64,000 bases of DNA. Origin: an uncultured Schlesneria sp. Lineage in GTDB: Bacteria > Planctomycetota > Planctomycetia > Planctomycetales > Planctomycetaceae. The notes under the pieces were generated by a model. That model saw only the letters and a program-made list of their open reading frames with translations, ran no database searches and had not been told where the DNA came from. A program made the position numbers and the translations under genes. Where the stretch lies: contig CAIOKO010000039.1 of the NCBI GenBank assembly GCA_903858935.1, forward strand, positions 1 through 64,000. The letters are read 5' to 3'. Shown in pieces: positions 1-64,000 of this stretch; within the stretch, counting starts at the first letter, position 1; each line of letters begins with the position of its first letter.

Positions 1-33
1 ACGCTTTTTTCCGATTTCAACTTTTGTAGTCAT
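1..33 (-). CDS. Possible 5' end of a gene running off the window
   Basis: An ATG on the minus strand opens a frame of eleven codons (MTTKVEIGKKR) that is still open at the window edge. A purine-rich stretch (AGAGAAG) lies directly upstream and could act as a ribosome binding site. The peptide is too short to name a family. The next gene on this strand, the metal ATPase, ends about 190 bases upstream. This is a weak call based only on the start codon and the absence of a stop. Confidence 0.25.
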   Translation of the reverse strand, partial: MTTKVEIGKKR

Positions 34-130
34 CTTCTCTGCCTTTCTAAAGAGAAACGTTGTTCAAACATTTCCCACAAAAGCAGAGGAAGCAAATTTT
101 TTAGATTTATGGTTTCAAGAACCACTTACC

Positions 131-166
131 AGGGGACAGGTGCAGTTTTATATGGACCTGTCCCCT
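131..166. repeat. REP-like palindrome of the GGGGACAGGT type
   Basis: Two perfect 11-base arms, AGGGGACAGGT and its complement, are separated by 14 bases and lie just beyond the stop of the metal ATPase. Further copies of the tetrad TGTCCCC follow immediately to the right. Intergenic palindromes of this kind are known to be mobilised by REP-associated Y1 transposases. No such transposase is visible here. The hairpin could also end transcription of the ATPase gene. Confidence 0.55.
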
Positions 167-220
167 TATGTCCCCCATGTCCCCCGGAAAATCATGCTGG
201 ATTTCCAGTATTCGGAAAAC

Positions 221-2437
221 TCAGCGTGTTTCGATAATTGCTCGTTTTTGTCCATCAATCATCGGGTTAAGCAGTCTCAAGCCGTTGAAGATCACCAGTA
301 GCGATGCCCCCATATCCGCTGCGATCGCGGCCCACAAGGATGCGAAGCCGAACAGGGTTAACGCCACGAACAGAATCTTGATCGCCAGCGCGAAAATAAT
401 ATTCGCACGGATAATATTCAGGGTCCGTCGGGAATGACGTACCAGCCAAGGAAGGCGGGACAGGTCATCCGACATCAAGGCGATGTCAGATGTTTCCAGC
501 GCGGTGTCGCTCCCGGCTGCACCCATCGCGATTCCCAGCGACGAACGGGCCATTGCAGGTGCATCGTTCACTCCATCCCCCACCATCGCCACTGAACCAT
601 ACTCGGCAACAAGACTTTCGATGGCGGTGACTTTTTCGGCGGGAAGCAAGTCGGCTTTGACTTCATCCACTCCGACCGTCTTTGCGATGACTTTTGCCGT
701 CGAGAGGTTGTCGCCGGTCAGCATCACAATCGGCTTGATCCCCAAATCTCGTAATGCCTGAACTGAGCTCATAGCGTCAGGTCGAACGGTATCTGCCAGC
801 GCGACGTAGCCACACACATGATGTTCGTTTCCTACGATGACGAACGTGACACCTTGCTCAGAAAGTGAATCCAGGTTCACCAGAAGTTCTTCGGTGGCCT
901 GTCCACGCTCTTCGAGATAGCGACGGGAACCGAGCCAGAATGTTTTGCCATCAAGTCTTGCCGTCGCACCCTTCCCCGGCACGACTTGATAGTCTTCCAC
1001 GGCACGGACCTGGACGTTTTTTGCCTGAGCGTGGGTCAGAATTGACTTACCTAGCGGATGCTCACTTCTGGACTCAAGACTTGAGACTCGTTCCAGCAGT
1101 TCTTCTTCAGAATGTCCATTCAACGGGACAACCGCCACAACGCTCGGTTGACCATGCGTCAGCGTCCCGGTCTTGTCGAATGCGATCGCTTTTAAACGCC
1201 CAGGCAGTTCGATAAATGCCCCACCCTTGATCAATACCCCTTGCCGAGCGGCGGCAGCGATGGCGGCAACAATGCTGACGGGTGTCGAGATCACCAGTGC
1301 ACACGGACAGGCAATCACCAGCAGGACCAGCGAACGATAAAACCAGTCGTGCCAGCTCCCGCCAAACAGGATCGGCGGAATGACAAAGATTGCTAACGCG
1401 AGTGCGAGAACAACGGGCGTATAGATCCTGGCAAACTTCTCGACCCACTGCTCTGAATGCGAACGCCGGGATTGGGCTTCGCTGACCATCTGGATCAAAT
1501 GTGCCAGCGTTGTCGTCCCCGCCGTTTTTGTGCTTTGAATTTCCAACGCACCATCACCGTTGATCGTCCCGGCGAACACAACATCGCCAACAGATTTCGC
1601 GATCGGCAAGCTTTCACCGGTCATTGGCGCCTGATTAACGTAACTGTTCCCCTGGGTCACTCGCCCATCCAATGGGAACCGTTCGCCAGGCTTCACGAGC
1701 AGCGTTGAACCGACAGCAACCTGATCAGGAACTACTTCCTTCTGATGACCATGCGAATCCAAAATTCGAGCCATCGGCGGTGTCAGATCAAGCAGCGTCT
1801 CAACAGCACGACGAGCATGCCCGACACTCCATTTTTCCAGCAGCAAGGAAACGGAAAACAAGAAGGCAACGGTCGATGCTTCGAACCAGTCACCGATGGC
1901 GGCAGCCCCAACAACCGAAATCGTCATCAACAAATTCATATCGGGTTGAATTCGTCGCAATGCCAAAAACGCCCGCGGCAGTACAAACCATGCTCCCGTC
2001 AAAATACCCAAGCCGTACAAAATCCGGGCTGGCAACGGAGTCTGATGGGTCACACCCATCCCTTCCGAGCCGATTGCCTCCTGAACACTTTGTGACATGA
2101 CGAGGTGCGTGACAAATCCCGCCAACGTCAACAAACCGCTGATGACGGTCAGCAGCGTACGGCCCCATTGCTGGAAAAATGACTGCTTCTGAATCGGTTG
2201 GGGGACATTCCGCCAGACAACAGCCGCCATCCCCGTTCGAGCCACTGCCGATTGAATCGTTTCCGGTGGGACTTCGCTCGAACAACACGAAACCGTCAGG
2301 ATTTCGTTAAGCACGTCAAACGTGAGATTTCCGTCGCCACCGACAATCGGGCCAAGTTCCTTCTTCAGGACCGAAACTTCCTCGGCGCAGTCCATCCCCG
2401 CGATCTTGAACTGCATTTTATCAGCGTGCATGAACAA
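221..2437 (-). CDS. P1B-type heavy-metal-translocating ATPase (Zn/Cd/Pb type)
   Basis: Inner-membrane ATPase that exports soft divalent metals such as Zn, Cd or Pb. A short N-terminal HMA-like domain carries GMDCAEE (residues 14-20), with one Cys rather than the usual CxxC. This form is common in ZntA/CadA-like pumps. After several membrane segments come the TGES actuator loop (273-276), the CPC metal-binding motif in the membrane (377-379), the phosphorylation site DKTGT (421-425), the HP motif in SEHPLG (near 460) and the GDGVNDAP hinge. The length of 738 residues is normal. The CPC motif indicates the Zn/Cd/Pb or Cu branches, and the N-terminal motif favours Zn/Cd/Pb. The start could be the internal Met at residue 8. 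The gene is divergent from the Ppx gene and no MerR or ArsR regulator is adjacent. Confidence 0.92.
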   Translation of the reverse strand: MFMHADKMQFKIAGMDCAEEVSVLKKELGPIVGGDGNLTFDVLNEILTVSCCSSEVPPETIQSAVARTGMAAVVWRNVPQPIQKQSFFQQWGRTLLTVISGLLTLAGFVTHLVMSQSVQEAIGSEGMGVTHQTPLPARILYGLGILTGAWFVLPRAFLALRRIQPDMNLLMTISVVGAAAIGDWFEASTVAFLFSVSLLLEKWSVGHARRAVETLLDLTPPMARILDSHGHQKEVVPDQVAVGSTLLVKPGERFPLDGRVTQGNSYVNQAPMTGESLPIAKSVGDVVFAGTINGDGALEIQSTKTAGTTTLAHLIQMVSEAQSRRSHSEQWVEKFARIYTPVVLALALAIFVIPPILFGGSWHDWFYRSLVLLVIACPCALVISTPVSIVAAIAAAARQGVLIKGGAFIELPGRLKAIAFDKTGTLTHGQPSVVAVVPLNGHSEEELLERVSSLESRSEHPLGKSILTHAQAKNVQVRAVEDYQVVPGKGATARLDGKTFWLGSRRYLEERGQATEELLVNLDSLSEQGVTFVIVGNEHHVCGYVALADTVRPDAMSSVQALRDLGIKPIVMLTGDNLSTAKVIAKTVGVDEVKADLLPAEKVTAIESLVAEYGSVAMVGDGVNDAPAMARSSLGIAMGAAGSDTALETSDIALMSDDLSRLPWLVRHSRRTLNIIRANIIFALAIKILFVALTLFGFASLWAAIAADMGASLLVIFNGLRLLNPMIDGQKRAIIETR

Positions 2438-2777
2438 ACGGCCCTTCGAAGGATCAACACGAAATGCATGGACTTGTCGCCGTTGCCCTTCGAGATGAAT
2501 GACGGTCGCCTCTGAAAGAATATGTTATGATCCCACGATCATGTCCGGCAAGTTGAACCGGATCGTGATCTTCACACAAGGGACATCGACGAGGCGACCG
2601 TTGACGTCGAATGTTTGAGACTTTCACGAAAAATTCATGAGCACTACTGAAACTGGAAAACCGATCATGTAAGCTTGAGTTCGAGTGATTTGCCTGCCCA
2701 GGTCTTCGGAGGTCCGATCACCATCAAACGGATTTTTTCGATCCACCAGCCCGACACGACAGACGATTCGGTTTGAA
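2438..2777. other. Divergent intergenic region between the metal ATPase and Ppx genes
   Basis: About 340 bases separate the two divergent genes and must hold both promoters. I see no conserved ORF, strong palindrome or recognisable metal-regulator operator. The right part is open in the Ppx frame back to 2685, but the extra residues do not resemble the family. Confidence 0.4.
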
Positions 2778-4358
2778 ATGCTCCCTACTGACTCCATATC
2801 AAGTCCACCTCGCGGCAAGAACGCAAAACCGTCGGCAGTCATTGATGTCGGTACGACGTCGATCCGCATGGCGATTGCCGAAATTGATGATGCGGGGGGC
2901 GTTCGTCATTTGTCCGCGCTTTCTCAAGCGGTCAGTCTGGGGAAAGATACGTTTACTCGCGGATCATTGGAAAAGAGCACGATTGAAGAATGCGTGCGAG
3001 TGCTGAAAAGCTATCGCCGGGTTCTCGCCGAATATGGTATCGAAGCAACCAACAAGGTCCGTGTCGTCGCAACCAGCGCCGTCCGCGAAGCGAGCAACAA
3101 ACTGGCGTTTCTCGACCGGGTTTATACGGCCACGGGATTCCAGGTCGTCCCGATCGACGAAGCCGAGGTCAATCGAATCACCTATCTCGGTATCCAACCT
3201 CTCTTGAGATTGGACCCGGAACTGGCCGATGCCCGGACGATTGTCACCGAAGTCGGGGGCGGAAGCACCGAACTGTTGCAGGTCAAAAACGCGGACGTTC
3301 TGTTCGCCCACACCTATCGACTGGGGTCGCTACGAATTCACCAGACGCTGGAAGCCTACCATGCGTCACATGGATCGACTCGACGGCTGATGGAAACACA
3401 GATTCAGCGAATCCTCGACCAGATTCAGCAGCAGATCCCCGCCGAATCGACTCAGGAAATGGTCGCTTTGGGTGGCGATATGCGATTCGCCGCAAGGCAA
3501 CTCGTTTCCGACTGGGACCCCGACAAGTTAACTCGCATCCCCGTTAAAGACCTGTCGGAGTTGACCGACACGGTTCTGTCTCTCAACGAAGATAAACTGG
3601 TCCATAAGTACCACATCACATTTCCCGAGGCCGGGACGATTGGCCCGGCACTTTTAGCCTACACGATGATGGCGAAGGCCTTTAGTCTGAAGCAGGTCAT
3701 CGTCGCCAACATCAATCTGCGTGACGGATTATTGAACGAAATGGCCTCGCGAGGAGGCTGGAACGAAGACTTCAGCAACCAGGTTATCCGATCAGCCTTC
3801 GACCTGGGACGCAAATTCGAATTCGACGAATTGCACGCAAGGCAGGTGGCAAAACTTTGCGGAATCCTGTTTCAAGGTCTGCGTGAAGAACATCAGCTCG
3901 ACCCCCGTTATGAACTACTGCTTCGCGTGGCCGCGCTGCTGCATGAGGTTGGTCTGTACATCAACACCGGCTCGTACCACAAACATTCGATGTATCTGAT
4001 CCAGCATAGCGAACTGTTCGGCCTTAGCCGGTCTGACGTTCAACTCGTTGCATTGACCGCTCGTTACCATCGCCGCTCGGCACCAAAACCAACGCACACT
4101 GTCTTTACGACACTCAATCGCGATCAACGGATCGCTGTCGTTAAAATGGCGGCGATGCTACGCGTTGCCGACGCATTGGAAGCATCGCACGGGCAACGCC
4201 TTCACGAACTGAAATTTTCACGCGAAGGAGGACGACTTGTCATTGCAATACCACAGATCGAAGATCTGAGTCTCGAACAACTGGCTTTGAAACAGTCGGG
4301 GACTTTGTTCGAGTCGACGTTCGGAATGCCCGTCCTGTTACGAAAACTGCGTCCTTAA
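2778..4358 (+). CDS. ppx: Exopolyphosphatase / guanosine pentaphosphatase with HD domain
   Basis: Cytoplasmic Ppx/GppA-family phosphatase that removes phosphate from polyphosphate ends or hydrolyses pppGpp. The ASKHA-fold N-terminal half shows the phosphate loop AVIDVGTTSIRMAI near residue 20 and the second loop EVGGGSTELL. The C-terminal part has an HD-type helical domain (LLHEVGLYINTGSYHKH), as in longer Ppx enzymes. I chose the ATG at 2778 because the 31 residues encoded further upstream (from 2685) look unlike the family. The polyphosphate kinase gene follows on the same strand, so the pair likely controls polyphosphate turnover in both directions. Sequence alone does not separate Ppx from GppA activity. 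Confidence 0.88.
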   Translation: MLPTDSISSPPRGKNAKPSAVIDVGTTSIRMAIAEIDDAGGVRHLSALSQAVSLGKDTFTRGSLEKSTIEECVRVLKSYRRVLAEYGIEATNKVRVVATSAVREASNKLAFLDRVYTATGFQVVPIDEAEVNRITYLGIQPLLRLDPELADARTIVTEVGGGSTELLQVKNADVLFAHTYRLGSLRIHQTLEAYHASHGSTRRLMETQIQRILDQIQQQIPAESTQEMVALGGDMRFAARQLVSDWDPDKLTRIPVKDLSELTDTVLSLNEDKLVHKYHITFPEAGTIGPALLAYTMMAKAFSLKQVIVANINLRDGLLNEMASRGGWNEDFSNQVIRSAFDLGRKFEFDELHARQVAKLCGILFQGLREEHQLDPRYELLLRVAALLHEVGLYINTGSYHKHSMYLIQHSELFGLSRSDVQLVALTARYHRRSAPKPTHTVFTTLNRDQRIAVVKMAAMLRVADALEASHGQRLHELKFSREGGRLVIAIPQIEDLSLEQLALKQSGTLFESTFGMPVLLRKLRP

Positions 4359-4370
4359 CCAAGGTTTGCA

Positions 4371-4451
4371 CGAAAAATGGGTCTGACCCCCTACCTGTCG
4401 TTTGCCCTGACAAACCTGATACCACCCATGAGGGGTCTGACCCATTTTTCG
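4371..4451. repeat. REP-type inverted repeat (GGGTCTGACCC family)
   Basis: Two 20-base arms, CGAAAAATGGGTCTGACCCC and its near-perfect complement (one mismatch), are separated by 41 bases. Each arm contains the self-complementary core GGGTC-T-GACCC. The element begins 12 bases after the ppx stop and ends about 100 bases before ppk. This form matches REP/BIME-like elements associated with RAYT (TnpA_REP) transposases. It may also act as a transcription attenuator between the two genes. Confidence 0.75.
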
Positions 4452-4557
4452 GGCAAGGCCCCTTAACTAACCCGATTGTTTCCTTACATTTTGCTGAATT
4501 TCAACCAGACCAGGCAGCCGCCTGGACGACTGACCTAACCAGAGAGACTATCCCGGC

Positions 4558-6810
4558 ATGTCTGTTGAGCCTCGTTTCTTCAATCGCGAATTAAGCTGGC
4601 TGGAATTCAATCAGCGAGTGCTGGATGAGGCGAGTGATGCCGCAATTCCGCTGCTCGAACGGCTGAAGTTTCTGGCCATCACGGCCTCAAACCTTGATGA
4701 ATTCACGATGGTGCGAGTCGGAAGCTTGCGGTTGCTCGAGGCCGAAGGGGACATGAGGCCCGATCCACTGGGGCTGACCACAACGCAACAGTTGAAGGCC
4801 ATCGGCGAACGGATGCAGGCGTTTCTGACCGAGCAATATCGCTGCCTTTTGTCGGATCTTGAACCCGCATTGGCCAATGCGGGGATGCGTCGGCTTCGTT
4901 CTACCAAACTGAACGATCGGCAGGTGCAGCACGTCCAGATGTATTTTGAACAGGAAGTCTTTCCGATTCTCACGCCGCTGGCGGTCGAATTACCTCCGGC
5001 TTCAACAGGCGAAGCGAGTGACACGTCGGTTCCCGATGTTCCAGCTGGCAAGTCAAAGACCAAAAAGAAATCCGTCGCGGCAAAACAGGCTGATGTCCCT
5101 CGGCAATCTGTCGTCATTGCTCCCCAGGGGGATATTCCAGCCTTCCCGCCGTTGATCAATCAGTCGATCAGTCTGTGTGTGAGACTGGCGCCGTCAGCGG
5201 GAACGACAGAACCTCGATTTGCCATCCTGCCGTTTGGTCGAAACCGACAGAGGTTCATCACGGTCCCGGCCGACAGCGGCTTCAGTTACATCCTGCTCGA
5301 AGACGTTGTCAGCATGTTCCTGGCAAGGTTCTTTCCCGGTGAAACCATCGAAGAAAGCGTTGCCTTTCGAATCACACGAAATGCCGACCTGGAATTGCAG
5401 GAAGATCAGGCGTCCGACCTGTTGTCCAAGATGCAAGAGATCGTTAATGCCAGACGTCAGAGTGACTGCGTTCGTCTGGAGCTGGCCGATCATGCCAGCA
5501 CGCTGTTGCGACAATTCCTGCAATCCGCCGTGGATGTCCCGGATCAATGGGTCTTCGCCGCACCAGGCCCGCTCGACCTGGCTGCATTCTTTCGCTTGAC
5601 CGATTCACAAGGGTTTGACGCACTCAGGTACGAGGCCTGGCCATCGAAACCATCGCCTCAGGTCTCCCCATCCGAAAGTTTATTTACCGCCATCGCGCGA
5701 CAGGACATCTTGCTGTACCACCCCTACGAAAGCTTCGATGCGGTGGTTCGTCTGCTTGACGAAGCGGCCGATGACCCCGACGTGCTGGCCATCAAACAGA
5801 CGCTTTATCGAACCAGTGCAAAAAGCCCGATCGTGGCCGCACTGAAACGGGCGGCCCAAAAGGGAAAATACGTCACTGCCGTTGTCGAGCTTAAAGCACG
5901 ATTCGACGAACAGCGTAACATCGAATGGGCACGTGATCTCGAACGTGCGGATGTTCAAGTCGTGTATGGTGTCAAAGGTCTGAAGACCCATGCAAAAATC
6001 TGCCTGATCGTCAGGCGCGAACCGCAGGGAATTCAGCGATACGTACACTTTGGGACCGGCAACTACAACGAGATCACATCAAAAATCTACGTTGACGCCA
6101 GCCTGATGAGCTGCAGTGATGACCTTGGTGCCGATGCAACGGCCTTCTTTAACGCAATCACGGGTTATTCTCAGCCGCAGCGGTTTCGTCAAATTGAAAT
6201 GGCTCCCATCGGATTGCGGGAAAAACTGCTCGAAATGATCGAAGCCGAAATTGACCATAAGCGTCATAATCAGAAGGCGATGATCATCGTCAAATTGAAT
6301 TCGCTCGTTGACGAACAGATGATCGAAGCCCTTTATGCTGCTTCACAGGCGGGCGTTCGGATCCGATTGAGTATCCGCGGTGTCTGCTGCCTTCGACCTG
6401 GTGTTCCAGGCCTCTCGGAAAATATCACCGTGACAGGCGTCATCGACCGGTTCCTGGAACACGCTCGCATCCTTTACTTCTACCACGGCGGTGACGAGCG
6501 GTTGTTCATTTCCAGCGCCGACTGGATGCCTCGTAATCTCGGCCGACGCGTCGAACTGCTTGTCCCCGTCGAAGACAGTGCCTGTCGACGGAATCTGATT
6601 GCGATTTTGAAAACAACCCTGGCCGACAACGTGAAAGCCCGCAAACTGCTTCCAAGCGGTCGTTACGAACCGATACGCGCAGTGGATGGCGCGGAAGCTG
6701 TCCGAAGCCAGGAAGTCCTTTATCGACGAATGGGTGAAGCAATCGACGACGCCTCACGTGCCGCACTATCGACCTTTGAACCGCTTCGAGCAGCAGGTCA
6801 GGACGACTGA
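4558..6810 (+). CDS. ppk1: Polyphosphate kinase 1
   Basis: PPK1 reversibly transfers the gamma-phosphate of ATP to polyphosphate. The N-terminal domain opens with the family signature FFNRELSWLEFNQRVLDEA. The two histidines of the catalytic phospholipase-D-like halves are visible: H478 in KTHAK, the expected phospho-histidine, and H635 in FLEHAR. HFGTGNYNE and SADWMPRNLGRR are also conserved. A lysine- and proline-rich insert around residues 155-185 (KSKTKKKS) is lineage-specific and probably a surface loop. The length of 750 residues is slightly above the usual 690-720 because of it. The gene lies 200 bases after ppx on the same strand. Confidence 0.96.
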   Translation: MSVEPRFFNRELSWLEFNQRVLDEASDAAIPLLERLKFLAITASNLDEFTMVRVGSLRLLEAEGDMRPDPLGLTTTQQLKAIGERMQAFLTEQYRCLLSDLEPALANAGMRRLRSTKLNDRQVQHVQMYFEQEVFPILTPLAVELPPASTGEASDTSVPDVPAGKSKTKKKSVAAKQADVPRQSVVIAPQGDIPAFPPLINQSISLCVRLAPSAGTTEPRFAILPFGRNRQRFITVPADSGFSYILLEDVVSMFLARFFPGETIEESVAFRITRNADLELQEDQASDLLSKMQEIVNARRQSDCVRLELADHASTLLRQFLQSAVDVPDQWVFAAPGPLDLAAFFRLTDSQGFDALRYEAWPSKPSPQVSPSESLFTAIARQDILLYHPYESFDAVVRLLDEAADDPDVLAIKQTLYRTSAKSPIVAALKRAAQKGKYVTAVVELKARFDEQRNIEWARDLERADVQVVYGVKGLKTHAKICLIVRREPQGIQRYVHFGTGNYNEITSKIYVDASLMSCSDDLGADATAFFNAITGYSQPQRFRQIEMAPIGLREKLLEMIEAEIDHKRHNQKAMIIVKLNSLVDEQMIEALYAASQAGVRIRLSIRGVCCLRPGVPGLSENITVTGVIDRFLEHARILYFYHGGDERLFISSADWMPRNLGRRVELLVPVEDSACRRNLIAILKTTLADNVKARKLLPSGRYEPIRAVDGAEAVRSQEVLYRRMGEAIDDASRAALSTFEPLRAAGQDD

Positions 6811-6834
6811 ATGGTTTTCGAACCGGATAGTCAG

Positions 6835-8226
6835 TCACTGCGTTGAGGAACCAGGAATCGTTTTGCCGTGCGGGTCGACGGTTGGCTGATCCAACTCCCT
6901 CGCCAGATCTGTTTGAAGCTCGGCACAGAGGAAATGTTCAACCTGTTCTGCCGTGGCATGCAGATGATCGCCGGGAAGCTCAAAGTGACGAGCCATGTAG
7001 GCCTCCCAAAGCCGATGCGAACGAACCAGGCTTTGGGCCATTTCCCGGCCTTTGTCGGTCAAATGATTCATCGTCGATGTCACCGTGATGAACCCTCGTC
7101 GCTCCAGTCTGCGTCGTGCCAGCCATTCAATCCAAGTCCTTAAAGGAAGTGGCGCAACGATTGTCGCATGGGTTAAATCTTGCACAGGCTCAGCTTCATC
7201 GCGTCGATACAGCTTTCCGAGGATGTCTTCACTGGCAATCCGCACCTGCAGGCGAATCCGATCGACCACTCGACGAATCGCCCCATGTCGAGGGCTCGCA
7301 AGTATCGACACCACAAAAAGACCCCCCGCCGCCACGGCCATCATTCCGGCAGTACTGGCGTCGCGAACATCAGGGTAACCGAGTCGTGAGAAGACCATCG
7401 ACGGCAAAGTCAGTGCACCGACGTGACCCAGCACGGCACTGAATGCCGCAATCAGCAGACTGAGTACCAACATCGTGCTTAATCGATCTGTCAGCAGCCG
7501 CGCGGTCGCAGCCGGGACGATCAGCATTGCAATCACCAGGATCGCCCCGACACTTTCAAACGCAGCCACCAGCGTAGCTGCCGTCATCGCCATGAGCGCA
7601 AGTTGAATCCAATCGGCTCGCAGACCCAGTGCCGCGGCCAATCCCGGATCAAACGTACTGAGCCTCAATTCCTTGAAGAACGCAATCACCAGAATGCCGT
7701 TGATCAGCAGCATCGCTCCGTTGATCACCACAGCACGCGGAACCTGGATGGAACTCGACAAAGGGATCATCGCTGACGTTTCAAGGCTTCCGTAAAGTAC
7801 GCAACCAGGATCAACATGAGTCTTGTCGGCAAACATTCGAATCAAGAGCAGTCCCATAGCAAACATTGACGTGAAGACGACTCCCATGGCAGCGCCACGA
7901 TCAAGTCTTCCCCATCGCTGAATCAATTCAGTCGCCATCGCGGAAAGGACCCCCGACACGGCGGCTCCCAGAAAGAGCACCAGATGACGAATCCCCGAAT
8001 CGGCTGAAAGCCAATGATGTTCCTCCATCCAGTGCATGGCCAGATAAGCCAGTACGATCCCCGGCAACACGGAATGGCTGAGTGCATCACCCAGCAGGCT
8101 TTGTCGGCGAAGTAGTAGCCACGCACCCGGAAGTGCACAGGACATTGCGGCCAGCGCTGCCGTGATCACAATCCACGTGTCGAGCTCAAACCACCCTGAA
8201 AGCAAATTGTAGAACTCTGAAAACAT
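6835..8226 (-). CDS. Metal ABC transporter permease fused to a DtxR/MntR-like domain
   Basis: The first 310 or so residues form an ABC-3 type permease (ZnuB/MntB/TroC family) with about eight hydrophobic segments and the family pattern VGAILVIAMLIVPAATARLL. Such permeases import Mn, Zn or Fe. Residues about 345-463 resemble the winged helix and dimerisation domain of DtxR/MntR metal regulators (GFITVTSTMNHLTDKGREMA, SHRLWEAYMARHF, DHLHATAEQVEHFL, DPHGKTIP). Permease-DtxR fusions occur in some planctomycetes and Bacteroidetes. No ATPase, binding protein or second permease gene is adjacent: upstream is a YdjY gene and ppk1 is convergent. The partners must be elsewhere, or the gene is an orphan. 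Confidence 0.87.
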   Translation of the reverse strand: MFSEFYNLLSGWFELDTWIVITAALAAMSCALPGAWLLLRRQSLLGDALSHSVLPGIVLAYLAMHWMEEHHWLSADSGIRHLVLFLGAAVSGVLSAMATELIQRWGRLDRGAAMGVVFTSMFAMGLLLIRMFADKTHVDPGCVLYGSLETSAMIPLSSSIQVPRAVVINGAMLLINGILVIAFFKELRLSTFDPGLAAALGLRADWIQLALMAMTAATLVAAFESVGAILVIAMLIVPAATARLLTDRLSTMLVLSLLIAAFSAVLGHVGALTLPSMVFSRLGYPDVRDASTAGMMAVAAGGLFVVSILASPRHGAIRRVVDRIRLQVRIASEDILGKLYRRDEAEPVQDLTHATIVAPLPLRTWIEWLARRRLERRGFITVTSTMNHLTDKGREMAQSLVRSHRLWEAYMARHFELPGDHLHATAEQVEHFLCAELQTDLARELDQPTVDPHGKTIPGSSTQ

Positions 8227-8430
8227 CTTAATTGCTTTACCACATCCTGATCATGGTATACGAACTCGCGAATAAGCCGATATTAAAAATGATCGCTCCA
8301 AACGAAATCTGACGCGTTTTGCCGTTTTAGTGTCCTGGAAGGACAAAAACGCTTCCAAGCCAAATTCCTATCTGTGTGATTCTGTGTGCATCTGTGGCTA
8401 GTTCGTTTTCTCCTTCTCTCCCCGACTTCA

Positions 8431-9375
8431 TTATTTCTTCTTGCTTGTTTCTTGTGGTTTAAAATTGGGGACAAGCTCGATCGTGACTTTGGTTCCTGCC
8501 GGCGGAATTCGTTCGGTGAATGCTTCAAACATCAAATCATCGTTCGTCGCACTGCTGGTCGCGGAAATATCGAGTGTGGCCGAAGCAAAGTTGGCGACAC
8601 AGATCAGGTCACCCGATTCTGCCTGATAAAATTTCTCGCCTGTCTTTTCATCTGTCTGAAAATAACTCCCCGCAAAGACCCAGTTCGCGTCCATCTGGCG
8701 GATCTGAGTATTCTTGAAGAAGGACTGAATCGCCTTTTGAAACTTCAGGTCTTTAGAAATCTTCAGGACTTCGTCCCGTTGAGCTTCCGACATGTGACCA
8801 TACCAGAGCAGTTCACGATTTCTCTCATCCCATTTCAGATCGGTGTTGGCGGGGAGCTTAAAGCCCGCCGGCGGCGGATCAAGTTTCTCGACGAAGTACC
8901 GTCGAGTTGCATGTCGCACCCAGGACTGAGCTACATCGCGGTGCAGTTTGCCGTCATCGTCATTCCAGGTAAAAAAGATGTCAATCGGCTGTCCAGTCGC
9001 CGGCTGAAATTCCGGTTGCCAGTGAACGGGTTTGCCCACCTTCGCACCCAGAGCTAGCAAACCGGCATGAACAATCTGAGCCTGCGTATCCACCGAAAGA
9101 ATCGATTCGTGTTCTTTCGATCCTTTGAGACAAACCAATAACTCAAGCAATCCCTCTCGCAAGACAACCTCAGACTTCAGCAGCAGCCTTTTTCCTTTGG
9201 CATCCAGCAGAACGGTGCCGGTCTTGTTGAGTGGTTTAAAGCTATCGGTCTCTTTCGAGGCCAACGGCGACGGCTCCGACTTTTTGTCTGCTTTTTCATC
9301 GGCAAGCAAAGCAGAAACATGCCACGCAATGAGCGGTGGCAACAACAGCAACAGAAAACGAAACGATCGGGCCAT
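8431..9375 (-). CDS. Secreted YdjY-domain protein
   Basis: Exported protein of unknown function. A signal peptide (MARSFRFLLLLLPPLIAWHV) follows the Met at 9375, chosen over one eight codons upstream because it starts a normal signal sequence. The body carries features I recognise from planctomycete YdjY-domain proteins: HESILSVDTQAQIVHAGLLAL early, WVFAGSYF in the middle, and QAESGDLICVANF and FEAFTERIPPAGTKV near the C-terminus. The domain is named after an E. coli ferredoxin-like protein, but no cysteine cluster is present here. It stands alone, with no obvious operon partner. Confidence 0.75.
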   Translation of the reverse strand: MARSFRFLLLLLPPLIAWHVSALLADEKADKKSEPSPLASKETDSFKPLNKTGTVLLDAKGKRLLLKSEVVLREGLLELLVCLKGSKEHESILSVDTQAQIVHAGLLALGAKVGKPVHWQPEFQPATGQPIDIFFTWNDDDGKLHRDVAQSWVRHATRRYFVEKLDPPPAGFKLPANTDLKWDERNRELLWYGHMSEAQRDEVLKISKDLKFQKAIQSFFKNTQIRQMDANWVFAGSYFQTDEKTGEKFYQAESGDLICVANFASATLDISATSSATNDDLMFEAFTERIPPAGTKVTIELVPNFKPQETSKKK

Positions 9376-9781
9376 CGGAATCTCCAAGTGGGAACACACT
9401 CACCCTAGCATAAACCGACAGAACTGTGCATCAAGTCCACAATTGCCAACGTTCTTCCGCAGGGTGGGTCGAGTCTTCGAGGCCCACCAGGCGAAGCGGC
9501 AGAAAGTTGATTCGTAGTAAGTGGAATGTGGAATGTAGACAAGACCAAGAAAAACAATTCCTTGTTTTATCTATTTTCCACTCAAACATAACTACTCTCT
9601 GCCTTTCGGCCGGCTCGTATCTCATGGGACGGCTGATTGACGACTTTCCTTTCATGTTGCCTGACAAACTGATAACCCCAAGTCTGAAAAATTTCTTGCT
9701 ATCGCGGTTGATCCTGATATTTTCGGTCATCCGCGATCAATCGCGAACAATTACAAGCTTCCTTCCATTACTGGAGCATCC
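9376..9781. other. Intergenic region with one palindrome
   Basis: About 400 bases between the divergent YdjY and VOC genes. At 9463-9488 is a partial palindrome with GGTGGG/CCCACC ends enclosing TCGAG. I recall this form from other planctomycete intergenic regions, without being able to check. A minus-strand frame over 9431-9730 is open but has no family features and appears to be a by-product of the repeat. Confidence 0.35.
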
Positions 9782-10168
9782 ATGAAACGTGTCACCGGCA
9801 TTGGTGGTATTTTCTTCAAATCCAAGGACCCGAAAGCTCTCGCTGCGTGGTACAAGATGCACCTTGGTATCGACGTCCAGGAATGGGGTGGCGCGTCATT
9901 TCAATGGAAAGGCCCCCACAACCCGGAAGGTGGCGGCTCGACCGTATGGAGTCCTTTCGCAGCAGACACAGGCTACTTTGCACCAAGTTCGGCGTCGTTC
10001 ATGATCAACTACCGCGTCGAAGACTTGCATGCGCTGCTTGCCCAATTGCGAGCAGAAGGAGTGCAAGTTGAAGAGAAAGTCGAAGAGTCCGAGTACGGCA
10101 AGTTTGGCTGGGTCATCGACCCCGACGGAAACAAACTTGAACTGTGGCAACCGCCAGTTGGTCAGTAG
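9782..10168 (+). CDS. VOC-family (glyoxalase/bleomycin-resistance fold) protein
   Basis: A single-module VOC protein of 128 residues. It opens with the typical strand-helix GIFFKSKDPKALAAWYKMHLGI and closes with the family signature FGWVIDPDGNKLELWQP, whose glutamate is a usual metal ligand. Members bind a divalent metal and act as lyases, dioxygenases or resistance proteins. The substrate cannot be told from the sequence. The next ORF starts within its last codons, but the likely start of the following HD gene lies about 110 bases downstream. Confidence 0.85.
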   Translation: MKRVTGIGGIFFKSKDPKALAAWYKMHLGIDVQEWGGASFQWKGPHNPEGGGSTVWSPFAADTGYFAPSSASFMINYRVEDLHALLAQLRAEGVQVEEKVEESEYGKFGWVIDPDGNKLELWQPPVGQ

Positions 10169-10275
10169 AAATCAAACTTAATCAGCGTCTCACGGCGCTG
10201 CCTGATCCGTCGCCAAGTGGTGCTCCGGCTGCTGCAGGCCGTCAGGGCCGGTTCACCGCGAACAATAGGCTGCAA

Positions 10276-10902
10276 ATGAAAATCCTTCTGAACAACTCAT
10301 GGGGACGCGTGTGGAAAGGCCTTGACGCAACAGGCGACGAAATCGCCATCTATGACCAATTGATCACGCGATACTCTGAACCGTGGCGGAAATACCACAC
10401 GCTTCAGCACTTGCAGGAGTGTCTCACGTTATTCGATTCCGTCGCACATCTTGCAGTTCGTGCAGCCGAGGTCGAAGCGGCCCTGTGGTTTCATGATGCC
10501 GTCTATGAATTGCATCAGCCTGACAACGAAGGTGCCAGCGCTCAGCTTGCGAGGCAGGTACTGTCGGCTTCTGGTGTCACAAGTGATGTTTGTTCTCGCA
10601 TCGCCGAACTGATCCTTCTTACCAAACACAACGCTCTGCCACTGGCGCCTGACGAGCAGTTGCTCGTCGACATTGATCTCGCGATCCTCGGAGCCTCGCC
10701 ATCCCGTTTTGCGGAGTACGAACGTCAAATCCGAGTGGAGTATTCATTTGTCCCAGAGAACGACTTTCGTGAGATGCGCGGTGACATTCTGCGGTCGTTT
10801 GTCACTCGGGCACATCTCTACAGTACCCCGCACTTTCGGGGCCTGTTGGAACAGCAAGCACGCATCAATCTGGCAAACTCACTACAACAGAATGCATCGT
10901 AA
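10276..10902 (+). CDS. Predicted HD-superfamily metal-dependent phosphohydrolase
   Basis: A soluble protein of about 208 residues when started at the ATG at 10276. The frame is open upstream to 10144, but those residues are proline- and alanine-rich and unlike the family. Visible features are RKYHTLQHLQECL near residue 40, AALWFHDAVYE (the HD pair) near residue 75, and ELILLTKHN and VDIDLAILG further on. This is the pattern of the uncharacterised predicted metal-dependent HD phosphohydrolase family. The substrate is unknown. It follows the VOC gene on the same strand and may share its transcript. Confidence 0.82.
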   Translation: MKILLNNSWGRVWKGLDATGDEIAIYDQLITRYSEPWRKYHTLQHLQECLTLFDSVAHLAVRAAEVEAALWFHDAVYELHQPDNEGASAQLARQVLSASGVTSDVCSRIAELILLTKHNALPLAPDEQLLVDIDLAILGASPSRFAEYERQIRVEYSFVPENDFREMRGDILRSFVTRAHLYSTPHFRGLLEQQARINLANSLQQNAS

Positions 10903-10913
10903 TTCCAGAGTCA

Positions 10914-11438
10914 ATGTCTTCAAACCTGTCCTCGATAGGGAGCCTGATCATCGGCGAGTTCTTCCATGGCTGGCGAAGACAAATGGGGTGCGTGACGCTG
11001 ATATTGGCGTGTCTTTTGATGGGCCTGTGGTCGAGAACTTTCACCACTTTCGACTACATCGTCATTCGCAATCAACACATTTTCTGTTCAGGATATCAGA
11101 GTCTCATGTGGGCTCGGACGGATGGTCCTGGATTGCCAAATTCGCCGTTTTGGTTCTATGAAGCCGAAACCGGCCCCTGGGGTCCTGTCGCTGAAGTCGA
11201 CGGAGAACTGGGGTTTGGTTTTAAATGGCGTGGATTCCAATTCGGCGCAGGCCACACCGCGGCCAACCAGCCTTGTCAAATCTGGGCGATTCCCTTTTTG
11301 GCTGCCGTGATTCCATTAACGCTGATCTCGGCATTTCTGCTGCTTTTTAATCCGCCGGTCGTGAAACCAAAAGTTGCTGGTGAGGCTTCGAATCCAGATT
11401 CGCCGGACAATGCCCTGGCGACGAAACAAAGGGGCTAA
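10914..11438 (+). CDS. Hypothetical membrane protein with two membrane segments
   Basis: A 174-residue protein with a membrane segment near residues 24-40 (GCVTLILACLLMGLW), a likely exported loop containing WARTDGPGLPNSPFWFYEAETGPWGP, and a second segment near 125-148 (IPFLAAVIPLTLISAFLLLF) followed by a polar tail. I recognise the layout from a family of planctomycete hypotheticals with unknown function. The last third resembles the fragment at 58351-58692 in this window (WWLIPHWFMTLPLTLLSTYSLL). It starts 11 bases after the HD gene and is probably co-transcribed. Confidence 0.6.
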   Translation: MSSNLSSIGSLIIGEFFHGWRRQMGCVTLILACLLMGLWSRTFTTFDYIVIRNQHIFCSGYQSLMWARTDGPGLPNSPFWFYEAETGPWGPVAEVDGELGFGFKWRGFQFGAGHTAANQPCQIWAIPFLAAVIPLTLISAFLLLFNPPVVKPKVAGEASNPDSPDNALATKQRG

Positions 11439-11528
11439 ATCAACCACGACGCTGATCCCGCTGAGTCGGGCAGCGTCCATCAGTCGTCGATCTAGAGTCA
11501 GCAACGGGCAACCGAGTTGTTCGGTGTG
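11439..11528 (-). pseudogene. C-terminal remnant of a PIN-domain (VapC-like) toxin
   Basis: Translated on the minus strand this stretch reads EQLGCPLLTLDRRLMDAARL followed by SGISVVVD. This matches the end of VapC-type PIN ribonucleases, where an LxTLDxxLxxAA motif holds the last acidic residue. A stop codon lies a few codons upstream in the same frame and no N-terminal half is present, so it is a fragment. No antitoxin gene is adjacent. Confidence 0.55.
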
Positions 11529-11531
11529 ACA

Positions 11532-12698
11532 TCACATAATCGAATACCCGCCTCGGGTTTCTTTTACGATCAATTGAATAAAATGCAGTTTTCGCAGGAC
11601 TTGGCGCGACATGACGAATGGGTAAAAGTCCTGCTGGCCCATGCTGCGCGCCAGTTCATTGAGGACCATCGTTAACTGCACCCACGAGTTCACCAACAGG
11701 ATCACACGATGTGCATCCGGAACAGTGGGGTCGTAGAGATCGTTTACAGTAAACGGTTCCACGGCGGCTTCCACGTCCTCGCCGCGTAGTCCAAAACCTA
11801 ACGCGGTGTCGAGACTGTCGACGACGTGAAGATAGTGAGCAAAACACTCGGCCCAGTCCTCCCACGGATGGACTGCGGCATATGACGTGATGTGTCGATC
11901 CGCCCAGTCGAGCGGCGGTCCCTTTTCGTAGTTCCGCTTCAGCGCTGCGGCGTAGTCTTGTCGTTCGTCTCCAAACAGTTCCCGGAATTTTTCGTGCCAG
12001 GGGGTTCCCGCGACAAGTCGGTCCCAATAATAGTGGCCGATTTCGTGGCGGAAATGACCGAGAAGCGTGCGGTATGGTTCGTGGAGTTCGTGCCGCATTT
12101 TCTCGCGCTTCGAGTCGTCTGCCTCTTCCACATTGAGAGTGATCAAACCATTAGCATGACCGGTGAGAATTCGGGGTCCTTTTTCCGGCGAACGCATAAA
12201 GTCGAACATGACTCCGTTCTCAGTGTCTTCGCTGACTTTGGACTTCAGTGGAAGACCCAGGCCGTGCAGTTGTGCCACGAGCAGCCGCTTGGCGTTTTCG
12301 ATCAGTCGCCACCACCGACAATTATCAGGATCGTCCAGGTTGGGAATGGTCTGGTTCAAACGACACGAGAGGCACAGCGTCTCTACTTCGTCTGCCGACA
12401 CCAGCCAGTTACATCCTGCCGGAGAATCAAAGTTCTCACAGCGACGCCACAAAGGGGCCTTTTTCTTATTCTGGCCGTGCATGACCCAAGTCCCCTTTTT
12501 TGGACCTGGTTGTATTGCGCAGACCTGAGCCACTTCCGGCTGAAAGCCCAACGGGGATTTGCATCCGAGGCAGAGACTGTTTCGAAAGAAAACCGGGCGT
12601 CCGCACTGGCAGCGATATTTATATCCGCGACCCGACGGTTCTTCCGTCCTCCATGCGTCAACAAGACGTTTGGTGATGGCCTCAAAGATGTTGATCAT
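11532..12698 (-). CDS. Putative zinc-binding metallopeptidase with zinc-ribbon N-terminus
   Basis: A 388-residue cytoplasmic protein. Residues about 25-52 form a zinc ribbon (YRCQCGRPVFFRNSLCLGCK), and further Cys residues at CNWLVSADEVETLCLSC may form a second one. The catalytic motif HEIGH lies in LLGHFRHEIGHYYWDRL, with a downstream ECFAHYLHVVD helix that could supply the third ligand. This arrangement matches the Peptidase_Mx family (putative zinc-binding metallopeptidases, often in stress or toxin-linked loci). Its substrate is unknown. The gene stands alone. The HExxH and the ribbons are certain; the peptidase activity is inferred from the family. Confidence 0.82.
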   Translation of the reverse strand: MINIFEAITKRLVDAWRTEEPSGRGYKYRCQCGRPVFFRNSLCLGCKSPLGFQPEVAQVCAIQPGPKKGTWVMHGQNKKKAPLWRRCENFDSPAGCNWLVSADEVETLCLSCRLNQTIPNLDDPDNCRWWRLIENAKRLLVAQLHGLGLPLKSKVSEDTENGVMFDFMRSPEKGPRILTGHANGLITLNVEEADDSKREKMRHELHEPYRTLLGHFRHEIGHYYWDRLVAGTPWHEKFRELFGDERQDYAAALKRNYEKGPPLDWADRHITSYAAVHPWEDWAECFAHYLHVVDSLDTALGFGLRGEDVEAAVEPFTVNDLYDPTVPDAHRVILLVNSWVQLTMVLNELARSMGQQDFYPFVMSRQVLRKLHFIQLIVKETRGGYSIM

Positions 12699-13081
12699 AG
12701 AATCATCGCTGAAAGTTTGTCGGTTTTTGTAGGGGGGGGGCCTTCAACCTCTTTGCGTTATTTACTTCTGCGGCTGGAAGCCGGACCTACGGCTTGTGTC
12801 TCAACATTTTCGACTTACAAAACCTGACAAACTTGAAGTGGCTGAATGACCCGGAAAGCACTCTCTGGTCTCCGAATGAGGCCGGCGAAAGTGAGACACT
12901 GCACGTGGATTCTGATTGTCGGGCGAGAGAAACGTCAAGGCAATGAATTTGATTATTAATCAGTTCTTCATCCTGTCATGTAACCCTGAATGACCCGCTT
13001 CGGTCACACGGGGTCTTTCAATCTCGAAACTTAGTCGCGAAAGCACTGCGTCGTAGAAGTCAGATGCAGCGGCAAGTGCCG
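12699..13081. other. Intergenic region without recognisable content
   Basis: About 380 bases upstream of the metallopeptidase and beyond the end of the beta-helix gene. A run of nine G residues lies at 12732-12740. I see no ORF with family features, no strong hairpin and no repeat shared with other parts of the window. Confidence 0.35.
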
Positions 13082-15400
13082 TCATTTCCTTTTGACGTTC
13101 TCGGCCGGCATCGATCGAATCCATTCTCGGATCACCTCGTTCGCCTGTTGATGCGACAAGTTGCGTGCAAGGCTTGGCATACGAGATCCCGCTTCTTCAG
13201 ATTCGAGGCGATACATCAAAATCGATTCGTCCGGCTTGCCGGGGATAATATCGTACCGTCGTCCGCCAGACCCTTTTCCCGCCGCCACCGGTGTCTTAAA
13301 AACGCCGAATTTTGCGGGATCAAGTTGAGTCGTGCGGAGATCCAGACCTGATGTCCGGGCCGAGCCGATCGGGTTGTGACAGTGTGCACAATTGACGTCG
13401 AGCCATGCTCGTGCCCGGTCGTTCAAGGGACCAGATTCGGGGTTGTCGAATTCGGCCAATTTTCCATGATTTTCCGCCGGCATGCCGACCAGTCGGCCGT
13501 CCTTGGCCCAATCGGTCAGCTGGTCAAGGTGATCTCCAGGATGATGCGGTCGATTTAAGTTCCTGGCGCTCGGTCCCAGTGGCACGAACTTGCCGTCCTG
13601 GCCGTGACAAGTAATGCACTGATTTGCATTGGGAATCTGGTAGTGATTCGATTTCAGCTCGCCCGTTGTGTCCTTCCATGAGACGTCGATTGTCGCACCG
13701 CCAAGACGAAGATCGGCATCTGTTTGTTCTTCGTTCCAGACGTACGAGTAACCATACCATCCTGAGGCTTGTCGCAGCTCGATTCGTGTTTCCAGCAGTC
13801 GTTCGCCGGGTGTCTTATCCCGCTTGTCGTCGGGATAACTGAAGGTTTTGGCAATCACGGTTCCGACAGGAAATTCCAAAGCATTTTCCGACGTCCATTT
13901 AATCTGACCACCGGCAGGCAATCGGATCGTTCGATGCTTCGACGTATAGTCTGAAAACAGAGCCGTGTTTAATTCGTATGGAATCAAAGAAGGTGCCGCA
14001 ACGAGTGCTCCGTTAACTTCCTCGAACAGCTTCCAGGTCGAAAGTTTCTTGGGAGCGGCTCGATAGACGGCGACTGCGTCGTTGCCAGCTGCCGTCGCCG
14101 GAGCATGCGGTTTCAAAATGACGGGAGTGATTCTCGGCACATTGAAATTGTACGCGTCAAGATTGCGGTCGATCTGGTACTTGCCGGACACAACATTCGC
14201 AACCGAGAATTGATCGAAGTGGACATTGGCAAATGTCGCACTGCCGTTATCCCGGATTTCTGACCGCAGGTGATCGGGTATTTTTCCGTCGACGAGCTTT
14301 CTCGGATCAGCGATTCCATCATAAAAAATGTCAGGAAAGGGAAGCCCTACGATCGGGGCCAGCGCCATACCGAGTTGCCCTGACGGCTTTGTCCCACCAC
14401 CGGACATTCGATTGCCATAAATCGAAAACGCTTCTGGAAACGGATCGTACTTGGCATCGCCAATCTTGCGGTCCATGATGATGAAGCTGACAACCATAAT
14501 ATTGCTTGTTTGATTATTGGTGATGTCATTGTCAAAGATTTCCACTCGGTCCGTGGCCAATACCATGATCCCCGTTCCGGGGGGAACATCTGCGACCATT
14601 GTTCCCTTTGGCGCGAAGTTTTCGTGATTGTTTGCGTTCACGGTGTTTTGAAACACTCGAACGTCCCCTCCATTGGTCTGATTTAAACCGGGCAGATCGA
14701 AAACCAGGATTCCACCTGTGTTGTCGGTAGCGACGTTGTGATAAACGTCCGCATTTTTTGTGTTTTCAATTTCGATCCCGGTCACATTTCCCCGAGCCGT
14801 ACAACCCCTGACGACAACATCCTGACACTGCCCGCAGTAGATCCCTGAATCCGAAGCACCGATGGAGATCGAATCTTCGAGCAAGACGTTTCGACATTCA
14901 ACCGGATAGATTCCATAAGCACCGTTTGAAGACTTTGCCCCATCGGTCCATTCGACCCGAACCCGTCGGATCGTCACGTCTTCAGCGCCCAGGACTTTGA
15001 TCCCATTTCCGACCGTATCCTGAATGGCCAGGTCTTCCATGACAAACGCGTTACCGGTTGCGGTTAATCCTCCGCTGCCGGAATTCTGGTTTTTGAAAGA
15101 GAGGATTGTTTGTTGAGGTCCGGCGCCACGGATCGTGAAGTTGTCACACACCACATTCAGTTCGGTATCGAATTCATAGAATCCGGCAGCCAACTCGATC
15201 ACATCACCTGGAACGGAATCGATTAACGCCGACTGCAATTGATATTGAGCATCGGTGCCTGGCGAAATACGGGTGACTGACTTCCTTTGAGTACGATCAG
15301 CCGCGCCGCGATTCAACACCAGTCCGAACAGGGCGAGCATCAACAGACAGCAGGCAACGATCATTCCACCGTTACGTTTTTTACTTTGCATTTTTATCAT
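13082..15400 (-). CDS. Parallel beta-helix protein fused to a c-type-heme domain (TIGR03805/TIGR03806-like)
   Basis: An exported protein of about 772 residues if started at 15400. The longer frame to 15661 overlaps the upstream dehydrogenase gene and is less likely. After a signal anchor (MIVACCLLMLALFGLVL) comes a right-handed beta-helix of Pel/NosD-like repeats, covering a little over half of the protein, with rungs such as TIRRVRVEWTDG and VFQNTVNANNH. The C-terminal third holds two CxxCH heme sites, CITCH and CAHCH, within the HNE_0200-type domain. These two domains are often encoded by neighbouring genes; here they form one chain. An aldehyde dehydrogenase gene lies 44 bases upstream on the same strand. 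The role is probably periplasmic oxidation or electron transfer linked to a polysaccharide or alkane substrate, which is inference. Confidence 0.85.
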   Translation of the reverse strand: MIKMQSKKRNGGMIVACCLLMLALFGLVLNRGAADRTQRKSVTRISPGTDAQYQLQSALIDSVPGDVIELAAGFYEFDTELNVVCDNFTIRGAGPQQTILSFKNQNSGSGGLTATGNAFVMEDLAIQDTVGNGIKVLGAEDVTIRRVRVEWTDGAKSSNGAYGIYPVECRNVLLEDSISIGASDSGIYCGQCQDVVVRGCTARGNVTGIEIENTKNADVYHNVATDNTGGILVFDLPGLNQTNGGDVRVFQNTVNANNHENFAPKGTMVADVPPGTGIMVLATDRVEIFDNDITNNQTSNIMVVSFIIMDRKIGDAKYDPFPEAFSIYGNRMSGGGTKPSGQLGMALAPIVGLPFPDIFYDGIADPRKLVDGKIPDHLRSEIRDNGSATFANVHFDQFSVANVVSGKYQIDRNLDAYNFNVPRITPVILKPHAPATAAGNDAVAVYRAAPKKLSTWKLFEEVNGALVAAPSLIPYELNTALFSDYTSKHRTIRLPAGGQIKWTSENALEFPVGTVIAKTFSYPDDKRDKTPGERLLETRIELRQASGWYGYSYVWNEEQTDADLRLGGATIDVSWKDTTGELKSNHYQIPNANQCITCHGQDGKFVPLGPSARNLNRPHHPGDHLDQLTDWAKDGRLVGMPAENHGKLAEFDNPESGPLNDRARAWLDVNCAHCHNPIGSARTSGLDLRTTQLDPAKFGVFKTPVAAGKGSGGRRYDIIPGKPDESILMYRLESEEAGSRMPSLARNLSHQQANEVIREWIRSMPAENVKRK

Positions 15401-15444
15401 CAATCGTGAGAACGAAATTTTTGTGCGGGAAATAACGTTAGATC

Positions 15445-17112
15445 TCAGCCCCTGAGCGCTGCGGAAAACAGTGCGGGTAACCGGGCGATCGACGTCTGAT
15501 CGTAGAGAGAGAAAAGACGTTTCGCGACGTCTAGCGCCGTCTTGTGGCCAGCGAACCAGACAGGTTTTGGAAAGTTGATCAGGGGTCCGTAGAGAACCGT
15601 CTTTTCGTACTTGTCCAACAGATAGATGTTGTGAACATTTCCGATTCCACTGTCCACGCAATCAAGTGTCGCTCCAGGGTAGGCCCCCCACGGAGGGCTG
15701 ACCAAACCATAGGCGAGACCCGACCACTGGTTCACGCAGACCGTGCCATAACGCAATTTCTCGAGGCACCGATCCTCATCTGCCGCGTGCTCGCGCCGCG
15801 AATGACTTGGGAAACTGACTGAAGCGCACAGTGACCCGAACACGCGGTCGTTCAGAAAATCTGTCGTCAGCCCGAGAAACTCGCTGGGGGAATTGCCTCC
15901 AAGCGAAGTTTCTGCACAGACACAAGTAAACGATTCTTCATTAAACAACTCGGGACGGTCGTCGATCGATTGATTCTTCAGCAATGTCCAAGGCAGTCGA
16001 TTGGTATCATCAGGTTCGATCCCGTTTGCGGCAAACCTTCGATATCTCTCAGCAGCACCGGGGTACCAGGCAGGGCGACGAGGGGTCGCCGCAAGGTAAC
16101 GGTCGATCAACTCCAGAAACAACGATCGTTGATCCCAACGGTCCCAGGTAATGATCACGCGTGTCGTCAGGCAGTTGAATGAGGCGTTGTTGGTGATTGA
16201 CGCCACGAGATGCCGGGCCTGCGAGTCCAGTTCGCGTTGCGAGTAGCGACCGGGAAAAATGATCCAGGGCGTGACATTCCCCAGTTCGCTTGTCACAGGC
16301 TTTTTGAGAAATGGATCACTCGACTGTTTTCGCCGGTGTCGTTCTTCCGGATGAGACCCCCAGACGAGAGAATCGTGAGTCGCTACAGAACCGGTCACGT
16401 GAACATCTTCGATTCCGGGATGATGGATCAGTTCATGCCCGACATCCGCACCCCCCTGGATAATTCGCAGCAGTCCTGCCTGAAGAATCGGAGCGAACGC
16501 CGTGGCGATCAATTCTGCCAGATGCTGGTTTACGGGACTTACTTTTAAAACGACTTGCCGCCCTTCAAACATGATCTTGTTCAGGCAGTCGGTAACGGGA
16601 ATGGACGACACATTGCCTGCACCCAGAACCGCCGTGATTCCCGACAAGTTGCCGTTTCGAGCGATGTCGACTTTTTCGCCGTGAATTTCGTTCTCCGCGA
16701 CCCCCATCTGCATCCGAACGATTCCACGCAGTCCAGAAAACGTCAGGCTGTCGAAGAATCCCGATGTGGGAAAAACGGGAACGGCGAGTTGCCCATGTTT
16801 CAATCGGCGAACGGCGCCGGGCAAACGAGGGTTGGTTCCGGCTTCAATCGCACGAAGAGTCTGCATCGTCAATCGCAGTTGGCGAGCGATGACGGCAGGC
16901 CCACTTAACAGCTCTTCCGCGAGTACCGAGACATCATTGGGACACTGTTTGACGCGGGCACCGGCTTGAATCCATTCGTCAATGACTCTGGCAAGTCCAT
17001 CCAGAGATTCCCGACAGAGACGAACCCGTTCATCGATCGAAACTCGTTGCGTTGATTTGGACCTCAATTGCAGATCGTTGATGGCTGACGTGACGGAATC
17101 TGAGACTGGCAC
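15445..17112 (-). CDS. Aldehyde dehydrogenase family protein
   Basis: A 555-residue NAD(P)-dependent aldehyde dehydrogenase-superfamily member. The catalytic-cysteine region reads SITNNASFNCLTTRVII, and the residues VTGSVATHDSLVWG and TSELGNVTPWIIFPG correspond to the cofactor and general-base regions. The overall similarity looks remote, and the catalytic glutamate of the classical ELGGK motif appears as SELGNV. The C-terminal part (YGTVCVNQWSGLAYGL) matches the oligomerisation region. It precedes the beta-helix/heme gene by 44 bases and is likely co-transcribed with it, suggesting one oxidative pathway. The substrate is unknown. Confidence 0.82.
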   Translation of the reverse strand: MPVSDSVTSAINDLQLRSKSTQRVSIDERVRLCRESLDGLARVIDEWIQAGARVKQCPNDVSVLAEELLSGPAVIARQLRLTMQTLRAIEAGTNPRLPGAVRRLKHGQLAVPVFPTSGFFDSLTFSGLRGIVRMQMGVAENEIHGEKVDIARNGNLSGITAVLGAGNVSSIPVTDCLNKIMFEGRQVVLKVSPVNQHLAELIATAFAPILQAGLLRIIQGGADVGHELIHHPGIEDVHVTGSVATHDSLVWGSHPEERHRRKQSSDPFLKKPVTSELGNVTPWIIFPGRYSQRELDSQARHLVASITNNASFNCLTTRVIITWDRWDQRSLFLELIDRYLAATPRRPAWYPGAAERYRRFAANGIEPDDTNRLPWTLLKNQSIDDRPELFNEESFTCVCAETSLGGNSPSEFLGLTTDFLNDRVFGSLCASVSFPSHSRREHAADEDRCLEKLRYGTVCVNQWSGLAYGLVSPPWGAYPGATLDCVDSGIGNVHNIYLLDKYEKTVLYGPLINFPKPVWFAGHKTALDVAKRLFSLYDQTSIARLPALFSAALRG

Positions 17113-17172
17113 CGAATTCTCGATATTAAAAGAAAGAGGTCAGACGTTGAAAAGATGCTTAATGCGGCAATA

Positions 17173-17278
17173 CTAATTGGCCGAACCCTTGGTGGACAAT
17201 TCAATTTCGTCGACAATGTTTCCGGCTTCGACGCGCCAATGATTCGGGTCCCCTTCCCAGCCGTACAGATTAGATCCG
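17173..17278 (-). pseudogene. C-terminal-like fragment of a DUF1080 domain
   Basis: The minus strand reads LYGWEGDPNHWRVEAGNIVD and then EIELSTKGSAN before a stop. The pattern (L)xGWEGxPxxWxVExGxIVxE is the usual start of a DUF1080 (3-keto-disaccharide hydrolase) domain, so an N-terminal domain motif is followed almost at once by a stop. No rest of the domain is present. Two intact DUF1080 genes lie 1-3 kb to the right on the other strand. Confidence 0.5.
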
Positions 17279-17290
17279 TTCTCGTTATCT

Positions 17291-17316
17291 CGTTACCAAG
17301 CTCCAGCTTGGTAACG
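17291..17316. repeat. Perfect palindrome CGTTACCAAGCT-CC-AGCTTGGTAACG
   Basis: Two perfect 12-base arms are separated by two bases, giving a very stable hairpin in a gene-free region. I recall similar GTTACCAAGCTCCAGCTTGGTAAC sequences scattered between genes of several bacteria. It lies between a DUF1080 fragment and a broken VapC gene and is probably one of the REP-like families of this genome. Confidence 0.6.
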
Positions 17317-17578
17317 CCTCACTTCTAAGCTCTGCTTCGCGAACCGCGAGTAACCCGACAACACAGTCATTGACACAAAAACTCCATCGATTTTCGTTCG
17401 CTCTCAAATCCAGGCGAGCCGGAGTGTCTCGGAAATACGATATTTGAAGAGCGGTCACGCTTGGCAGCGGGCGTTTGACGCGATAGGAATACTGGACAAG
17501 GTTGTCGGGAATCGTCTGTCGATGAATTCCTCGCTTGGGCGGACAGAGGTAGGTCATGGCCAAATAAGGATTACATGT

Positions 17579-17850
17579 CATGAAGCTTCTGCTCGATACG
17601 CATGCATTCCCCTGGTTCATCACCAATGACCGGTCGTAAAGTCCTGAGGCTCAGAAACTCATCGTTGATCCCGCGAATACGATTGTGATCAACCCTGCCA
17701 GTTATTGGGAAGTTGCCATCAAGGTCAGTATTGGCGGATATCCGCTGAATGTTCCATTCAGACGGTTTGTTGCTCAAGGGATTGAGGGATACGAATTTTC
17801 AATTTACTTCATCGGATTCTGCGTTGCATCGCCACAATTATGAATTTGCA
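17579..17850 (+). pseudogene. Broken VapC-type PIN-domain toxin gene
   Basis: From an ATG at 17579 the frame reads MKLLLDTHAFPWFITNDRS and then hits TAA. Beyond the stop the same frame continues as family sequence: PEAQKLIVDPANTIVINPAS, YWEVAIKVSIGGYPL, NVPFRRFVAQGIEGYEF. The first Asp of the PIN active site (LLLDTHAF) and the SxASYWEIAIK region are typical of VapC. After about residue 75 family similarity continues only in another frame (SDSALHRHNYEF). The gene has one nonsense codon and at least one frameshift and is dead. A few upstream codons could be an antitoxin remnant, but this is not convincing. Confidence 0.65.
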
Positions 17851-17876
17851 TCGAGTTGATGAAAGTGATTCGTACT

Positions 17877-17925
17877 AGTGCAAAGGCCCGTTGACCACCG
17901 CCTCGGGAGCGGTGGGGGTTGGTTG
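17877..17925 (-). repeat. Dispersed repeat, copy 1 (CCCCACC...AACGGGCCTTTGC)
   Basis: Read on the minus strand this copy has CCCCCACCGCTCCCGAGGCG followed by GTGGTCAACGGGCCTTTGC. The GGTGG/CCACC halves can pair. Related copies lie at 27936-27983 and 52541-52586. All three are intergenic. Nothing else in this stretch (17851-18240) is recognisable. Confidence 0.55.
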
Positions 17926-18240
17926 GAATCCCTTCGACATTCCCCGATTAATACTCGTCAACGAAAACACGCCCGTCATTTTCTGACCGGAGGACGAGGA
18001 TCAATCGGCTTTGACATTCGAACTGCCGACTCCCCCCATAGCGCGGCGCCGGGTTCAATCAGCTCTCGGATTCTTTGACTGCGATTGATGCCCTAACGCT
18101 AGGCACGCAATCACATATCTCGATATCATTCTGGCCTCCACAAAGGCGAAACGGAAATAATTCTGGGGGCTGTTGCCGCCCGGCTCGCCAGATTTATCTG
18201 TGAATCAAGTCCGACAACCTCGAGTTGAAAGAGTTTACCA

Positions 18241-18987
18241 ATGCGATTATTGAGCGTTTTGTCTCTGCTTTCAGTCATGATCGCTGCTGTTAACGCAGCT
18301 GACTTTCCTCGCGAAAAATTCGATGATTCGACTTTCGAGACGATTTTCGATGGTAAGTCTCTTAAGGGCTGGCACGTCAGTACGCAGACGGGCCACAGTA
18401 ACGCGAGCATGCACACCAGCGGAGGACGCTGGCGACTGGAAGATGGCGCGATCGTTGGCAGTCAGGACATACCCGCCAACGGCGGAATCATTCTGACCGA
18501 TCGGCAATTCGGCAATTTCGAAGTCATCGTCGAAATGAAGAATGATTATGGTCCTGACAGCGGGTTGTTTCTGCGAAGTAATGAACGAGGTCAGGCGTAC
18601 CAGTACATGGTTGACTATCACGACAATGGCAATCTGGCCGGGATCTATGGCGAAGGATTGTCGGGTGGGATTCATCACCGCAACTTCGACTTTCTGGATG
18701 CCGTAACGAAGATCAAAACGAAGGACGCTCTGGTACCTTGTCCAATCAAACCTGCTGATTGGCCCGAATTCTGGAAGCATGGCGAATGGAACGAACTGCG
18801 AGCGAAAATCGAAAGCAATCCCCCTAAGATCACCACGTGGATCAACAAGGTTCGGTTTATGGAGTTCACAGATACTGAAAAACGCCATCCGGACACCGGC
18901 AGCATCGCGCTGCAGGTTCACGGTGGGGGCGACTACACTCAACAATTCGTCCGCTATCGAAACGTTCGCGTTAAAGAATGGAAGTAA
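18241..18987 (+). CDS. Secreted DUF1080 (3-keto-disaccharide hydrolase-like) protein
   Basis: A 248-residue exported protein. The signal peptide MRLLSVLSLLSVMIAAVNA ends before ADFPREKF. One DUF1080 beta-sandwich domain fills the rest: ETIFDGKSLKGWHV at the start, RLEDGAIVGSQ, NFEVIVEMKNDYGPDSGLFLR in the middle, and TGSIALQVHGGGDYTQQFVRYRNVRVKEW at the end. DUF1080 members have been tied to 3-keto-glycoside hydrolysis, and the lectin-like fold fits carbohydrate binding. Planctomycetes carry very many paralogues. A second, longer DUF1080 gene follows after an inverted-repeat element. Confidence 0.9.
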   Translation: MRLLSVLSLLSVMIAAVNAADFPREKFDDSTFETIFDGKSLKGWHVSTQTGHSNASMHTSGGRWRLEDGAIVGSQDIPANGGIILTDRQFGNFEVIVEMKNDYGPDSGLFLRSNERGQAYQYMVDYHDNGNLAGIYGEGLSGGIHHRNFDFLDAVTKIKTKDALVPCPIKPADWPEFWKHGEWNELRAKIESNPPKITTWINKVRFMEFTDTEKRHPDTGSIALQVHGGGDYTQQFVRYRNVRVKEWK

Positions 18988-18996
18988 GACGTTTTT

Positions 18997-19115
18997 GGAA
19001 CACTAATCTTCGCTAATCTCCACTAAATAAGAGTAAGAGTAGGAAGATAAATGTTCTGGAAAATAATGATTTTTGGTTTTTCTTATTAGTGTAAATTAGC
19101 GAAGATTAGCGTTCC
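18997..19115. repeat. MITE-like inverted-repeat element, copy A
   Basis: Two arms of about 34 bases face each other: the left starts GGAACACTAATCTTCGCTAA and the right, read in reverse, starts GGAACGCTAATCTTCGCTAA. They differ at only a few positions and enclose about 50 AT-rich bases. A diverged second copy is at 40242-40358. There is no coding capacity. It sits between two DUF1080 genes. Confidence 0.65.
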
Positions 19116-19289
19116 CTCTCTTCTGCAACTCTTCCGCGTTAATCGCACGATAAGAGAAAAGTCAAAAACCATTTTCTCCAGTGACGCCGTATATTTGACT
19201 TCATTGACCTGGACTGAGATCGTATCTCTTCCATTCATCCTGTTGCTTTAGACCTGTATTTTGACGCTTTTTCCCAAGGAGTCCGCTGC

Positions 19290-20264
19290 ATGAATCCGTC
19301 ATGGAAATTATCGATTGTCGTTCTAGGGTTGCTTGCCGCAACGTCGGTCAACGGTCAGGAAAAACCAAATCCGAAACTTGCGTTTCTCGATTCGAAATCA
19401 GCCGGAGCTGATTTTCAGATTCAGGGCGAGTACATCGGGAAAGTCGGTGACACCACGATCGGCGCTCAAGTAATCGCCAGGGGAAACGGCAAATTTGATG
19501 TCGTCGCCTATCCCGGTGGTCTACCCGGAGCCGGCTGGGACGTTTCGCAAGAAAAACTAAAATTCGTTTTCGAAACCAAAGACGGAATCACAAAAGCCAT
19601 CGGTGAAGGGAACGAAACCACGATCGCCAACGGTGTCATCTCGGTTAAACACGGCGATCATAAGGGTGAGTTAAAACGTCTTCATCGGGAATCCCCCACA
19701 TTAGCAAAGTCACCTCCCGAAGGTGCGATCGTCCTGTTTAACGGAACTAATGTCGATCAATGGCAACCAGGCAAATTGGAAGATCTTGGATTGATGGGTG
19801 TTGGAACCCGTACCAAACAGGTCTTCGAGAATTACACACTTCACCTCGAATTCCGGACACCTTTCATGCCGAATGCAACCGGTCAAGGTCGGGGCAACAG
19901 CGGTATGTATCTTGGCGATCAGTATGAATGTCAGGTCCTGGATTCGTTCGGTCTTGAAGGGGCTGACAATGAATGTGGCGGGATCTACAGTAATTCCAAG
20001 CCAAAGGTCAACATGTGCTATCCGCCATTGAGCTGGCAGACGTATGACGTCGACTTCACCTGTGCCAAGTTTGACGCCGACGGTAAAGTCACGGCACCCG
20101 CTCGCGTGACGATCAAGCATAACGGAGTCGTCATTCACGAGAACCTGGAATTGAAAACAACGCCAGGAGGTGGTCGATCCGATCAAAAGCCAGGCGCGAT
20201 TTTTCTTCAGGATCACGGTGATCCCGTTCGGTTCCGCAATATCTGGCTTGTCGAAAAGAAATAG
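19290..20264 (+). CDS. Secreted DUF1080 protein with N-terminal extension
   Basis: A 324-residue exported protein with signal peptide MNPSWKLSIVVLGLLAATSVNG and an AAGGAG ribosome binding site about eight bases upstream. Residues about 30-135 form a beta-rich region (FQIQGEYIGKVGDTTIGAQV, GGLPGAGWD) found ahead of DUF1080 in other planctomycete proteins. The DUF1080 domain follows (GAIVLFNGTNVDQWQPG, NYTLHLEFRTPFMP, GQGRGNSGMYL, QYECQVLDSFG, ending DHGDPVRFRNIWLVEKK). The probable role is hydrolysis or binding of oxidised disaccharides, inferred from the family. A hairpin with a T-run follows the gene. Confidence 0.9.
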   Translation: MNPSWKLSIVVLGLLAATSVNGQEKPNPKLAFLDSKSAGADFQIQGEYIGKVGDTTIGAQVIARGNGKFDVVAYPGGLPGAGWDVSQEKLKFVFETKDGITKAIGEGNETTIANGVISVKHGDHKGELKRLHRESPTLAKSPPEGAIVLFNGTNVDQWQPGKLEDLGLMGVGTRTKQVFENYTLHLEFRTPFMPNATGQGRGNSGMYLGDQYECQVLDSFGLEGADNECGGIYSNSKPKVNMCYPPLSWQTYDVDFTCAKFDADGKVTAPARVTIKHNGVVIHENLELKTTPGGGRSDQKPGAIFLQDHGDPVRFRNIWLVEKK

Positions 20265-20311
20265 ATTCCTGACGAGTTCTGATCAAAGGCTTCGGCAAAA
20301 ACATGTGAATG

Positions 20312-20352
20312 CCAGGGTTCACCGCTCGAGAGTGGTGACCTCTGGTATTTTT
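20312..20352 (+). terminator. Intrinsic terminator after the DUF1080 gene
   Basis: An imperfect hairpin, CCAGGGTTCACC paired with GGTGACCTCTGG around a nine-base loop, is followed by TATTTTTC. It lies between two convergent genes and could serve the plus-strand DUF1080 gene. Confidence 0.55.
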
Positions 20353-20428
20353 CATTCATGAAGTACGCTCACTTCGTCATTCCTGGGTTTTCAATAACAA
20401 ATCAACTCGGAAACGTGTGCAAACGCAA

Positions 20429-21385
20429 TTAAAAGGCATCGCGTGAGGCGAGCGCGATGGCTCCCATCACTCCCGCATTGCTGCCGAGATCGGAGGGTTC
20501 AATTCGGACACTTTCCGGGGGGATCATGCGTACTCGCTGCTTAACTTGTGCGCGAATCCGATTGAACAGAATGTCCCCCATGTTCGCGACGCCGCCACCC
20601 AGAACGACAAGCTCGGGGTGTAAGGTAACCATGGCATTGGCAACTCCGATCGCCAGGTAATCGGCGGCCTGCATGATCGCGTCCATGACCGGTTCGTCCT
20701 GTTTGGCTGCATCTGCCATCAGTTCCGACGTGACGCGATTTGCGTCCCCGCCAACCATGTCGTGTAAGTGTGGTGCGAGGCCCATCAGCATCAATCGAAT
20801 CCCTGACGCCGCTAAAGCAGTTCCGCTGGCTAATGTTTCAAGGCAACCATGATTTCCGCATCCACAGGGAGGGCCCTGTGGGTCGATTGTCTGGTGCCCC
20901 AGTTCTCCGGCGGCCCCAACTGGCCCCAGTCGCAACTTGCCATCGATCACAACCCCTCCGCCGATCCCTGTCCCGATCGCAATGAAGACCATGCTGTCGA
21001 CATCTTTTCCACGCCCGTATACCAGTTCGCCAAGTGTTGCCATGCGGACATCATTTAAAAGGCGAACAGGGCAATTGACGTGTGCTGACAGGATTTCAGC
21101 TGCGGGGACATCAATCCATTGTGTCGTCAGGTTTGGTAGAAAACGAGTGATTCCATTGGGGACGTCAACCAGTCCAGGCACACCCATTCCCAGCCCGACG
21201 GGCTTCTTTCCTGCTTCTTTGGTCAGCTCCTGAATCGCCGTGCCAATCCGTTGTAGAACCCGTTCAGGTCCTGAATGAGATTCCGTCGGAATCGATTGAC
21301 GAAATAAAATGTTTCCCTGTTCATCCCCCAGGACGCACTTGATCGATGTTCCGCCCAGGTCGACTCCGGCAAATAGATCTGGCAT
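20429..21385 (-). CDS. ROK-family sugar kinase (glucokinase-like)
   Basis: A 318-residue cytoplasmic kinase that phosphorylates glucose or a related sugar with ATP. It shows the phosphate-1 motif FAGVDLGGTSIKCVLGD at the N-terminus, GMGVPGLVD, the GTGIGGGVVIDG loop, and the ROK signature ELGHQTIDPQGPPCGCGNHG, which holds the zinc-binding cysteines. I chose the Met directly before PDLFAGVDLGG. A start 15 codons upstream (21430) is possible. There is no N-terminal HTH, so it is a kinase and not a repressor. It is divergent from a sugar-type ABC ATPase, which suggests a link to sugar uptake. Confidence 0.9.
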   Translation of the reverse strand: MPDLFAGVDLGGTSIKCVLGDEQGNILFRQSIPTESHSGPERVLQRIGTAIQELTKEAGKKPVGLGMGVPGLVDVPNGITRFLPNLTTQWIDVPAAEILSAHVNCPVRLLNDVRMATLGELVYGRGKDVDSMVFIAIGTGIGGGVVIDGKLRLGPVGAAGELGHQTIDPQGPPCGCGNHGCLETLASGTALAASGIRLMLMGLAPHLHDMVGGDANRVTSELMADAAKQDEPVMDAIMQAADYLAIGVANAMVTLHPELVVLGGGVANMGDILFNRIRAQVKQRVRMIPPESVRIEPSDLGSNAGVMGAIALASRDAF

Positions 21386-21552
21386 CGCCAGTGGTCCTTT
21401 CAATGATCGGTCGAGAACGATTTTACTCATGGCTAGGGTAACAAACCGAATAGAATGGCTGCTACACTATTCACTGGGTTGCGGCTTTCCGAAATGCCAG
21501 CCATCATCCAGCAAGTACACCCGAATCGTCTATTCCAAAAGAGCACTTCCGA

Positions 21553-23061
21553 ATGTCGGTTGCCGAACCCGTTCCGTTATTAGACTGTCGCAACATTGGC
21601 GTTCGATACGGAGGTGTTGTTGCTCTCAGCGGTGTCGATTTCACTCTTCAACCCGGTGAAGTCCATGGACTGGTCGGTTGTAATGGGGCGGGAAAAAGCA
21701 CGCTGATGAAGGTGCTTGCGGGTGTTGTTCCGGATTATTCGGGTGAGATTCGGTTGGATCAAAAGCTGGTTCACCTGGGTTCACCGCGTGAAGCTCTGTC
21801 GCATGGAATTGCGATGGTCTACCAGGAACTTTCGGGAATCGAGCAACTTTCGGTTGCCGAAAACCTGTTTCTGGGGCGGCAACTGGTCAGCGCCTGGGGT
21901 CAGGTCGACTGGAAAGAAATGAATCGTCAGGCGACCGCATCACTGGCAGAATTGAACATTCACATCGATGTTCGAAACCGGCTGCGGGATTTTCCATTAG
22001 TGATTCGGCAAATGATCGAGATCGCTCGGGGATTGCACAGCGGCGCGCGCGTGCTGATCCTGGATGAGCCGACCAGTGCCCTCAGTCTGCCCGAAGCCAG
22101 GCGTTTGTTTGAACTGATCAAGCACTTGCAGTCGCGTGGCGTGGCGATTGTGTTTATCAGCCATTTTTTGGAAGACGTTTTGGCGATCTGTGACCGAGTT
22201 ACGATCTTGAAAGACGGACGAAAGCTTGAGACTCGACCCGCAGCCGAACTGAATCGGTCGACCATCATCCGTCAGATGGTTGGTGAAACAGGTGATTCGA
22301 CGACTGAAGAATGTACTGAAACAGTTCTTCCGTCAGCGGTTGCCGGCAGCCCTCGATTGGTTATTCAGGGATTGAGAAAAGCTGGCTGCTTCGACGACAT
22401 CACGCTCGACGTCAACCCGGGAGAGTGTCTTGGGCTATACGGTTTCGTCGGAGCCGGTCATCAGGATCTGGTCCACGCATTGGCGGGGTCAACGGCCGTC
22501 GAACGTGGTCAAGTCTGGCTGGATGGCAAGCCGTGGCGAACCGGCGATGTCACCGCATCTGTTCAAAACGGGATCGTACTGGTCGCCGCTGATCGAGCAC
22601 AGACACTCGCGCGACGTGCATCGATCGCGCATAACATGACTCTGGCGCATTTGCGCAAGAATCTTGGCAACTGGCTCGTTCGACGACGCGAGCACCAGGT
22701 CAGCCAGCCGATGCTGGAAACAGTCGGATGTCGTCCCCCAAACCCGGCGTTAAGAGCCGGATCACTTTCCGGGGGTAATCAGCAAAAGGTTGTCCTGGCC
22801 AAATGGTTGCTGGGTCCCATTCGCGTGCTGCTGCTTGAAGAACCGACGCGTGGCATGGATGTTCATGCCAAGGCCGAAATCATGGAACTCGTCGCCGAAC
22901 AAAAGCGACAGGGAGCGGCGGTCATCCTGGCCTCAACAGAACCAGAACTCGTGCTGGCTCACGCGGACCGGATCGTGACGCTTGCCCGTGGCCGAATCAC
23001 ACGAATCTTCACGAACGAGCGAGCGACCAAGCAGGACCTGATGCGATTCGCTGAAGTCTGA
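21553..23061 (+). CDS. Sugar-type ABC transporter ATP-binding protein (RbsA/XylG-like)
   Basis: A 502-residue protein with two ABC domains in tandem, as in the CUT2 ATPases RbsA, XylG and MglA. The first domain has Walker A GCNGAGKST and Walker B VLILDEPTSAL but a degenerate signature in place of LSGGQ. The second has LSGGNQQKV and LLLEEPTRGMD but lacks a normal Walker A, as is usual for the family. No permease or binding-protein gene is adjacent: a hydrolase gene follows on the other strand. The partners must be encoded elsewhere. The ROK kinase gene is divergent, with about 170 bases between the starts. Confidence 0.9.
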   Translation: MSVAEPVPLLDCRNIGVRYGGVVALSGVDFTLQPGEVHGLVGCNGAGKSTLMKVLAGVVPDYSGEIRLDQKLVHLGSPREALSHGIAMVYQELSGIEQLSVAENLFLGRQLVSAWGQVDWKEMNRQATASLAELNIHIDVRNRLRDFPLVIRQMIEIARGLHSGARVLILDEPTSALSLPEARRLFELIKHLQSRGVAIVFISHFLEDVLAICDRVTILKDGRKLETRPAAELNRSTIIRQMVGETGDSTTEECTETVLPSAVAGSPRLVIQGLRKAGCFDDITLDVNPGECLGLYGFVGAGHQDLVHALAGSTAVERGQVWLDGKPWRTGDVTASVQNGIVLVAADRAQTLARRASIAHNMTLAHLRKNLGNWLVRRREHQVSQPMLETVGCRPPNPALRAGSLSGGNQQKVVLAKWLLGPIRVLLLEEPTRGMDVHAKAEIMELVAEQKRQGAAVILASTEPELVLAHADRIVTLARGRITRIFTNERATKQDLMRFAEV

Positions 23062-23089
23062 TCGATAACCGCTCGATATCCCGCAAAGT

Positions 23090-24187
23090 TTAACGAGGGT
23101 ATTCAACCGCCTGTTGAGATTCATCGAAATAGACGTAATGCCGAATTGCATCAGCAATTTGAGGTTGATTGTAATAATTTTCCCAGATGTGCCTGAACCC
23201 CACCAGATCGCTCACGTCGTAATCGATGATTTTCTGATTCCCATCTCCAAGCTTTGCGCGATCGCGACGAGTCAGCCCGGAAATGGCCAGTGCCTTTCCA
23301 GAAATCGGTCGGCGTAAGGGGTAAAGCAAAAGCGGCAAGTCGGTGTGGTTTCGCAGATTAATGACCGCTTCGGCCTGACACAGCGCGAGACCGTACCGTC
23401 GGTCGGGATTCAGCCAGTCGTGATCAATCGCTGCCGCTGCCAGTACGACCCGAATCCGGCGAGCCGGTTGTGGCCCATGAATCAGGACGCGTCCTTCAAC
23501 TGCGCCACCAGCCATCGAATGCAGTGCGGACGCCACCATTCGGGTTCCGTGGCTATGTCCGATCAGGCAGACAGGATGTTCGGCACTGACCTTGGTGACC
23601 AGGTCAGCCAGATAAAAGCCATTGAGCGATGCACGGCGACCAAGTTTGTTGACTCGAAGATGCGGAATACAACAATCCACGTCGTCGCTGGCCCAGGTGT
23701 AAAAAATAATGTGCAACGGTTGGCAGGGTGCTGCCTGGCGCAACCAGCGGTATGTGAAGGCGGAATCCTCTAACATCGAATCCCAGGTTACGAAACTACC
23801 GTGAGCCATAAAACAGACGGGAACTCCCGGCTGAAGTGAGGCGAGTAGTTCGTTCAGAGAACTGCCGCGACCAGGGTTTGGACCATCGAAGCGGAAGACC
23901 TGATAATCGAAAGCCTGGCCCGCCTCGACTGCGTCCTTGCCACAACGTGTACTGACGATCCAATAATCGGGATCGCATGGTCCGCGAACCACGCTCGTTG
24001 GCGCAGCGTATTGTGCCGGAGCTGGTAAAACGCTTCCGCTATCCAACTGGGTTGTGTCGTATGACTGTGCGAGCGCCAACCATGGTGCGCAAAACAATGC
24101 CCACACGGCAAACAGCCAGTTTCGACAGAATCGCATCGCCTGTTTTGAGAGATGCGTTGGACGCGTCGTCATGAAATCAGCAGCCAA
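23090..24187 (-). CDS. Exported alpha/beta-hydrolase (lipase-like)
   Basis: A 365-residue protein. Its N-terminus has a hydrophobic signal sequence (RNWLFAVWALFCAPWLALAQ) that fits a start at the Met of MRFCRNW (24136) as well as the longer form given here. The nucleophile elbow GHSHG (residues 210-214, Ser 212) lies after the strand VCLIG. An upstream strand VPVCFMAHGSF probably forms the oxyanion region. A later Asp and His would complete the triad, but I cannot assign them with certainty. The substrate is unknown. The gene is convergent with the ABC ATPase. Confidence 0.75.
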   Translation of the reverse strand: MAADFMTTRPTHLSKQAMRFCRNWLFAVWALFCAPWLALAQSYDTTQLDSGSVLPAPAQYAAPTSVVRGPCDPDYWIVSTRCGKDAVEAGQAFDYQVFRFDGPNPGRGSSLNELLASLQPGVPVCFMAHGSFVTWDSMLEDSAFTYRWLRQAAPCQPLHIIFYTWASDDVDCCIPHLRVNKLGRRASLNGFYLADLVTKVSAEHPVCLIGHSHGTRMVASALHSMAGGAVEGRVLIHGPQPARRIRVVLAAAAIDHDWLNPDRRYGLALCQAEAVINLRNHTDLPLLLYPLRRPISGKALAISGLTRRDRAKLGDGNQKIIDYDVSDLVGFRHIWENYYNQPQIADAIRHYVYFDESQQAVEYPR

Positions 24188-24558
24188 AAAATGACCAGGG
24201 AATCAATAGACTCGGCTGTCGTTATCGTCTGTGACTCAGGTTTGACAAAAGTCCAATCCCGATGGTTTGAAGGACATGTGAAAAACCCCAAGCCCCCTCT
24301 GTGTTGCAATCGGAATTTTACGAATTTTCGTCAAGCTCGTGGCAAAGATGAGAAACAGCCCATGACGCGTAAAGCATCCCGGGCTGTTGCGTTTCATTTC
24401 AGTTTCGAGCGAAAGTGCTGACAGAGATTACTGGTCTTATGTGCCACTGGATCAGAGTCTTCAGACAAGAAGTGGCTTCTGCTTCTTGGGGTCAAAGAGC
24501 ACTGCTTGACCTGAGTCGGTCAAGCAGTGGCAAATTGACTTTCATCCGCTGCGAACCA
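24188..24558. other. Intergenic region with a strong hairpin
   Basis: About 370 bases lie between two minus-strand genes. At 24500-24529 two perfect 12-base arms, CACTGCTTGACC and GGTCAAGCAGTG, surround six bases. They lie about 30 bases beyond the stop of the OmpH-like gene and probably end its transcript, although no clear T-run follows. The rest shows nothing recognisable. Confidence 0.5.
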
Positions 24559-25266
24559 TCAGCGAGCTGATTCTTCTTCTTCGAATTCGGAGTTTGCTTT
24601 GGATGCACCGGCAGATTTTGCCGCTGCAGCTCGACGGCTGGCTCGGGTCGAAATCGATTCAGGCTGGGTTGGCGCCGGCTGTTGTTGAGGAGCGGCGGCG
24701 GCGGCTTGTGGAATCGGGGCAATCGGGTGCTTTTCACGCAGAACCTTCACCACTTCGTCAGTGATATCGACACCGGGATCAACCGACAGCAGCAAGCCTT
24801 CGTTCTTCGGAATTACGATGCTCAGACCACGCTTTGCAGCGATTTCCTGAGTGATTGGCTTGAGTTCCGCTCGGAACTTGGCAATTTGAACCTGCTTGTA
24901 TTGCTCGAATTCGGCCAGAGCCTTCTTTTGAATTTGAGACAACTGGGTCACAGCCGAACGTTCCATCTGTGAGAACTCTTTCTGTTCTTCTTCGGATGGA
25001 GACGAGCCGTTGGATTTTTTCTTGGCGTTCAATTGCTCTTTCGCACTTTCGACCGTCTTCTGGTAAGACTGGTTCAGTGAATTTTGAGCTAATTCCAGCG
25101 ATTGGGCCAGTTGTCGATCTCGGCCGGTTTCAGCGGCCACTTTGTCGAGATCGACGACAGCCATTCCGCCACGGGAAGTGGCAACGGCTGGACCATTTGA
25201 TTGGCCGCAGCCAACGAAACTCGCCACACAACACGACAACACGAAAACAAAGCTAAAGCGACGCAT
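24559..25266 (-). CDS. OmpH/Skp-like periplasmic lipoprotein
   Basis: A 235-residue exported protein. The ATG at 25266 has a good AAGGAG site a few bases upstream and begins the lipoprotein signal MRRFSFVFVLSCCVASFVGC, with the cysteine of FVGC as likely lipid site. The body is the OmpH/Skp layout: a short strand MAVVDLDKVAAETGRDRQL, a long charged helical region (about residues 60-150) and the closing IVIPKNEGLLLSVDPGVDIT. A proline-, glutamine- and alanine-rich tail follows. Skp is a chaperone for outer-membrane proteins; that the same job is done here is inference. The lipid anchor and tail are unusual for Skp. Confidence 0.82.
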   Translation of the reverse strand: MRRFSFVFVLSCCVASFVGCGQSNGPAVATSRGGMAVVDLDKVAAETGRDRQLAQSLELAQNSLNQSYQKTVESAKEQLNAKKKSNGSSPSEEEQKEFSQMERSAVTQLSQIQKKALAEFEQYKQVQIAKFRAELKPITQEIAAKRGLSIVIPKNEGLLLSVDPGVDITDEVVKVLREKHPIAPIPQAAAAAPQQQPAPTQPESISTRASRRAAAAKSAGASKANSEFEEEESAR

Positions 25267-25507
25267 CCAAAACTCCTTTTTTGGACAGGATTTGTTCAAG
25301 CCATGAACGACGGAGCGGGAACCTATGCGAAACAGGAAATATCGTCCAGACCATTTCGAAAGGGAGCTGGTTTGTGCCTTTATCGCCAACGAGCCGAACG
25401 GTATCTCAGCGGGTTACGTTCGACTTTGGTCGGACACTTCGGAAAAATGCAGTCTCATTTGCTTTAATGAGGGAACTTTTCCCTCCGAAAACACGTCTCA
25501 AGTCTGA

Positions 25508-26092
25508 TTGATCGTGAACCAAATATCCGACCAAACGCTGATTGACCATTGTCTGGCTGGGCGTCGAGAGGCCTTCGGGCAGCTTGTCGAGCGGTATCAG
25601 AATCGACTTTTCCATTCTTTGTTGCATTTACTTGGTTCAGCAGAGGATGCGCAAGATGCGGCGCAGGAAGCGTTTGTGAATGCCTTCGAAAAACTGGGCA
25701 GTTTTCGCGGGCAGTCTCAGTTTTATTCGTGGTTATTCCGAATCGCCTACAATACGGCCGTCAGTTCTAAACGAAAGTCGGGACGAATGTCGGTTTCACT
25801 GGAAGCTCGACGAGATGCAAGCGGTCTTGAACCGTCAGACGGCAATCCGACGAGCGAGCCGTCGTATGCCATGGACGTGAGCGATCGGCAACGACTTGTT
25901 CAACAGGCACTGTCGGAACTCGGTGAAGAATTCCGTACGGCGTTAGTGTTAAAAGAAATGGATGGAATGAGTTACGAAGAAATCGCCGACATCGTCAAAG
26001 TCCCGCTGGGAACGGTTCGCAGCCGAATTCATCGGGCGAGACTGGAACTGCGTGAGAAATTATCGGTGTTGCTCAGATCCGAAGTCCTTTAG
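25508..26092 (+). CDS. ECF-type sigma-70 family RNA polymerase sigma factor
   Basis: A 194-residue sigma factor. Region 2 shows DHCLAGRREAFGQLVERYQN, SAEDAQDAAQEAFVNAFEKL and SQFYSWLFRIAYNTAVS. Region 4 shows FRTALVLKEMDGMSYEEIAD followed by VPLGTVRSRIHRARLELREKL, a classic HTH. The start is TTG at 25508 or GTG two codons later. The adjacent downstream gene encodes a membrane protein with an anti-sigma-like N-terminus, so the two probably form a sigma/anti-sigma switch. The inducing signal is unknown. Confidence 0.95.
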   Translation: MIVNQISDQTLIDHCLAGRREAFGQLVERYQNRLFHSLLHLLGSAEDAQDAAQEAFVNAFEKLGSFRGQSQFYSWLFRIAYNTAVSSKRKSGRMSVSLEARRDASGLEPSDGNPTSEPSYAMDVSDRQRLVQQALSELGEEFRTALVLKEMDGMSYEEIADIVKVPLGTVRSRIHRARLELREKLSVLLRSEVL

Positions 26093-26154
26093 ATGATGTT
26101 CCTTGAGATGATTTTGAAGTCTGCCTGAGCCGGCAGCAGGAAGAAGTCCCTACC

Positions 26155-27894
26155 ATGAACCATCCGGTTCCCGAAGAACTGATCTCGGCCTACTTCGATG
26201 GGGAAGTTTCCCCCGATGAACGGGGTGAGATCGAGCGTTCGCTCGAATCCTCGTCCGAACTCCGCCAGCAACTCGATGAGACATCGAAGTTGTCCGCCTT
26301 GCTCCATTCATTCCCGCGTGAATCCGCTCCGAGGGAACTCGCAGCAAACGTGCAGAAGCAGGTGAATGCCGCGACGCAACCCGCATTGGCTCAGACTGCC
26401 GCTTCTGCCACAACTCGACGAAACATGCGCCGTGAATGGACGGCGTTCGGTGCAGGAATGTTGGCGACGATCGCGTCGTTAATGATGTTTGTGTCATTTA
26501 ACCAGTCACAGTTCACTACCAATTCGCCGACGCCGTTGCCATGGGGCGATGCACCTCTGCCGCAGGTCACATTACAATCGAAACCCGCTGCACAAGAGGT
26601 ACTCGCCGAAGCCCATCCCACATTTGCCAATCCGAACATCGAGACAGAACCCTCTGATCCGTCCAGACAATTGCAACGGAATTTGAGCCTGTCCTCAGAG
26701 CCAAATGTGGCGCGGAGCAAGATGAATGATCACTCAACGACGACCGAACTGTCTGTAAAGCTTAAAGATGTGGAAAGCCTGGCACAGAACTCTGCGCCGA
26801 TGGTGGCGAATGACGATTTCACGGGGACCAGTTCCAACTCGATTCAGCCTCAAATTCAGAATGAATTCCTGTCGTATCTCGCGAACGGGGATGTCATAGT
26901 TTCCAAGGTCGCCGACCCGAGCAACACCGTTGCCGTCGTCTATTTCACCGTCGTCGACATCGAGCGAGGTTCGAACGAATTGAAAGTTCTGTTTCAAAAG
27001 CGCTCTTTGCAAGAGGTCGAAGTCAGCGACGACGTATCGTTGGGAAAAGAAATTGATGCCAAAGATCGTCTGGTAAACCAACAGCCCTCAATCACAAAAA
27101 ACGATCTGAGTAAAAAACGAGACGCGAGTCGAGCTGATGAATTCCAGGTTTTTTTCGCCCGGGCACCCGGCGATCAATTAGCAGACACGATCGGCGACTT
27201 AGTCAAGAATCATCCGGATATCTTTCGGAACTGGACTCCACAACCACCGATTGAGCTTCCAGTCGCATCACAGCCGCCAACCGAGGGGATCGTCGCAGAG
27301 AATAAGGTGTTCGCCGATGCCAATAATAAAGCTCAGGGTAATTCACTAAGTCAAATGACCGACGAAACCACCACAGTCAATGCTGAGGCAGAGATGGCGG
27401 TAGGTGTCTTGATGGCACGGAATAGTTCGGTGAACGCCAACGGAGACTTCTACTACTACGACGCAAACTCTAGCGTTCCCCTCAGTGTTTCGAATTCTAT
27501 AATCGGAAATACGTCAAACCTGGCTCGAAAAACAGAATTCGGAGCACGCGAAACGGCTTCGGCTGCTCCGAATCCCACAGCCACAACCACTGGCAAACAA
27601 TTGAACGGAATTAACTCCCAGAATTCTGGAAATTCGGGGCAAGGCTATTTTCGCGTCTCACGTCAGAACCAGCCTCATGTCGCGTATCAACAGTCGGCGC
27701 CAGCACAGAATAAGGGGACTTCTTTGATCGCCAATTCGATAGTGAACGTAAACCCTGGCGGACTTGGAGGCCTCGGTGGTGGAATGGGTCGTAATGCGAT
27801 GGTTAACACGAATAATGACAACCGGAATCCTCGCCTCGTCCGAATGCTGTTCGTGCTGAAATCAGAGCAAGCAACAACTAATCCAGCCCCCTGA
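26155..27894 (+). CDS. Membrane anti-sigma factor-like protein with long periplasmic part
   Basis: A 579-residue protein. The N-terminal 60 or so residues (PVPEELISAYFDGEVSPDER, GEIERSLESSSELRQQLDE) match the anti-sigma fold of the zf-HC2/RsrA type, but the HxxxCxxC zinc ligands are absent, so it is a zinc-free version. One membrane segment lies near residue 105 (FGAGMLATIASLMMFVSF). About 450 residues follow, rich in Asn, Ser, Gln and Thr, with a structured central part (residues about 235-360) and a glycine-rich stretch GGLGGLGGGMGRN near the end. It starts 62 bases after the sigma gene and is its likely regulator. Confidence 0.8.
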   Translation: MNHPVPEELISAYFDGEVSPDERGEIERSLESSSELRQQLDETSKLSALLHSFPRESAPRELAANVQKQVNAATQPALAQTAASATTRRNMRREWTAFGAGMLATIASLMMFVSFNQSQFTTNSPTPLPWGDAPLPQVTLQSKPAAQEVLAEAHPTFANPNIETEPSDPSRQLQRNLSLSSEPNVARSKMNDHSTTTELSVKLKDVESLAQNSAPMVANDDFTGTSSNSIQPQIQNEFLSYLANGDVIVSKVADPSNTVAVVYFTVVDIERGSNELKVLFQKRSLQEVEVSDDVSLGKEIDAKDRLVNQQPSITKNDLSKKRDASRADEFQVFFARAPGDQLADTIGDLVKNHPDIFRNWTPQPPIELPVASQPPTEGIVAENKVFADANNKAQGNSLSQMTDETTTVNAEAEMAVGVLMARNSSVNANGDFYYYDANSSVPLSVSNSIIGNTSNLARKTEFGARETASAAPNPTATTTGKQLNGINSQNSGNSGQGYFRVSRQNQPHVAYQQSAPAQNKGTSLIANSIVNVNPGGLGGLGGGMGRNAMVNTNNDNRNPRLVRMLFVLKSEQATTNPAP

Positions 27895-27935
27895 GTCGCA
27901 GACCAGGGACTTGCCGATTTTTAAGTTCGCATTCT

Positions 27936-27983
27936 AAACGAAACCCCACCCCCTCCACTCAGGTGGTAAACGGGCCGTTGCCT
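27936..27983 (+). repeat. Dispersed repeat, copy 2
   Basis: AACGAAACCCCACCCCCTCC is followed by a short variable part, then GGTGGTAAACGGGCCGTTGCC. The copy lies 40 bases beyond the anti-sigma-like gene. The CCACC and GGTGG parts can form a hairpin, so it could also end the sigma operon. Copy 3 at 52541-52586 is nearly identical in its first 20 bases. Confidence 0.65.
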
Positions 27984-28115
27984 TGGCTGCCGAAGCGAGA
28001 CAGATCAGCTGCCTATCATTGTCTTATTTACTTTCTTACTTTGGGGCATCGATATGCTGGAAACAAAATAACCGTTCGACTTTACCCGCTGACACCAGCT
28101 ACGACGTGATGAAAT

Positions 28116-28565
28116 ATGAATAAAGCTTTTATGCGCGAACCGGACGAAGTGGCCAGCCGCTGTCCCCGGTGTGAATCGATCGGCCAACCCGTTGGCCCGC
28201 AAACCTTGAACGCTCAATTGACCGCAGATCTTCGCCGGAATCTCGCGGAGTCGGCCTATTTCTGTCCTGCCAGTCAATGTGACATCGTTTACTTCGATGA
28301 CTTCTCAGGAACTGTCACGCGAGCCTCGTTCAGCGTTCCGATCCCGATCAAGGACCCCGAAGCACCCCTTTGCAGTTGCTTCGGCCTGAAACGAGATGAC
28401 ATTGAAGACGACGTGGCGGAAGGAACAGTCGTCCGCACCAAAGCGGCCATCCTCAAAGCCCAATCCCAGGAAGCCCGCTGCACAACGCTCGCCCCCAACG
28501 GCCGCTCATGCGTCGCCGAAGTGCAGGGATATTTCTTGAAGTGCAAGCAAGGGCGTTCGACCTGA
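28116..28565 (+). CDS. CopZ-like zinc/[2Fe-2S] metallochaperone protein
   Basis: A 149-residue protein with two cysteine modules. The N-terminal part has CPRCESIGQPVGPQTLNAQL and later FCPASQCDIVYF, matching the zinc domain of Archaeoglobus-type CopZ. The C-terminal part (LCSCFGLKRDDIEDDV, then EARCTTLAPNGRSCVAEV) matches the BFD-like [2Fe-2S] domain. In known CopZ the two are joined to a third, copper-binding HMA domain; here that domain is absent. A role in metal delivery or redox control is inference. The gene is convergent with acpS, with only about 13 bases between the ends. Confidence 0.78.
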   Translation: MNKAFMREPDEVASRCPRCESIGQPVGPQTLNAQLTADLRRNLAESAYFCPASQCDIVYFDDFSGTVTRASFSVPIPIKDPEAPLCSCFGLKRDDIEDDVAEGTVVRTKAAILKAQSQEARCTTLAPNGRSCVAEVQGYFLKCKQGRST

Positions 28566-28578
28566 TCAATTGTAAGAG

Positions 28579-28977
28579 TCATTTCGGATCGATCGTTTTC
28601 GTGGCCATTCCGATTGCCGTTGCTGTGGCGTAGTTTTTGGTGTGCGAAATACTCACCAGAATTTCGTTGATGCCAAGCCGGGTTGCGACGTCGAGTGTCG
28701 TTCCGTGCAGTTCGATGTATGGCTGACCGCTGGGCTTCACCAGGACTTCGATATCGGTCCAGCCAACTTCGTTCGTGAAACCAGTGCCGAGGACTTTCAT
28801 CACCGCTTCTTTAGCTGCCCAGCGACCGGCATAGTGAGGTGCAGGGTCGCGACGTGGCTGACAATGCGCGATCTCGGCTTTCGTAAAGACGCGTGCAAGA
28901 AAATGATCGCCGTGATTGGCAATCATCCTGGCGATACGTTCGACGTCGACAATATCCGTTCCCAGTCCAATGATCAT
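28579..28977 (-). CDS. acpS: Holo-[acyl-carrier-protein] synthase
   Basis: A 132-residue 4'-phosphopantetheinyl transferase that activates apo-ACP. The N-terminal motif MIIGLGTDIVDVERIARMI contains the Mg-binding Asp, and the second motif is GRWAAKEAVMKVLGTG. The end LVSISHTKNYATATAI is also typical. The start at 28977 overlaps the stop of the upstream membrane-protein gene by four bases (ATGA), which implies translational coupling. The length is normal for the family. Confidence 0.94.
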   Translation of the reverse strand: MIIGLGTDIVDVERIARMIANHGDHFLARVFTKAEIAHCQPRRDPAPHYAGRWAAKEAVMKVLGTGFTNEVGWTDIEVLVKPSGQPYIELHGTTLDVATRLGINEILVSISHTKNYATATAIGMATKTIDPK

Positions 28978-29576
28978 GCTTCCGATCCTTCCGGGACATT
29001 TCTCGCGTTTGCAGGCATGCTCTGATTTGACATCCATCCTGCCGCAGCGGTTGCGGCAATCAATTCTGTGACCCAGAAACATTCCGGCCAGGGGCTGGTC
29101 CAGTTTCCCAGATTTTGCAGCCTTCGCGAAAGATATTTTTGGAATTCTGTCACTTCAGAACGACTTGGCTTGTTAATGCCTGACTGGTTGTCTTGTCGTT
29201 CAAACTCTTTGATTAAACGTGCGGCCAGCGCGTCTTTGCCTGATTGCATGGAATGCAATTCGTCCAGCCGAGACGTCTGCCAGTTTGATCCAATTAATCC
29301 ACATAACGAAAGCAGTGCTGCCGTGAAAACGGTGAAGCGACGTCCCGGTTCCGCCTGAAGTTGCGAGGCGAGGCGGATGACGCCCCAACCCACTACCAGT
29401 CCAAAGGCGATTGAGAACAGGCCGATCAGACGGATGCGAGAAGGTGCATGTGCCGCAGCAATCGAAAGTGCCGTGACGGTGATAACACATGCCGTAAACC
29501 AGGTCACAACGGAAGCGTTGCCCCGGCTGGGTTCTGATTGCCCGTTGTCCAATCGAGTCTTGTCGGGGTGATTCAT
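28974..29576 (-). CDS. Hypothetical membrane protein upstream of acpS
   Basis: A 200-residue protein with three hydrophobic segments in the first half (VVTWFTACVITVTALSIAAA, LIGLFSIAFGLVVGWGVI, FTVFTAALLSLCGLIGS), a polar region (about residues 105-165), and a last hydrophobic stretch near 170-182. I do not recognise the family. It overlaps acpS by four bases and lies 14 bases after the DppB-like permease gene, so all three are probably on one transcript. There is no evidence for a functional tie. Confidence 0.65.
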   Translation of the reverse strand: MNHPDKTRLDNGQSEPSRGNASVVTWFTACVITVTALSIAAAHAPSRIRLIGLFSIAFGLVVGWGVIRLASQLQAEPGRRFTVFTAALLSLCGLIGSNWQTSRLDELHSMQSGKDALAARLIKEFERQDNQSGINKPSRSEVTEFQKYLSRRLQNLGNWTSPWPECFWVTELIAATAAAGWMSNQSMPANARNVPEGSEA

Positions 29577-29590
29577 CGACAGGCTGCGTT

Positions 29591-30619
29591 CTATTTGTCG
29601 TCAAAACTGACTCGAGGATTCACGACAACGTACAGGATATCAGAAACAAGAATCCCCACGAGCGTCAGTATGGCGGATAGCATCAGCGTGGTCATCACGA
29701 GATCATATTCCCGGCGCAAGACCCCTTCGTACGACAAAAGCCCCATCCCGTGAATATTGAAAATGACTTCAATAATGACGCTGCCACCAACCAGGAATGG
29801 TAACAACGATGCCAGCAGCGTAATGATCGGAAACAAGCTGTTTCGCAGGGCGTGCACCAGGATGACTCGACCCTTTCCGCACCCTTTAGCTTCGGCCGTA
29901 CGAATGTAATCCTGCCGAATGACTTCGAGCATCCCCGCTCGCATTTGCCGACTGACGTAGGCCAGGCCTCCATAAGTCAGGCACAGGACCGGCAACACAA
30001 GATGTTTTCCGTAATCGACAAATTGTTCAAACGAAGTCATCGAATCAAAGTTTTGCGACTTCAGGCCAAGGATCGGTAAGGGTGACGATTCGAATCCGAA
30101 ATACGACCAGAGCCATTTTTGCATGAAGAGTTCGCGCAACAGTTCGGCGACCCAGAAGGAAGGAAGGCTGTAAAGAACGAATAAGACCATTGTGGAGATA
30201 CGGTCGAATGTCGATCGAGGATATGCCGCAGACATGATCCCCAAGGGAACGGCTGCCACGTAAATCAGCGTAAACACGATCAGATTCATCAACATGGTGA
30301 TCTTGAGTGCCTGCCACAACTCGGTCCAGATCCGCTGCTCGGTCTGGAAGAAGATCATATCACCACGCGCCAGTCGATTGAGAAACAGGACAAACTGTGC
30401 TGGCAATGGCTTGTCGAAACCATGCCTTTCGCGAAATCGCTTTTCGGCTGCTTCGGTACCTCGTTCGGCATTGACCCCTGCGGCGGCCTGGCCTGCTCCG
30501 CCAAATTTCTCTGCCGCCGGGTCGCCGGGCGCGAGCCGGATCACCAGGAACGAGACCAGCAGGATTCCGAACAACGTTGGAATCATCAGCAGCAGGCGTT
30601 TGATCAGATACGTGGCCAA
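29591..30619 (-). CDS. Peptide/oligopeptide ABC transporter permease (DppB/OppB type)
   Basis: A 342-residue inner-membrane permease. It starts with the family opening YLIKRLLLMIPTLFGILLVS and RLAPGDPA. It then has the conserved cytoplasmic loop EAKGCGKGRVILVHALRNSLFPI that contacts the ATPase, and ends with VEVIFNIHG-like IIEVIFNIHGMGLLSYEGV. It would work with the substrate-binding protein encoded 277 bases upstream. The second permease (DppC) and the two ATPases (DppD, DppF) are missing downstream, where a membrane protein and acpS follow. They may be encoded elsewhere. Confidence 0.9.
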   Translation of the reverse strand: MATYLIKRLLLMIPTLFGILLVSFLVIRLAPGDPAAEKFGGAGQAAAGVNAERGTEAAEKRFRERHGFDKPLPAQFVLFLNRLARGDMIFFQTEQRIWTELWQALKITMLMNLIVFTLIYVAAVPLGIMSAAYPRSTFDRISTMVLFVLYSLPSFWVAELLRELFMQKWLWSYFGFESSPLPILGLKSQNFDSMTSFEQFVDYGKHLVLPVLCLTYGGLAYVSRQMRAGMLEVIRQDYIRTAEAKGCGKGRVILVHALRNSLFPIITLLASLLPFLVGGSVIIEVIFNIHGMGLLSYEGVLRREYDLVMTTLMLSAILTLVGILVSDILYVVVNPRVSFDDK

Positions 30620-30740
30620 GACAGCACTCGAATTCGAGTTTGGGAATTAGACTTTACATACAACATACAAGAAGGATACCAGAGCTATTATTCAGACATT
30701 TCTTCTTTCGTCCACGTGTCATTGGTCCGCCTCGTTGTTC

Positions 30741-30838
30741 TGGAATCCCTCCAGGATTCAGGGCATTTCGGTCCACCCAACCGGTGGTGTCGCTCCGCTC
30801 AACCACCGGCTAAAAACTGAAGTCCCTCCGGGACAAAA
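30741..30838. repeat. Compound hairpin repeat between binding-protein and permease genes
   Basis: Three hairpins follow each other: GAATCCCTCCAGGATTC, CCGGTGGT paired with ACCACCGG around 13 bases, and GTCCCTCCGGGAC. I recall very similar text between genes of other planctomycetes. It sits within what should be one operon and may attenuate the permease relative to the binding protein. Confidence 0.6.
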
Positions 30839-30895
30839 TCAAATGATAGACCACAGTTTCCAAAATATCGTTACCCATGTTGAGTGGCATACTCG

Positions 30896-33310
30896 TTACT
30901 TGTGAAGCTGTTCGTCCTTCGGAACGTACCATTCGGACAGGTCGAATCCAGGCCTCAACCGATACCATTTCACGTTACGAAACCGCTTATGATATGCCCC
31001 GAATTCCTTGGGAATCCACAAGAACGTATAGGGTTGTTCGCTGTCAATCAGTCGATGGAACGATTGGTGAATACGTTTACGCTTGTTTTCGTCGAGTGTG
31101 ACTCGCAGCATTTCAATCAGTTCATCCGCTTGCGTGCTCTTGAATGAAATGGTGTTACTGCCCCGTTTTTCTCGCGCCGCTTCCGAGCTGTGCCAGATCT
31201 GAAAGGGATCGCTTTCGACCGGCATCGCCCAACTCAATGTGACGGCATCACATTCTTTCGCTCTCAACTTTTCGATGAACGAGGCCCATTCCATCGTTTG
31301 GATCTGCAGATCGATACCAACGCTTTTGAAGTTCTTCTGCAAAATCTCGCACATCTGCTCGGCCATCGGTTTCCCCTTTGGCAGCCGCAGAATCACCTGA
31401 AACTTCTCGCCTTTTTTATCAAGAATGCCATCGTTGTCTGAATCAATCCAACCCGCATCGGTCAATAATTCTCGAGCCGTTTCCGGATCGTAAGCGAGCG
31501 GCAAGACTTCACGATCATATCCAGGTCCAAACATGTATTGAGTCCCTGAAACAACGGCAGCAGCACCGTGCAGTTTCTTGTCAACGAAGTCCTGCCGATC
31601 AAACAACATCGTCAACGCCATACGAACTCGTCGATCCTTGAACGGCGTTGAGAGCTGGTTCCAACCGAGATAGCTGAACCTGGGTGAGAACCAGGATCCT
31701 CGGACATACGTTTCTTGCGTCTCTTTTTCCAATGTTGGCCAGTCCTCGAAATATTGCTCGGCGGACATGTCATAGAAGAAATCGATTTCTCCTGCCTTCA
31801 AAGCGGCAAGTGCCGAAACCTGGTCGATAATAAATTTCACGATGATCCGGTCAACGTGCCCCGCTTTGGCAGGGTCCCAGTAATTTGGATTTCGGACTAG
31901 CTCGACACGATCACCACGTTCCCACTTATCGACGATGTAGGGGCCAGTCCCCAATGGGTGACGGTTGTAACGTTCATCGGTATTGAAGAATTTGCCAAAT
32001 TCCTGACCACGGGCACTAATCGCCTTCTGAGCGACTTCCTGCTCCGGTGTCAGCGAGTCCAATGTCAGTTCTCGACCTTGTTCGCGGAAGATAGCTTCGA
32101 AGTAGTGGCGAGGGGGTGTATACGCCGCGATTCCATACGAGAATTCAGGAGCTTTGAAATACTGCTGACGGTATCTTAATCGGATTGCATGTGTACCCAA
32201 CGAAGTACACTCAACCAGATCGCTGTAATAAGTTCGGATCGCATCCCCATCGACATAGGGACTGTTCAGCAAAGCGTAACCGAATTCGATGTCTTTCGTT
32301 GTGAAAGGGACGCCATCCGACCATTTGGCATCTTCGTTGAGATAAAATGTCGTGTATGTCTTCTCTTGAACATCTTGCCATTCGCCTGCTTTTAGCGTCA
32401 GAGGTTCCTTGAGCGGGTTCTCTGCGGTTGCCGGACTGACGACCAGCGAACCATCGTCTTTCTTATCGGCCTGGCCGAAAAGTTCATCACCGATCTTGAT
32501 CGTATATTTCCCGGCGGGAAATCCGCTCACTTCAAGCTGGCCTTGGTTGTCGCTCCATTCGTGATAACCCGTCGTTGATGCCCCTAAAATCCGCCCGACG
32601 GGGTAAACACCAACCCAGACATGCCCCAAAGGTTTGCCGTCCTTATCCGAAGTCACCAGGGCAATCTTCTTTGGTTCGGCCGGCTTTCCATTCACGGGAG
32701 GAGCAACTTTGTAGTCGATTTCCAATGACGTCTGCGGGGTTCCATCCTTCAGTGATATCCGACGTTCCCGGCCAGGATAGTCAGGTGATAGCTTGATCGA
32801 GTCTTCAACAATCCATTTTTTGGCAATGCCCGGTTCAAATTCAAAATTCTCGGGATTCTGGCGGGCTAACCCTTCATTAACGTATTGCATGATATACGTC
32901 TGAACGGCGGACGATTCTGTGATCGGATTCAAAACTTTTGGCTCTGCGTTGAACCGGATTGTCAGTGTATCCCCCGTAACGGGCTGACTCGGCTTTCGCT
33001 TTGCGTGCTCATTGTCGACATCGGCCGGAATCGCGCCTGTCAGTGAGTTCGTCAGGCTTTTTCCCTCCATCCGCGGAATCTTGATCCCGTTGACCTCGGT
33101 CATAATTTCAACTTTGGGAACGTCGGGATAATCTTCCCAGAACCCTTCTTTGGTCTCTACTTTGTCGTGAGATGGTTTTGTCGAATCTGAGGATGATACG
33201 GTTCCGGGCTTTGTCGTATTCGCACCAGCGGGGGGGCTTGATTTGGTACAACCACTGAGACACAAACCGCACAACGACATCGAAACGACAATCAAGCAAG
33301 ACCGAACCAT
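30896..33310 (-). CDS. Oversized peptide ABC transporter substrate-binding lipoprotein
   Basis: An exported lipoprotein of the SBP_bac_5 (DppA/OppA) family. The lipobox is in MSLCGLCLSGC near residue 21. The family core is clear: TLTIRFNAEPKVLNPITESS, YVNEGLARQNPENFEFEPGI, DAKWSDGVPFTTKDIEFGYAL, NRHPLGTGPYIVDKWERGD, ALTMLFDRQDFV. At 804 residues it is about 200-250 longer than usual. About 140 extra residues lie between the parts that are normally contiguous; they include KPLGHVWVGVYPVGRILG and GFPAGKYTIKIGDELFG, which resemble a carboxypeptidase-regulatory-like beta-sandwich. Partner permease gene follows after a hairpin repeat. Confidence 0.88.
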   Translation of the reverse strand: MVRSCLIVVSMSLCGLCLSGCTKSSPPAGANTTKPGTVSSSDSTKPSHDKVETKEGFWEDYPDVPKVEIMTEVNGIKIPRMEGKSLTNSLTGAIPADVDNEHAKRKPSQPVTGDTLTIRFNAEPKVLNPITESSAVQTYIMQYVNEGLARQNPENFEFEPGIAKKWIVEDSIKLSPDYPGRERRISLKDGTPQTSLEIDYKVAPPVNGKPAEPKKIALVTSDKDGKPLGHVWVGVYPVGRILGASTTGYHEWSDNQGQLEVSGFPAGKYTIKIGDELFGQADKKDDGSLVVSPATAENPLKEPLTLKAGEWQDVQEKTYTTFYLNEDAKWSDGVPFTTKDIEFGYALLNSPYVDGDAIRTYYSDLVECTSLGTHAIRLRYRQQYFKAPEFSYGIAAYTPPRHYFEAIFREQGRELTLDSLTPEQEVAQKAISARGQEFGKFFNTDERYNRHPLGTGPYIVDKWERGDRVELVRNPNYWDPAKAGHVDRIIVKFIIDQVSALAALKAGEIDFFYDMSAEQYFEDWPTLEKETQETYVRGSWFSPRFSYLGWNQLSTPFKDRRVRMALTMLFDRQDFVDKKLHGAAAVVSGTQYMFGPGYDREVLPLAYDPETARELLTDAGWIDSDNDGILDKKGEKFQVILRLPKGKPMAEQMCEILQKNFKSVGIDLQIQTMEWASFIEKLRAKECDAVTLSWAMPVESDPFQIWHSSEAAREKRGSNTISFKSTQADELIEMLRVTLDENKRKRIHQSFHRLIDSEQPYTFLWIPKEFGAYHKRFRNVKWYRLRPGFDLSEWYVPKDEQLHK

Positions 33311-33432
33311 AACGAGGCATCCTTCCCGACGTACAAGCTGGCTGAATGACCGCAGCGACCAAAGATCACTCGGTGAAAGGGATTCTGGCAGAGCCGGCTC
33401 GCCTGAGCAAGGATTCGCGAACGAGGGACAGC

Positions 33433-33717
33433 CTATTTGCTCATCACACTGATCAGCTCGTTAAGCTCTTGTTCAAGAGAGATACCAGTTGCTGGAGTCT
33501 TTCCTGCCTGTCGATACCAATAGTGGGCGTTGCCGATATCGCCTTCGACCCGGTGAAGGTAGGCGTGTATCCAGGCGCAATCTGACGAGGAATCGTCCTG
33601 GACTAATCGGTGTGCCTGATCCCAGTGCCCCTGTGCGGCATGCCATAAGGCCCGTAGTGGAACCGACAGCCCCGTGATTTCACTTTCTGTCTTTTCAATA
33701 AGGGGATGATTCATCAT
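33433..33717 (-). CDS. Small conserved hypothetical protein
   Basis: A protein of about 94 residues when started at the Met pair at 33717/33714. The frame extends upstream to 33777 over the end of the glycosidase gene. The conserved core is SVPLRALWHAAQGHWDQAHR, then LVQDDSSSDCAWIHAYLHRV and EGDIGNAHYWYRQAG. I recognise this as a small family found in many bacteria, predicted helical and TPR-like; its function is unknown. It lies 25 bases after the glycosidase gene and is probably co-transcribed. Confidence 0.75.
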   Translation of the reverse strand: MMNHPLIEKTESEITGLSVPLRALWHAAQGHWDQAHRLVQDDSSSDCAWIHAYLHRVEGDIGNAHYWYRQAGKTPATGISLEQELNELISVMSK

Positions 33718-33742
33718 GCGATCCTGGTCAACGGTGGTGGAT

Positions 33743-34804
33743 TCAGGGTGTTTTGACAACTTTCGGCAGATACGCATTCACCTCGTTATGCATCGTATAA
33801 AGACGAAAGCGGTCACCATCATAGATCAAAAGGCCGCTTGACTTGTTTTCCGCAATCGGCCGTAACGGGTTTCCAGCGAATTTTTTCCAATGAATCAAAT
33901 CAGTGGATGTCGCGATTCCCGTGGACCAGAGGCTGGACTGTGTCGGGTCTTCAGGCCGCCTTGCTCCGTGATAAACGGCGTAATAACGGCCTTTGTGCCG
34001 AATAATCTGATTCATGGCAATCTGGTTATAATCGTAATTCTCTGGCCCGGGCAGCATAACGGGTTCGTCCTGGACGTTGGTAAAGATCTTCGTATCTGAA
34101 GACCTTGCGAGCCAGATTCCCCGATCCCCACGCTCGTAAAACAAGTTCCATTGGCCATTCTCAAACCAGGCGGTCGGAGTTCCGTACGGCCCGTCTGGAA
34201 TTGCTTCGCCATTGGCCAGCCGGACATCGAGACGACCAATACGTTGCCACTTAATCCCGTCGCGCGATGTGAGCAGTTGAGCCCGATCCTCGACCCCTTC
34301 CGCGAACATGTAATACAGTCCGTCGTGAGGGATGACACAAACATCTTCCACCCAGTGTTCTGAATAAATGGGATTGCTTGGAAATCGCTGCCAGACCAGG
34401 CCATCGGTCGAAGTCGCATACCCGAGCATTTTCTGACCGGGTCGGGTTCCATCGTATCCCGTGTACCACATCTTCCATTGGTCCCCTTCGCGAAGAATCC
34501 ATCCTCGCTCGCGAATCTTGGCGTCCCAATGGCCTGGACCCGCTGCCGTAAAAATGGGATTTCGTTCGCTCGGAACAAATTGAGTCAACTCGGGCGGAAA
34601 ATCCTCATCCGCATGCGCGTTCAATGCGGCGAGGAAGAAGAGGATCAGCGCAGTGCTTCGTCGCGATTGAAGCAACCACTTTTTGAATCGAATCAGATGA
34701 CGTTGTTGTAAAGACCTCGCTGAAAAAAGTGATCCCAGGCAAGCCGCTTGACCGGCAACATCAGATTGTCCAAACAAAATGCCTTCTGGATTACGAATCA
34801 TCAT
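33743..34804 (-). CDS. Exported glycosidase with five-bladed beta-propeller (GH43/GH32/GH130-like)
   Basis: A protein of about 353 residues if started at the Met pair near 34804. The longer frame to 34921 would overlap the upstream gene by about 98 bases. A hydrophobic stretch STALILFFLAALNAHA precedes the mature part, but it lies far from the start, so the true start may be non-ATG and later. Propeller blades are visible: DQWKMWYTGYDGTRPGQKML, YATSTDGLVWQRF, GLYYMFAEGVEDRAQLLTSRDGIKWQ, GQWNLFYERGDRGIWLARS, GRYYAVYHGARRP, WSTGIATSTDLIHWKKF. Substrate specificity is not clear. Confidence 0.75.
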   Translation of the reverse strand: MMIRNPEGILFGQSDVAGQAACLGSLFSARSLQQRHLIRFKKWLLQSRRSTALILFFLAALNAHADEDFPPELTQFVPSERNPIFTAAGPGHWDAKIRERGWILREGDQWKMWYTGYDGTRPGQKMLGYATSTDGLVWQRFPSNPIYSEHWVEDVCVIPHDGLYYMFAEGVEDRAQLLTSRDGIKWQRIGRLDVRLANGEAIPDGPYGTPTAWFENGQWNLFYERGDRGIWLARSSDTKIFTNVQDEPVMLPGPENYDYNQIAMNQIIRHKGRYYAVYHGARRPEDPTQSSLWSTGIATSTDLIHWKKFAGNPLRPIAENKSSGLLIYDGDRFRLYTMHNEVNAYLPKVVKTP

Positions 34805-34823
34805 GTCCTCGAATCGCAGTTCT

Positions 34824-36050
34824 TTATTCCTGGATTTCGCTGTAAACGTGCTGAGCTCCCGCCAGTACGACGCAACCGTCGCAATTCTGCAGCAGGCGAA
34901 TGACTTCCCGTTCGTGTTCAATCGGGGTCATATAAGTACGTTCGACGAACTGACTGTCCAGCTGGCTGAGCAGGTAGACCGAGGCCCAATCGGCAGCGGC
35001 GGCGATTTGTGATGCCGGCAGAACATCGGGAGGGGCAGCTTTCCGCAACGGCTGTAAAGCAGATTTCGCCGAGCGACAGTTACCAATCATGTCGACACCG
35101 GCCCCTGGTTCGGCTGCCAGGTCGGACAGGACAATAATCTTACCACCTTGCACGATCAATTTTCGTGCCGCATCCACAGCCGCACCTAAATCGGCCCACG
35201 TGGTTTCGTCGCCACTGGAGGGGATTGCGACCAGCGCGGTTTCACCACGCTGGTCGAGTGTCACTCGCCAGTTGTCGTCGAGCAGCTTTCGTCCTCGCTG
35301 GGCCACCTGATCGGTGTTTCCCATTAATACCCCAGCCATCCCCGCGTGACTTCGCGAAGGAAGGACCTGGATGGCAAATTGAATTCCCAGTAACCACGCC
35401 ACTTCGTTAATGAGTTGTCGGAGTGGCCGTTCGTCGTCGGGACCAAGTTCCTGATGGCCCTGGCCAAGCGTTTTCGCAAACGCTTCGGGGTTTGATAGTC
35501 CTGGATAGAACGCACTGGTTAATTCGCGACGACCGAGCATGGCATCAAACCCGAACCGCCCGATCGGTAAAACAAAGTCCGCGTCAAGGACTTCGCGAGA
35601 AAGATACAGCCGTTCTCCGGCTGCGCTCGATGCCAGGTAGCCCGTGCCATCAACGAGTGTCGGGTCGTGAATTTTCCATGCGATCTGTTCGCGAATATCC
35701 GCTGGCAACAGACGACGGGGATCAGCGAGCTTGATCGGGGTCATTGACGCCGGCTGAAGAATCAGGACGTTACCAGGCTCAATCCCCGCCGAAACAAACG
35801 CCGACCAGATTCCGCTGATGATTTCTGCCGCCGACGGGACCGCGCGATCGAGAACAATAACGACTCGATCACCAGGAACCATGGCCAGTTCCAGAGCCGG
35901 AAATTCAATCGGCTGTTGCACACCTTCTAAAACCGACGCCAGGGGATTGACGATCGGTGCCGGGCCTGGATGCGAAAAGAGGAGACGCTCGCTCGACAGA
36001 TCGCCTTCCCAGCGTCCGTTGGATCCATATTCGAGCGAGATCAGACTCAT
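34824..36050 (-). CDS. LarA-like (DUF2088, lactate racemase domain) protein
   Basis: A 408-residue protein. The N-terminal half resembles the LarA N-terminal domain (LELAMVPGDRVVIVLDRAVP, GIEPGNVLILQPASMTPIKL, ADFVLPIGRFGFDAMLGRRE), and the C-terminal half resembles its Rossmann-like domain. LarA is a nickel-pincer racemase of 2-hydroxyacids. The usual DKTRP-type motif reads LDRAVP here and the histidine pair that follows is not obvious, so racemase activity is doubtful. The ATG at 36050 overlaps the thyX stop by four bases (ATGA). The longer frame to 36140 lies inside thyX and is rejected. Confidence 0.72.
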   Translation of the reverse strand: MSLISLEYGSNGRWEGDLSSERLLFSHPGPAPIVNPLASVLEGVQQPIEFPALELAMVPGDRVVIVLDRAVPSAAEIISGIWSAFVSAGIEPGNVLILQPASMTPIKLADPRRLLPADIREQIAWKIHDPTLVDGTGYLASSAAGERLYLSREVLDADFVLPIGRFGFDAMLGRRELTSAFYPGLSNPEAFAKTLGQGHQELGPDDERPLRQLINEVAWLLGIQFAIQVLPSRSHAGMAGVLMGNTDQVAQRGRKLLDDNWRVTLDQRGETALVAIPSSGDETTWADLGAAVDAARKLIVQGGKIIVLSDLAAEPGAGVDMIGNCRSAKSALQPLRKAAPPDVLPASQIAAAADWASVYLLSQLDSQFVERTYMTPIEHEREVIRLLQNCDGCVVLAGAQHVYSEIQE

Positions 36051-37003
36051 TGTTCGGTACTTTCTTTTTCCGAGCTGGTTGGATTCGCAGGAGTTTCCAG
36101 CCGCCGCAACAGGCCCAATCCAATCAGCTTGTCTCGACATTCATCGCGTTCGCGGCAGCGTGCCAGATCTTGCCATGTTGGGTCTTGATGCGAAAGGAAA
36201 TCCGCTTCGCTATACGGCGGGGCTGATTTCGTGCGGGCTCCGTGTTCCGTCAATTTCTTAATGACTTCGATTTCCAGGCGACTGAGCGACGATCCACCAA
36301 GACGGTAGTCTTCAAATGCTTCCCAGACGACCGGGAAAAGAGGGCGGACAATCTGCTGTCCGATCGCGGTTGCATACAAGCGAATTTCCTCTTGCGCATG
36401 GGAGTCCATTCGCAGGGCAAGGAAGTGCAGTAGATTATGTAAATCGACTTTCCAATAGGCTTCGGTGTACGTCGAAAGCGGCAAATCCTTTCTCGCTTGT
36501 TCACGAGCGACCCCCGCTGTCAGTCGAGCATCGTAAACTCGTCGCGATTGCTGCTGAAGCTGATGTTCTTCTTCTGTCAGTTTTTGGCCGATATCCGTTG
36601 GCAGCGGCACATCGCTCCCCTGGCGATTGATCGACGCTTGTGAGCGCCAGGCCGACGGCAATGTCGTCTGCGTCGAATCGATGGCTTCCGAATACCGGGT
36701 ACTGTATTCGTTGACGTTCGCTGTCCGGTGTCGAATCCACTGTCGCCAGCAGTCCATCGGAACTCGGACGAGAAATTTGATCTCGGCCATTTCAAACGGG
36801 GTGGTATGACGATGTCGCAACAAGTACCGAATCAACGAGCGATCGTCAGAAACGCGTTTTGTGCCGGCCCCGTAGCTGACGCGAGCCGCCTGAACGACGG
36901 CAGAATCATTCCCCATGACGTCAACCAGACAGACGAATCCGTCATCGAGTACCGAGAACTTTTTCCATCGCAACTGCTCGACCAACGATAATGTTTCGGA
37001 CAT
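36047..37003 (-). CDS. thyX: FAD-dependent thymidylate synthase
   Basis: ThyX methylates dUMP to dTMP using methylenetetrahydrofolate, FADH2 and NADPH. The signature RHR(T)xxxNExSxRY is present as RHRTANVNEYSTRYS (residues 91-105). Other family parts are VVQAARVSYGAGTKR, the HTTPFEMAEIKFLVRVPM helix, AREQARKDLPLSTYTE and LHNLLHFLALRMDSHAQEEI. The length of 318 is somewhat above the usual 220-270 because of an extended C-terminal tail. The gene leads a minus-strand series and is translationally coupled to a LarA-like gene. Confidence 0.95.
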   Translation of the reverse strand: MSETLSLVEQLRWKKFSVLDDGFVCLVDVMGNDSAVVQAARVSYGAGTKRVSDDRSLIRYLLRHRHTTPFEMAEIKFLVRVPMDCWRQWIRHRTANVNEYSTRYSEAIDSTQTTLPSAWRSQASINRQGSDVPLPTDIGQKLTEEEHQLQQQSRRVYDARLTAGVAREQARKDLPLSTYTEAYWKVDLHNLLHFLALRMDSHAQEEIRLYATAIGQQIVRPLFPVVWEAFEDYRLGGSSLSRLEIEVIKKLTEHGARTKSAPPYSEADFLSHQDPTWQDLARCRERDECRDKLIGLGLLRRLETPANPTSSEKESTEQ

Positions 37004-37509
37004 CAGACGAATCCTTGCAGAAGACTTATCGACGTGGAACCACTGCCAAATCTAGGGGTTGCGGCAATTTTTTGCGTTTGAAACATCGCCAGAAACCACC
37101 ATTTGAACGTGCCAGTCGATCACGCGAATTATTCAAGCTCGCTTGCGAACTGAGTTTTCCGCGAGCGGATCGGGAACTCTAGGCGATCATTCCGTCAAAT
37201 TCCACCAACCGATGTCGTGTTTGAGCCGCGTCATTCGATTTTCGATGTGACATCGGGAATTGAGCCTGCTGTCAAAATAACATCAAAACGACTGTTCGAC
37301 TTTCGTACGGCGGTTTCTAACGAGTTTTAATGGAACTCAGGCTGTTCAGTTCCGCTTTGATCTGAAAGTGACACATTGTAAGTTTACCGCTTGACTTGCA
37401 GCGAATGAGCTTGTTACAAAGTTTTTCGCGGAATTTGGGCCTGAAAACGTAACGTTGCAATTTCGCGAACGGCTTCCAATTCCATGATTCTTACCGTTTG
37501 GATTCTGTT
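37004..37509. other. Intergenic region without recognisable content
   Basis: About 500 bases between the divergent thyX and FHA genes. A plus-strand frame at 36991-37182 is open but shows no family features. I see no hairpin or repeat shared with the rest of the window. Promoters for both flanking genes must lie here. Confidence 0.35.
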
Positions 37510-38199
37510 ATGACCTCGGTAACTATTCGAGTACTTGAAGGTATGGAGCAGGGTCGAGTCTTCTCTCGCGTTCATCTCCCTGTGACTGTCGGGCGCGAGG
37601 ATGAAAACAGTATACAACTGAACGATGACCGTATCAGTCGTTTCCATGCAAAATTGCAGGACCATTCCGGCCGCGTGATCCTGACCGATTTGGACAGCAC
37701 AAATGGAACTCGCGTGAACGGGCACGCGGTACAAATGCGGATTCTTCAGCCCGGTGACGTTATTTCGGTTGGACGTTGTGTGTTACTTCTGTCCGAACAA
37801 CATGTCAGCAACCCTGGTACTTCATCCAGCCCTTTGGAAAACTCCCCGCAAACGACATATTTCAAAGGGGGGCGGACGGTTGATGACGATGATATGGTCG
37901 ATGATGACGATGGTTTTGTTGATCCCTTGCCAAATGAGATCGAAGAACCTGACAAGCTTTTTCCAAACGGTCCTCCCGAATTACCGATTGGGCTGAACGC
38001 TTTGCAACAGGTTCAGCTTTCAGATGTGCTATCGCACATCCATGAACAAGTCGGCCATGTCGTCAAGAATGCCGTTGAAGACCTGGAATCAACGCGTGGA
38101 CGAACTTTTCAGTGCGACTGGGAAACCTGGTCTAAACTGATTTCTTTGCATTCGAATCTGGCCGATTATCTTTACACGATTAATAGTCCGGAACGGTAA
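37510..38199 (+). CDS. FHA-domain protein
   Basis: A 229-residue cytoplasmic protein started at the ATG of MTSVTIRVLEG; a TTG four codons upstream is possible. The FHA domain (residues about 1-95) has the phosphothreonine-binding motifs GRE, SRFHAKL and TNGTRVNG. An acidic linker follows (DDDDMVDDDDGFVDP), then a helical C-terminal region (LNALQQVQLSDVLSHIHEQVG, DLESTRGRTFQCDWETW) I do not recognise. It probably reads out Ser/Thr kinase signalling, which is abundant in planctomycetes. No kinase gene is adjacent. Confidence 0.88.
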   Translation: MTSVTIRVLEGMEQGRVFSRVHLPVTVGREDENSIQLNDDRISRFHAKLQDHSGRVILTDLDSTNGTRVNGHAVQMRILQPGDVISVGRCVLLLSEQHVSNPGTSSSPLENSPQTTYFKGGRTVDDDDMVDDDDGFVDPLPNEIEEPDKLFPNGPPELPIGLNALQQVQLSDVLSHIHEQVGHVVKNAVEDLESTRGRTFQCDWETWSKLISLHSNLADYLYTINSPER

Positions 38200-38316
38200 G
38201 ATCTGGTCGTTCGTTTTTGGGCAATCTGCAATCGAACAGGAGTCCTAGGTTCGCATTCGCGAGAAGCCTGGAAGCGAATTTTCGGCTTTTGAAATTCTCG
38301 ACAGGTCGATTGCACT

Positions 38317-38667
38317 ATGCCAAACCAACATCGAATCGACCGCCGCCGATTTGCCGAAAGTCTTGTCGCCAGCACAGGTGCCGTCACGGCGCTGATCGGT
38401 TCGTCCTTAAGCGTTAATGCCGAGGACAAACCGCCCGCAGAACCCGGGGAAGCTCCCGCCGCTCCCTCTCGCCCTTCTGAGGAAGTTCTGCTCCTCACCT
38501 GCCTGATGCAACGATATCCGAGCGAGCATTTTGACGAGGCCGCAATTCAGGGAATTTTTCGCGATCTTCGCGGTGACTTGGCTCGCGGGCGAATTCTCAG
38601 CGAATTCCCGTTACAGAATTCTGACGAACCTTGTTTTGAGTTTCGAGCATATCGCGCTCAACCATAG
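38317..38667 (+). CDS. Small exported hypothetical protein with Tat-like signal
   Basis: A 116-residue protein. The N-terminus RIDRRRFAESLVASTGAVTA is a twin-arginine-type signal, ending near VNAEDK. A proline-rich linker (KPPAEPGEAPAAPSRPSEE) precedes a short helical domain (LLTCLMQRYPSEHFDEAAIQ, GIFRDLRGDLARGRILSEFP). I recall a similar small domain in planctomycete proteins with Tat signals, but no function is known. Confidence 0.6.
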   Translation: MPNQHRIDRRRFAESLVASTGAVTALIGSSLSVNAEDKPPAEPGEAPAAPSRPSEEVLLLTCLMQRYPSEHFDEAAIQGIFRDLRGDLARGRILSEFPLQNSDEPCFEFRAYRAQP

Positions 38668-38885
38668 TGCTTTGTCAAACTGATCGATGACGACTTTATG
38701 CCAATGCTTTGGCGTCTTCGGAAAAGCATTGGCTTCTCGTACAACCGATCAAAGAGCACTCTGTGACCAAAGAGGGTCATACATTAGCACCATAATCCTG
38801 GAGATTGGCAAAGTACTAGCGGCAAATGAGGCTGAATTGGGTACGATCGAACCTCAGGAAACGACGTTCGAAAGATTCTCCATTG

Positions 38886-39710
38886 ATGAATGCAAGTAAA
38901 AACATGTTAGACGACGAATATCGTCGACAAAATCGGGCGGCGTGGGATCGGTTGGCGGACGGAAGCCAGTTTGCGCGCCTCGCCACAGACGAAGAATGCC
39001 TCGAACCATTGAAAACCCTTGATGGACGAGGCTGGCTACCTAATAGCGTCGTGGGAATGGACGTGCTTTGTCTTGCCTCGGGAGGTGGCTGGCAATCCAT
39101 TCTCTATGCATCAGCCGGGGCACGTGTCACAGTGGTCGATATCAGCCAGGGAATGCTCGAACTGGACGATAAAGAGGCAGCCCGTCGTCGACTTTCGGTC
39201 CGAACAATCCGGGCCTCGATGGATGACTTGTCGATGTTGAACGACCAGTCATTCGACATCGTCCATCAACCAGTCAGCACCTGCTACGTTCCAGACATTG
39301 TTCGCGTCTATGCCGAGATCTCCCGAGTGCTGCGAGATGGTGGGCTTTACATCAGTCAGCACAAGCAACCGACCAGCGCCCAGATCTCGCGACGCGACGA
39401 ACGAAACCAGTTCGTGGTTGGGATCGAATACTATCACACAGGCCCGCTTCCTCGCGTGGACGACACGTCCTATCGCGAACGAGGTGCTGTTGAATATCTG
39501 CATCGCTGGGATGATCTGATTGGCGGCCTTTGCCGAAACGGGTTTGTCATCGAAGATCTTCGCGAACCTCGGCGTGCCGACGAAAAGGCGCCCGTCGAAC
39601 ACTTTGGCTATCGAGGTCGATTCGTCCCCCCTTACGTCCGATTGAAAGCCAGGCGTCTGGCAAGAACTGCGAGTCCCAACGATCGACCATCGCAACTATG
39701 GATTCCCTGA
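38886..39710 (+). CDS. Class I SAM-dependent methyltransferase
   Basis: A 274-residue protein started at MNASKNMLDDEYRRQN; the frame opens 20 codons earlier, and a second Met is at 38904. The SAM-binding motif I reads GMDVLCLASGGGWQSILYAS, followed by VTVVDISQGMLELD (acidic loop) and SFDIVHQPVSTCYVPD (motif IV region). The aromatic-rich C-terminal half (EYLHRWDDLIGGLCRNGFVI) is typical of small-molecule methyltransferases. The substrate cannot be told. It is convergent with ruvX, overlapping it by about 15 bases. Confidence 0.88.
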   Translation: MNASKNMLDDEYRRQNRAAWDRLADGSQFARLATDEECLEPLKTLDGRGWLPNSVVGMDVLCLASGGGWQSILYASAGARVTVVDISQGMLELDDKEAARRRLSVRTIRASMDDLSMLNDQSFDIVHQPVSTCYVPDIVRVYAEISRVLRDGGLYISQHKQPTSAQISRRDERNQFVVGIEYYHTGPLPRVDDTSYRERGAVEYLHRWDDLIGGLCRNGFVIEDLREPRRADEKAPVEHFGYRGRFVPPYVRLKARRLARTASPNDRPSQLWIP

Positions 39711-40226
39711 ATCACTTTTGTCCCTGCCGGGGACATCTGGTTTCAAAAGAGGAACCGGCACGATTCGATCAGGGTAATCGAGGTACGATTGCAAAATGAT
39801 TTGCGCGGCCAGGCTATCAAGAGGTTGTTTCCGATTGGAGGGCGATTCGCCTCGACGCCAGATCAACAATTCGGCTTCTGCCGATGAATACCGTTCATCA
39901 ACATAAACCAGCGGCAAACCGGTCTTCGATGCGACCAGGGTACCAAACTCACGAACCACAGCCGCCGCTGTTCCTTCCTCGCCATTCGTTCGAATCGGAA
40001 GTCCCAGTACGAATCCCACAGCCCGGTAGTCTTCGATCAACTCGCGCAAATGTTTCACATTCTGAGCAGGCTCGCGAACAACCCAGGTTTCAACAGGAAC
40101 GGCCACCGTCTGGTCCGAATTGGAAACGGCAACACCCATTCGCTTCGTGCCGAAGTCCAGACCCAATAACGCTCCATGCGAGGGAAGTGGTACGAGCGGA
40201 ACTGGTATGTTTGGCGTGTCATCCAT
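39696..40226 (-). CDS. ruvX: RuvX/YqgF-type Holliday junction resolvase-like protein
   Basis: A 176-residue RNase-H-like protein. Motifs are LLGLDFGTKRMGVAVSNSDQ (first Asp), FVLGLPIRTNGEEG (with the conserved LP), VYVDERYSSAEAE and DSLAAQIILQSYLD (last Asp). Members act as putative Holliday-junction resolvases or in 16S rRNA 5'-end processing. Its last codons overlap the convergent methyltransferase gene. Confidence 0.92.
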   Translation of the reverse strand: MDDTPNIPVPLVPLPSHGALLGLDFGTKRMGVAVSNSDQTVAVPVETWVVREPAQNVKHLRELIEDYRAVGFVLGLPIRTNGEEGTAAAVVREFGTLVASKTGLPLVYVDERYSSAEAELLIWRRGESPSNRKQPLDSLAAQIILQSYLDYPDRIVPVPLLKPDVPGRDKSDSGNP

Positions 40227-40241
40227 TTTGATTGGGTCTGC

Positions 40242-40358
40242 AAATCTTCGCTAATGTTTCGATTCTTTGAATCTCACGACAATACCATCTCAGAAATGGA
40301 TTGTATTGTTCGGTCGATTGAGAAGCTTGAATTTTCTGATTAGGGAAGATTAGTGTTC
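40242..40358. repeat. MITE-like inverted-repeat element, copy B
   Basis: AAATCTTCGCTAATGTTTCG on the left faces GATTAGGGAAGATTAGTGTT on the right, about 80 bases apart. The right end read in reverse (AACACTAATCTTCCCTAATC) matches the arm of copy A at 18997-19115. The copy is diverged and lies just upstream of ruvX. Confidence 0.5.
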
Positions 40359-40664
40359 AAATCACTCTTTTCTTCGTTTTTCCGGTTCTGAACGCCGCTT
40401 GGCTTATGCCTGCGTGTAACCGCATCATCGTCCCAATTGGGTTGCGGGCGCCGTCGGCGCCGTGAATGTCGGCGTACATCTGTGGCCAATACTCTTCTTG
40501 CTCGTCCTTGTAAATTTGCCGATCACAAACTTCTGCGAAGCCATAAATGACATCGACTGGTTTCACTGTTCAATCTACGATCTTCGGCAGACTGCGTTCT
40601 GGAAGAATTGCAGTGACTTACTGGCATGCCGGTATTTCTCGCAAACCCTTGGACCTCAATTGTC

Positions 40665-41345
40665 ATGGAATCGACACTTCACCGCGAACTCAAATTGCTC
40701 TACGGCGGATCGATTGGGGACGTGGAAGTTCAAGTCGATGGATTTCGGATCGATGCTGTCGTCGATGGTAAACTGTTTGAAATTCAGCAGGCATCTCTCG
40801 GCGCAATCCGTGACAAAGTCCGAAATTTGCTGGAGCGGCATACGGTTGTTGTCGTGAAGCCGATTGCGCTCCGCAAGCGACTGGTCAGGCGGGCGAAAGC
40901 GAACGGGCCAGTGATTTCGTCTCGGTACAGTCCACGACGCGAATCCGTCTTTCATCTTTTCGAAGACCTCGTTTACTTTGTTGATGTCTTCCCTCACAAG
41001 CGACTGACGCTGGAAGTCCTGTTGACAGAACAGGAAGAACATCGAGTCACGCGGCCTCGCCGACGCCGGTTCGGCCCTGATTATCGAGTCGATGATCGGC
41101 GACTGGTTCAGGTCGATTCAACGTTCTCTTTGCGGACAGTTGCCGACCTCAGGTCACTTCTGCCAGCAAGCCTGATTTCACCATTCACAACGGAAGATCT
41201 CGCTCGCGAAGCAAAGATCCCTCGTTGGATCGCTCAGAAAATGGCTTATTGCTTAAGAAAGACCGGGGCGGTCAAAGATCTCGGCAAGAAAGGCCGTTCG
41301 ACGCTTTATGGTCTGCCAAAGGGCAGATCTCGCCGCGCTGCCTGA
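40665..41345 (+). CDS. Conserved hypothetical, nuclease-like with C-terminal winged helix
   Basis: A 226-residue protein started at MESTLHREL; 13 more codons are open upstream. The N-terminal 60 residues (FRIDAVVDGKLFEIQQASLG, AIRDKVRNLLERHTVVVVKP) have the layout of a PD-(D/E)xK nuclease core in which the last motif is E-I-Q, as in CoiA-like nucleases: D in strand 2, EIQ in strand 3, then a helix. The middle carries a basic patch (RVTRPRRRRFGPDYRVDDRR). The C-terminal 65 residues (FTTEDLAREAKIPRWIAQKM, AYCLRKTGAVKDLGKKGRS) are a winged helix. I recall the family as widespread in planctomycetes without function. DNA cleavage is a hypothesis. Confidence 0.7.
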   Translation: MESTLHRELKLLYGGSIGDVEVQVDGFRIDAVVDGKLFEIQQASLGAIRDKVRNLLERHTVVVVKPIALRKRLVRRAKANGPVISSRYSPRRESVFHLFEDLVYFVDVFPHKRLTLEVLLTEQEEHRVTRPRRRRFGPDYRVDDRRLVQVDSTFSLRTVADLRSLLPASLISPFTTEDLAREAKIPRWIAQKMAYCLRKTGAVKDLGKKGRSTLYGLPKGRSRRAA

Positions 41346-41603
41346 GCCCGCAACAATAATCACTTTGGTCCCTTAGGGGAGTGGATGTGAGAATTCCAGA
41401 TCGAGCGGTCAGGGTACTGACGTTGACGCGGCATGTCGTTGGGAGTTTACGATTTGTACCTTCAAACCCAAGTTGACGTAAGGAGTTGCGGTCCTAAGTC
41501 AGGGCGTGATATCACCCGTCGAATTTGCGAGTGGGGAGCTCGGTGTACCATTCAAACCATCGCCGGTCGTATCGCGTTCCATACACCAGCGGATTGCATT
41601 GGC

Positions 41604-42485
41604 TCATCGGCTCATCGTTGGCAGCTTGGCTATCAACGGACTGAGTCGCTGTGCGTAGATATCATACCCAGCAGTCGAGAGATGGACGTTGTCGGGCGAG
41701 AATAATTCCTTGTTCAGCCGCCCCTCTGCGATTATGAAGTCCGAGGTGAGATCCAGCACCGTGATCCCCGGCTGACTGCCGAGCTTCAGTTGATCGAGTG
41801 CGGCGTTTGTCTTCTTGATGTCCTCGTAGAACGCATTGCCCGGCTCGTGCGCCGGCAAGATCTTGGCAACCACGATCGGGACCATCGGAAACTTCCTGCG
41901 GAGATTGTCGACGCATGCCTTCACCCCTCTGGCCGCCGGCTCGATCCCCGTCTCCGGGGTGAAGAACATGTTGTTGTTGCCAATCATCAGCACGATGCAC
42001 TTCGGCTCCAGCCCGTCCACCCCACCGTGATCCAATCGCCACAGCACATTCTGTGTCTTATCCCCACCGATACCGATGTTGACGGCGCTGTACCGTCCCA
42101 GGTGCTTTTTCCAGGCATCGTTAAGCGGCTTGCCATCAAGCGGGCTGCCCCATTGCTGAGTGATACTGTCGCCGACCAGCAGGACGTCGACGGGACCCTT
42201 GCGACCCGCAACGTGCTCGGCCAACTTTGCATGAGTGTCGAGCCATGCGGTCCCGGTCCAGTATCCCGCCGAGGGAACGACCGGCCACATCGCAGGCAGA
42301 TGCTTCATTGCTTCGGAACCAGGGCGACGCTCGTACTCTGGCGTCAGTACGTAGGTTAGCTCTTCGTCAGTAAGCGGCCACCCGGTCTTCTGCGGCTCGG
42401 CGGTGACGTACGGGTAATCAGCCTCGCGCGTCTGTCCTGCAAGAGACGCAGCCAGCAAAAAGACAACCGAGATGATCGCGCACAT
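41604..42485 (-). CDS. Exported SGNH/GDSL hydrolase (PAF-acetylhydrolase-like)
   Basis: A 293-residue protein with signal peptide MCAIISVVFLLAASLAGQTR. Block I is VLLVGDSITQQWG (Ser 107). Block II is SAVNIGIGGDKTQNVLWRL, block III is LMIGNNNMF in place of GxND, and block V is DNVHLSTAGYDIYAQRL (catalytic Asp and His). The order and the GGDKTQNVLWRL stretch are typical of the PAF-acetylhydrolase IB-like branch, acting as esterases on sugar or lipid acetyl groups. The first 95 residues form an extra domain with no clear relatives that I can name. Confidence 0.9.
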   Translation of the reverse strand: MCAIISVVFLLAASLAGQTREADYPYVTAEPQKTGWPLTDEELTYVLTPEYERRPGSEAMKHLPAMWPVVPSAGYWTGTAWLDTHAKLAEHVAGRKGPVDVLLVGDSITQQWGSPLDGKPLNDAWKKHLGRYSAVNIGIGGDKTQNVLWRLDHGGVDGLEPKCIVLMIGNNNMFFTPETGIEPAARGVKACVDNLRRKFPMVPIVVAKILPAHEPGNAFYEDIKKTNAALDQLKLGSQPGITVLDLTSDFIIAEGRLNKELFSPDNVHLSTAGYDIYAQRLSPLIAKLPTMSR

Positions 42486-42687
42486 GTAGGTAATCCCTAT
42501 TCATCTGTTTTTCGTGAGATGCATGCGAAAGCTCTCAACTACTCGCCGGTGTTCTAACGGGATTGATCGCACGATTCAATCTGTGGTTCATCGACATCTC
42601 TTCGCAGTCTCAACTACATTACCTCGCGACAAGATTTTCAATCTCCCAAACGATCATCCCTGAATTCCCCTGCACAGCGAGAGAACG

Positions 42688-43443
42688 ATGCGCCACGACC
42701 AGCGACAGCCGCATGATTTGAGACCGATCCGAGTTCAAAGACACTTTGTCGGTGCGGCACCGGGAAGTGTGCTCATCCAGGCTGGTCGGACCACCGTACT
42801 GTGTACGGCAAGTATCGACAGCACACTTCCCCCGTGGAAAGCGGTTGCAGATCCTGCCAAGGCAACTGGCTGGTTGAGTGCCGAATATTCGATGTTGCCG
42901 GGAAGTACCTCGCCACGAAAGCGGCGGGAACGAGACAAAATGGATGGCCGATCGACTGAGATTCAGCGATTGATCGGTCGCAGCCTGCGTGCAGCTGTTG
43001 ATTTCCAGGCACTGGGAGCTCGATCAATTGCGATCGACTGTGACGTCCTCGAAGCCGACGGTGGTACGCGAACCCTCAGTATCACCGGTGGCTTTATCGC
43101 GCTGTGCGATGCGATTGCTTCGATCCGCCATGAACTTCCTGCCGACCGCTGTATTATTACGCGAAGTATCGCCGCGATCAGCGTCGGCGTCGTTGAAGGA
43201 ACTCCTGTTCTGGATCTCGATTATCACGAAGACAGTACCGCAGAAGTTGACCTGAATGTCGTGATGAGCGGAACAGGTCAGTTCATCGAGGTCCAGGGGA
43301 CTGCCGAAGGGAAACCATTTTCTCGTGACCTGCTGAACAAACAACTCGACCTGGCAGCCCTCGGCATTGAACAGTTGACGCGACTTCAGCGTGAGGCACT
43401 CGGACCCGACTGGCCGCCGTTTGAACAGATGCTGATCTGTTAG
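42688..43443 (+). CDS. rph: Ribonuclease PH
   Basis: A 251-residue phosphorolytic 3'-exoribonuclease that trims tRNA 3' ends. The sequence has the family opening [20 protein letters not shown], the [16 protein letters not shown] strand, the tRNA-binding loop [20 protein letters not shown], the phosphate-site [20 protein letters not shown], and [21 protein letters not shown]. The length is normal. The following NHL-repeat gene starts about 88 bases downstream on the same strand. Confidence 0.96.
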
Positions 43444-43531
43444 GTGTCGCTAACGATTGGCGAGTCGCAGAACCGACTGGTACGATTAAACCGTTCCATG
43501 GTCGGCACGATTTCTTGCTGTCCGGATTCGA

Positions 43532-45673
43532 GTGAAACCACGAGTGGAGATGCTTCGGATGAACTTCGTCCCGTCGAGTCTGATCCCGTCACGATTGAAT
43601 TCTTTTCTATTGTCGGTTTCGCTGCTGGGGTTGAGCATTTTCCTGTCGCCGGCATTCCTCTGTGGTCAGGATGCAAAAGTGGAAAAAAAGACCGAACCGC
43701 CGAAGGGGGAAGAAATCGAGAACCCGTTTCCGAATCGGCATCCTGCTCCAGAATTGGAAGGGGGTGTCGAATGGTTGAATGCGGCGGGACCGATCTCGGT
43801 CAAAGACCTGCGTGGCAAAATCGTGTTGATCGACTTCTGGACCTTCTGCTGCATCAACTGCATGCATGTCCTTCCAGACCTGGATTACCTCGAAAAGAAA
43901 TACCCCAAAGAACTGGTTGTGATCGGCGTCCACTCCGCCAAGTTCGATAACGAGAAAGCAACAGGGAACATCCGCAAGGCCATCCTGCGATATGAGATTG
44001 AGCATCCCGTCGTGAACGATGCTGACATGATTATCTGGCGCAAATTCGGCGTGAATTCGTGGCCATCGCTGGTCGTGCTCGATCCTGAAGGCCAGTATTG
44101 CGGATACGTCTCGGGCGAAGGGAACCGCGAACTGCTGGAAAAAGTCATTGGCCGGTTGATCGCTTATCACAAGTCAAAAGGAACCTTGGACGAAACGCCG
44201 GTCCGATTCGATCTCGAACGAAACAAGTCCAAGGACACGCCGCTCAAGTTTCCTGGAAAGATCCTGGTCGACGAGGCGAGCGGTCGGTTGTTTATTTCAG
44301 ACAGTAACCATAACCGTCTGGTTGTCTGTGCTCTCGACGGCAAACTGATCGATGTCATCGGCACAGGAACGATTGGTCGAAATGATGGTGGCTATGCGCA
44401 AGCACAATTTGATCATCCCCAGGGGATGGCACTTGTCGGTCAGACGCTTTATGTGGCGGACACCGAAAATCATCTACTCCGCACTGTCGATCTCGAAAAG
44501 AAGTCCGTGTCGACACTCGCCGGGATCGGGGAACAGAACCGCACCCGTGTTCCTGGCGGATCCTTATTGGAAACTGCCCTGAACAGTCCGTGGGACCTGA
44601 CGGTCGTCGATGGTGTGCTCTATGTTGCGATGGCCGGTCCTCATCAGATCTGGGCTCATAAGCTCGGGTCAAATTCAATCATGCAATATGCCGGTTCAGG
44701 CCGTGAAGACATTACCAACGGATCGCTTGATAAGGCGGCTCTTGCCCAGCCATCGGGTCTGGCTAATGATGGCCAATCCCTGTACGTCGTCGACAGCGAA
44801 GGCTCGGCCATTCGTAAGATTTCGACCGACCCCAAGAATGATCTGCTCAAACCCGAAGGTGACGTGACGACGATCGCCGGAACTCACGATCTTCCACGAG
44901 GCCGCAGCCTGTTCGAATTTGGTGACGTCGATGATTCCGGCGACGACGCAAGATTCCAACATCCGCTGGGGCTGGCCATTCAAAACGGGAATCTGTTCAT
45001 CGCCGACAGCTACAATCACAAAATCAAACAGGTTGACGTCAAGACTCGTGCCGTTTCCACATGGATCGGTACGGGAAAAGCGGGAACCGAACTGGAACCA
45101 CTGCAACTCGCCGAGCCTGCGGGCGTGGCGATCGCTGGTGGCAAGATGTATGTCGCCGACACCAACAACAATCGAATTGTTGTCATTGATCTGGCGACGA
45201 AGAAAGCCAATGAACTTGTCATCGCCGGACTGTCATCGCCCCGCTCCGGCGATACCCCCCCGACCGTTCCCTCGGTTTCGAATGCAAAAATAACAGACGT
45301 CAATCTGCAAGAATTGTCAGCTACGTCAGCAATCGACGTTCAAGTCGATTTCTCGCTTCCACAAGGCTACAAGTTAAATCCGCTATTGCCCGTCACGTAT
45401 ACGCTGAAAGCCGACGGAGTACAGACGTTGATCCCTGCGGATCAGCTTGAAGTCAAGCAAGAATCCGCTTCTGAAGGAACAACGACCAAGTTGTCGATTC
45501 CCACCGCAAAGAAAACCGGCGAAGCGACTTTGTTACTTTCCGTCACGTACGGATATTGCCGGGACGGAAACGGCGGGGTCTGTAAAGTAGCCACCAGCCA
45601 TTGGAAGATTCCCCTCCTTTTGAAAGACGGAGCAAAAACCAGGTTGGTGAAACTTCAAGTGACGGCGAAATAG
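43532..45673 (+). CDS. NHLRC2-like exported protein: thioredoxin-like domain plus NHL propeller
   Basis: A 713-residue exported protein. After a signal sequence (LLSVSLLGLSIFLSPAFLCG, near residue 26-45) comes a TlpA-like thioredoxin fold with IVLIDFWTFCCINCMHVLPD; the redox centre is CCINC at 106-110. From about residue 230 to 560 at least five NHL repeats form a beta-propeller (HPQGMALVGQTLYVADTENH, NSPWDLTVVDGVLYVAMAGP, QPSGLANDGQSLYVVDSEGS, HPLGLAIQNGNLFIADSYNH, EPAGVAIAGGKMYVADTNNN). A C-terminal beta domain ends the chain. The domain order matches human NHLRC2 and its bacterial homologues. The role is unknown; an extracytoplasmic redox function is inferred. Confidence 0.92.
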   Translation: MKPRVEMLRMNFVPSSLIPSRLNSFLLSVSLLGLSIFLSPAFLCGQDAKVEKKTEPPKGEEIENPFPNRHPAPELEGGVEWLNAAGPISVKDLRGKIVLIDFWTFCCINCMHVLPDLDYLEKKYPKELVVIGVHSAKFDNEKATGNIRKAILRYEIEHPVVNDADMIIWRKFGVNSWPSLVVLDPEGQYCGYVSGEGNRELLEKVIGRLIAYHKSKGTLDETPVRFDLERNKSKDTPLKFPGKILVDEASGRLFISDSNHNRLVVCALDGKLIDVIGTGTIGRNDGGYAQAQFDHPQGMALVGQTLYVADTENHLLRTVDLEKKSVSTLAGIGEQNRTRVPGGSLLETALNSPWDLTVVDGVLYVAMAGPHQIWAHKLGSNSIMQYAGSGREDITNGSLDKAALAQPSGLANDGQSLYVVDSEGSAIRKISTDPKNDLLKPEGDVTTIAGTHDLPRGRSLFEFGDVDDSGDDARFQHPLGLAIQNGNLFIADSYNHKIKQVDVKTRAVSTWIGTGKAGTELEPLQLAEPAGVAIAGGKMYVADTNNNRIVVIDLATKKANELVIAGLSSPRSGDTPPTVPSVSNAKITDVNLQELSATSAIDVQVDFSLPQGYKLNPLLPVTYTLKADGVQTLIPADQLEVKQESASEGTTTKLSIPTAKKTGEATLLLSVTYGYCRDGNGGVCKVATSHWKIPLLLKDGAKTRLVKLQVTAK

Positions 45674-45692
45674 CCATTTGGCGTGAGTGTTT

Positions 45693-47150
45693 TTATTCCA
45701 GCAAACCTTGCGCGATCGCATCCGGTGGCAGATCGTGGCCAGTCAGCGACTTAAACAGTGCGCTGATGTAGCCGACGAAGACCTCGGCAGGTTCAACGAC
45801 CTTGCAACCCCGTTCGCGGGCTTGCTGAGTAAAAAACGATTCTCCCGGAAGTTCGCTGAGGTCCATGAACGTCATCCCTTGTCGAAGCAACGAAGGATTT
45901 AGCGTCGTCTTTTTCGAACCGTAATCCAAAGTATTCGTTGTCAGTACAACCACGTCAACAAGCGTGTCATACAGCTTGGCGACTGGCACATACCTCAAAT
46001 CACAAGCCGCCGCGATTTTCTGAGCTTCCACTTCGTTGCCCGAGCAGATGCTGACCAGGCCGTTACGCCGTTTGACTCCATGTGCGACCGAGATCGCCAG
46101 ACCATTCGATCCGATGATCATGGTGTTGCGCTTATCGAGCGGGCGATCTTCGCTTGATTGCTTACCAAGCTTTTCTTCGAGCGATCGAAGTGCTGACTTC
46201 CAGACAAGGTTATGGGCCTGCCAGCCTTCGGGCGTTTTGATCACGACATCTGTGTATTGAGACGCTTTAGCAATGTCATCACCGGTCGCGGCAAGACCCA
46301 TCACTCGATGTCCGGCGTCAGACGTCGCAATGATGGCGGGTACTTTCAAAATGTCCAGCATTTTGGGAAGTTGATCCAGCGACTTGAAGTCAAGCGGTAG
46401 ACATCGCGTATTCATTCCCTTGATGTCAAACGCAGCGTTAAGAATCTTGGAGACGGCCTGTTCGACGACACCCTCTCCAACGACACCGATAAAACGCGTC
46501 TTGGAATCGACCTGCCGCCAGCGATAGACATCGTCCAGCTCGCCGACAGTCGGCTGACCGGGAAATGCTTCCATCCCCTTTTCAAGCGCTGCGTAAATCC
46601 ATGGCGAACCGTACTTGCGACCGAGCAACGAGAACGTCAGTCCGCTGCGGCCAAGCCCAAGACCGACGACCGGCAGCATCCGTTTCTGGCTGACAACGGC
46701 CAATAACGGCCATGCCGTTTCCAGCGTCTCGGTTGGCCAGGTGAACTTGACGACGTCGGCCTTGCATCGGGTGGCTTCTTCAAACGCCTCTTCCACATCA
46801 ATGAGTGGACGTGTCATACTGGCAAAACTGATGACTCGCTGCGTCTTCCCGAATCGTGGAATCTTCATCGCAGTGACAGGGTCCAGTTCGATGTAATCGG
46901 GAGCAGCGATGATTGCCTGTCGCAACAAAGCAATGCGTTCGTCTTCGGTCCCTTCGAAATTGCCACCTTCGTGCGGAGGTCGGCAAGAAATCAAAATCGG
47001 TTTCTTGGAACCCGAGATCATATCTTTGACGTCAGGTTCCTTGTGAAGTCGGTCAAGACAAACTTCTACCAGATCGCATTGATTGGCGGCGTTGTAGATG
47101 TCAACCTTCGCGAGTTGACGTGATTCCGGAGTCACAGAAATGCAGATCAT
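45693..47150 (-). CDS. AroD-AroE-like fusion with apparently degenerate active sites
   Basis: A 485-residue protein started at MICISVTPESR (47150); 62 upstream codons lack family features. Residues about 1-225 follow type I 3-dehydroquinate dehydratase: DLVEVCLDRLHKE, ISCRPPHEGGNFEGTEDERI, the Schiff-base Lys in ADVVKFTWP, and FPGQPTVGEL. The catalytic His of the usual SxHDF segment is replaced (VISFASMTRP). The C-terminal half aligns with shikimate dehydrogenase, but the HSLSP, GxNVTxPHK, GAVNT and NTD motifs are lost (GVVGEGVVEQAVSKILNAAF, QAHNLVWKSALRSLEEKL). The Rossmann-like glycine loop is MIIGSNGLAISV. It may have a regulatory or different role. It is divergent from the nrnA-like gene. 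Confidence 0.82.
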   Translation of the reverse strand: MICISVTPESRQLAKVDIYNAANQCDLVEVCLDRLHKEPDVKDMISGSKKPILISCRPPHEGGNFEGTEDERIALLRQAIIAAPDYIELDPVTAMKIPRFGKTQRVISFASMTRPLIDVEEAFEEATRCKADVVKFTWPTETLETAWPLLAVVSQKRMLPVVGLGLGRSGLTFSLLGRKYGSPWIYAALEKGMEAFPGQPTVGELDDVYRWRQVDSKTRFIGVVGEGVVEQAVSKILNAAFDIKGMNTRCLPLDFKSLDQLPKMLDILKVPAIIATSDAGHRVMGLAATGDDIAKASQYTDVVIKTPEGWQAHNLVWKSALRSLEEKLGKQSSEDRPLDKRNTMIIGSNGLAISVAHGVKRRNGLVSICSGNEVEAQKIAAACDLRYVPVAKLYDTLVDVVVLTTNTLDYGSKKTTLNPSLLRQGMTFMDLSELPGESFFTQQARERGCKVVEPAEVFVGYISALFKSLTGHDLPPDAIAQGLLE

Positions 47151-47352
47151 GTGTAGAAACAGGCTCCAACACGAGGATTGACGTTGATCGAAGGACAGTC
47201 CTGAAAAGTTTCTTCCGACCAGCGACCATAATCGAAATGAGTTGATCGTGTACAAGATCATACGAAACAGAGGTGACAAAATGCCATACTGGAATTGACA
47301 GAAGTCATCTGTCCGCTTGCCAAGCAGACTTCGCAAAACTTACCATATAGGG

Positions 47353-48357
47353 ATGGACATCAACTGGGAACCACTGCGGCAAATCATTCAAACACATCAG
47401 CGGTTTGTCATTTCCAGCCACGTCAGGCCCGATGCCGACGCCATCGGCTCAGAAATTGGACTGGCCTATATTCTGCAATCACTCGGTAAAACCGTGCAGA
47501 TCGTCAATACATCGGCGACACCTGCAAACCTTTATTTTCTCGATCCGACGCGTCAGGCACAGCAGCTCGGGCCCGTCGCCAAGCCGGAAGACGTGTCAAA
47601 GGCCGAAGTCCATATCGTTGTCGATACCAGTTCGTGGAATCAGTTGTCCGATGTCGGCAAACTGATGCGAGATTCGTCCGCCAAACGAGTCGTCATCGAC
47701 CATCACGTCAGTTCGGACGACCTCGGAGCCGTTGAGTTCAAAGATACCACCAGCGAAGCAACCGGGTCGCTCATCTTCAAGCTTTCGGAAGCGCTGGGGG
47801 TTCAACTGACACCTCATGCCGCAACCGCGCTATTCGCCGCCATCGCGACAGACACAGGTTGGTTTCGTTTCGCCGCTGTTTCGGCTGAAACGTTTCGAAT
47901 TGCGGGACGTTTAGTGGAATGTGGAGCATCACCCCCGACGATCTATCGGGAACTTTACGAACAAGGAACCTTGGCCAAAATGCATCTCGTCGGCCGGGCA
48001 CTTGGTCGAATGAAACTCGATTGCGACGGCGAGCTCGCTTACACAACGATCGAATGGAAAGAATTTACAGAGGTCGGAGCGGTCCCGGCAGACACCGAAG
48101 ATCTGGTCAATGAATGCCTGAAGGTCCTGGGAACGAAAGCGGCGTTCATCGCCATCGAACAACAGAACCATCAGGTCAAAGTCAGCTTCCGCAGTCGACT
48201 TGATGCTTTGAACGTCGCCGCCGTCGCTGAAAAGTTTGCTGGCGGCGGACATCGACTCGCCGCCGGAGCCACCCTTCAAGCCCCCTTTGCGAATGCCGTC
48301 AACAAGGCACTTGAAGCGATGCGGGAAGCCGTTGTTTCAGCCCGACCACAGGCGTAA
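47353..48357 (+). CDS. nrnA: DHH/DHHA1 phosphoesterase (NrnA-like oligoribonuclease / pAp phosphatase)
   Basis: A 334-residue cytoplasmic enzyme that degrades nanoRNA and may dephosphorylate pAp. The DHH metal-binding motifs are all visible: FVISSHVRPDADAIGSEIGL (motif I), VHIVVDTSSWNQL (II), VVIDHHVSSDDLG (III) and FAAIATDTGWFRF (IV). The C-terminal DHHA1 domain ends with FAGGGHRLAAGATL. I chose the Met of MDINWEPLRQII; the frame opens 12 codons upstream. It is divergent from the AroD-AroE-like gene, with about 200 bases between the starts. Confidence 0.92.
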   Translation: MDINWEPLRQIIQTHQRFVISSHVRPDADAIGSEIGLAYILQSLGKTVQIVNTSATPANLYFLDPTRQAQQLGPVAKPEDVSKAEVHIVVDTSSWNQLSDVGKLMRDSSAKRVVIDHHVSSDDLGAVEFKDTTSEATGSLIFKLSEALGVQLTPHAATALFAAIATDTGWFRFAAVSAETFRIAGRLVECGASPPTIYRELYEQGTLAKMHLVGRALGRMKLDCDGELAYTTIEWKEFTEVGAVPADTEDLVNECLKVLGTKAAFIAIEQQNHQVKVSFRSRLDALNVAAVAEKFAGGGHRLAAGATLQAPFANAVNKALEAMREAVVSARPQA

Positions 48358-48443
48358 GCGTAGCATAGGCTTCAGCCCGAGCGCGAGGGCAGTTCGTGAG
48401 AGCAACAACGTCATAATACAAAAATCGGATAAAATCTCTTTCT

Positions 48444-51044
48444 TCAATCATTCCAGACCAGCACTTCGGAAACCCCACTGCGAGACTGGCCTTGATGTGT
48501 GAAGACAATCCGAACCTTCGATGATTTCACGGCATCAAACCGAACTTCGTTCCATTGACCACCGATGGGATGTTCGGGGATTCTTTTGCCGTTCAAAACG
48601 TCGATCCATTCGGTACCAGACCGATACTGAACGACATAAGACGCCGGTGCCTGCACGCCACCTCGATCGTCGTAAATCGCCAATTCGACACGACGGAATT
48701 CTGTGACTTGACCGAAGTCAATCTCGAGCCAATCGGTTGCTGACTTTGATTCATAACTGGTCCAGCGGTTGGGGGGATTCGGCAGAAAAGTCGTCACCCC
48801 GTCATTCGCGGTCTCAATCCGGTCAAAGCGGGACGTGTGTGATGCACTCGCCTTGGGAAATTCACCGCCGTTGTTTTTCGGTCCCGGGTTGTAGGCGAGG
48901 TTGCCCGCCGGTGGCGCTTGCGGCACAAGCGGAAGGGTCACGTCTCCCCAGACTTCGATCTCTGACAGTCCCGACTTTCCATTATCGGGATGATGCAACG
49001 TGACTCGCACTTTCGTTGCTTCGATCATGTCGAACTCAACGACATTGGCACGATGACTTTGTGGCTTTCCATACACATCGGTCTTTGACACGATCGATTG
49101 CCAAGCGTTGCCAACCCACGCTTCCAGGTCGATCTTTTGCGGAGTTCGTACTTTTGAGTTGTTCTCGCCTGCATCATCCAATGGATAAAGTTTAATCGTG
49201 TGAATCGGCCGTTTCGTACCAAAGTCGATGACGACGGAATCTTTACCGTTGGGAGATCCCTCACACGTCCACCGATTCGGCGGATGCGGCATGTACCAGA
49301 AATTGCCATCGTTCAATTTACTGATGGACGTATTCGGCGACGAATACGATGCGACGATTCGCGGATAGTACGTTCCATCGTTGTTCACGGCAAAGTTGAC
49401 GGTCGCTTCTGCGCGTTGGGTTGGCGTCGGTCGTGACAACGGCGGCAACTTGATCGTAAGCGGTTCAAGGTTCGTCGACGATGCCAGTTTTTCTCCGTCA
49501 GCAAAAATCGTTAACCCCTGCCCACGTCGATAGCGAGTACCCAGCCGATCCCACACGATGCTGATTCGGCGTCCGTGATAGATGACGTCATCCAGTGCGA
49601 ACCAGTCCCATGATGACGGCACCAGTGGTGTTAACTCAAAGCTCGGGGCCTCGGCAGGGTTGAGGTAATTTGACGGTATAACAGGCTTCAGACCCACCAA
49701 TCCGGTGATGACAAGGTCACAGAATCCCGAATGAAAATAGTGTTCGCTGTGGTTGTAACCATCGTGACCTTCGAATGAACCGGTATCAGGATGCAAGGCT
49801 TCAGCCAGGTACGGCTTTCCGTTCTTGCGATGCGAACGGGCATAAATCTGCAGTAGTTTCACATAGTCCAACCGCGAGAGATCCGACTGCCGGCTACTCT
49901 GCAAGACGTTCGCCATCGCTTTCAGTGTTTGTGTGGTGGCATACGGCCACGACTGACCACTCCACCAGCAACACGATTTTTGTAGCAAAAACATCGGGTC
50001 GTGCCGTTCAACGGTCGTCGGTCCGAAGTCGGCATAGAAGCCATCATGGTCTATTAGCGGTTTCCAGGCCGCTTCGTAGCCTTTGTTTTCATCGAGCATG
50101 TTGAATTGCCAGGGGACATATCCGATCAACTCACGACCATGCACATCGCCTGAGAACTGTCCAGTCTCATACGTTTTAGAGAGTGCCTTGATCTTGTGGC
50201 CATCTCGTTCTTCGTCGTTCTTGTAAACCGGGAAAAAGAACTTCCGCCGATCGTCCCAGAGCAGTTTTTCCATATTGCTTTTGAGCTTCGCCGCTTTCTG
50301 CTCGAACTGCAGCTGCACGTCACCTTGACCGGCGAGTCGTGCAATCTGAGCAATGGCGACCGCATCAGCCCACATGTAGGCATTGAACGAGGGACGATAA
50401 CTCGGTGCCCCTCGCAAGATGTCCTGTGTCTGGCGGCTATTGATGTTGAATTCCATCCCGTCGTCGTGGCCAGTCTGCCAGAACAGGCCAACCTCTTTCA
50501 CGTAATGACGTTCTTCCCAGCCCTCGTAGTTCTTGATCAGATCCGGCAACAGGTCGATCAAAAACTTGTCGTCCTGATGCACCGTACCAAAAGCCATTAT
50601 GGCATCAGCCAGCCATGTACTATAGTTTCGCGGTTGAGCACCCGGCGTGCGGAACCAGTAACGCGCATAGTCGCGCCCGATCTGCGGCTTCCTTAACCAG
50701 CGAGCCTCATAAAGCTGATGTCCGGCGGGACAACTGATCGCTCCATAAGCCCCCGACCAGAATGGTCGATCAATAAACTCGGTAAATGAATAACCGCTGT
50801 TCGGCGAGCCGTAGGTCAGATGCTTGGTCAGCAATTCCCAGCGATAGTAATAGGTCGTCGTGATCTCAGGATCAGGGCATTCAAAGAATGGAATATGTTC
50901 GGCGTACCAGTTCCAGTCACGGTTATCCCAGAAGGTTTGCTCGCTGAGCAACTTCTGTTTGTTGAGGATTTGACCTTCGACATCGCGAGATACTGCGATC
51001 GAGACCAGCGCTGCCATTACAAGTATTGAGAAATGAAATTTCAT
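48444..51044 (-). CDS. Exported glycoside hydrolase (MGH1/GH63-like) with two discoidin domains
   Basis: An 866-residue exported protein with a signal peptide (MKFHFSILVMAALVSIAVSR). Residues about 30-540 form an alpha/alpha-toroid glycosidase of the MGH1-like (GH63-related) family: YYYRWELLTKHLTYGSPNSG near the start, YNSxxADAIMAFG-like WLADAIMAFG, DDGMEFNINSRQT, AYMWADAVAIAQIARLAGQG, SCCWWSGQSWPYATTQTLKA and HYFHSGFCDLVITGLVGL. Two F5/8-type (discoidin) carbohydrate-binding domains follow (WTCEGSPNGKDSVVIDFGTK and WTSYESKSATDWLEIDFGQV). It probably trims complex glycans outside the cytoplasm. The HEAT-like gene lies 18 bases upstream and is likely co-transcribed. Confidence 0.88.
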   Translation of the reverse strand: MKFHFSILVMAALVSIAVSRDVEGQILNKQKLLSEQTFWDNRDWNWYAEHIPFFECPDPEITTTYYYRWELLTKHLTYGSPNSGYSFTEFIDRPFWSGAYGAISCPAGHQLYEARWLRKPQIGRDYARYWFRTPGAQPRNYSTWLADAIMAFGTVHQDDKFLIDLLPDLIKNYEGWEERHYVKEVGLFWQTGHDDGMEFNINSRQTQDILRGAPSYRPSFNAYMWADAVAIAQIARLAGQGDVQLQFEQKAAKLKSNMEKLLWDDRRKFFFPVYKNDEERDGHKIKALSKTYETGQFSGDVHGRELIGYVPWQFNMLDENKGYEAAWKPLIDHDGFYADFGPTTVERHDPMFLLQKSCCWWSGQSWPYATTQTLKAMANVLQSSRQSDLSRLDYVKLLQIYARSHRKNGKPYLAEALHPDTGSFEGHDGYNHSEHYFHSGFCDLVITGLVGLKPVIPSNYLNPAEAPSFELTPLVPSSWDWFALDDVIYHGRRISIVWDRLGTRYRRGQGLTIFADGEKLASSTNLEPLTIKLPPLSRPTPTQRAEATVNFAVNNDGTYYPRIVASYSSPNTSISKLNDGNFWYMPHPPNRWTCEGSPNGKDSVVIDFGTKRPIHTIKLYPLDDAGENNSKVRTPQKIDLEAWVGNAWQSIVSKTDVYGKPQSHRANVVEFDMIEATKVRVTLHHPDNGKSGLSEIEVWGDVTLPLVPQAPPAGNLAYNPGPKNNGGEFPKASASHTSRFDRIETANDGVTTFLPNPPNRWTSYESKSATDWLEIDFGQVTEFRRVELAIYDDRGGVQAPASYVVQYRSGTEWIDVLNGKRIPEHPIGGQWNEVRFDAVKSSKVRIVFTHQGQSRSGVSEVLVWND

Positions 51045-51062
51045 GATGATTTTATTCTTTGT

Positions 51063-52448
51063 TCACGGCGTGATTTCTTCCAGGAATGTGAAACCAAACC
51101 GACGTCCCTTGTAGAACGCAACGGGTTTCAATTCACTATCACCCATCGCTTTTCCGCCGGGCTTCAAGCTGTCGTCCTGGACCTCGATACCGACGTAAAG
51201 CAATCCGGGTGTTCCATGTCGAGTGATAAAGAGGAACGTGGCCGTTTCCAATGGCGCGACGGATTGCGCAGCTTTGTCATAATGAAGTAACAAAGTTTCC
51301 GTGAGACGCCCTTCGGCTTGTAAGTCTTTCAGAGTGACATCAGCGAAATTGCTCTTCCATCGTTCTTTTCCAAGTTCCCATGCGCGAAGACCAATGGACC
51401 GCAGCGCAAAGATCTTCCGCCCGTCGGCGGTCTCGAATTCCGTACCCATTAAATCAAAACCTTCTCGCGTGGCCCAAAACACAATTTCATCGAGATGGGA
51501 TTCAATGTCGATGGCGTTTCGCCATTTTTCTGGTAGCGCTGCCGCACGCCCGACATCAAAATCGTAGAAAACAAGCTTCGCGCTCGGATTCTGGTACGAT
51601 TCGAGAATCCAGTTGCTGCTACGGCCGTTGCCCGTCTTAAAGTGGCTATCGGCTGAAGGTGGAAGGATTGGTCCTTCGTCTTCTCGTTGCGGAAGATGGA
51701 CTTTCGAATACTCTTGATCCTGTAAGTAATCCATCCATTTCTGTTCCCACCACTCTGCCCACGTTTCAGCAAGTCGTTGAAAACAGACACGCTTTCGTTG
51801 CTGTTGCGACGCAGAACCGACGAAAAAAACAACAAACAGCTCTTTTTCTTCGAATTCTTTTCCCGTCAGTTTGTGGAGTGCACCGCAGATTTCTCGCACC
51901 GGTCGCCCAAATCCGTATTCATTCGCGTGATTCGTTGGACGAATATCGTTTTCTTGTGCGAATTTCAAAAGTTCTGGATCGTCTGCTCTTAGCCCCATGT
52001 CAGAACCGGGTGGAAGCAAAGTCTTAGGAATCGCACGAATCAGGGACGGGATCGCTCGTTTGTCACCGATGGCTCTGAGAACAAAGCCTAGGCATCCCAG
52101 CATCATGTCATCGTCGGTGGAATCCAGCTCTTGAATCAATTCCGGAACGGCGTCCGATCCCAAATCGGCGATGTCTTTCAGCGTCCGGCACCAAGCTTCA
52201 CTGTAACGTTCTTTGCCAGCATTCTGCTCTTTTAACTTGTCGAGTAACCGACGCGTCGCCGTTGCCTCCGGCTGTTCCTTGGAAGGTAGTTCCTCGCGCT
52301 TATCAACGGTTTTTACATCACCAGCTTCCGAAGCGAACTTGTCCGACGGTTGATTTGCTGAAAGAACATCAATCAATCCAATCCCGCAGATCGAAATGAC
52401 GGTCAACCATAACAATGTCACTCCATTTTCATGCCATGATCGAGCCAC
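51063..52448 (-). CDS. Exported hypothetical protein with HEAT-like repeat
   Basis: A 461-residue protein with an N-terminal membrane/signal segment (VTLLWLTVISICGIGLIDVL). Residues about 90-150 (AVPELIQELDSTDDDMMLGC, LGFVLRAIGDKRAIPSLIRA) look like a HEAT repeat. The middle has an LTGKEFEEKELFVVFFVGSA stretch and a Trp-rich linker (WAEWWEQKWMDYL). The C-terminal half is beta-rich and unknown (GFDLMGTEFETADGRKIFAL). I cannot assign a function. It is the first gene of a probable two-gene unit with the discoidin glycosidase. Confidence 0.65.
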   Translation of the reverse strand: MARSWHENGVTLLWLTVISICGIGLIDVLSANQPSDKFASEAGDVKTVDKREELPSKEQPEATATRRLLDKLKEQNAGKERYSEAWCRTLKDIADLGSDAVPELIQELDSTDDDMMLGCLGFVLRAIGDKRAIPSLIRAIPKTLLPPGSDMGLRADDPELLKFAQENDIRPTNHANEYGFGRPVREICGALHKLTGKEFEEKELFVVFFVGSASQQQRKRVCFQRLAETWAEWWEQKWMDYLQDQEYSKVHLPQREDEGPILPPSADSHFKTGNGRSSNWILESYQNPSAKLVFYDFDVGRAAALPEKWRNAIDIESHLDEIVFWATREGFDLMGTEFETADGRKIFALRSIGLRAWELGKERWKSNFADVTLKDLQAEGRLTETLLLHYDKAAQSVAPLETATFLFITRHGTPGLLYVGIEVQDDSLKPGGKAMGDSELKPVAFYKGRRFGFTFLEEITP

Positions 52449-52540
52449 TATGTCTCTCCTGGAAATGAGTCAAACGTGAATACGCAGATCCATGATCAGG
52501 CGCCCGAAATTTTAATCAAGCTTGGGAAACCAACAATTCC

Positions 52541-52586
52541 AACGAAACCCCACCCCCTCTACGGGGGTGGTTAACGGGCCTTTGCC
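52541..52586 (+). repeat. Dispersed repeat, copy 3
   Basis: AACGAAACCCCACCCCCTCT is followed by ACGGGGGTGGTTAACGGGCC and TTTGCC. It is closely related to the copy at 27936-27983 and, in reverse, to the one at 17877-17925. The CCACCCCC and GGGGGTGG parts form a hairpin. It lies upstream of the HEAT-like gene, next to a VapC remnant. Confidence 0.65.
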
Positions 52587-52648
52587 CTACCAACTGAAAC
52601 CGGACTCGTTGAACGAATAGACATGCGAGTTTGGAATCGACTCGTTTT

Positions 52649-52765
52649 TTATCCCCAATAATCAACTTTCAATCCCGGCACTTTGTCGAAGTCACATCGA
52701 TTGCGCGAAACCAATTTTGCCGAATGCGAAACACAGATTGCAGCGATTCGCAAATCTTGGGAACC
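52649..52765 (-). pseudogene. C-terminal remnant of a VapC-type PIN toxin at the element boundary
   Basis: The minus strand reads [20 protein letters not shown] followed by [18 protein letters not shown] and a stop. This is the standard end of VapC toxins (GxxDLxIAAxALxHxAxLVTRNxRDFxxVPGLxVxxW), including the last acidic residue. The upstream two thirds of the gene are missing; the frame runs directly into a tRNA 3'-half sequence. The gene was presumably cut by integration or deletion at this point. Confidence 0.7.
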
Positions 52766-52792
52766 GAGGGTTTGAGGTTCGAGTCCTCACGG
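52755..52792 (+). repeat. tRNA 3'-half sequence, probable attachment site (att)
   Basis: The sequence has a complete T arm, TGAGG-TTCGAGT-CCTCA, followed by CGGGTGC and A, the 3' strand of an acceptor stem plus discriminator, without encoded CCA. To the left CTTGGGAACCGAG looks like an anticodon loop and 3' stem, but these bases also read as VapC codons, so the extent is unclear. No 5' tRNA half is present. The integrase stop codon lies about ten bases to the right, which is where an att site is expected. Confidence 0.6.
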
Positions 52793-52801
52793 GTGCATTT
52801 C

Positions 52802-54241
52802 TTAAAGTGAAGCCAGCAAAGAGTTAATCTTCTGGACTTCAATTTCGGACAAGTGGGAGATTGGTTCCGTTCCCCCCACAAATCCCCCCACTAATGGGGG
52901 TTTGTCTCCGGCGGAAAGTTTCTGCCGCACCTCTGCCGCCGCAGATTGTGCAGAGCGCATGGCACCATAAAACTTCTGCGTGGTCGCAAAGTCTGCGTGC
53001 CGCATCACCACCATCAGCGTTTCCGCTGAAACGCCCGCGTTAATTAGCCTCAGGGCACAGCCCCGACGCAAATCGTGGGCACTCGCATATTTCACCCGGC
53101 TTTTTTTCCGTTCGTCCGCCTGTCGTACGACAACTTTGGCTTCCTTGCCAATCTTTGCAATCACTCGACTGACATGTTCTTTCGTCAGTCGTTCGACCGA
53201 CCGGCAGACGATACCTGGGGAACGCCAGTTGCCCGGCATCCGCAGTTCGTATTCCACCGGTCGCGGATTCACGACCCAGCCCGTTCGTTCACCTTCGGGA
53301 ACGGTCTCCAGCAGCGCTCGCAGATCCGGCAGCATAGGAATTTCCTGATGCACGCCATTCTTCTGCGTGGACGGAACAACAAGAGTTGGATGTTGCCCCT
53401 GTCGTTCCGGCCAGACTGGATAGATATGTCGGTCATCGTCCCAACAGAAATCCATCACGTCCCCAATACGGAAGCCACTCCCCCACAGAACGCGGAGAGT
53501 GAACTGCCATGATTGAGCGCTGCCTGCTCCTACCACTTGCGGAGTCGTTGCGAGCATCCGCTCGAATTCTTCCACAGTGATCGGACGCCCCTTCATGACG
53601 TCGTCCACGTCCAACTTCTGAAGTTGCGGAACGCGGTCGAGCCAATCGTGAGCATGACAGTATCGTACGAACGCCATCACAGCCCCCAGCATACTGTTGA
53701 CCGTGTTGGGTGAACGCGTGTCATAACGACATTCGTCCCCAGCGAGCAACCGCTCTTGAAGATACTCCAGCATCTCCAGGTTGCAGCACTCACGAACAAA
53801 TATCCCTCCGTCGCATCCTTGCTCCCGGAAGTAGTCAGCGAAAATCCTTTCCGCCAGTTGCAAACGTGACAACGCGTGCGTGAGTGATGCCTTTCGAAGG
53901 CGGCTCGCACGATGCTGACGAAAGCGATCATAGGCATCGTCCCACGTTTTGCCACGGTTTTCGTCAGCGCTATGTGGGTCCGTTTGCTTCTTTGGAACCA
54001 GAGATGCGGGTTGTTCGACGATCGCACCATCTGACGCGACGTATTCACCGTTGAGCAATCGCTTCTGACATTCCCGTTGAATCCGCCGAGCCTCACGCTG
54101 GTCTCGCGTCCCACAGTTCTTTCGCACCCGCTGGCAGCGGATTGGGCAATAGAACTTAAGCACGTAGCCATTCTTGTCCGACGCCTGGAGCGGTCGATTG
54201 GGGTACAGTTGAATATTGCCGATTTCGGGCTTCCTCGACAT
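52802..54241 (-). CDS. int: Tyrosine-type site-specific integrase
   Basis: A 479-residue recombinase. The N-terminal arm-binding and SAM-like core-binding parts cover residues about 1-210. In the catalytic domain all six key positions are visible: Arg 258 (GSGFRIGDVMDF), Lys 294 (STQKNG), His 389 and Arg 392 (SAHDLRRG), His 415 (MRHADFATT) and Tyr 425 (QKFYGAM). It should be active as read. The C-terminus (LVGGFVGGTEPI) is glycine-rich. The stop codon lies next to the tRNA-like att site. The excisionase-like gene is 31 bases upstream. Confidence 0.95.
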   Translation of the reverse strand: MSRKPEIGNIQLYPNRPLQASDKNGYVLKFYCPIRCQRVRKNCGTRDQREARRIQRECQKRLLNGEYVASDGAIVEQPASLVPKKQTDPHSADENRGKTWDDAYDRFRQHRASRLRKASLTHALSRLQLAERIFADYFREQGCDGGIFVRECCNLEMLEYLQERLLAGDECRYDTRSPNTVNSMLGAVMAFVRYCHAHDWLDRVPQLQKLDVDDVMKGRPITVEEFERMLATTPQVVGAGSAQSWQFTLRVLWGSGFRIGDVMDFCWDDDRHIYPVWPERQGQHPTLVVPSTQKNGVHQEIPMLPDLRALLETVPEGERTGWVVNPRPVEYELRMPGNWRSPGIVCRSVERLTKEHVSRVIAKIGKEAKVVVRQADERKKSRVKYASAHDLRRGCALRLINAGVSAETLMVVMRHADFATTQKFYGAMRSAQSAAAEVRQKLSAGDKPPLVGGFVGGTEPISHLSEIEVQKINSLLASL

Positions 54242-54272
54242 AGAGGAGTCCTTTCAATTCTCAGAGGATTAA

Positions 54273-54488
54273 TCATGTTTCTGGCTTTCTTTCTGCGTTC
54301 CTCGAAAAATGCTCGATGAGATCCTTGCCAGTCACCCAACGCGTGTGACCCACGATCATGTAGGGCAAGCCCTCGTCGAGCATCTTATCCCAAACTTTCT
54401 GAGAAACACCCAGACGCCGCAAAAATTCTTGCTTGCTGTACGCTTCGTGTTCACAAATTGTTCCGACAGTCTCTTGATGGTGTCGCAT
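54273..54488 (-). CDS. Excisionase-like helix-turn-helix protein
   Basis: A 71-residue protein started at MRHHQETVGT (54488); the frame is open to 54632 without family features. The sequence YSKQEFLRRLGVSQKVWDKM, LDEGLPYMIVGHTRWVTGKD and LIEHF fits a MerR/AlpA-type excisionase fold that binds DNA with a winged helix. It is placed directly before the integrase gene, as is usual for a directionality factor. Confidence 0.78.
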   Translation of the reverse strand: MRHHQETVGTICEHEAYSKQEFLRRLGVSQKVWDKMLDEGLPYMIVGHTRWVTGKDLIEHFSRNAERKPET

Positions 54489-54595
54489 GGCAATTCCTTT
54501 CGCATACAACAAACAATGATTTCCGAAGCTGGATTGAAATTCCCGCCCCTGTCCAAGGCTCGTTTTGCACTCTTGTCCGCCGACAACACTTAACC

Positions 54596-55897
54596 TCAAA
54601 ACGGGACTTCGTTTAAGTCGGCGGATGTCCAATCTGCCGGCATTTCCGGCAACTGCAATGCCTCTTCGTCTACGCCACAGACGTCAAGGACAGAAGGCAG
54701 CGGACTGTCTCGGACTTCGCGGATTGAGAGATCCGCTGGGATCATCCAACCAGCAGGGATCGGCCCTCGTGCTGGTGTTGACTGCGTTATCACCCCTCGT
54801 TCGAGGAGTTCCGCCAGGTGCTCGCGCACCGTACGTTCGCTCATGTTCATTGACTGGGCTAATTTCTTGGCGGTGTGCTCACCTGTGAACGTTCTGACTC
54901 GGGCCACAAACCGCTTTAATGCCTCTGCCGGTTTCCGGCCCAGGCTTTGGCCGAACACTTCATCAAGCAGAATCCGCGCTAGGAAGTAATCTTCCGGCTG
55001 TGCCACGATGCACCCCTTTTCATCACGTTCCCGCTGGTATTGATGCAAGAGTGCAATGGTCTCGATCATGCTCGCCATGTGGCCAAATGATCGTCGTACT
55101 TCCAAGGGTTCCTTAGGGAACAACGCCGCCAGTCGATTAGCAAAAGGAATCACCGCTTGAAGTGGAGCGAGGCAGCGGTGGAGACACTTGAACTCTTCCC
55201 GCACCTCGCCCCGGCGTTCGCTACTCATTTCACCCGACGATCGTTTAGCGTGCGCTGCCAGGATTTTCTCCGTCTGTTCTGGCCGCTCATCTGAGTGAAG
55301 GACCAGGCACCGATTTGCATCCTCTTCGAAGACTTCTGGTGCCGTCGTCGATTCCACATACGCGATCGGCCCCTTCCGGTGAACTGTCACCGACCGAGGC
55401 CCTTCGCCATCGGAGATTGTTACCACCTTCACTAATTCACCGGCAGAGATCATTTCCCGCAACGCTTTTGTTGTTTGGGCCGTCTCATCGTTTTGTCGTC
55501 GTGGGCGTTCCCCCGCGACGACGAACTTGTGCTCAAGCTCACCCGTTGGCAGGTAATAGAGTGCATTCTGTGTGATCTCGGTGGCCGACAAAATTGCTTC
55601 TGCCGGGAACAACTTTGCGACTTGTTCAATCACATACGATTTCCCCGAAGCGGACGGCCCTTGAACGATGACCGACAACGGACGGTCTAACAGTCTCGAC
55701 GTTCCTGTGAGATAGATCGTCAAAGCGAGCAATCGCTCACCTGCAACGCCCGCCTCTTCGATGCTGTTCACGACCCAACGCAGCAAGTTAGGTGACTTGA
55801 GCGTCAATTCCATTTTTGCCCGCACGTATTCCGGCATTTCAGCCAGTAATTCTTCCCGCGTCTTTCGAATTATCTTTTCTTCAAGCAAGAAACTCAT
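54596..55897 (-). CDS. P-loop ATPase with C-terminal winged helix (element replication helicase-like)
   Basis: A 433-residue protein. Walker A is GPSASGKS (residues 80-87). VVAGERPRRQND and SAGELVKVVTISDGEGPRSV resemble the primase-helicase ATPases of mobile elements; a clear Walker B is not visible to me. Residues about 330-385 form a winged helix (HTAKKLAQSMNMSERTVREH, LAELLERGVI). There is no TOPRIM or AEP primase domain, so it is the helicase/ATPase part only. Its ATG overlaps the stop of the Rep gene by four bases, so translation is coupled. Confidence 0.8.
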   Translation of the reverse strand: MSFLLEEKIIRKTREELLAEMPEYVRAKMELTLKSPNLLRWVVNSIEEAGVAGERLLALTIYLTGTSRLLDRPLSVIVQGPSASGKSYVIEQVAKLFPAEAILSATEITQNALYYLPTGELEHKFVVAGERPRRQNDETAQTTKALREMISAGELVKVVTISDGEGPRSVTVHRKGPIAYVESTTAPEVFEEDANRCLVLHSDERPEQTEKILAAHAKRSSGEMSSERRGEVREEFKCLHRCLAPLQAVIPFANRLAALFPKEPLEVRRSFGHMASMIETIALLHQYQRERDEKGCIVAQPEDYFLARILLDEVFGQSLGRKPAEALKRFVARVRTFTGEHTAKKLAQSMNMSERTVREHLAELLERGVITQSTPARGPIPAGWMIPADLSIREVRDSPLPSVLDVCGVDEEALQLPEMPADWTSADLNEVPF

Positions 55898-56811
55898 GCG
55901 GCCTCCTTCTTGGCGGGAATGCCGAGTTCAATCGCCTTTCGCTGCACTTCTTGCTTGAACTGGCGGCCCTTCATCTCTTCGCCAATTTCGTTTTCGAGTT
56001 GCCGCCAGGCGTCACCAAAGTCATCAATCCCGTTGCGTGCAGCCAATCCGATGAGAGATGCAGCAACTCGCTTCACCAAGAACGATGTATCCATTGCAGG
56101 CACCGACGCCGCACGCCTGATTCGCTCATCAAAGATGCCGAACCTTTCTGCACACTCTTGAATCATACGCCAGATCGGAAGCACCGTGCGGCGAGTCGCG
56201 TTCTCGTTGTCCTGCTGTCGCAATGAGAACCATTCTTCGGTCAGATAGCGCCAAACTCGACCTTGCTTCTCGCTCAAATCGTTCAGGGAGTTAATCCCGA
56301 ATCCTTTCAACGCTGTGCGGCGTAACTGAAACTCACACCGCCACACGTCGACATTTTCGGTGATTTGCCATAGCGGAAGAAACCATGTCTTTCCGCTCGC
56401 TTCAATTTCTACGGACTTGTCGTAAACACGAAGCATGATCTCCGCACCTGGTTGTCCTTGATAGAACGTACGCAAATCATCGCTTCCGAGGTGAATCCTC
56501 CGATCTTTACTTCGACACACTGCATGACGCCGTAGAAACTCATCCGTCAAGCCGCCGGGAATTAGCATATCGACGCACAGGTCACATCGGTTGATGCGTT
56601 CCTCTCTCACCACTCCTTCAGCCAGTGCAGCCAACTTGCTCCGCACGTGGTCAATAGCGGCCCTCGGTCCTTTCGCCCATAGAAGCTGCGCGCTCACCGA
56701 GACGAACACATTCGGAGTATCGCCGATCGGCCCTCCGGTGCGAGACAGGTACAACTGAAAGTCAGGGAACTGAACATGGAATGGGAAATTCGGCTTCCCA
56801 CTGGCAAGCAC
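55894..56811 (-). CDS. Replication initiator (Rep_trans-like), C-terminal part after an in-frame stop
   Basis: A 305-residue frame that opens with GTG directly after the TAG ending the preceding frame, in the same reading phase. It shows Rep_trans-type features: KPNFPFHVQFPDFQLYLSR, INRCDLCVDMLIPG, EIMLRVYDKSVEIEASGKTW and VDVWRCEFQLRRTALKGFGI. Such proteins nick DNA to start rolling-circle replication; the catalytic tyrosine may be that of RVYDK or one elsewhere, which I cannot decide. It is probably the larger part of one protein with the frame at 56812-57246. Function depends on suppression of the stop or internal initiation. It is coupled to the ATPase gene. Confidence 0.75.
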   Translation of the reverse strand: MLASGKPNFPFHVQFPDFQLYLSRTGGPIGDTPNVFVSVSAQLLWAKGPRAAIDHVRSKLAALAEGVVREERINRCDLCVDMLIPGGLTDEFLRRHAVCRSKDRRIHLGSDDLRTFYQGQPGAEIMLRVYDKSVEIEASGKTWFLPLWQITENVDVWRCEFQLRRTALKGFGINSLNDLSEKQGRVWRYLTEEWFSLRQQDNENATRRTVLPIWRMIQECAERFGIFDERIRRAASVPAMDTSFLVKRVAASLIGLAARNGIDDFGDAWRQLENEIGEEMKGRQFKQEVQRKAIELGIPAKKEAA

Positions 56812-57246
56812 CTAGCAGCGTCCATCACCCGCGACTTGACCACCGTTTCGGGACGCTTTCCGTTTCAATTCTCCGAGCTTCGCCACGATTCGCGGCCAAT
56901 CTTCGGCGAATTCGACGTATAGGTTTACATCCAGCGTATCGACCCCCGACAAAAGAACTCTTGTCCCCTTATCGCCTATCTGAACTAATTGATCGCTCTC
57001 TACTGAACTATAAACTTTCCCCTTTAAATCCTTCTTCCCCCCTACTGAAACTTTAGGGGGGCGTGTTACAAATAACGCCCCCCGATCAAATGCGACGGTC
57101 GCCGGTTCGCCCGCGTATCCGCGGCTCCCGGCGACCTCTGCATTTGTTGCATTCGATACGCTTCCATGGTTATTGCTGTCGTCAGCAGTGACCGCAGATG
57201 CGACATTCGCCGGATGTGGCGCACCCAGGGACGTAGAATCGTCCAT
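56812..57246 (-). CDS. Replication initiator (Rep_trans-like), N-terminal part
   Basis: A 144-residue frame ending in TAG. The first 75 residues are of low complexity. Then comes LLSGVDTLDVNLYVEFAEDW and PRIVAKLGELKRKA, which match the N-terminal strand-helix of planctomycete Rep_trans proteins (GxDTLDxxLYVxWxxxWP). The codon after TAG continues in the same frame into the next ORF (VLASGKPNFPFHVQF), exactly where the family sequence should go on. This is therefore one gene with a single nonsense codon, either a recent mutation or a read-through site. Confidence 0.7.
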   Translation of the reverse strand: MDDSTSLGAPHPANVASAVTADDSNNHGSVSNATNAEVAGSRGYAGEPATVAFDRGALFVTRPPKVSVGGKKDLKGKVYSSVESDQLVQIGDKGTRVLLSGVDTLDVNLYVEFAEDWPRIVAKLGELKRKASRNGGQVAGDGRC

Positions 57247-58172
57247 AAAGAAACTCCCTTTTGTGCAATAGACGCCCTTGCCTAACTGGATTGATCCAGT
57301 AGATTTGCCGTCGTTCCGTGATTCGGTGGTGCACTTGGGGAGTGGTGGGTGAGTTTTTTAGGTTGGGCCGGTTATTTTATTTTTGGGTACCATCGATTCT
57401 TTCTCGACGGCGAAATTTTTTATTCGGTTTGGCCCGGTGTGTAGTTTTAATGTGTTGTTAAAGTGTGTGCTTGTTTTTTATATTGGAACGTTCGGCATTC
57501 AATTCGACGCTTCGCCTTCCGATTGGTGTCCTTCACCAAATCGGCACCCTTGTTGACTTGCGATTGCTCTCCCGTGGACCGTCCAAGGGCATACATCGAG
57601 CAGAAGCCGCTTTAGGGATGCGGACAACGTTGACCTATTTGGAATATCGTGAAGTGTTCGATGCGACCTACAGACATTCTTTTGGACTAATTATTTTTTC
57701 CATAATGTTAGCCTTTTCCTAAAATCCCTCATTTCTGGTCTCGCTTCGGGCGTGCCCCTGGCGGGTCGGGCTCTCCGCTACGATGAAGACATCTCCGCTG
57801 CGATCCCTCACGCAAATGCACCTTGCACGACGAGGCCGCTTGTCTGACCGTCTTCGTCCGTCGCGGCCAGGGAACCCCACACGAGCCCTAACCGCGACGG
57901 ACGAAGACGGCAGATCGAAACCGGCAGACATCGCCGTTCATTCAGCTCAATTCGGATGGCTTCGCCGCTGAAGAGTTGTTTCAAAGGCCCTTCCGCTTGG
58001 GCCCAAATCCGGCAGCCTTGACGGATTCCCAATATGATATTGGCCAATGATTTTTGGCTTCGGCCAGAAATGTCAATGAAGGGTATTCAGGCCTTTAAGT
58101 CAGGGCTTCGTGACATGGCTTCCCGTCACAGTGACCCTAGGAATTGGCTAACAACGATGGAAAGGTGATTTC
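57247..58172. other. Gene-poor region to the right of the element core
   Basis: About 900 bases with no convincing gene. An AT- and T-rich stretch at 57340-57480 follows the rep start and could hold its promoter or an origin. At 57848-57866 and 57892-57910 lie two perfect 19-base arms (CCGTCTTCGTCCGTCGCGG and its complement) around 25 bases. A plus-strand frame at 57465-57722 is open but shows no family features. Confidence 0.4.
57848..57910. repeat. Perfect 19-base inverted repeat
   Basis: CCGTCTTCGTCCGTCGCGG and its exact complement are 25 bases apart. The arms are GC-rich and no T-run follows on either side, so a simple terminator is unlikely. It may be a REP-like unit or a protein-binding site of the element. 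Confidence 0.65.
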
Positions 58173-58337
58173 TCATCGGCTGATTTTCAGATTTGGCAGC
58201 GATTCTTGGAGTTCGTTTATCCCGCATCAGTAGTTTGTGTATCCCCTGACGAAAGCATGACGATGTTTTTGAGTCCGCCGAGTTCTTTCAATCCAATATC
58301 CGTGATCTGGTTGTTGTCAAGGTAAAGCGAATCACTT
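58173..58337 (-). pseudogene. C-terminal remnant of a leucine-rich-repeat protein gene
   Basis: On the minus strand one frame reads SDSLYLDNNQITDIGLKELG then GLKNIVMLSSGDTQTTDAG and a stop. After a shift of frame it continues as ELQESLPNLKISR and a stop. The LxLxNNxITDxGLKxLxxLKNL pattern and the ending ELQxxLPNxKISR are the normal end of planctomycete LRR proteins. A frameshift has separated the last repeat. The upstream part of the gene is absent. Confidence 0.65.
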
Positions 58338-58350
58338 CAGGACATTTCCG

Positions 58351-58692
58351 GTGGGGGTGCTTTGTATACGGATAACAACACACCCATCTGGACCGGGGAA
58401 CATCGGTCAAATAAGATGCAATCCAGGATGGCGTCGCACCGCAGTTGGCCCAAGCGACACGGAGGATCCGACCAGATTTATAAACATGGCTCGCGGGATC
58501 AATTGGAGATGGAGGTGGAGCGGATTTGATCTCGGCCAACTCAATGACTCCGAACCTCAGGAGTCGACTAGGCTAGGCTGGTGGTTAATTCCACATTGGT
58601 TCATGACCCTTCCGCTGACGCTGCTCTCGACGTATTCGCTACTCAGCACGCCGCGAAGTGTGAAGCCGACATCAGATTTTCAGACCACATAG
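58351..58692 (+). pseudogene. Remnant of a small membrane protein gene (relative of the 10914-11438 protein)
   Basis: From about 58486 the frame reads MARGINWRWRWSGFDLGQLN, then STRLGWWLIPHWFMTLPLTL and LSTYSLLSTPRSVKP. The WWxIPxWxxxLPLTLLSxxLLLSTP part resembles the second membrane segment of the intact protein at 10914-11438. The first membrane segment expected upstream is missing and the bases there give no family sequence. It could be a short real gene, but a truncated copy is more likely. Confidence 0.5.
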
Positions 58693-58735
58693 CCGTGGTG
58701 AGTCAGGTATATCATTCCCCTTTTTTTCGGCCATC

Positions 58736-59464
58736 TCAATTGTTATCCGGCATCTTCGACTGGGCTTCGTTGCCGATGTCCTCAATAACCATCTCGATTT
58801 CCTTCGAAAAATTCAGTTTGTCGTCGTTTTCATCGTTTTTGATTCGAAAACAAGCAAAGGAAAAGACAGGCGCAGTGATTGGATCAAACCAGGCAGTGGA
58901 CTCCTCAATCTGTGCGCGAGTCGTGATTGCCGTCTTGTCCGTTCTTGTCCGCGCCTCTGAAATCGACAAGCGTCCTTTTTGATAATCGACATTACGCGCT
59001 TTGTCCAGACGTTCTGTTTTCTGCCACCTACCGGGAAAAAACCTCAGAAGGTTGCTGTTTGATTTGATTTCTTGCCCAAGTTTTATCGCTCGCACATCGA
59101 AGTCACCGTTTTTAAACCAGCCACGCTTGAGACCTCCGAGCGGCTTTTCACTTTCGAGCAAATCCTTTTCAGGGATGAGAATCTTATACAATGAAATTCT
59201 CTCTTTATTTTCCAGTGACCAAACACGGTTCAGTTCGACCCATCGGCATTTCTCGCCATCTTCAGTTCTGGTGCCTACGAGAGAACACGTCATTTTTTCC
59301 GTATATTCTCCTCGGAACACCCCATTGACTTCCGTCTTCTCATTCCATGAATATCTGATCCACCAACCGTCGTCGGGTAGCTTTGCGGTTTGATCTTCCG
59401 CGTTAGTGTTCAGATCATAAACCCAAGTAATCAGGAAAAGAGAAATGGCAACACGAACATTCAT
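58736..59464 (-). CDS. Exported hypothetical protein
   Basis: A 242-residue protein with signal peptide MNVRVAISLFLITWVYDLNT. The mature part begins DGWWIRYSWNEKTEVNGVFR and contains CSLVGTRTEDGEKCRWVELN; it appears beta-rich, with KILIPEKDLLESEKPLGGLK in the middle and a charged end. I recall similar lone secreted proteins from planctomycetes but know no function. Base composition is more AT-rich than that of the flanking chromosomal genes, in line with the accessory setting. Confidence 0.65.
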   Translation of the reverse strand: MNVRVAISLFLITWVYDLNTNAEDQTAKLPDDGWWIRYSWNEKTEVNGVFRGEYTEKMTCSLVGTRTEDGEKCRWVELNRVWSLENKERISLYKILIPEKDLLESEKPLGGLKRGWFKNGDFDVRAIKLGQEIKSNSNLLRFFPGRWQKTERLDKARNVDYQKGRLSISEARTRTDKTAITTRAQIEESTAWFDPITAPVFSFACFRIKNDENDDKLNFSKEIEMVIEDIGNEAQSKMPDNN

Positions 59465-59487
59465 GGATCGGTTCCTTCAACTCAACG

Positions 59488-59691
59488 TTATTCGTTGTTG
59501 TCTTCGAGGAGAATTGTTAGTAAACCCTTAGCGCTCCCTGCCTTTCGGGGTTTGCGTAGCGGTGGTTCTTCGGCCTGCAAACGGGCAATCGGCTGATGAT
59601 TGCGAGCAATCACCAGGAACTCACCCGATGCCAAGTGATCGATCAGTTCCGGCAAATTGGCCTGAGCCTCTTCGAGAGTCACAGTTGTCAT
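59488..59691 (-). CDS. Phd/YefM-type antitoxin without adjacent toxin
   Basis: A 67-residue protein with the Phd-like DNA-binding fold: TVTLEEAQANLPELIDHLAS, GEFLVIARNHQPIARLQAEE, then RKPRKAGSAKGLLTIL. In VapB/Phd partners of PIN toxins the chain normally ends in a longer acidic toxin-binding tail after AKGLxT; here it stops soon after with LEDNNE, so the tail may be cut. No PIN, Doc or RelE gene follows. A hypothetical exported protein gene is next on this strand. Confidence 0.75.
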   Translation of the reverse strand: MTTVTLEEAQANLPELIDHLASGEFLVIARNHQPIARLQAEEPPLRKPRKAGSAKGLLTILLEDNNE

Positions 59692-59722
59692 TTTTCAATC
59701 ACTTTCTGACCAACGAGGCCAA

Positions 59723-59923
59723 TCAATCACGCAACTCACGCGTATATTTCACGGCGACATCCACCGTCCCGACCCTCTTTCTTGTCTCCTCACGCATGAA
59801 ATCCATCCGCTCCCACGACTTCCTCATTTCTTCGGGGTCACGAGGTTCGCCCCTCATCAACTTGGCGATGAGTTCATCGACCTGTTGTTTCGTGACTTCG
59901 GTGGTGATGGATTCTGTGGACAT
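59723..59923 (-). CDS. Small antitoxin-like protein
   Basis: A 66-residue, highly charged helical protein: TTEVTKQQVDELIAKLMRGE, PRDPEEMRKSWERMDFMREE, TRKRVGTVDVAVKYTRELRD. The pattern RDPExxxxxxERxDxxREExRKRxGxxDVAVxxxRExRD is found in small proteins often encoded just before PIN toxins. Here a Phd-type antitoxin follows after 31 bases and no toxin. The role as antitoxin is inferred from this resemblance only. Confidence 0.55.
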   Translation of the reverse strand: MSTESITTEVTKQQVDELIAKLMRGEPRDPEEMRKSWERMDFMREETRKRVGTVDVAVKYTRELRD

Positions 59924-60003
59924 GTATCGATTGTCGGCAGACTTGGCGCGAACGTCAACTGAAATCTGCCACGTCTACAATCCGCCTGAAACTGACGTCA
60001 ATG

Positions 60004-60042
60004 GGGACGGTCTCCGAACTTTGCAAGTTCGGAGACCGTCCC
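60004..60042. repeat. Perfect 18-base hairpin (GGGACGGTCTCCGAACTT)
   Basis: GGGACGGTCTCCGAACTT and its exact complement are separated by TGC only. The GGGACGGTCTC core resembles, in style, the GGGGACAGGT and GGGTCTGACCC elements of this window and is likely another REP family. It lies five bases from the end of an integrase remnant. Confidence 0.7.
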
Positions 60043-60046
60043 GTTG

Positions 60047-60178
60047 TTAATTTGCGAGTGCCTTTTCTTCCCAATGACCGATTTCGACGCCGACATCATG
60101 CTTCGGCCCTCCCCCCATTAATCCCCCCACTAATGCACGAAAGCTGCGTTTTAGCAACGTCTTGTCGAAGCGTAGTCA
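60047..60178 (-). pseudogene. Possible C-terminal remnant of a second integrase
   Basis: On the minus strand a short frame reads LRFDKTLLKRSFRALVGGLM then GGGPKHDVGVEIGHWEEKAL and AN before a stop. The LVGGLMGG part and its DNA (GCATTAGTGGGGGGATTA) match the end of the intact integrase here (LVGGFVGGTEPISHLSEIEV), and both DNAs share AATCCCCCCACTAATG. The catalytic domain is absent. Similarity is short, so this is a tentative reading. Confidence 0.4.
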
Positions 60179-60182
60179 AAAA

Positions 60183-60209
60183 GAAAACCCCTGCAAAACA
60201 GGGGTTTTC
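60183..60209. terminator. Intrinsic terminator hairpin
   Basis: GAAAACCCCTG and CAGGGGTTTTC pair perfectly around CAAAA, giving an 11-base stem flanked by A- and T-rich ends. It could work in both directions. It lies between an antitoxin-like gene (60348-60629) and the integrase remnant. Confidence 0.65.
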
Positions 60210-60347
60210 TCAAGCATTCGGAACGCGTTGGGAAAGCGAACAAGTCTTCGGAACCGATCCGTACATTCCGACTTCGCCACTGCTGAAACAAAAGGTCGGC
60301 TTCCGGTGCCTATGAAAGGACGATGATTTGTCGAAATGCCGTTAGTG

Positions 60348-60629
60348 TTAACTCAATTCTAGCCGCTGGGCATCACGTTGGCTGTAGATTTCGTTGCAGA
60401 TGTCATTGAGCACGGGATCATCGCGAAAGATGCCTGATAATGCCGCCACGCCACCCGGCCGAACTTCAAGATCGATCAGTTCGCCTGCAGCGATCTTTTC
60501 GGCCAATTCGCGTTCAAGTGCAGCGATAGCTTCGCCGCGCGAGGCGCGGACAGCATGCAATGTTGATGATCCCAACAAGCTGGCGTTGAACTGCCCGTTC
60601 GATTCTTCAACAAGAACGGTCACTGTCAT
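60348..60629 (-). CDS. Small antitoxin-like protein (HicB-like N-terminus)
   Basis: A 93-residue protein started at MTVTVLVEES (60629); the frame is open to 60713 without family features. The first half (NGQFNASLLGSSTLHAVRAS, RGEAIAALERELAEKIAAGE) resembles the strand-helix fold of HicB-type antitoxins. The end (FRDDPVLNDICNEIYSQRDA) is like small proteins encoded just before VapC toxins in planctomycetes and cyanobacteria. No toxin gene follows: the next 300 bases hold a terminator and an integrase remnant. Confidence 0.6.
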   Translation of the reverse strand: MTVTVLVEESNGQFNASLLGSSTLHAVRASRGEAIAALERELAEKIAAGELIDLEVRPGGVAALSGIFRDDPVLNDICNEIYSQRDAQRLELS

Positions 60630-60860
60630 CGACCTGACCCTTTCATCCGCGCCGCATGTGATAACACACTTGAATTTAAGGATTCGAGTTATGTTCCGAA
60701 ATTCCGATCGCACTTAGTGTAACAAACTCGTTCGATTCAAAACAATTGCGGTTCACGTTTCCTGTTGAAGCGATTAGCCCGTGACCGGCGAATACGCCCG
60801 TGTTTCGTCAACGCAATGGAAACGAAGTCTGTCCTCAGCCACCAGCCATGTGTTTGAGCA

Positions 60861-62435
60861 TCACAGCCGCTTCAAAATCTCGGCGGCTTTCGCTTCGAAC
60901 AAGGCTTGCCATTCGGGGGCGAGGATGCAGTCGCAGTCCTCTTGGGCGCTGCCGACGTTCAGAAGTTGTTCTGACGTCGGTGCGTAATAGATATAGCCGT
61001 TTGTGTACCCCGCGACGAAGGTTGGCTTGTGAGGTGACCTGGCTTTGATATTCAGCCCGATCTGTACCGTCAGTTCGCCTGGAAAGGTGATCAGTGTAAA
61101 GTCACCGATTCGAAGGCCTGCAACCTCGACGTCGATCGTTCGTTTTCCGGCGGCGACATTTTCGGCGTGATGTTTCTTGAGTAACGCCAGATTTGTTTGC
61201 GTTCGAGTTAACTGTTCCATCGTTTGAATGTTGTCGATGTACTGCTTCATGTTACGACGGTTGTCGGTATCGAGTTTACTTACGTCCGATCGACCGAGCT
61301 TCTTCTCGTGCAGATAAAGATGTGAGTAATACGCAGGAAATTCTTCTGCGAGATTGTATTTGACGATCAGCGGTAAAAATGTCTTCAAATTCAGACTCGT
61401 CCCTTTCAGCGATTGAACCAATCGCTGCTGTTCGGCCTCCATCGCGGAAATTCGCTCGGCCACATCCGCTCGGGGAAGAGTGAGTGTCTCATTAATCACC
61501 CCCAGACGATTGTCGTCATTGCACGAGATTTTTCTCATCGCTTTCAACGTACTGAGGCCGAGCGTGTTTCCCAGTGGTTCGGCGTTTCGAGGGTGGTCGA
61601 CGTCCTTATACAAAATGGGATTGATATCCCCGCCACACCCCTGTACGAACAATGCGATCGCTCCATCGCTCAGGTTGTCTTCGATGACGCGGCTGGCGAA
61701 GCCGGTGACATCCGCCGTGTTTCCACCGTTGGGAACTCCCTGGATCGGATGACAGGCGAAGTTGTAAACGACCGCGAGATTGGACCCGTCCATGCGGTCC
61801 AGACGAAGGATTCCGATCTCAGGATCAATCGGCCCCACCTCGGCAACGTCTTCGTCGGCGGGCATTGAGTAGGCATGTCGCACATCCACGACGTTGCCAT
61901 TTTTAAGCTTCAGTCGCCGGTTCTCCATGATGCGGTCTTCGCGGCCGCTTCCGACGCCTGTTCTGACCGCGACCAGTTTCTGCATCGCGAGTTTGACGGC
62001 TTGAACAGTCCGATCATCCACGTCGGAACAGACCACGCCGTGACAATGACTGGCGTTGATCAAAACGTGCTTTGGAGGAACGTTCAGTTCCTTTTCGAGC
62101 CTTGCCCGAACTTTGGGAAGATAATCATTTTTGATGTGCCCGATTTCACCAACAGCAACAGCATCGACGGTGACGATCACGACCATCGTCGTGTCGCTCT
62201 TGATGACAAGAGCCTTCGCGTACAGCGGATCATTCACCGGCCCTGCTTCGACATTCGTGATGTCGACTTTGGCCGCACCCGCCATCATCGAAGCGGCATA
62301 TGAGAGTCGATGACTTGATACGATGACCAATACGGCGAGACTCAGCAGAGTTAACTTTCGTTTCCGGCAGTCTCCTGAAACTGAGTCCTTTTGACGTCGT
62401 TCAATGTTCCTGATGAAATTCAACATCACGGTCAC
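60861..62435 (-). CDS. Neutral/alkaline ceramidase-like exported protein
   Basis: A 524-residue protein. A signal sequence (LTLLSLAVLVIVSSHRLSYA) ends near residue 48. The following domain matches the N-terminal part of neutral non-lysosomal ceramidases: MMAGAAKVDITN, VLINASHCHG, VVYNFACHPIQG and ALFVQGCGGDINPI, with the histidines that bind zinc. Ceramidases hydrolyse the amide of ceramide; planctomycete homologues are numerous and probably act on other amides or esters, so the substrate is open. It lies 24 bases after the antiporter gene and may be co-transcribed with it. Confidence 0.85.
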   Translation of the reverse strand: MTVMLNFIRNIERRQKDSVSGDCRKRKLTLLSLAVLVIVSSHRLSYAASMMAGAAKVDITNVEAGPVNDPLYAKALVIKSDTTMVVIVTVDAVAVGEIGHIKNDYLPKVRARLEKELNVPPKHVLINASHCHGVVCSDVDDRTVQAVKLAMQKLVAVRTGVGSGREDRIMENRRLKLKNGNVVDVRHAYSMPADEDVAEVGPIDPEIGILRLDRMDGSNLAVVYNFACHPIQGVPNGGNTADVTGFASRVIEDNLSDGAIALFVQGCGGDINPILYKDVDHPRNAEPLGNTLGLSTLKAMRKISCNDDNRLGVINETLTLPRADVAERISAMEAEQQRLVQSLKGTSLNLKTFLPLIVKYNLAEEFPAYYSHLYLHEKKLGRSDVSKLDTDNRRNMKQYIDNIQTMEQLTRTQTNLALLKKHHAENVAAGKRTIDVEVAGLRIGDFTLITFPGELTVQIGLNIKARSPHKPTFVAGYTNGYIYYAPTSEQLLNVGSAQEDCDCILAPEWQALFEAKAAEILKRL

Positions 62436-62459
62436 CTGTTAAAGTAAGACCAGTTAGGC

Positions 62460-63941
62460 TCAGACGAAAAACAGAAACGTCACCATGATGAAGATCGGGA
62501 TCAGGATGCCGCCTGAGTAGAGCATATAACCGAAGAAGCCCGGCATCTTGACATTGTTCTCTTCGGCGATCGCCTTCACCATGAAATTCGGACCGTTGCC
62601 GATATATGTATTGGCACCCATAAAGACCGAGCCGCACGAGATGGCAGCGAGAATTTTAGCAGTTTCTACTGCTTCAGGCAGATTCAGAAAGTGATGCAGA
62701 TATCGCCCTTCTTCCGCATTAACACCGTACATGCCACAGGCCGTCACAGCGAATGTCAGATACGTTGGGGCGTTATCGAGGAAGCTGGAAAGAATACCTG
62801 ATGCCCAGAAGAACTCGGCGGGTGTATCGACCCCAAGCGTCTTCCCTTTGACGTTCAGGATCGCCAGTGCAGGGATCATCGTGATGAAGATACCGGCGAA
62901 CAGGACCGCCACTTCGATGATCGGCCCAAGACCGAAGCGATTCTTTTCCCGTGTCGCATTCGACGTCATCAGGTAGCAGGCAAGCGCGGTCAAAGCCATC
63001 AATGTTTCCTGGGCACCAAACGGCCATGTCTCACCGCCGCCTGGAAGTATCTTCTGAAAGAACGCATTTCCGTATCCCTGGCCGCAGCAATAAATGATCG
63101 CGACGATCGCGGCGAGTCCCAGAAAGTTGTGCTTTCCTTCGATTCCAAATGGCTCGGGCGAAACAGGTGTTTCCAATTCTTCTTCCTGTTCGGGGGTTGA
63201 GGCTTCCCGGTGGACCGCCAACCAGTCCCAGATGAAGAATACGACCAGCAGCGTTCCATTCACGACTGCCCACTGCGGCGTCAGGCGCATTGTCCATTCG
63301 AAGGGAACTCCCATCAGAAAACCGAGAAACAATGGCGGATCGCCAAGCGGCGTTAATAACCCGCCGCAGTTCGAAACGACGAAGATAAAGAAGACTACCA
63401 CATGCGCCACGCGAGTCCGTCGTTCGTTGGCGCGTAACAGCGGTCGAATCAGCAGCATCGAGGCACCGGTGGTGCCGATAAAGCTGGCAATACAGGCCCC
63501 CAACGCCATAAACAACGTGTTGATCAAGGGCGAACCATGCAGTGCTCCTTTGACGTAAATACCGCCGCTGATTATGAACAACGAACCTAGCAGCAGTAGA
63601 AACGACACATATTCCTTACCGGAATGTTCCATGGCTTCGACGCCGTGATGTCCAAACGTGAGCAGATATGCGATCACGGGGAGGCCGAGCGTCGCGACGA
63701 TGATTCCCTTGTTCCGGTTATGCTCCCACCAGTGCGGGTTCAACAGAGGAAATAGCGCGATACACATCAGCAGCAGTGCAAAGGGTGTAATCGCCGCCAC
63801 ATTCATCATGTCGCCCAGCTTCTCGGGGGAGTGCACCGCATCCCCGGCCTCTGATGCGAGAGCCGACGACCCGAGCATCGAGACGACAACGATCAGGATA
63901 GAAAACAGTCTTGGCAGCAGTCGATTCACGGCGGTTCTCAT
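62460..63941 (-). CDS. NhaD-type sodium:proton antiporter
   Basis: A 493-residue inner-membrane protein of the ion-transporter superfamily, with about twelve hydrophobic segments after a signal-like N-terminus (LFSILIVVVSMLGSSALAS). The NhaD pattern is visible: LGACIASFIGTTGASMLLIR (re-entrant loop), VVFFIFVVSNCGGLLTPLGD, PPLFLGFLMGVPFEWT, SSFLDNAPTYLTF and ISCGSVFMGANTYIGNGPNF. It exchanges Na+ or Li+ for protons; in this branch a few members transport other anions. I chose the Met of MRTAVNRLL (63941). The preceding Met at 63959 is possible. Confidence 0.9.
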   Translation of the reverse strand: MRTAVNRLLPRLFSILIVVVSMLGSSALASEAGDAVHSPEKLGDMMNVAAITPFALLLMCIALFPLLNPHWWEHNRNKGIIVATLGLPVIAYLLTFGHHGVEAMEHSGKEYVSFLLLLGSLFIISGGIYVKGALHGSPLINTLFMALGACIASFIGTTGASMLLIRPLLRANERRTRVAHVVVFFIFVVSNCGGLLTPLGDPPLFLGFLMGVPFEWTMRLTPQWAVVNGTLLVVFFIWDWLAVHREASTPEQEEELETPVSPEPFGIEGKHNFLGLAAIVAIIYCCGQGYGNAFFQKILPGGGETWPFGAQETLMALTALACYLMTSNATREKNRFGLGPIIEVAVLFAGIFITMIPALAILNVKGKTLGVDTPAEFFWASGILSSFLDNAPTYLTFAVTACGMYGVNAEEGRYLHHFLNLPEAVETAKILAAISCGSVFMGANTYIGNGPNFMVKAIAEENNVKMPGFFGYMLYSGGILIPIFIMVTFLFFV

Positions 63942-64000
63942 TAAGCATTCACGTGACAAGAAGTCGGCAATTCTCAGTCATTCAATCCGATGACATGTGT

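Follow-up and report, generated by a model that had tools for sequence, protein, structure and literature searches.

A replication gene that is divided by a single in-frame stop codon raises the question of whether the gene has been lost, is translated across the stop, or gives two products. This question is posed by a rep gene in the 64-kb stretch of DNA analysed here (hereafter the window), which belongs to contig C39 of a Schlesneria genome of 7.9 Mb in 280 contigs (G000), probably that of a planctomycete living in a lake. The original prediction described a Rep_trans-like initiator in two frames and offered three readings: the element has just lost replication, amber read-through limits the amount of Rep, or the larger part is made from a GTG of its own. 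The first of these is the best reading. With a probability of about three in four, the stop is a very recent nonsense mutation, private among the compared copies, in the rep gene of an integrative element of the tRNA-Arg type of roughly 7.5 kb.

Layout of the Interrupted Gene

The rep gene runs on the minus strand from 57246 to 55894 and comprises 450 codons in one phase with exactly one internal stop (Table 1). As had been described, the two frames are contiguous, share a phase and are separated by one TAG, and a GTG follows directly 3′ of it, at 56811. The downstream frame closes with TGA, and the 3′ end of rep overlaps the start of the next gene, a 433-aa P-loop/HTH ORF. A layout of one stop between open frames is not rare by itself within the window, where a single stop with at least 110 open codons on either side is found in eight cases, rep included; chance does not, however, explain why the two halves match a single family protein. 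The sequence read through the stop shows 72% amino acid identity to an uninterrupted paralogue on contig C157 of the same genome, over 420 aligned residues without a gap, and 37% identity to a more distant paralogue on contig C222.

Table 1. Features of the rep-bearing element, in window coordinates.
Feature	Position	Strand	Description
Left attachment core	52755..52803	plus	3′ part of tRNA-Arg(TCG), beginning in the anticodon loop
Tyrosine integrase	52802..54241	minus	Pfam Phage_integrase E 1.5e-9; PHROG integrase E 2.4e-23; open frame
Excisionase-like ORF, 119 aa	54273..54632	minus	named from position and length only; no family match
P-loop protein, 433 aa	54596..55897	minus	AAA_16 below cut-off; HTH_11 over cut-off; open frame
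rep, downstream part	55894..56811	minus	305 aa from GTG; motifs RxD, TxYxG, YxKxxE, RxE
In-frame TAG	56812..56814	minus	codon 145 of 450; sense codon in all homologues aligning there
rep, upstream part	56812..57246	minus	ORF 57246..56812, 144 aa, ATG start; disordered N-terminus, followed by strand 1 and helix 1 of the Rep_trans-like fold; contains invariant Asp103
Candidate nick-site hairpin	57056..57083	minus	9-bp stem, 10-nt loop ending TAAC; rep codons 55-64
Second inverted repeat	57087..57146	minus	adjoins the nick hairpin; candidate Rep-binding site
Non-coding block, about 270 bp	57745..58015	minus	strongly folding; long near-perfect stem, z -5.05
Cargo ORF, 242 aa	58736..59464	minus	no family match
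Phd/YefM-like antitoxin	59488..59691	minus	E 9.7e-6, below Pfam cut-off
ORF beside antitoxin, 66 aa	59723-59923		no family match
Proposed right attachment core	60244..60257	plus	matches tRNA-Arg at 14 of 14 bases; direct orientation

Family Identity and the Predicted Effect of the Stop

Against the Pfam Rep_trans profile (PF02486), the read-through protein scores 13.5 bits (E 0.053) and the C157 paralogue 19.2 bits, both under the curated cut-off of 29.6; because the scores fall below it, the protein is called Rep_trans-like and is not a Pfam member. All 14 relatives of the family alignment match the same profile at E values up to 0.1, the best being 1.1e-5. The sole sequence match among solved structures is RepSTK1 (4cij, E 0.026). 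The protein was folded as the read-through product, and the AF2 model has a mean pLDDT of 77.7 and a pTM of 0.73, with pLDDT of at least 90 in 238 of the 450 residues and below 50 in residues 1-88. Foldseek matches the model to the best chain of 4cij at E 2.7e-11, and structure comparison with RepSTK1 gives a Z score of 14.5 and an rmsd of 4.5 Å over 223 aligned residues, which identifies the Rep_trans catalytic fold in the model. The staphylococcal Reps 4cwe and 4cwc (RepDE) follow with Z scores of 13.2 and 12.1, and the next structural matches are TATA-binding proteins at 8.2 or less.

The motifs of the family, as given in the relevant part of one account, are an N′ Asp, RxD (I), T/SxY/ExG (II), YxKxxE (III), and W/LxRxE (IV) (PMC5714925). 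They are found here as D103, R220-x-D222, T260-x-Y262-x-G264, Y275-x-K277-xx-E280, and R303-x-E305, with V in place of the W/L of motif IV. Twelve residues are invariant among 47 sequences, including D103, R273, Y275, K277, E280, and E305, and R220, D222, G264, and R303 are conserved in at least 90% of them. RepSTK1 and RepD bind the metal through three acidic side chains, each contributed by a different strand and one of them close to the N-terminus; mutating any of these ligands lowers or abolishes activity (PMC4797284). D103 is equated with D9 from its order, its conservation and the residue numbering, the sequence alignment spanning RxD to YxK only. The sub-threshold profile scores, the matches of the relatives, the predicted fold, and the motifs together bear out the identification as a Rep_trans-like initiator.

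In the AF2 model, the stop falls in the strand of residues 144-147, behind the strand 96-112 that carries Asp103 and the helix 117-134. Of the fold, the 144-aa product contains only a single strand and a long helix; the 305-aa product is missing both of these as well as Asp103. D103 lies upstream of the stop and the remaining motif residues, including the catalytic Tyr, lie downstream in a different open frame, so that the window copy does not hold the three acidic ligands and the nucleophilic Tyr in one chain, as the open relatives do by alignment. Because the stop sits inside the catalytic fold and parts Asp103 from the catalytic Tyr, neither piece is expected to be active, and on the model neither should work alone.

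Homologues at the Stop Site

Homologues were aligned at the site of the TAG. Seventeen homologous genome frames were compared, and the 15 that reach the site carry no stop there: 13 have Leu, and two have Gln. The latter come from two related Schlesneria MAGs (G012 and G011) that carry the element at the corresponding chromosomal position, and both copies are open. The Gln of these sisters, where 13 of 15 frames carry Leu, shows that the site had left the consensus before the stop arose. Matches to rep occur in 6 of 15 genomes of the genus and in 20 of 150 of the family sample.

A first wider scan of contigs with a single-protein query found no loci; the wider scan of genome contigs with an alignment as query gave 59, several on the same contigs and partly overlapping the set of 17. 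Fifty-two of them align at the site, with L in 18, I in 10, T in 6, V in 5, Q in 4, A in 3, and M, S, and N in 2 each, the residue in the remotest loci depending on an uncertain alignment. None of these 52 has a stop at the site, in frames that had been cut at stops, so that a stop there would appear as a gap. Among the seven gapped loci, three start at a contig edge (L151, L165, and L198), and three are partial matches whose state at the site stays open (L196, L200, and L205). The seventh, L182 (Geomonas sp. Red32), encodes Val at this position but is interrupted by two in-frame stops at other conserved places. Both of its stops (locus 8001-8927) stand where relatives have Trp, and a frameshift near the end is likely, which makes it another broken member of the family. 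Weak one-stop fragments were also seen in G077 and on contig C87 of the window's genome. The homologues covered in full form a single chain, and the possibility that they too are two separate proteins does not hold. The hosts found are mostly Planctomycetota and relatives of Geobacter, with a few Bacillota. No relative was found in the phage collection, and the plasmid collection gave seven matches, all weak.

The Integrative Element

A tyrosine integrase is found together with tRNA-derived cores at both ends, and because of these tRNA-Arg cores the element is provisionally placed at about 52755-60257. The same element end as on the left abuts an intact tRNA-Arg(TCG) in G008 (C302), another Schlesneria MAG, and in G012 (C83). 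The right core, which is not significant in a BLAST comparison (E 1.6), is proposed from the exact match of 14 bases to tRNA-Arg; the segment recurs once in the window, where an exact 14-mer would be expected about 0.0005 times on both strands. A different element of G012 shares 59948-60208 at 92%. No tRNA gene was found in the window, and the window copy therefore stands at another kind of place. The open element on C157 (L003) has the same P-loop protein and a different integrase (Phage_integrase E 6.3e-12), the gene of which overlaps tRNA-Phe at its end. Two further observations concern mobile DNA in these genomes. In G012, an insertion at the place of window position 58576 (L021, 3580-5425) encodes a 527-aa DDE transposase (DDE_Tnp_1_6, E 4.1e-28), and contig C254 of the window's genome holds a cluster of four low-scoring extra tRNAs (two Gln, Lys, and Ile; 35468-36671), possibly a mobile-element tRNA array.

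Age of the Stop

Over 54386-58577, the window and the G012 copy differ at 4 of 4192 positions. The four changes are assigned to the branch of the window because G011 shares the G012 state at all of them, and they consist of one synonymous change in rep, the stop itself, and one synonymous and one missense change in the next gene. The three private changes besides the stop leave rep and its neighbour open, and the rep copy bears no sign of long decay. Between G012_C67 and G008_C302, dN/dS is 0.18 in codons 91-144 and 0.19 after codon 145; in the comparison with C157 the values are 0.31 and 0.19. Codons 1-90 give 0.88-0.94 with a dS that is also low, and no constraint at the protein level is visible there. 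The values for the folded part, about 0.2-0.3, show that it was under selection before the stop arose. The reading as a long-decayed pseudogene was rejected, since private changes are few and dN/dS in this part is 0.18-0.31.

The near-identical tract among three genomes extends from about 50750 to 60520, interrupted within the integrase gene (in parts of about 53250-54250) and, in G011, at 52194-52249; beyond its limits, identity per 250-base bin is about 81-95%. As the genome set contains one genome per species, the element and its surroundings have been recently shared among three species-level genomes of the genus. Within 53528-53979 of the integrase, many positions that differ from G011 and G012 match G008, which indicates a mosaic integrase; these differences were therefore read as a recombined stretch and rejected as private mutations.

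An error of consensus or assembly, or a minority strain variant that entered the consensus, would mean that the true gene is open. The window's genome is a 280-contig assembly, the relatives with matching records are MAGs, and the G011 copy is split over two contigs that overlap by 141 bases within rep, a sign of assembly ambiguity. Nevertheless, the change is a single clean substitution without a frameshift, and over kilobases the contig that carries the element stays about 99.9% identical to the sister copies. Such an error has a small chance of being the explanation. A recent nonsense mutation agrees better with the open copies at the same site in two genomes and the few other differences, and the proposal that the element has just lost replication is supported to this extent, the loss of activity being a prediction from the modelled fold.

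Candidate Origins and a Model of the Element

A hairpin within the 5′ part of rep is intact in the window copy, and the C157 paralogue shows a paired change in its stem. The folding z of the hairpin region is -7.0, -5.1, and -5.7 in three copies. Third positions of the window and C157 are identical in 27 of 30 cases in codons 46-75, which encode the hairpin and adjoin the second inverted repeat, and in 235 of 375 in codons 76-450; against G008 all of codons 1-75 are conserved, and the low third-position change in codons 46-75 is clear only against C157. In a first survey of 66 regions, a stem of at least 8 with a loop of 6-15 was found in 51 regions against 5.5% of shuffles, and a 10-nt loop in 28 against 0.5%. 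With the loop motif defined after that survey had been seen, 38 of 55 homologues have a stem with a 10-nt loop ending in TAAC or TACC on the 5′ side of the D103 codon, as against 4 of 2750 base shuffles, the controls in both counts preserving base composition only. Among those 38, the loop begins 62-68 nt before that codon in 32, and the hairpin as defined is missing at 17 of the 55 loci (3 Planctomycetaceae and 14 remoter). Eleven rows had been removed before this count (8 duplicate proteins or contigs, 2 same-site copies of the element, and 1 identical neighbour), with their identities spot-checked. In Rep_trans origins and MOBT nic sites, CT'AA stands in the loop of a G+C-rich hairpin, as set out in part of PMC9371924. 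By this analogy, the hairpin inside rep is likely to be the nick site.

The second candidate is the folding non-coding block, which lies 0.5-1.1 kb upstream of rep in all nine Schlesneria copies that have a good rep match and upstream sequence; the weak Rep hits G000:C87 and G009:C106 are without it, and short pieces of it occur upstream of rep in two other genera. In a tally that joined split matches, entered only part of the weak Rep hits, and omitted five weak matches to the block (G036, G038:C87, G132, G142, and G061:C1:7197027) as well as reverse-strand palindromic matches, the block is present at 11 of 21 Rep places, and 25 of its 36 copies have no Rep within 2 kb, the other 11 lying within that distance. 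The block as a rep-specific origin is not upheld by this tally. It may be a single-strand origin or a dispersed repeat, and both fit. A single-strand origin uses host enzymes only, as stated in a section of PMC5714925, and would fit because the block is conserved beside diverged Reps. Rfam gives two matches below the gathering threshold, Flavo-1 (31.8 bits against 42), which falls on this block, and CRISPR-DR25 (24 against 36).

From these features the following scheme can be drawn. Intact Rep would cut a single strand at the loop of the hairpin within the 5′ portion of rep itself, and from this nick the excised element would replicate as a rolling circle. In the window copy, translation would end at residue 144, within the catalytic fold, and the element would retain its attachment cores, its integrase, and a candidate origin without an active Rep of its own. 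The steps that we infer are the loss of activity, the use of the hairpin as the nick site, and the continued possibility of integration and excision. Because the candidate origin is intact and close to that of the C157 element, replication in trans by the open C157 Rep is conceivable, and a rep-less copy could then persist and spread; we give this a small chance.

Restart and Read-Through

A recent nonsense mutation must also be weighed against two readings in which the interrupted gene is still in use, both of which are unlikely. In one, the 305-aa part is a protein of its own that starts at the GTG and works alone or by complementing the 144-aa fragment. The GTG adjoins the stop, which makes reinitiation conceivable, and this part contains four of the five Rep_trans motifs. 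However, all five close copies already use this GTG to encode Val, so that it did not arise as a start together with the stop; the possibility of a new start was rejected on this ground. In addition, the homologues are single chains where covered in full, with L182 broken at other positions, and the 305-aa piece is without the first strand, helix 1, and Asp103. An active enzyme made from this codon is very unlikely.

In the other, programmed or tolerated amber read-through would yield a little full-length Rep and limit the copy number. The sisters have Gln at codon 145, and near-cognate reading of UAG can insert Gln. Yet this receives no support and is very improbable, as no homologue aligning at the site has a stop, the TAG in a single copy allows no conserved recoding signal to be demonstrated, TAG closes 3 of the 28 window ORFs of at least 300 codons, and no suppressor tRNA with a CTA anticodon was present among 51 tRNA matches in a search that scored 150 of 342 first-look candidates and could miss a very divergent tRNA.

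Relation to Known Systems

The window protein resembles RepSTK1 (4cij), 4cwe, and 4cwc in its predicted fold, in the motifs RxD, TxYxG, YxKxxE, and RxE, in the N′ Asp, and in a candidate nick hairpin within the gene. It differs from them in an identity of only 12-20% over the aligned part, in a disordered N-terminus of about 90 residues, and in its place on an integrated element with its own integrase, the window copy having a stop within the fold. With the MOBT relaxases (NicK of ICEBs1, Orf20 of Tn916, and RelSt3), it shares the Pfam protein family and the residence on integrated elements. The nick site of MOBT ICEs and IMEs lies in the loop of a G+C-rich hairpin, as proposed here for rep, and their CT'AA, in the part of PMC9371924 that describes it, contrasts with loops that are mostly CTGTAAC or a variant of it in the rep family. 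Unlike the MOBT elements, the window element has no identified N-terminal HTH or transfer gene, and the host range given above is a further difference. Finally, nonsense pseudogenes in integrated mobile elements likewise show one recent stop in a conserved gene with open relatives elsewhere, and only the element family differs. As a broken gene, rep looks like an ordinary case of very recent gene loss.

Significance

No description of a Rep_trans-like family of Planctomycetota and Geobacter relatives was met in the literature searched, which lay mostly outside subscription journals. The present analysis shows Rep_trans-like initiators in these hosts with a likely nick site inside the rep coding sequence. 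Moreover, with a broken and an open allele at the same site in near-identical elements, the first step of replication loss can be dated to within a few substitutions. If the rep-less copy were indeed replicated in trans, the stop would have turned a self-replicating element into a satellite.
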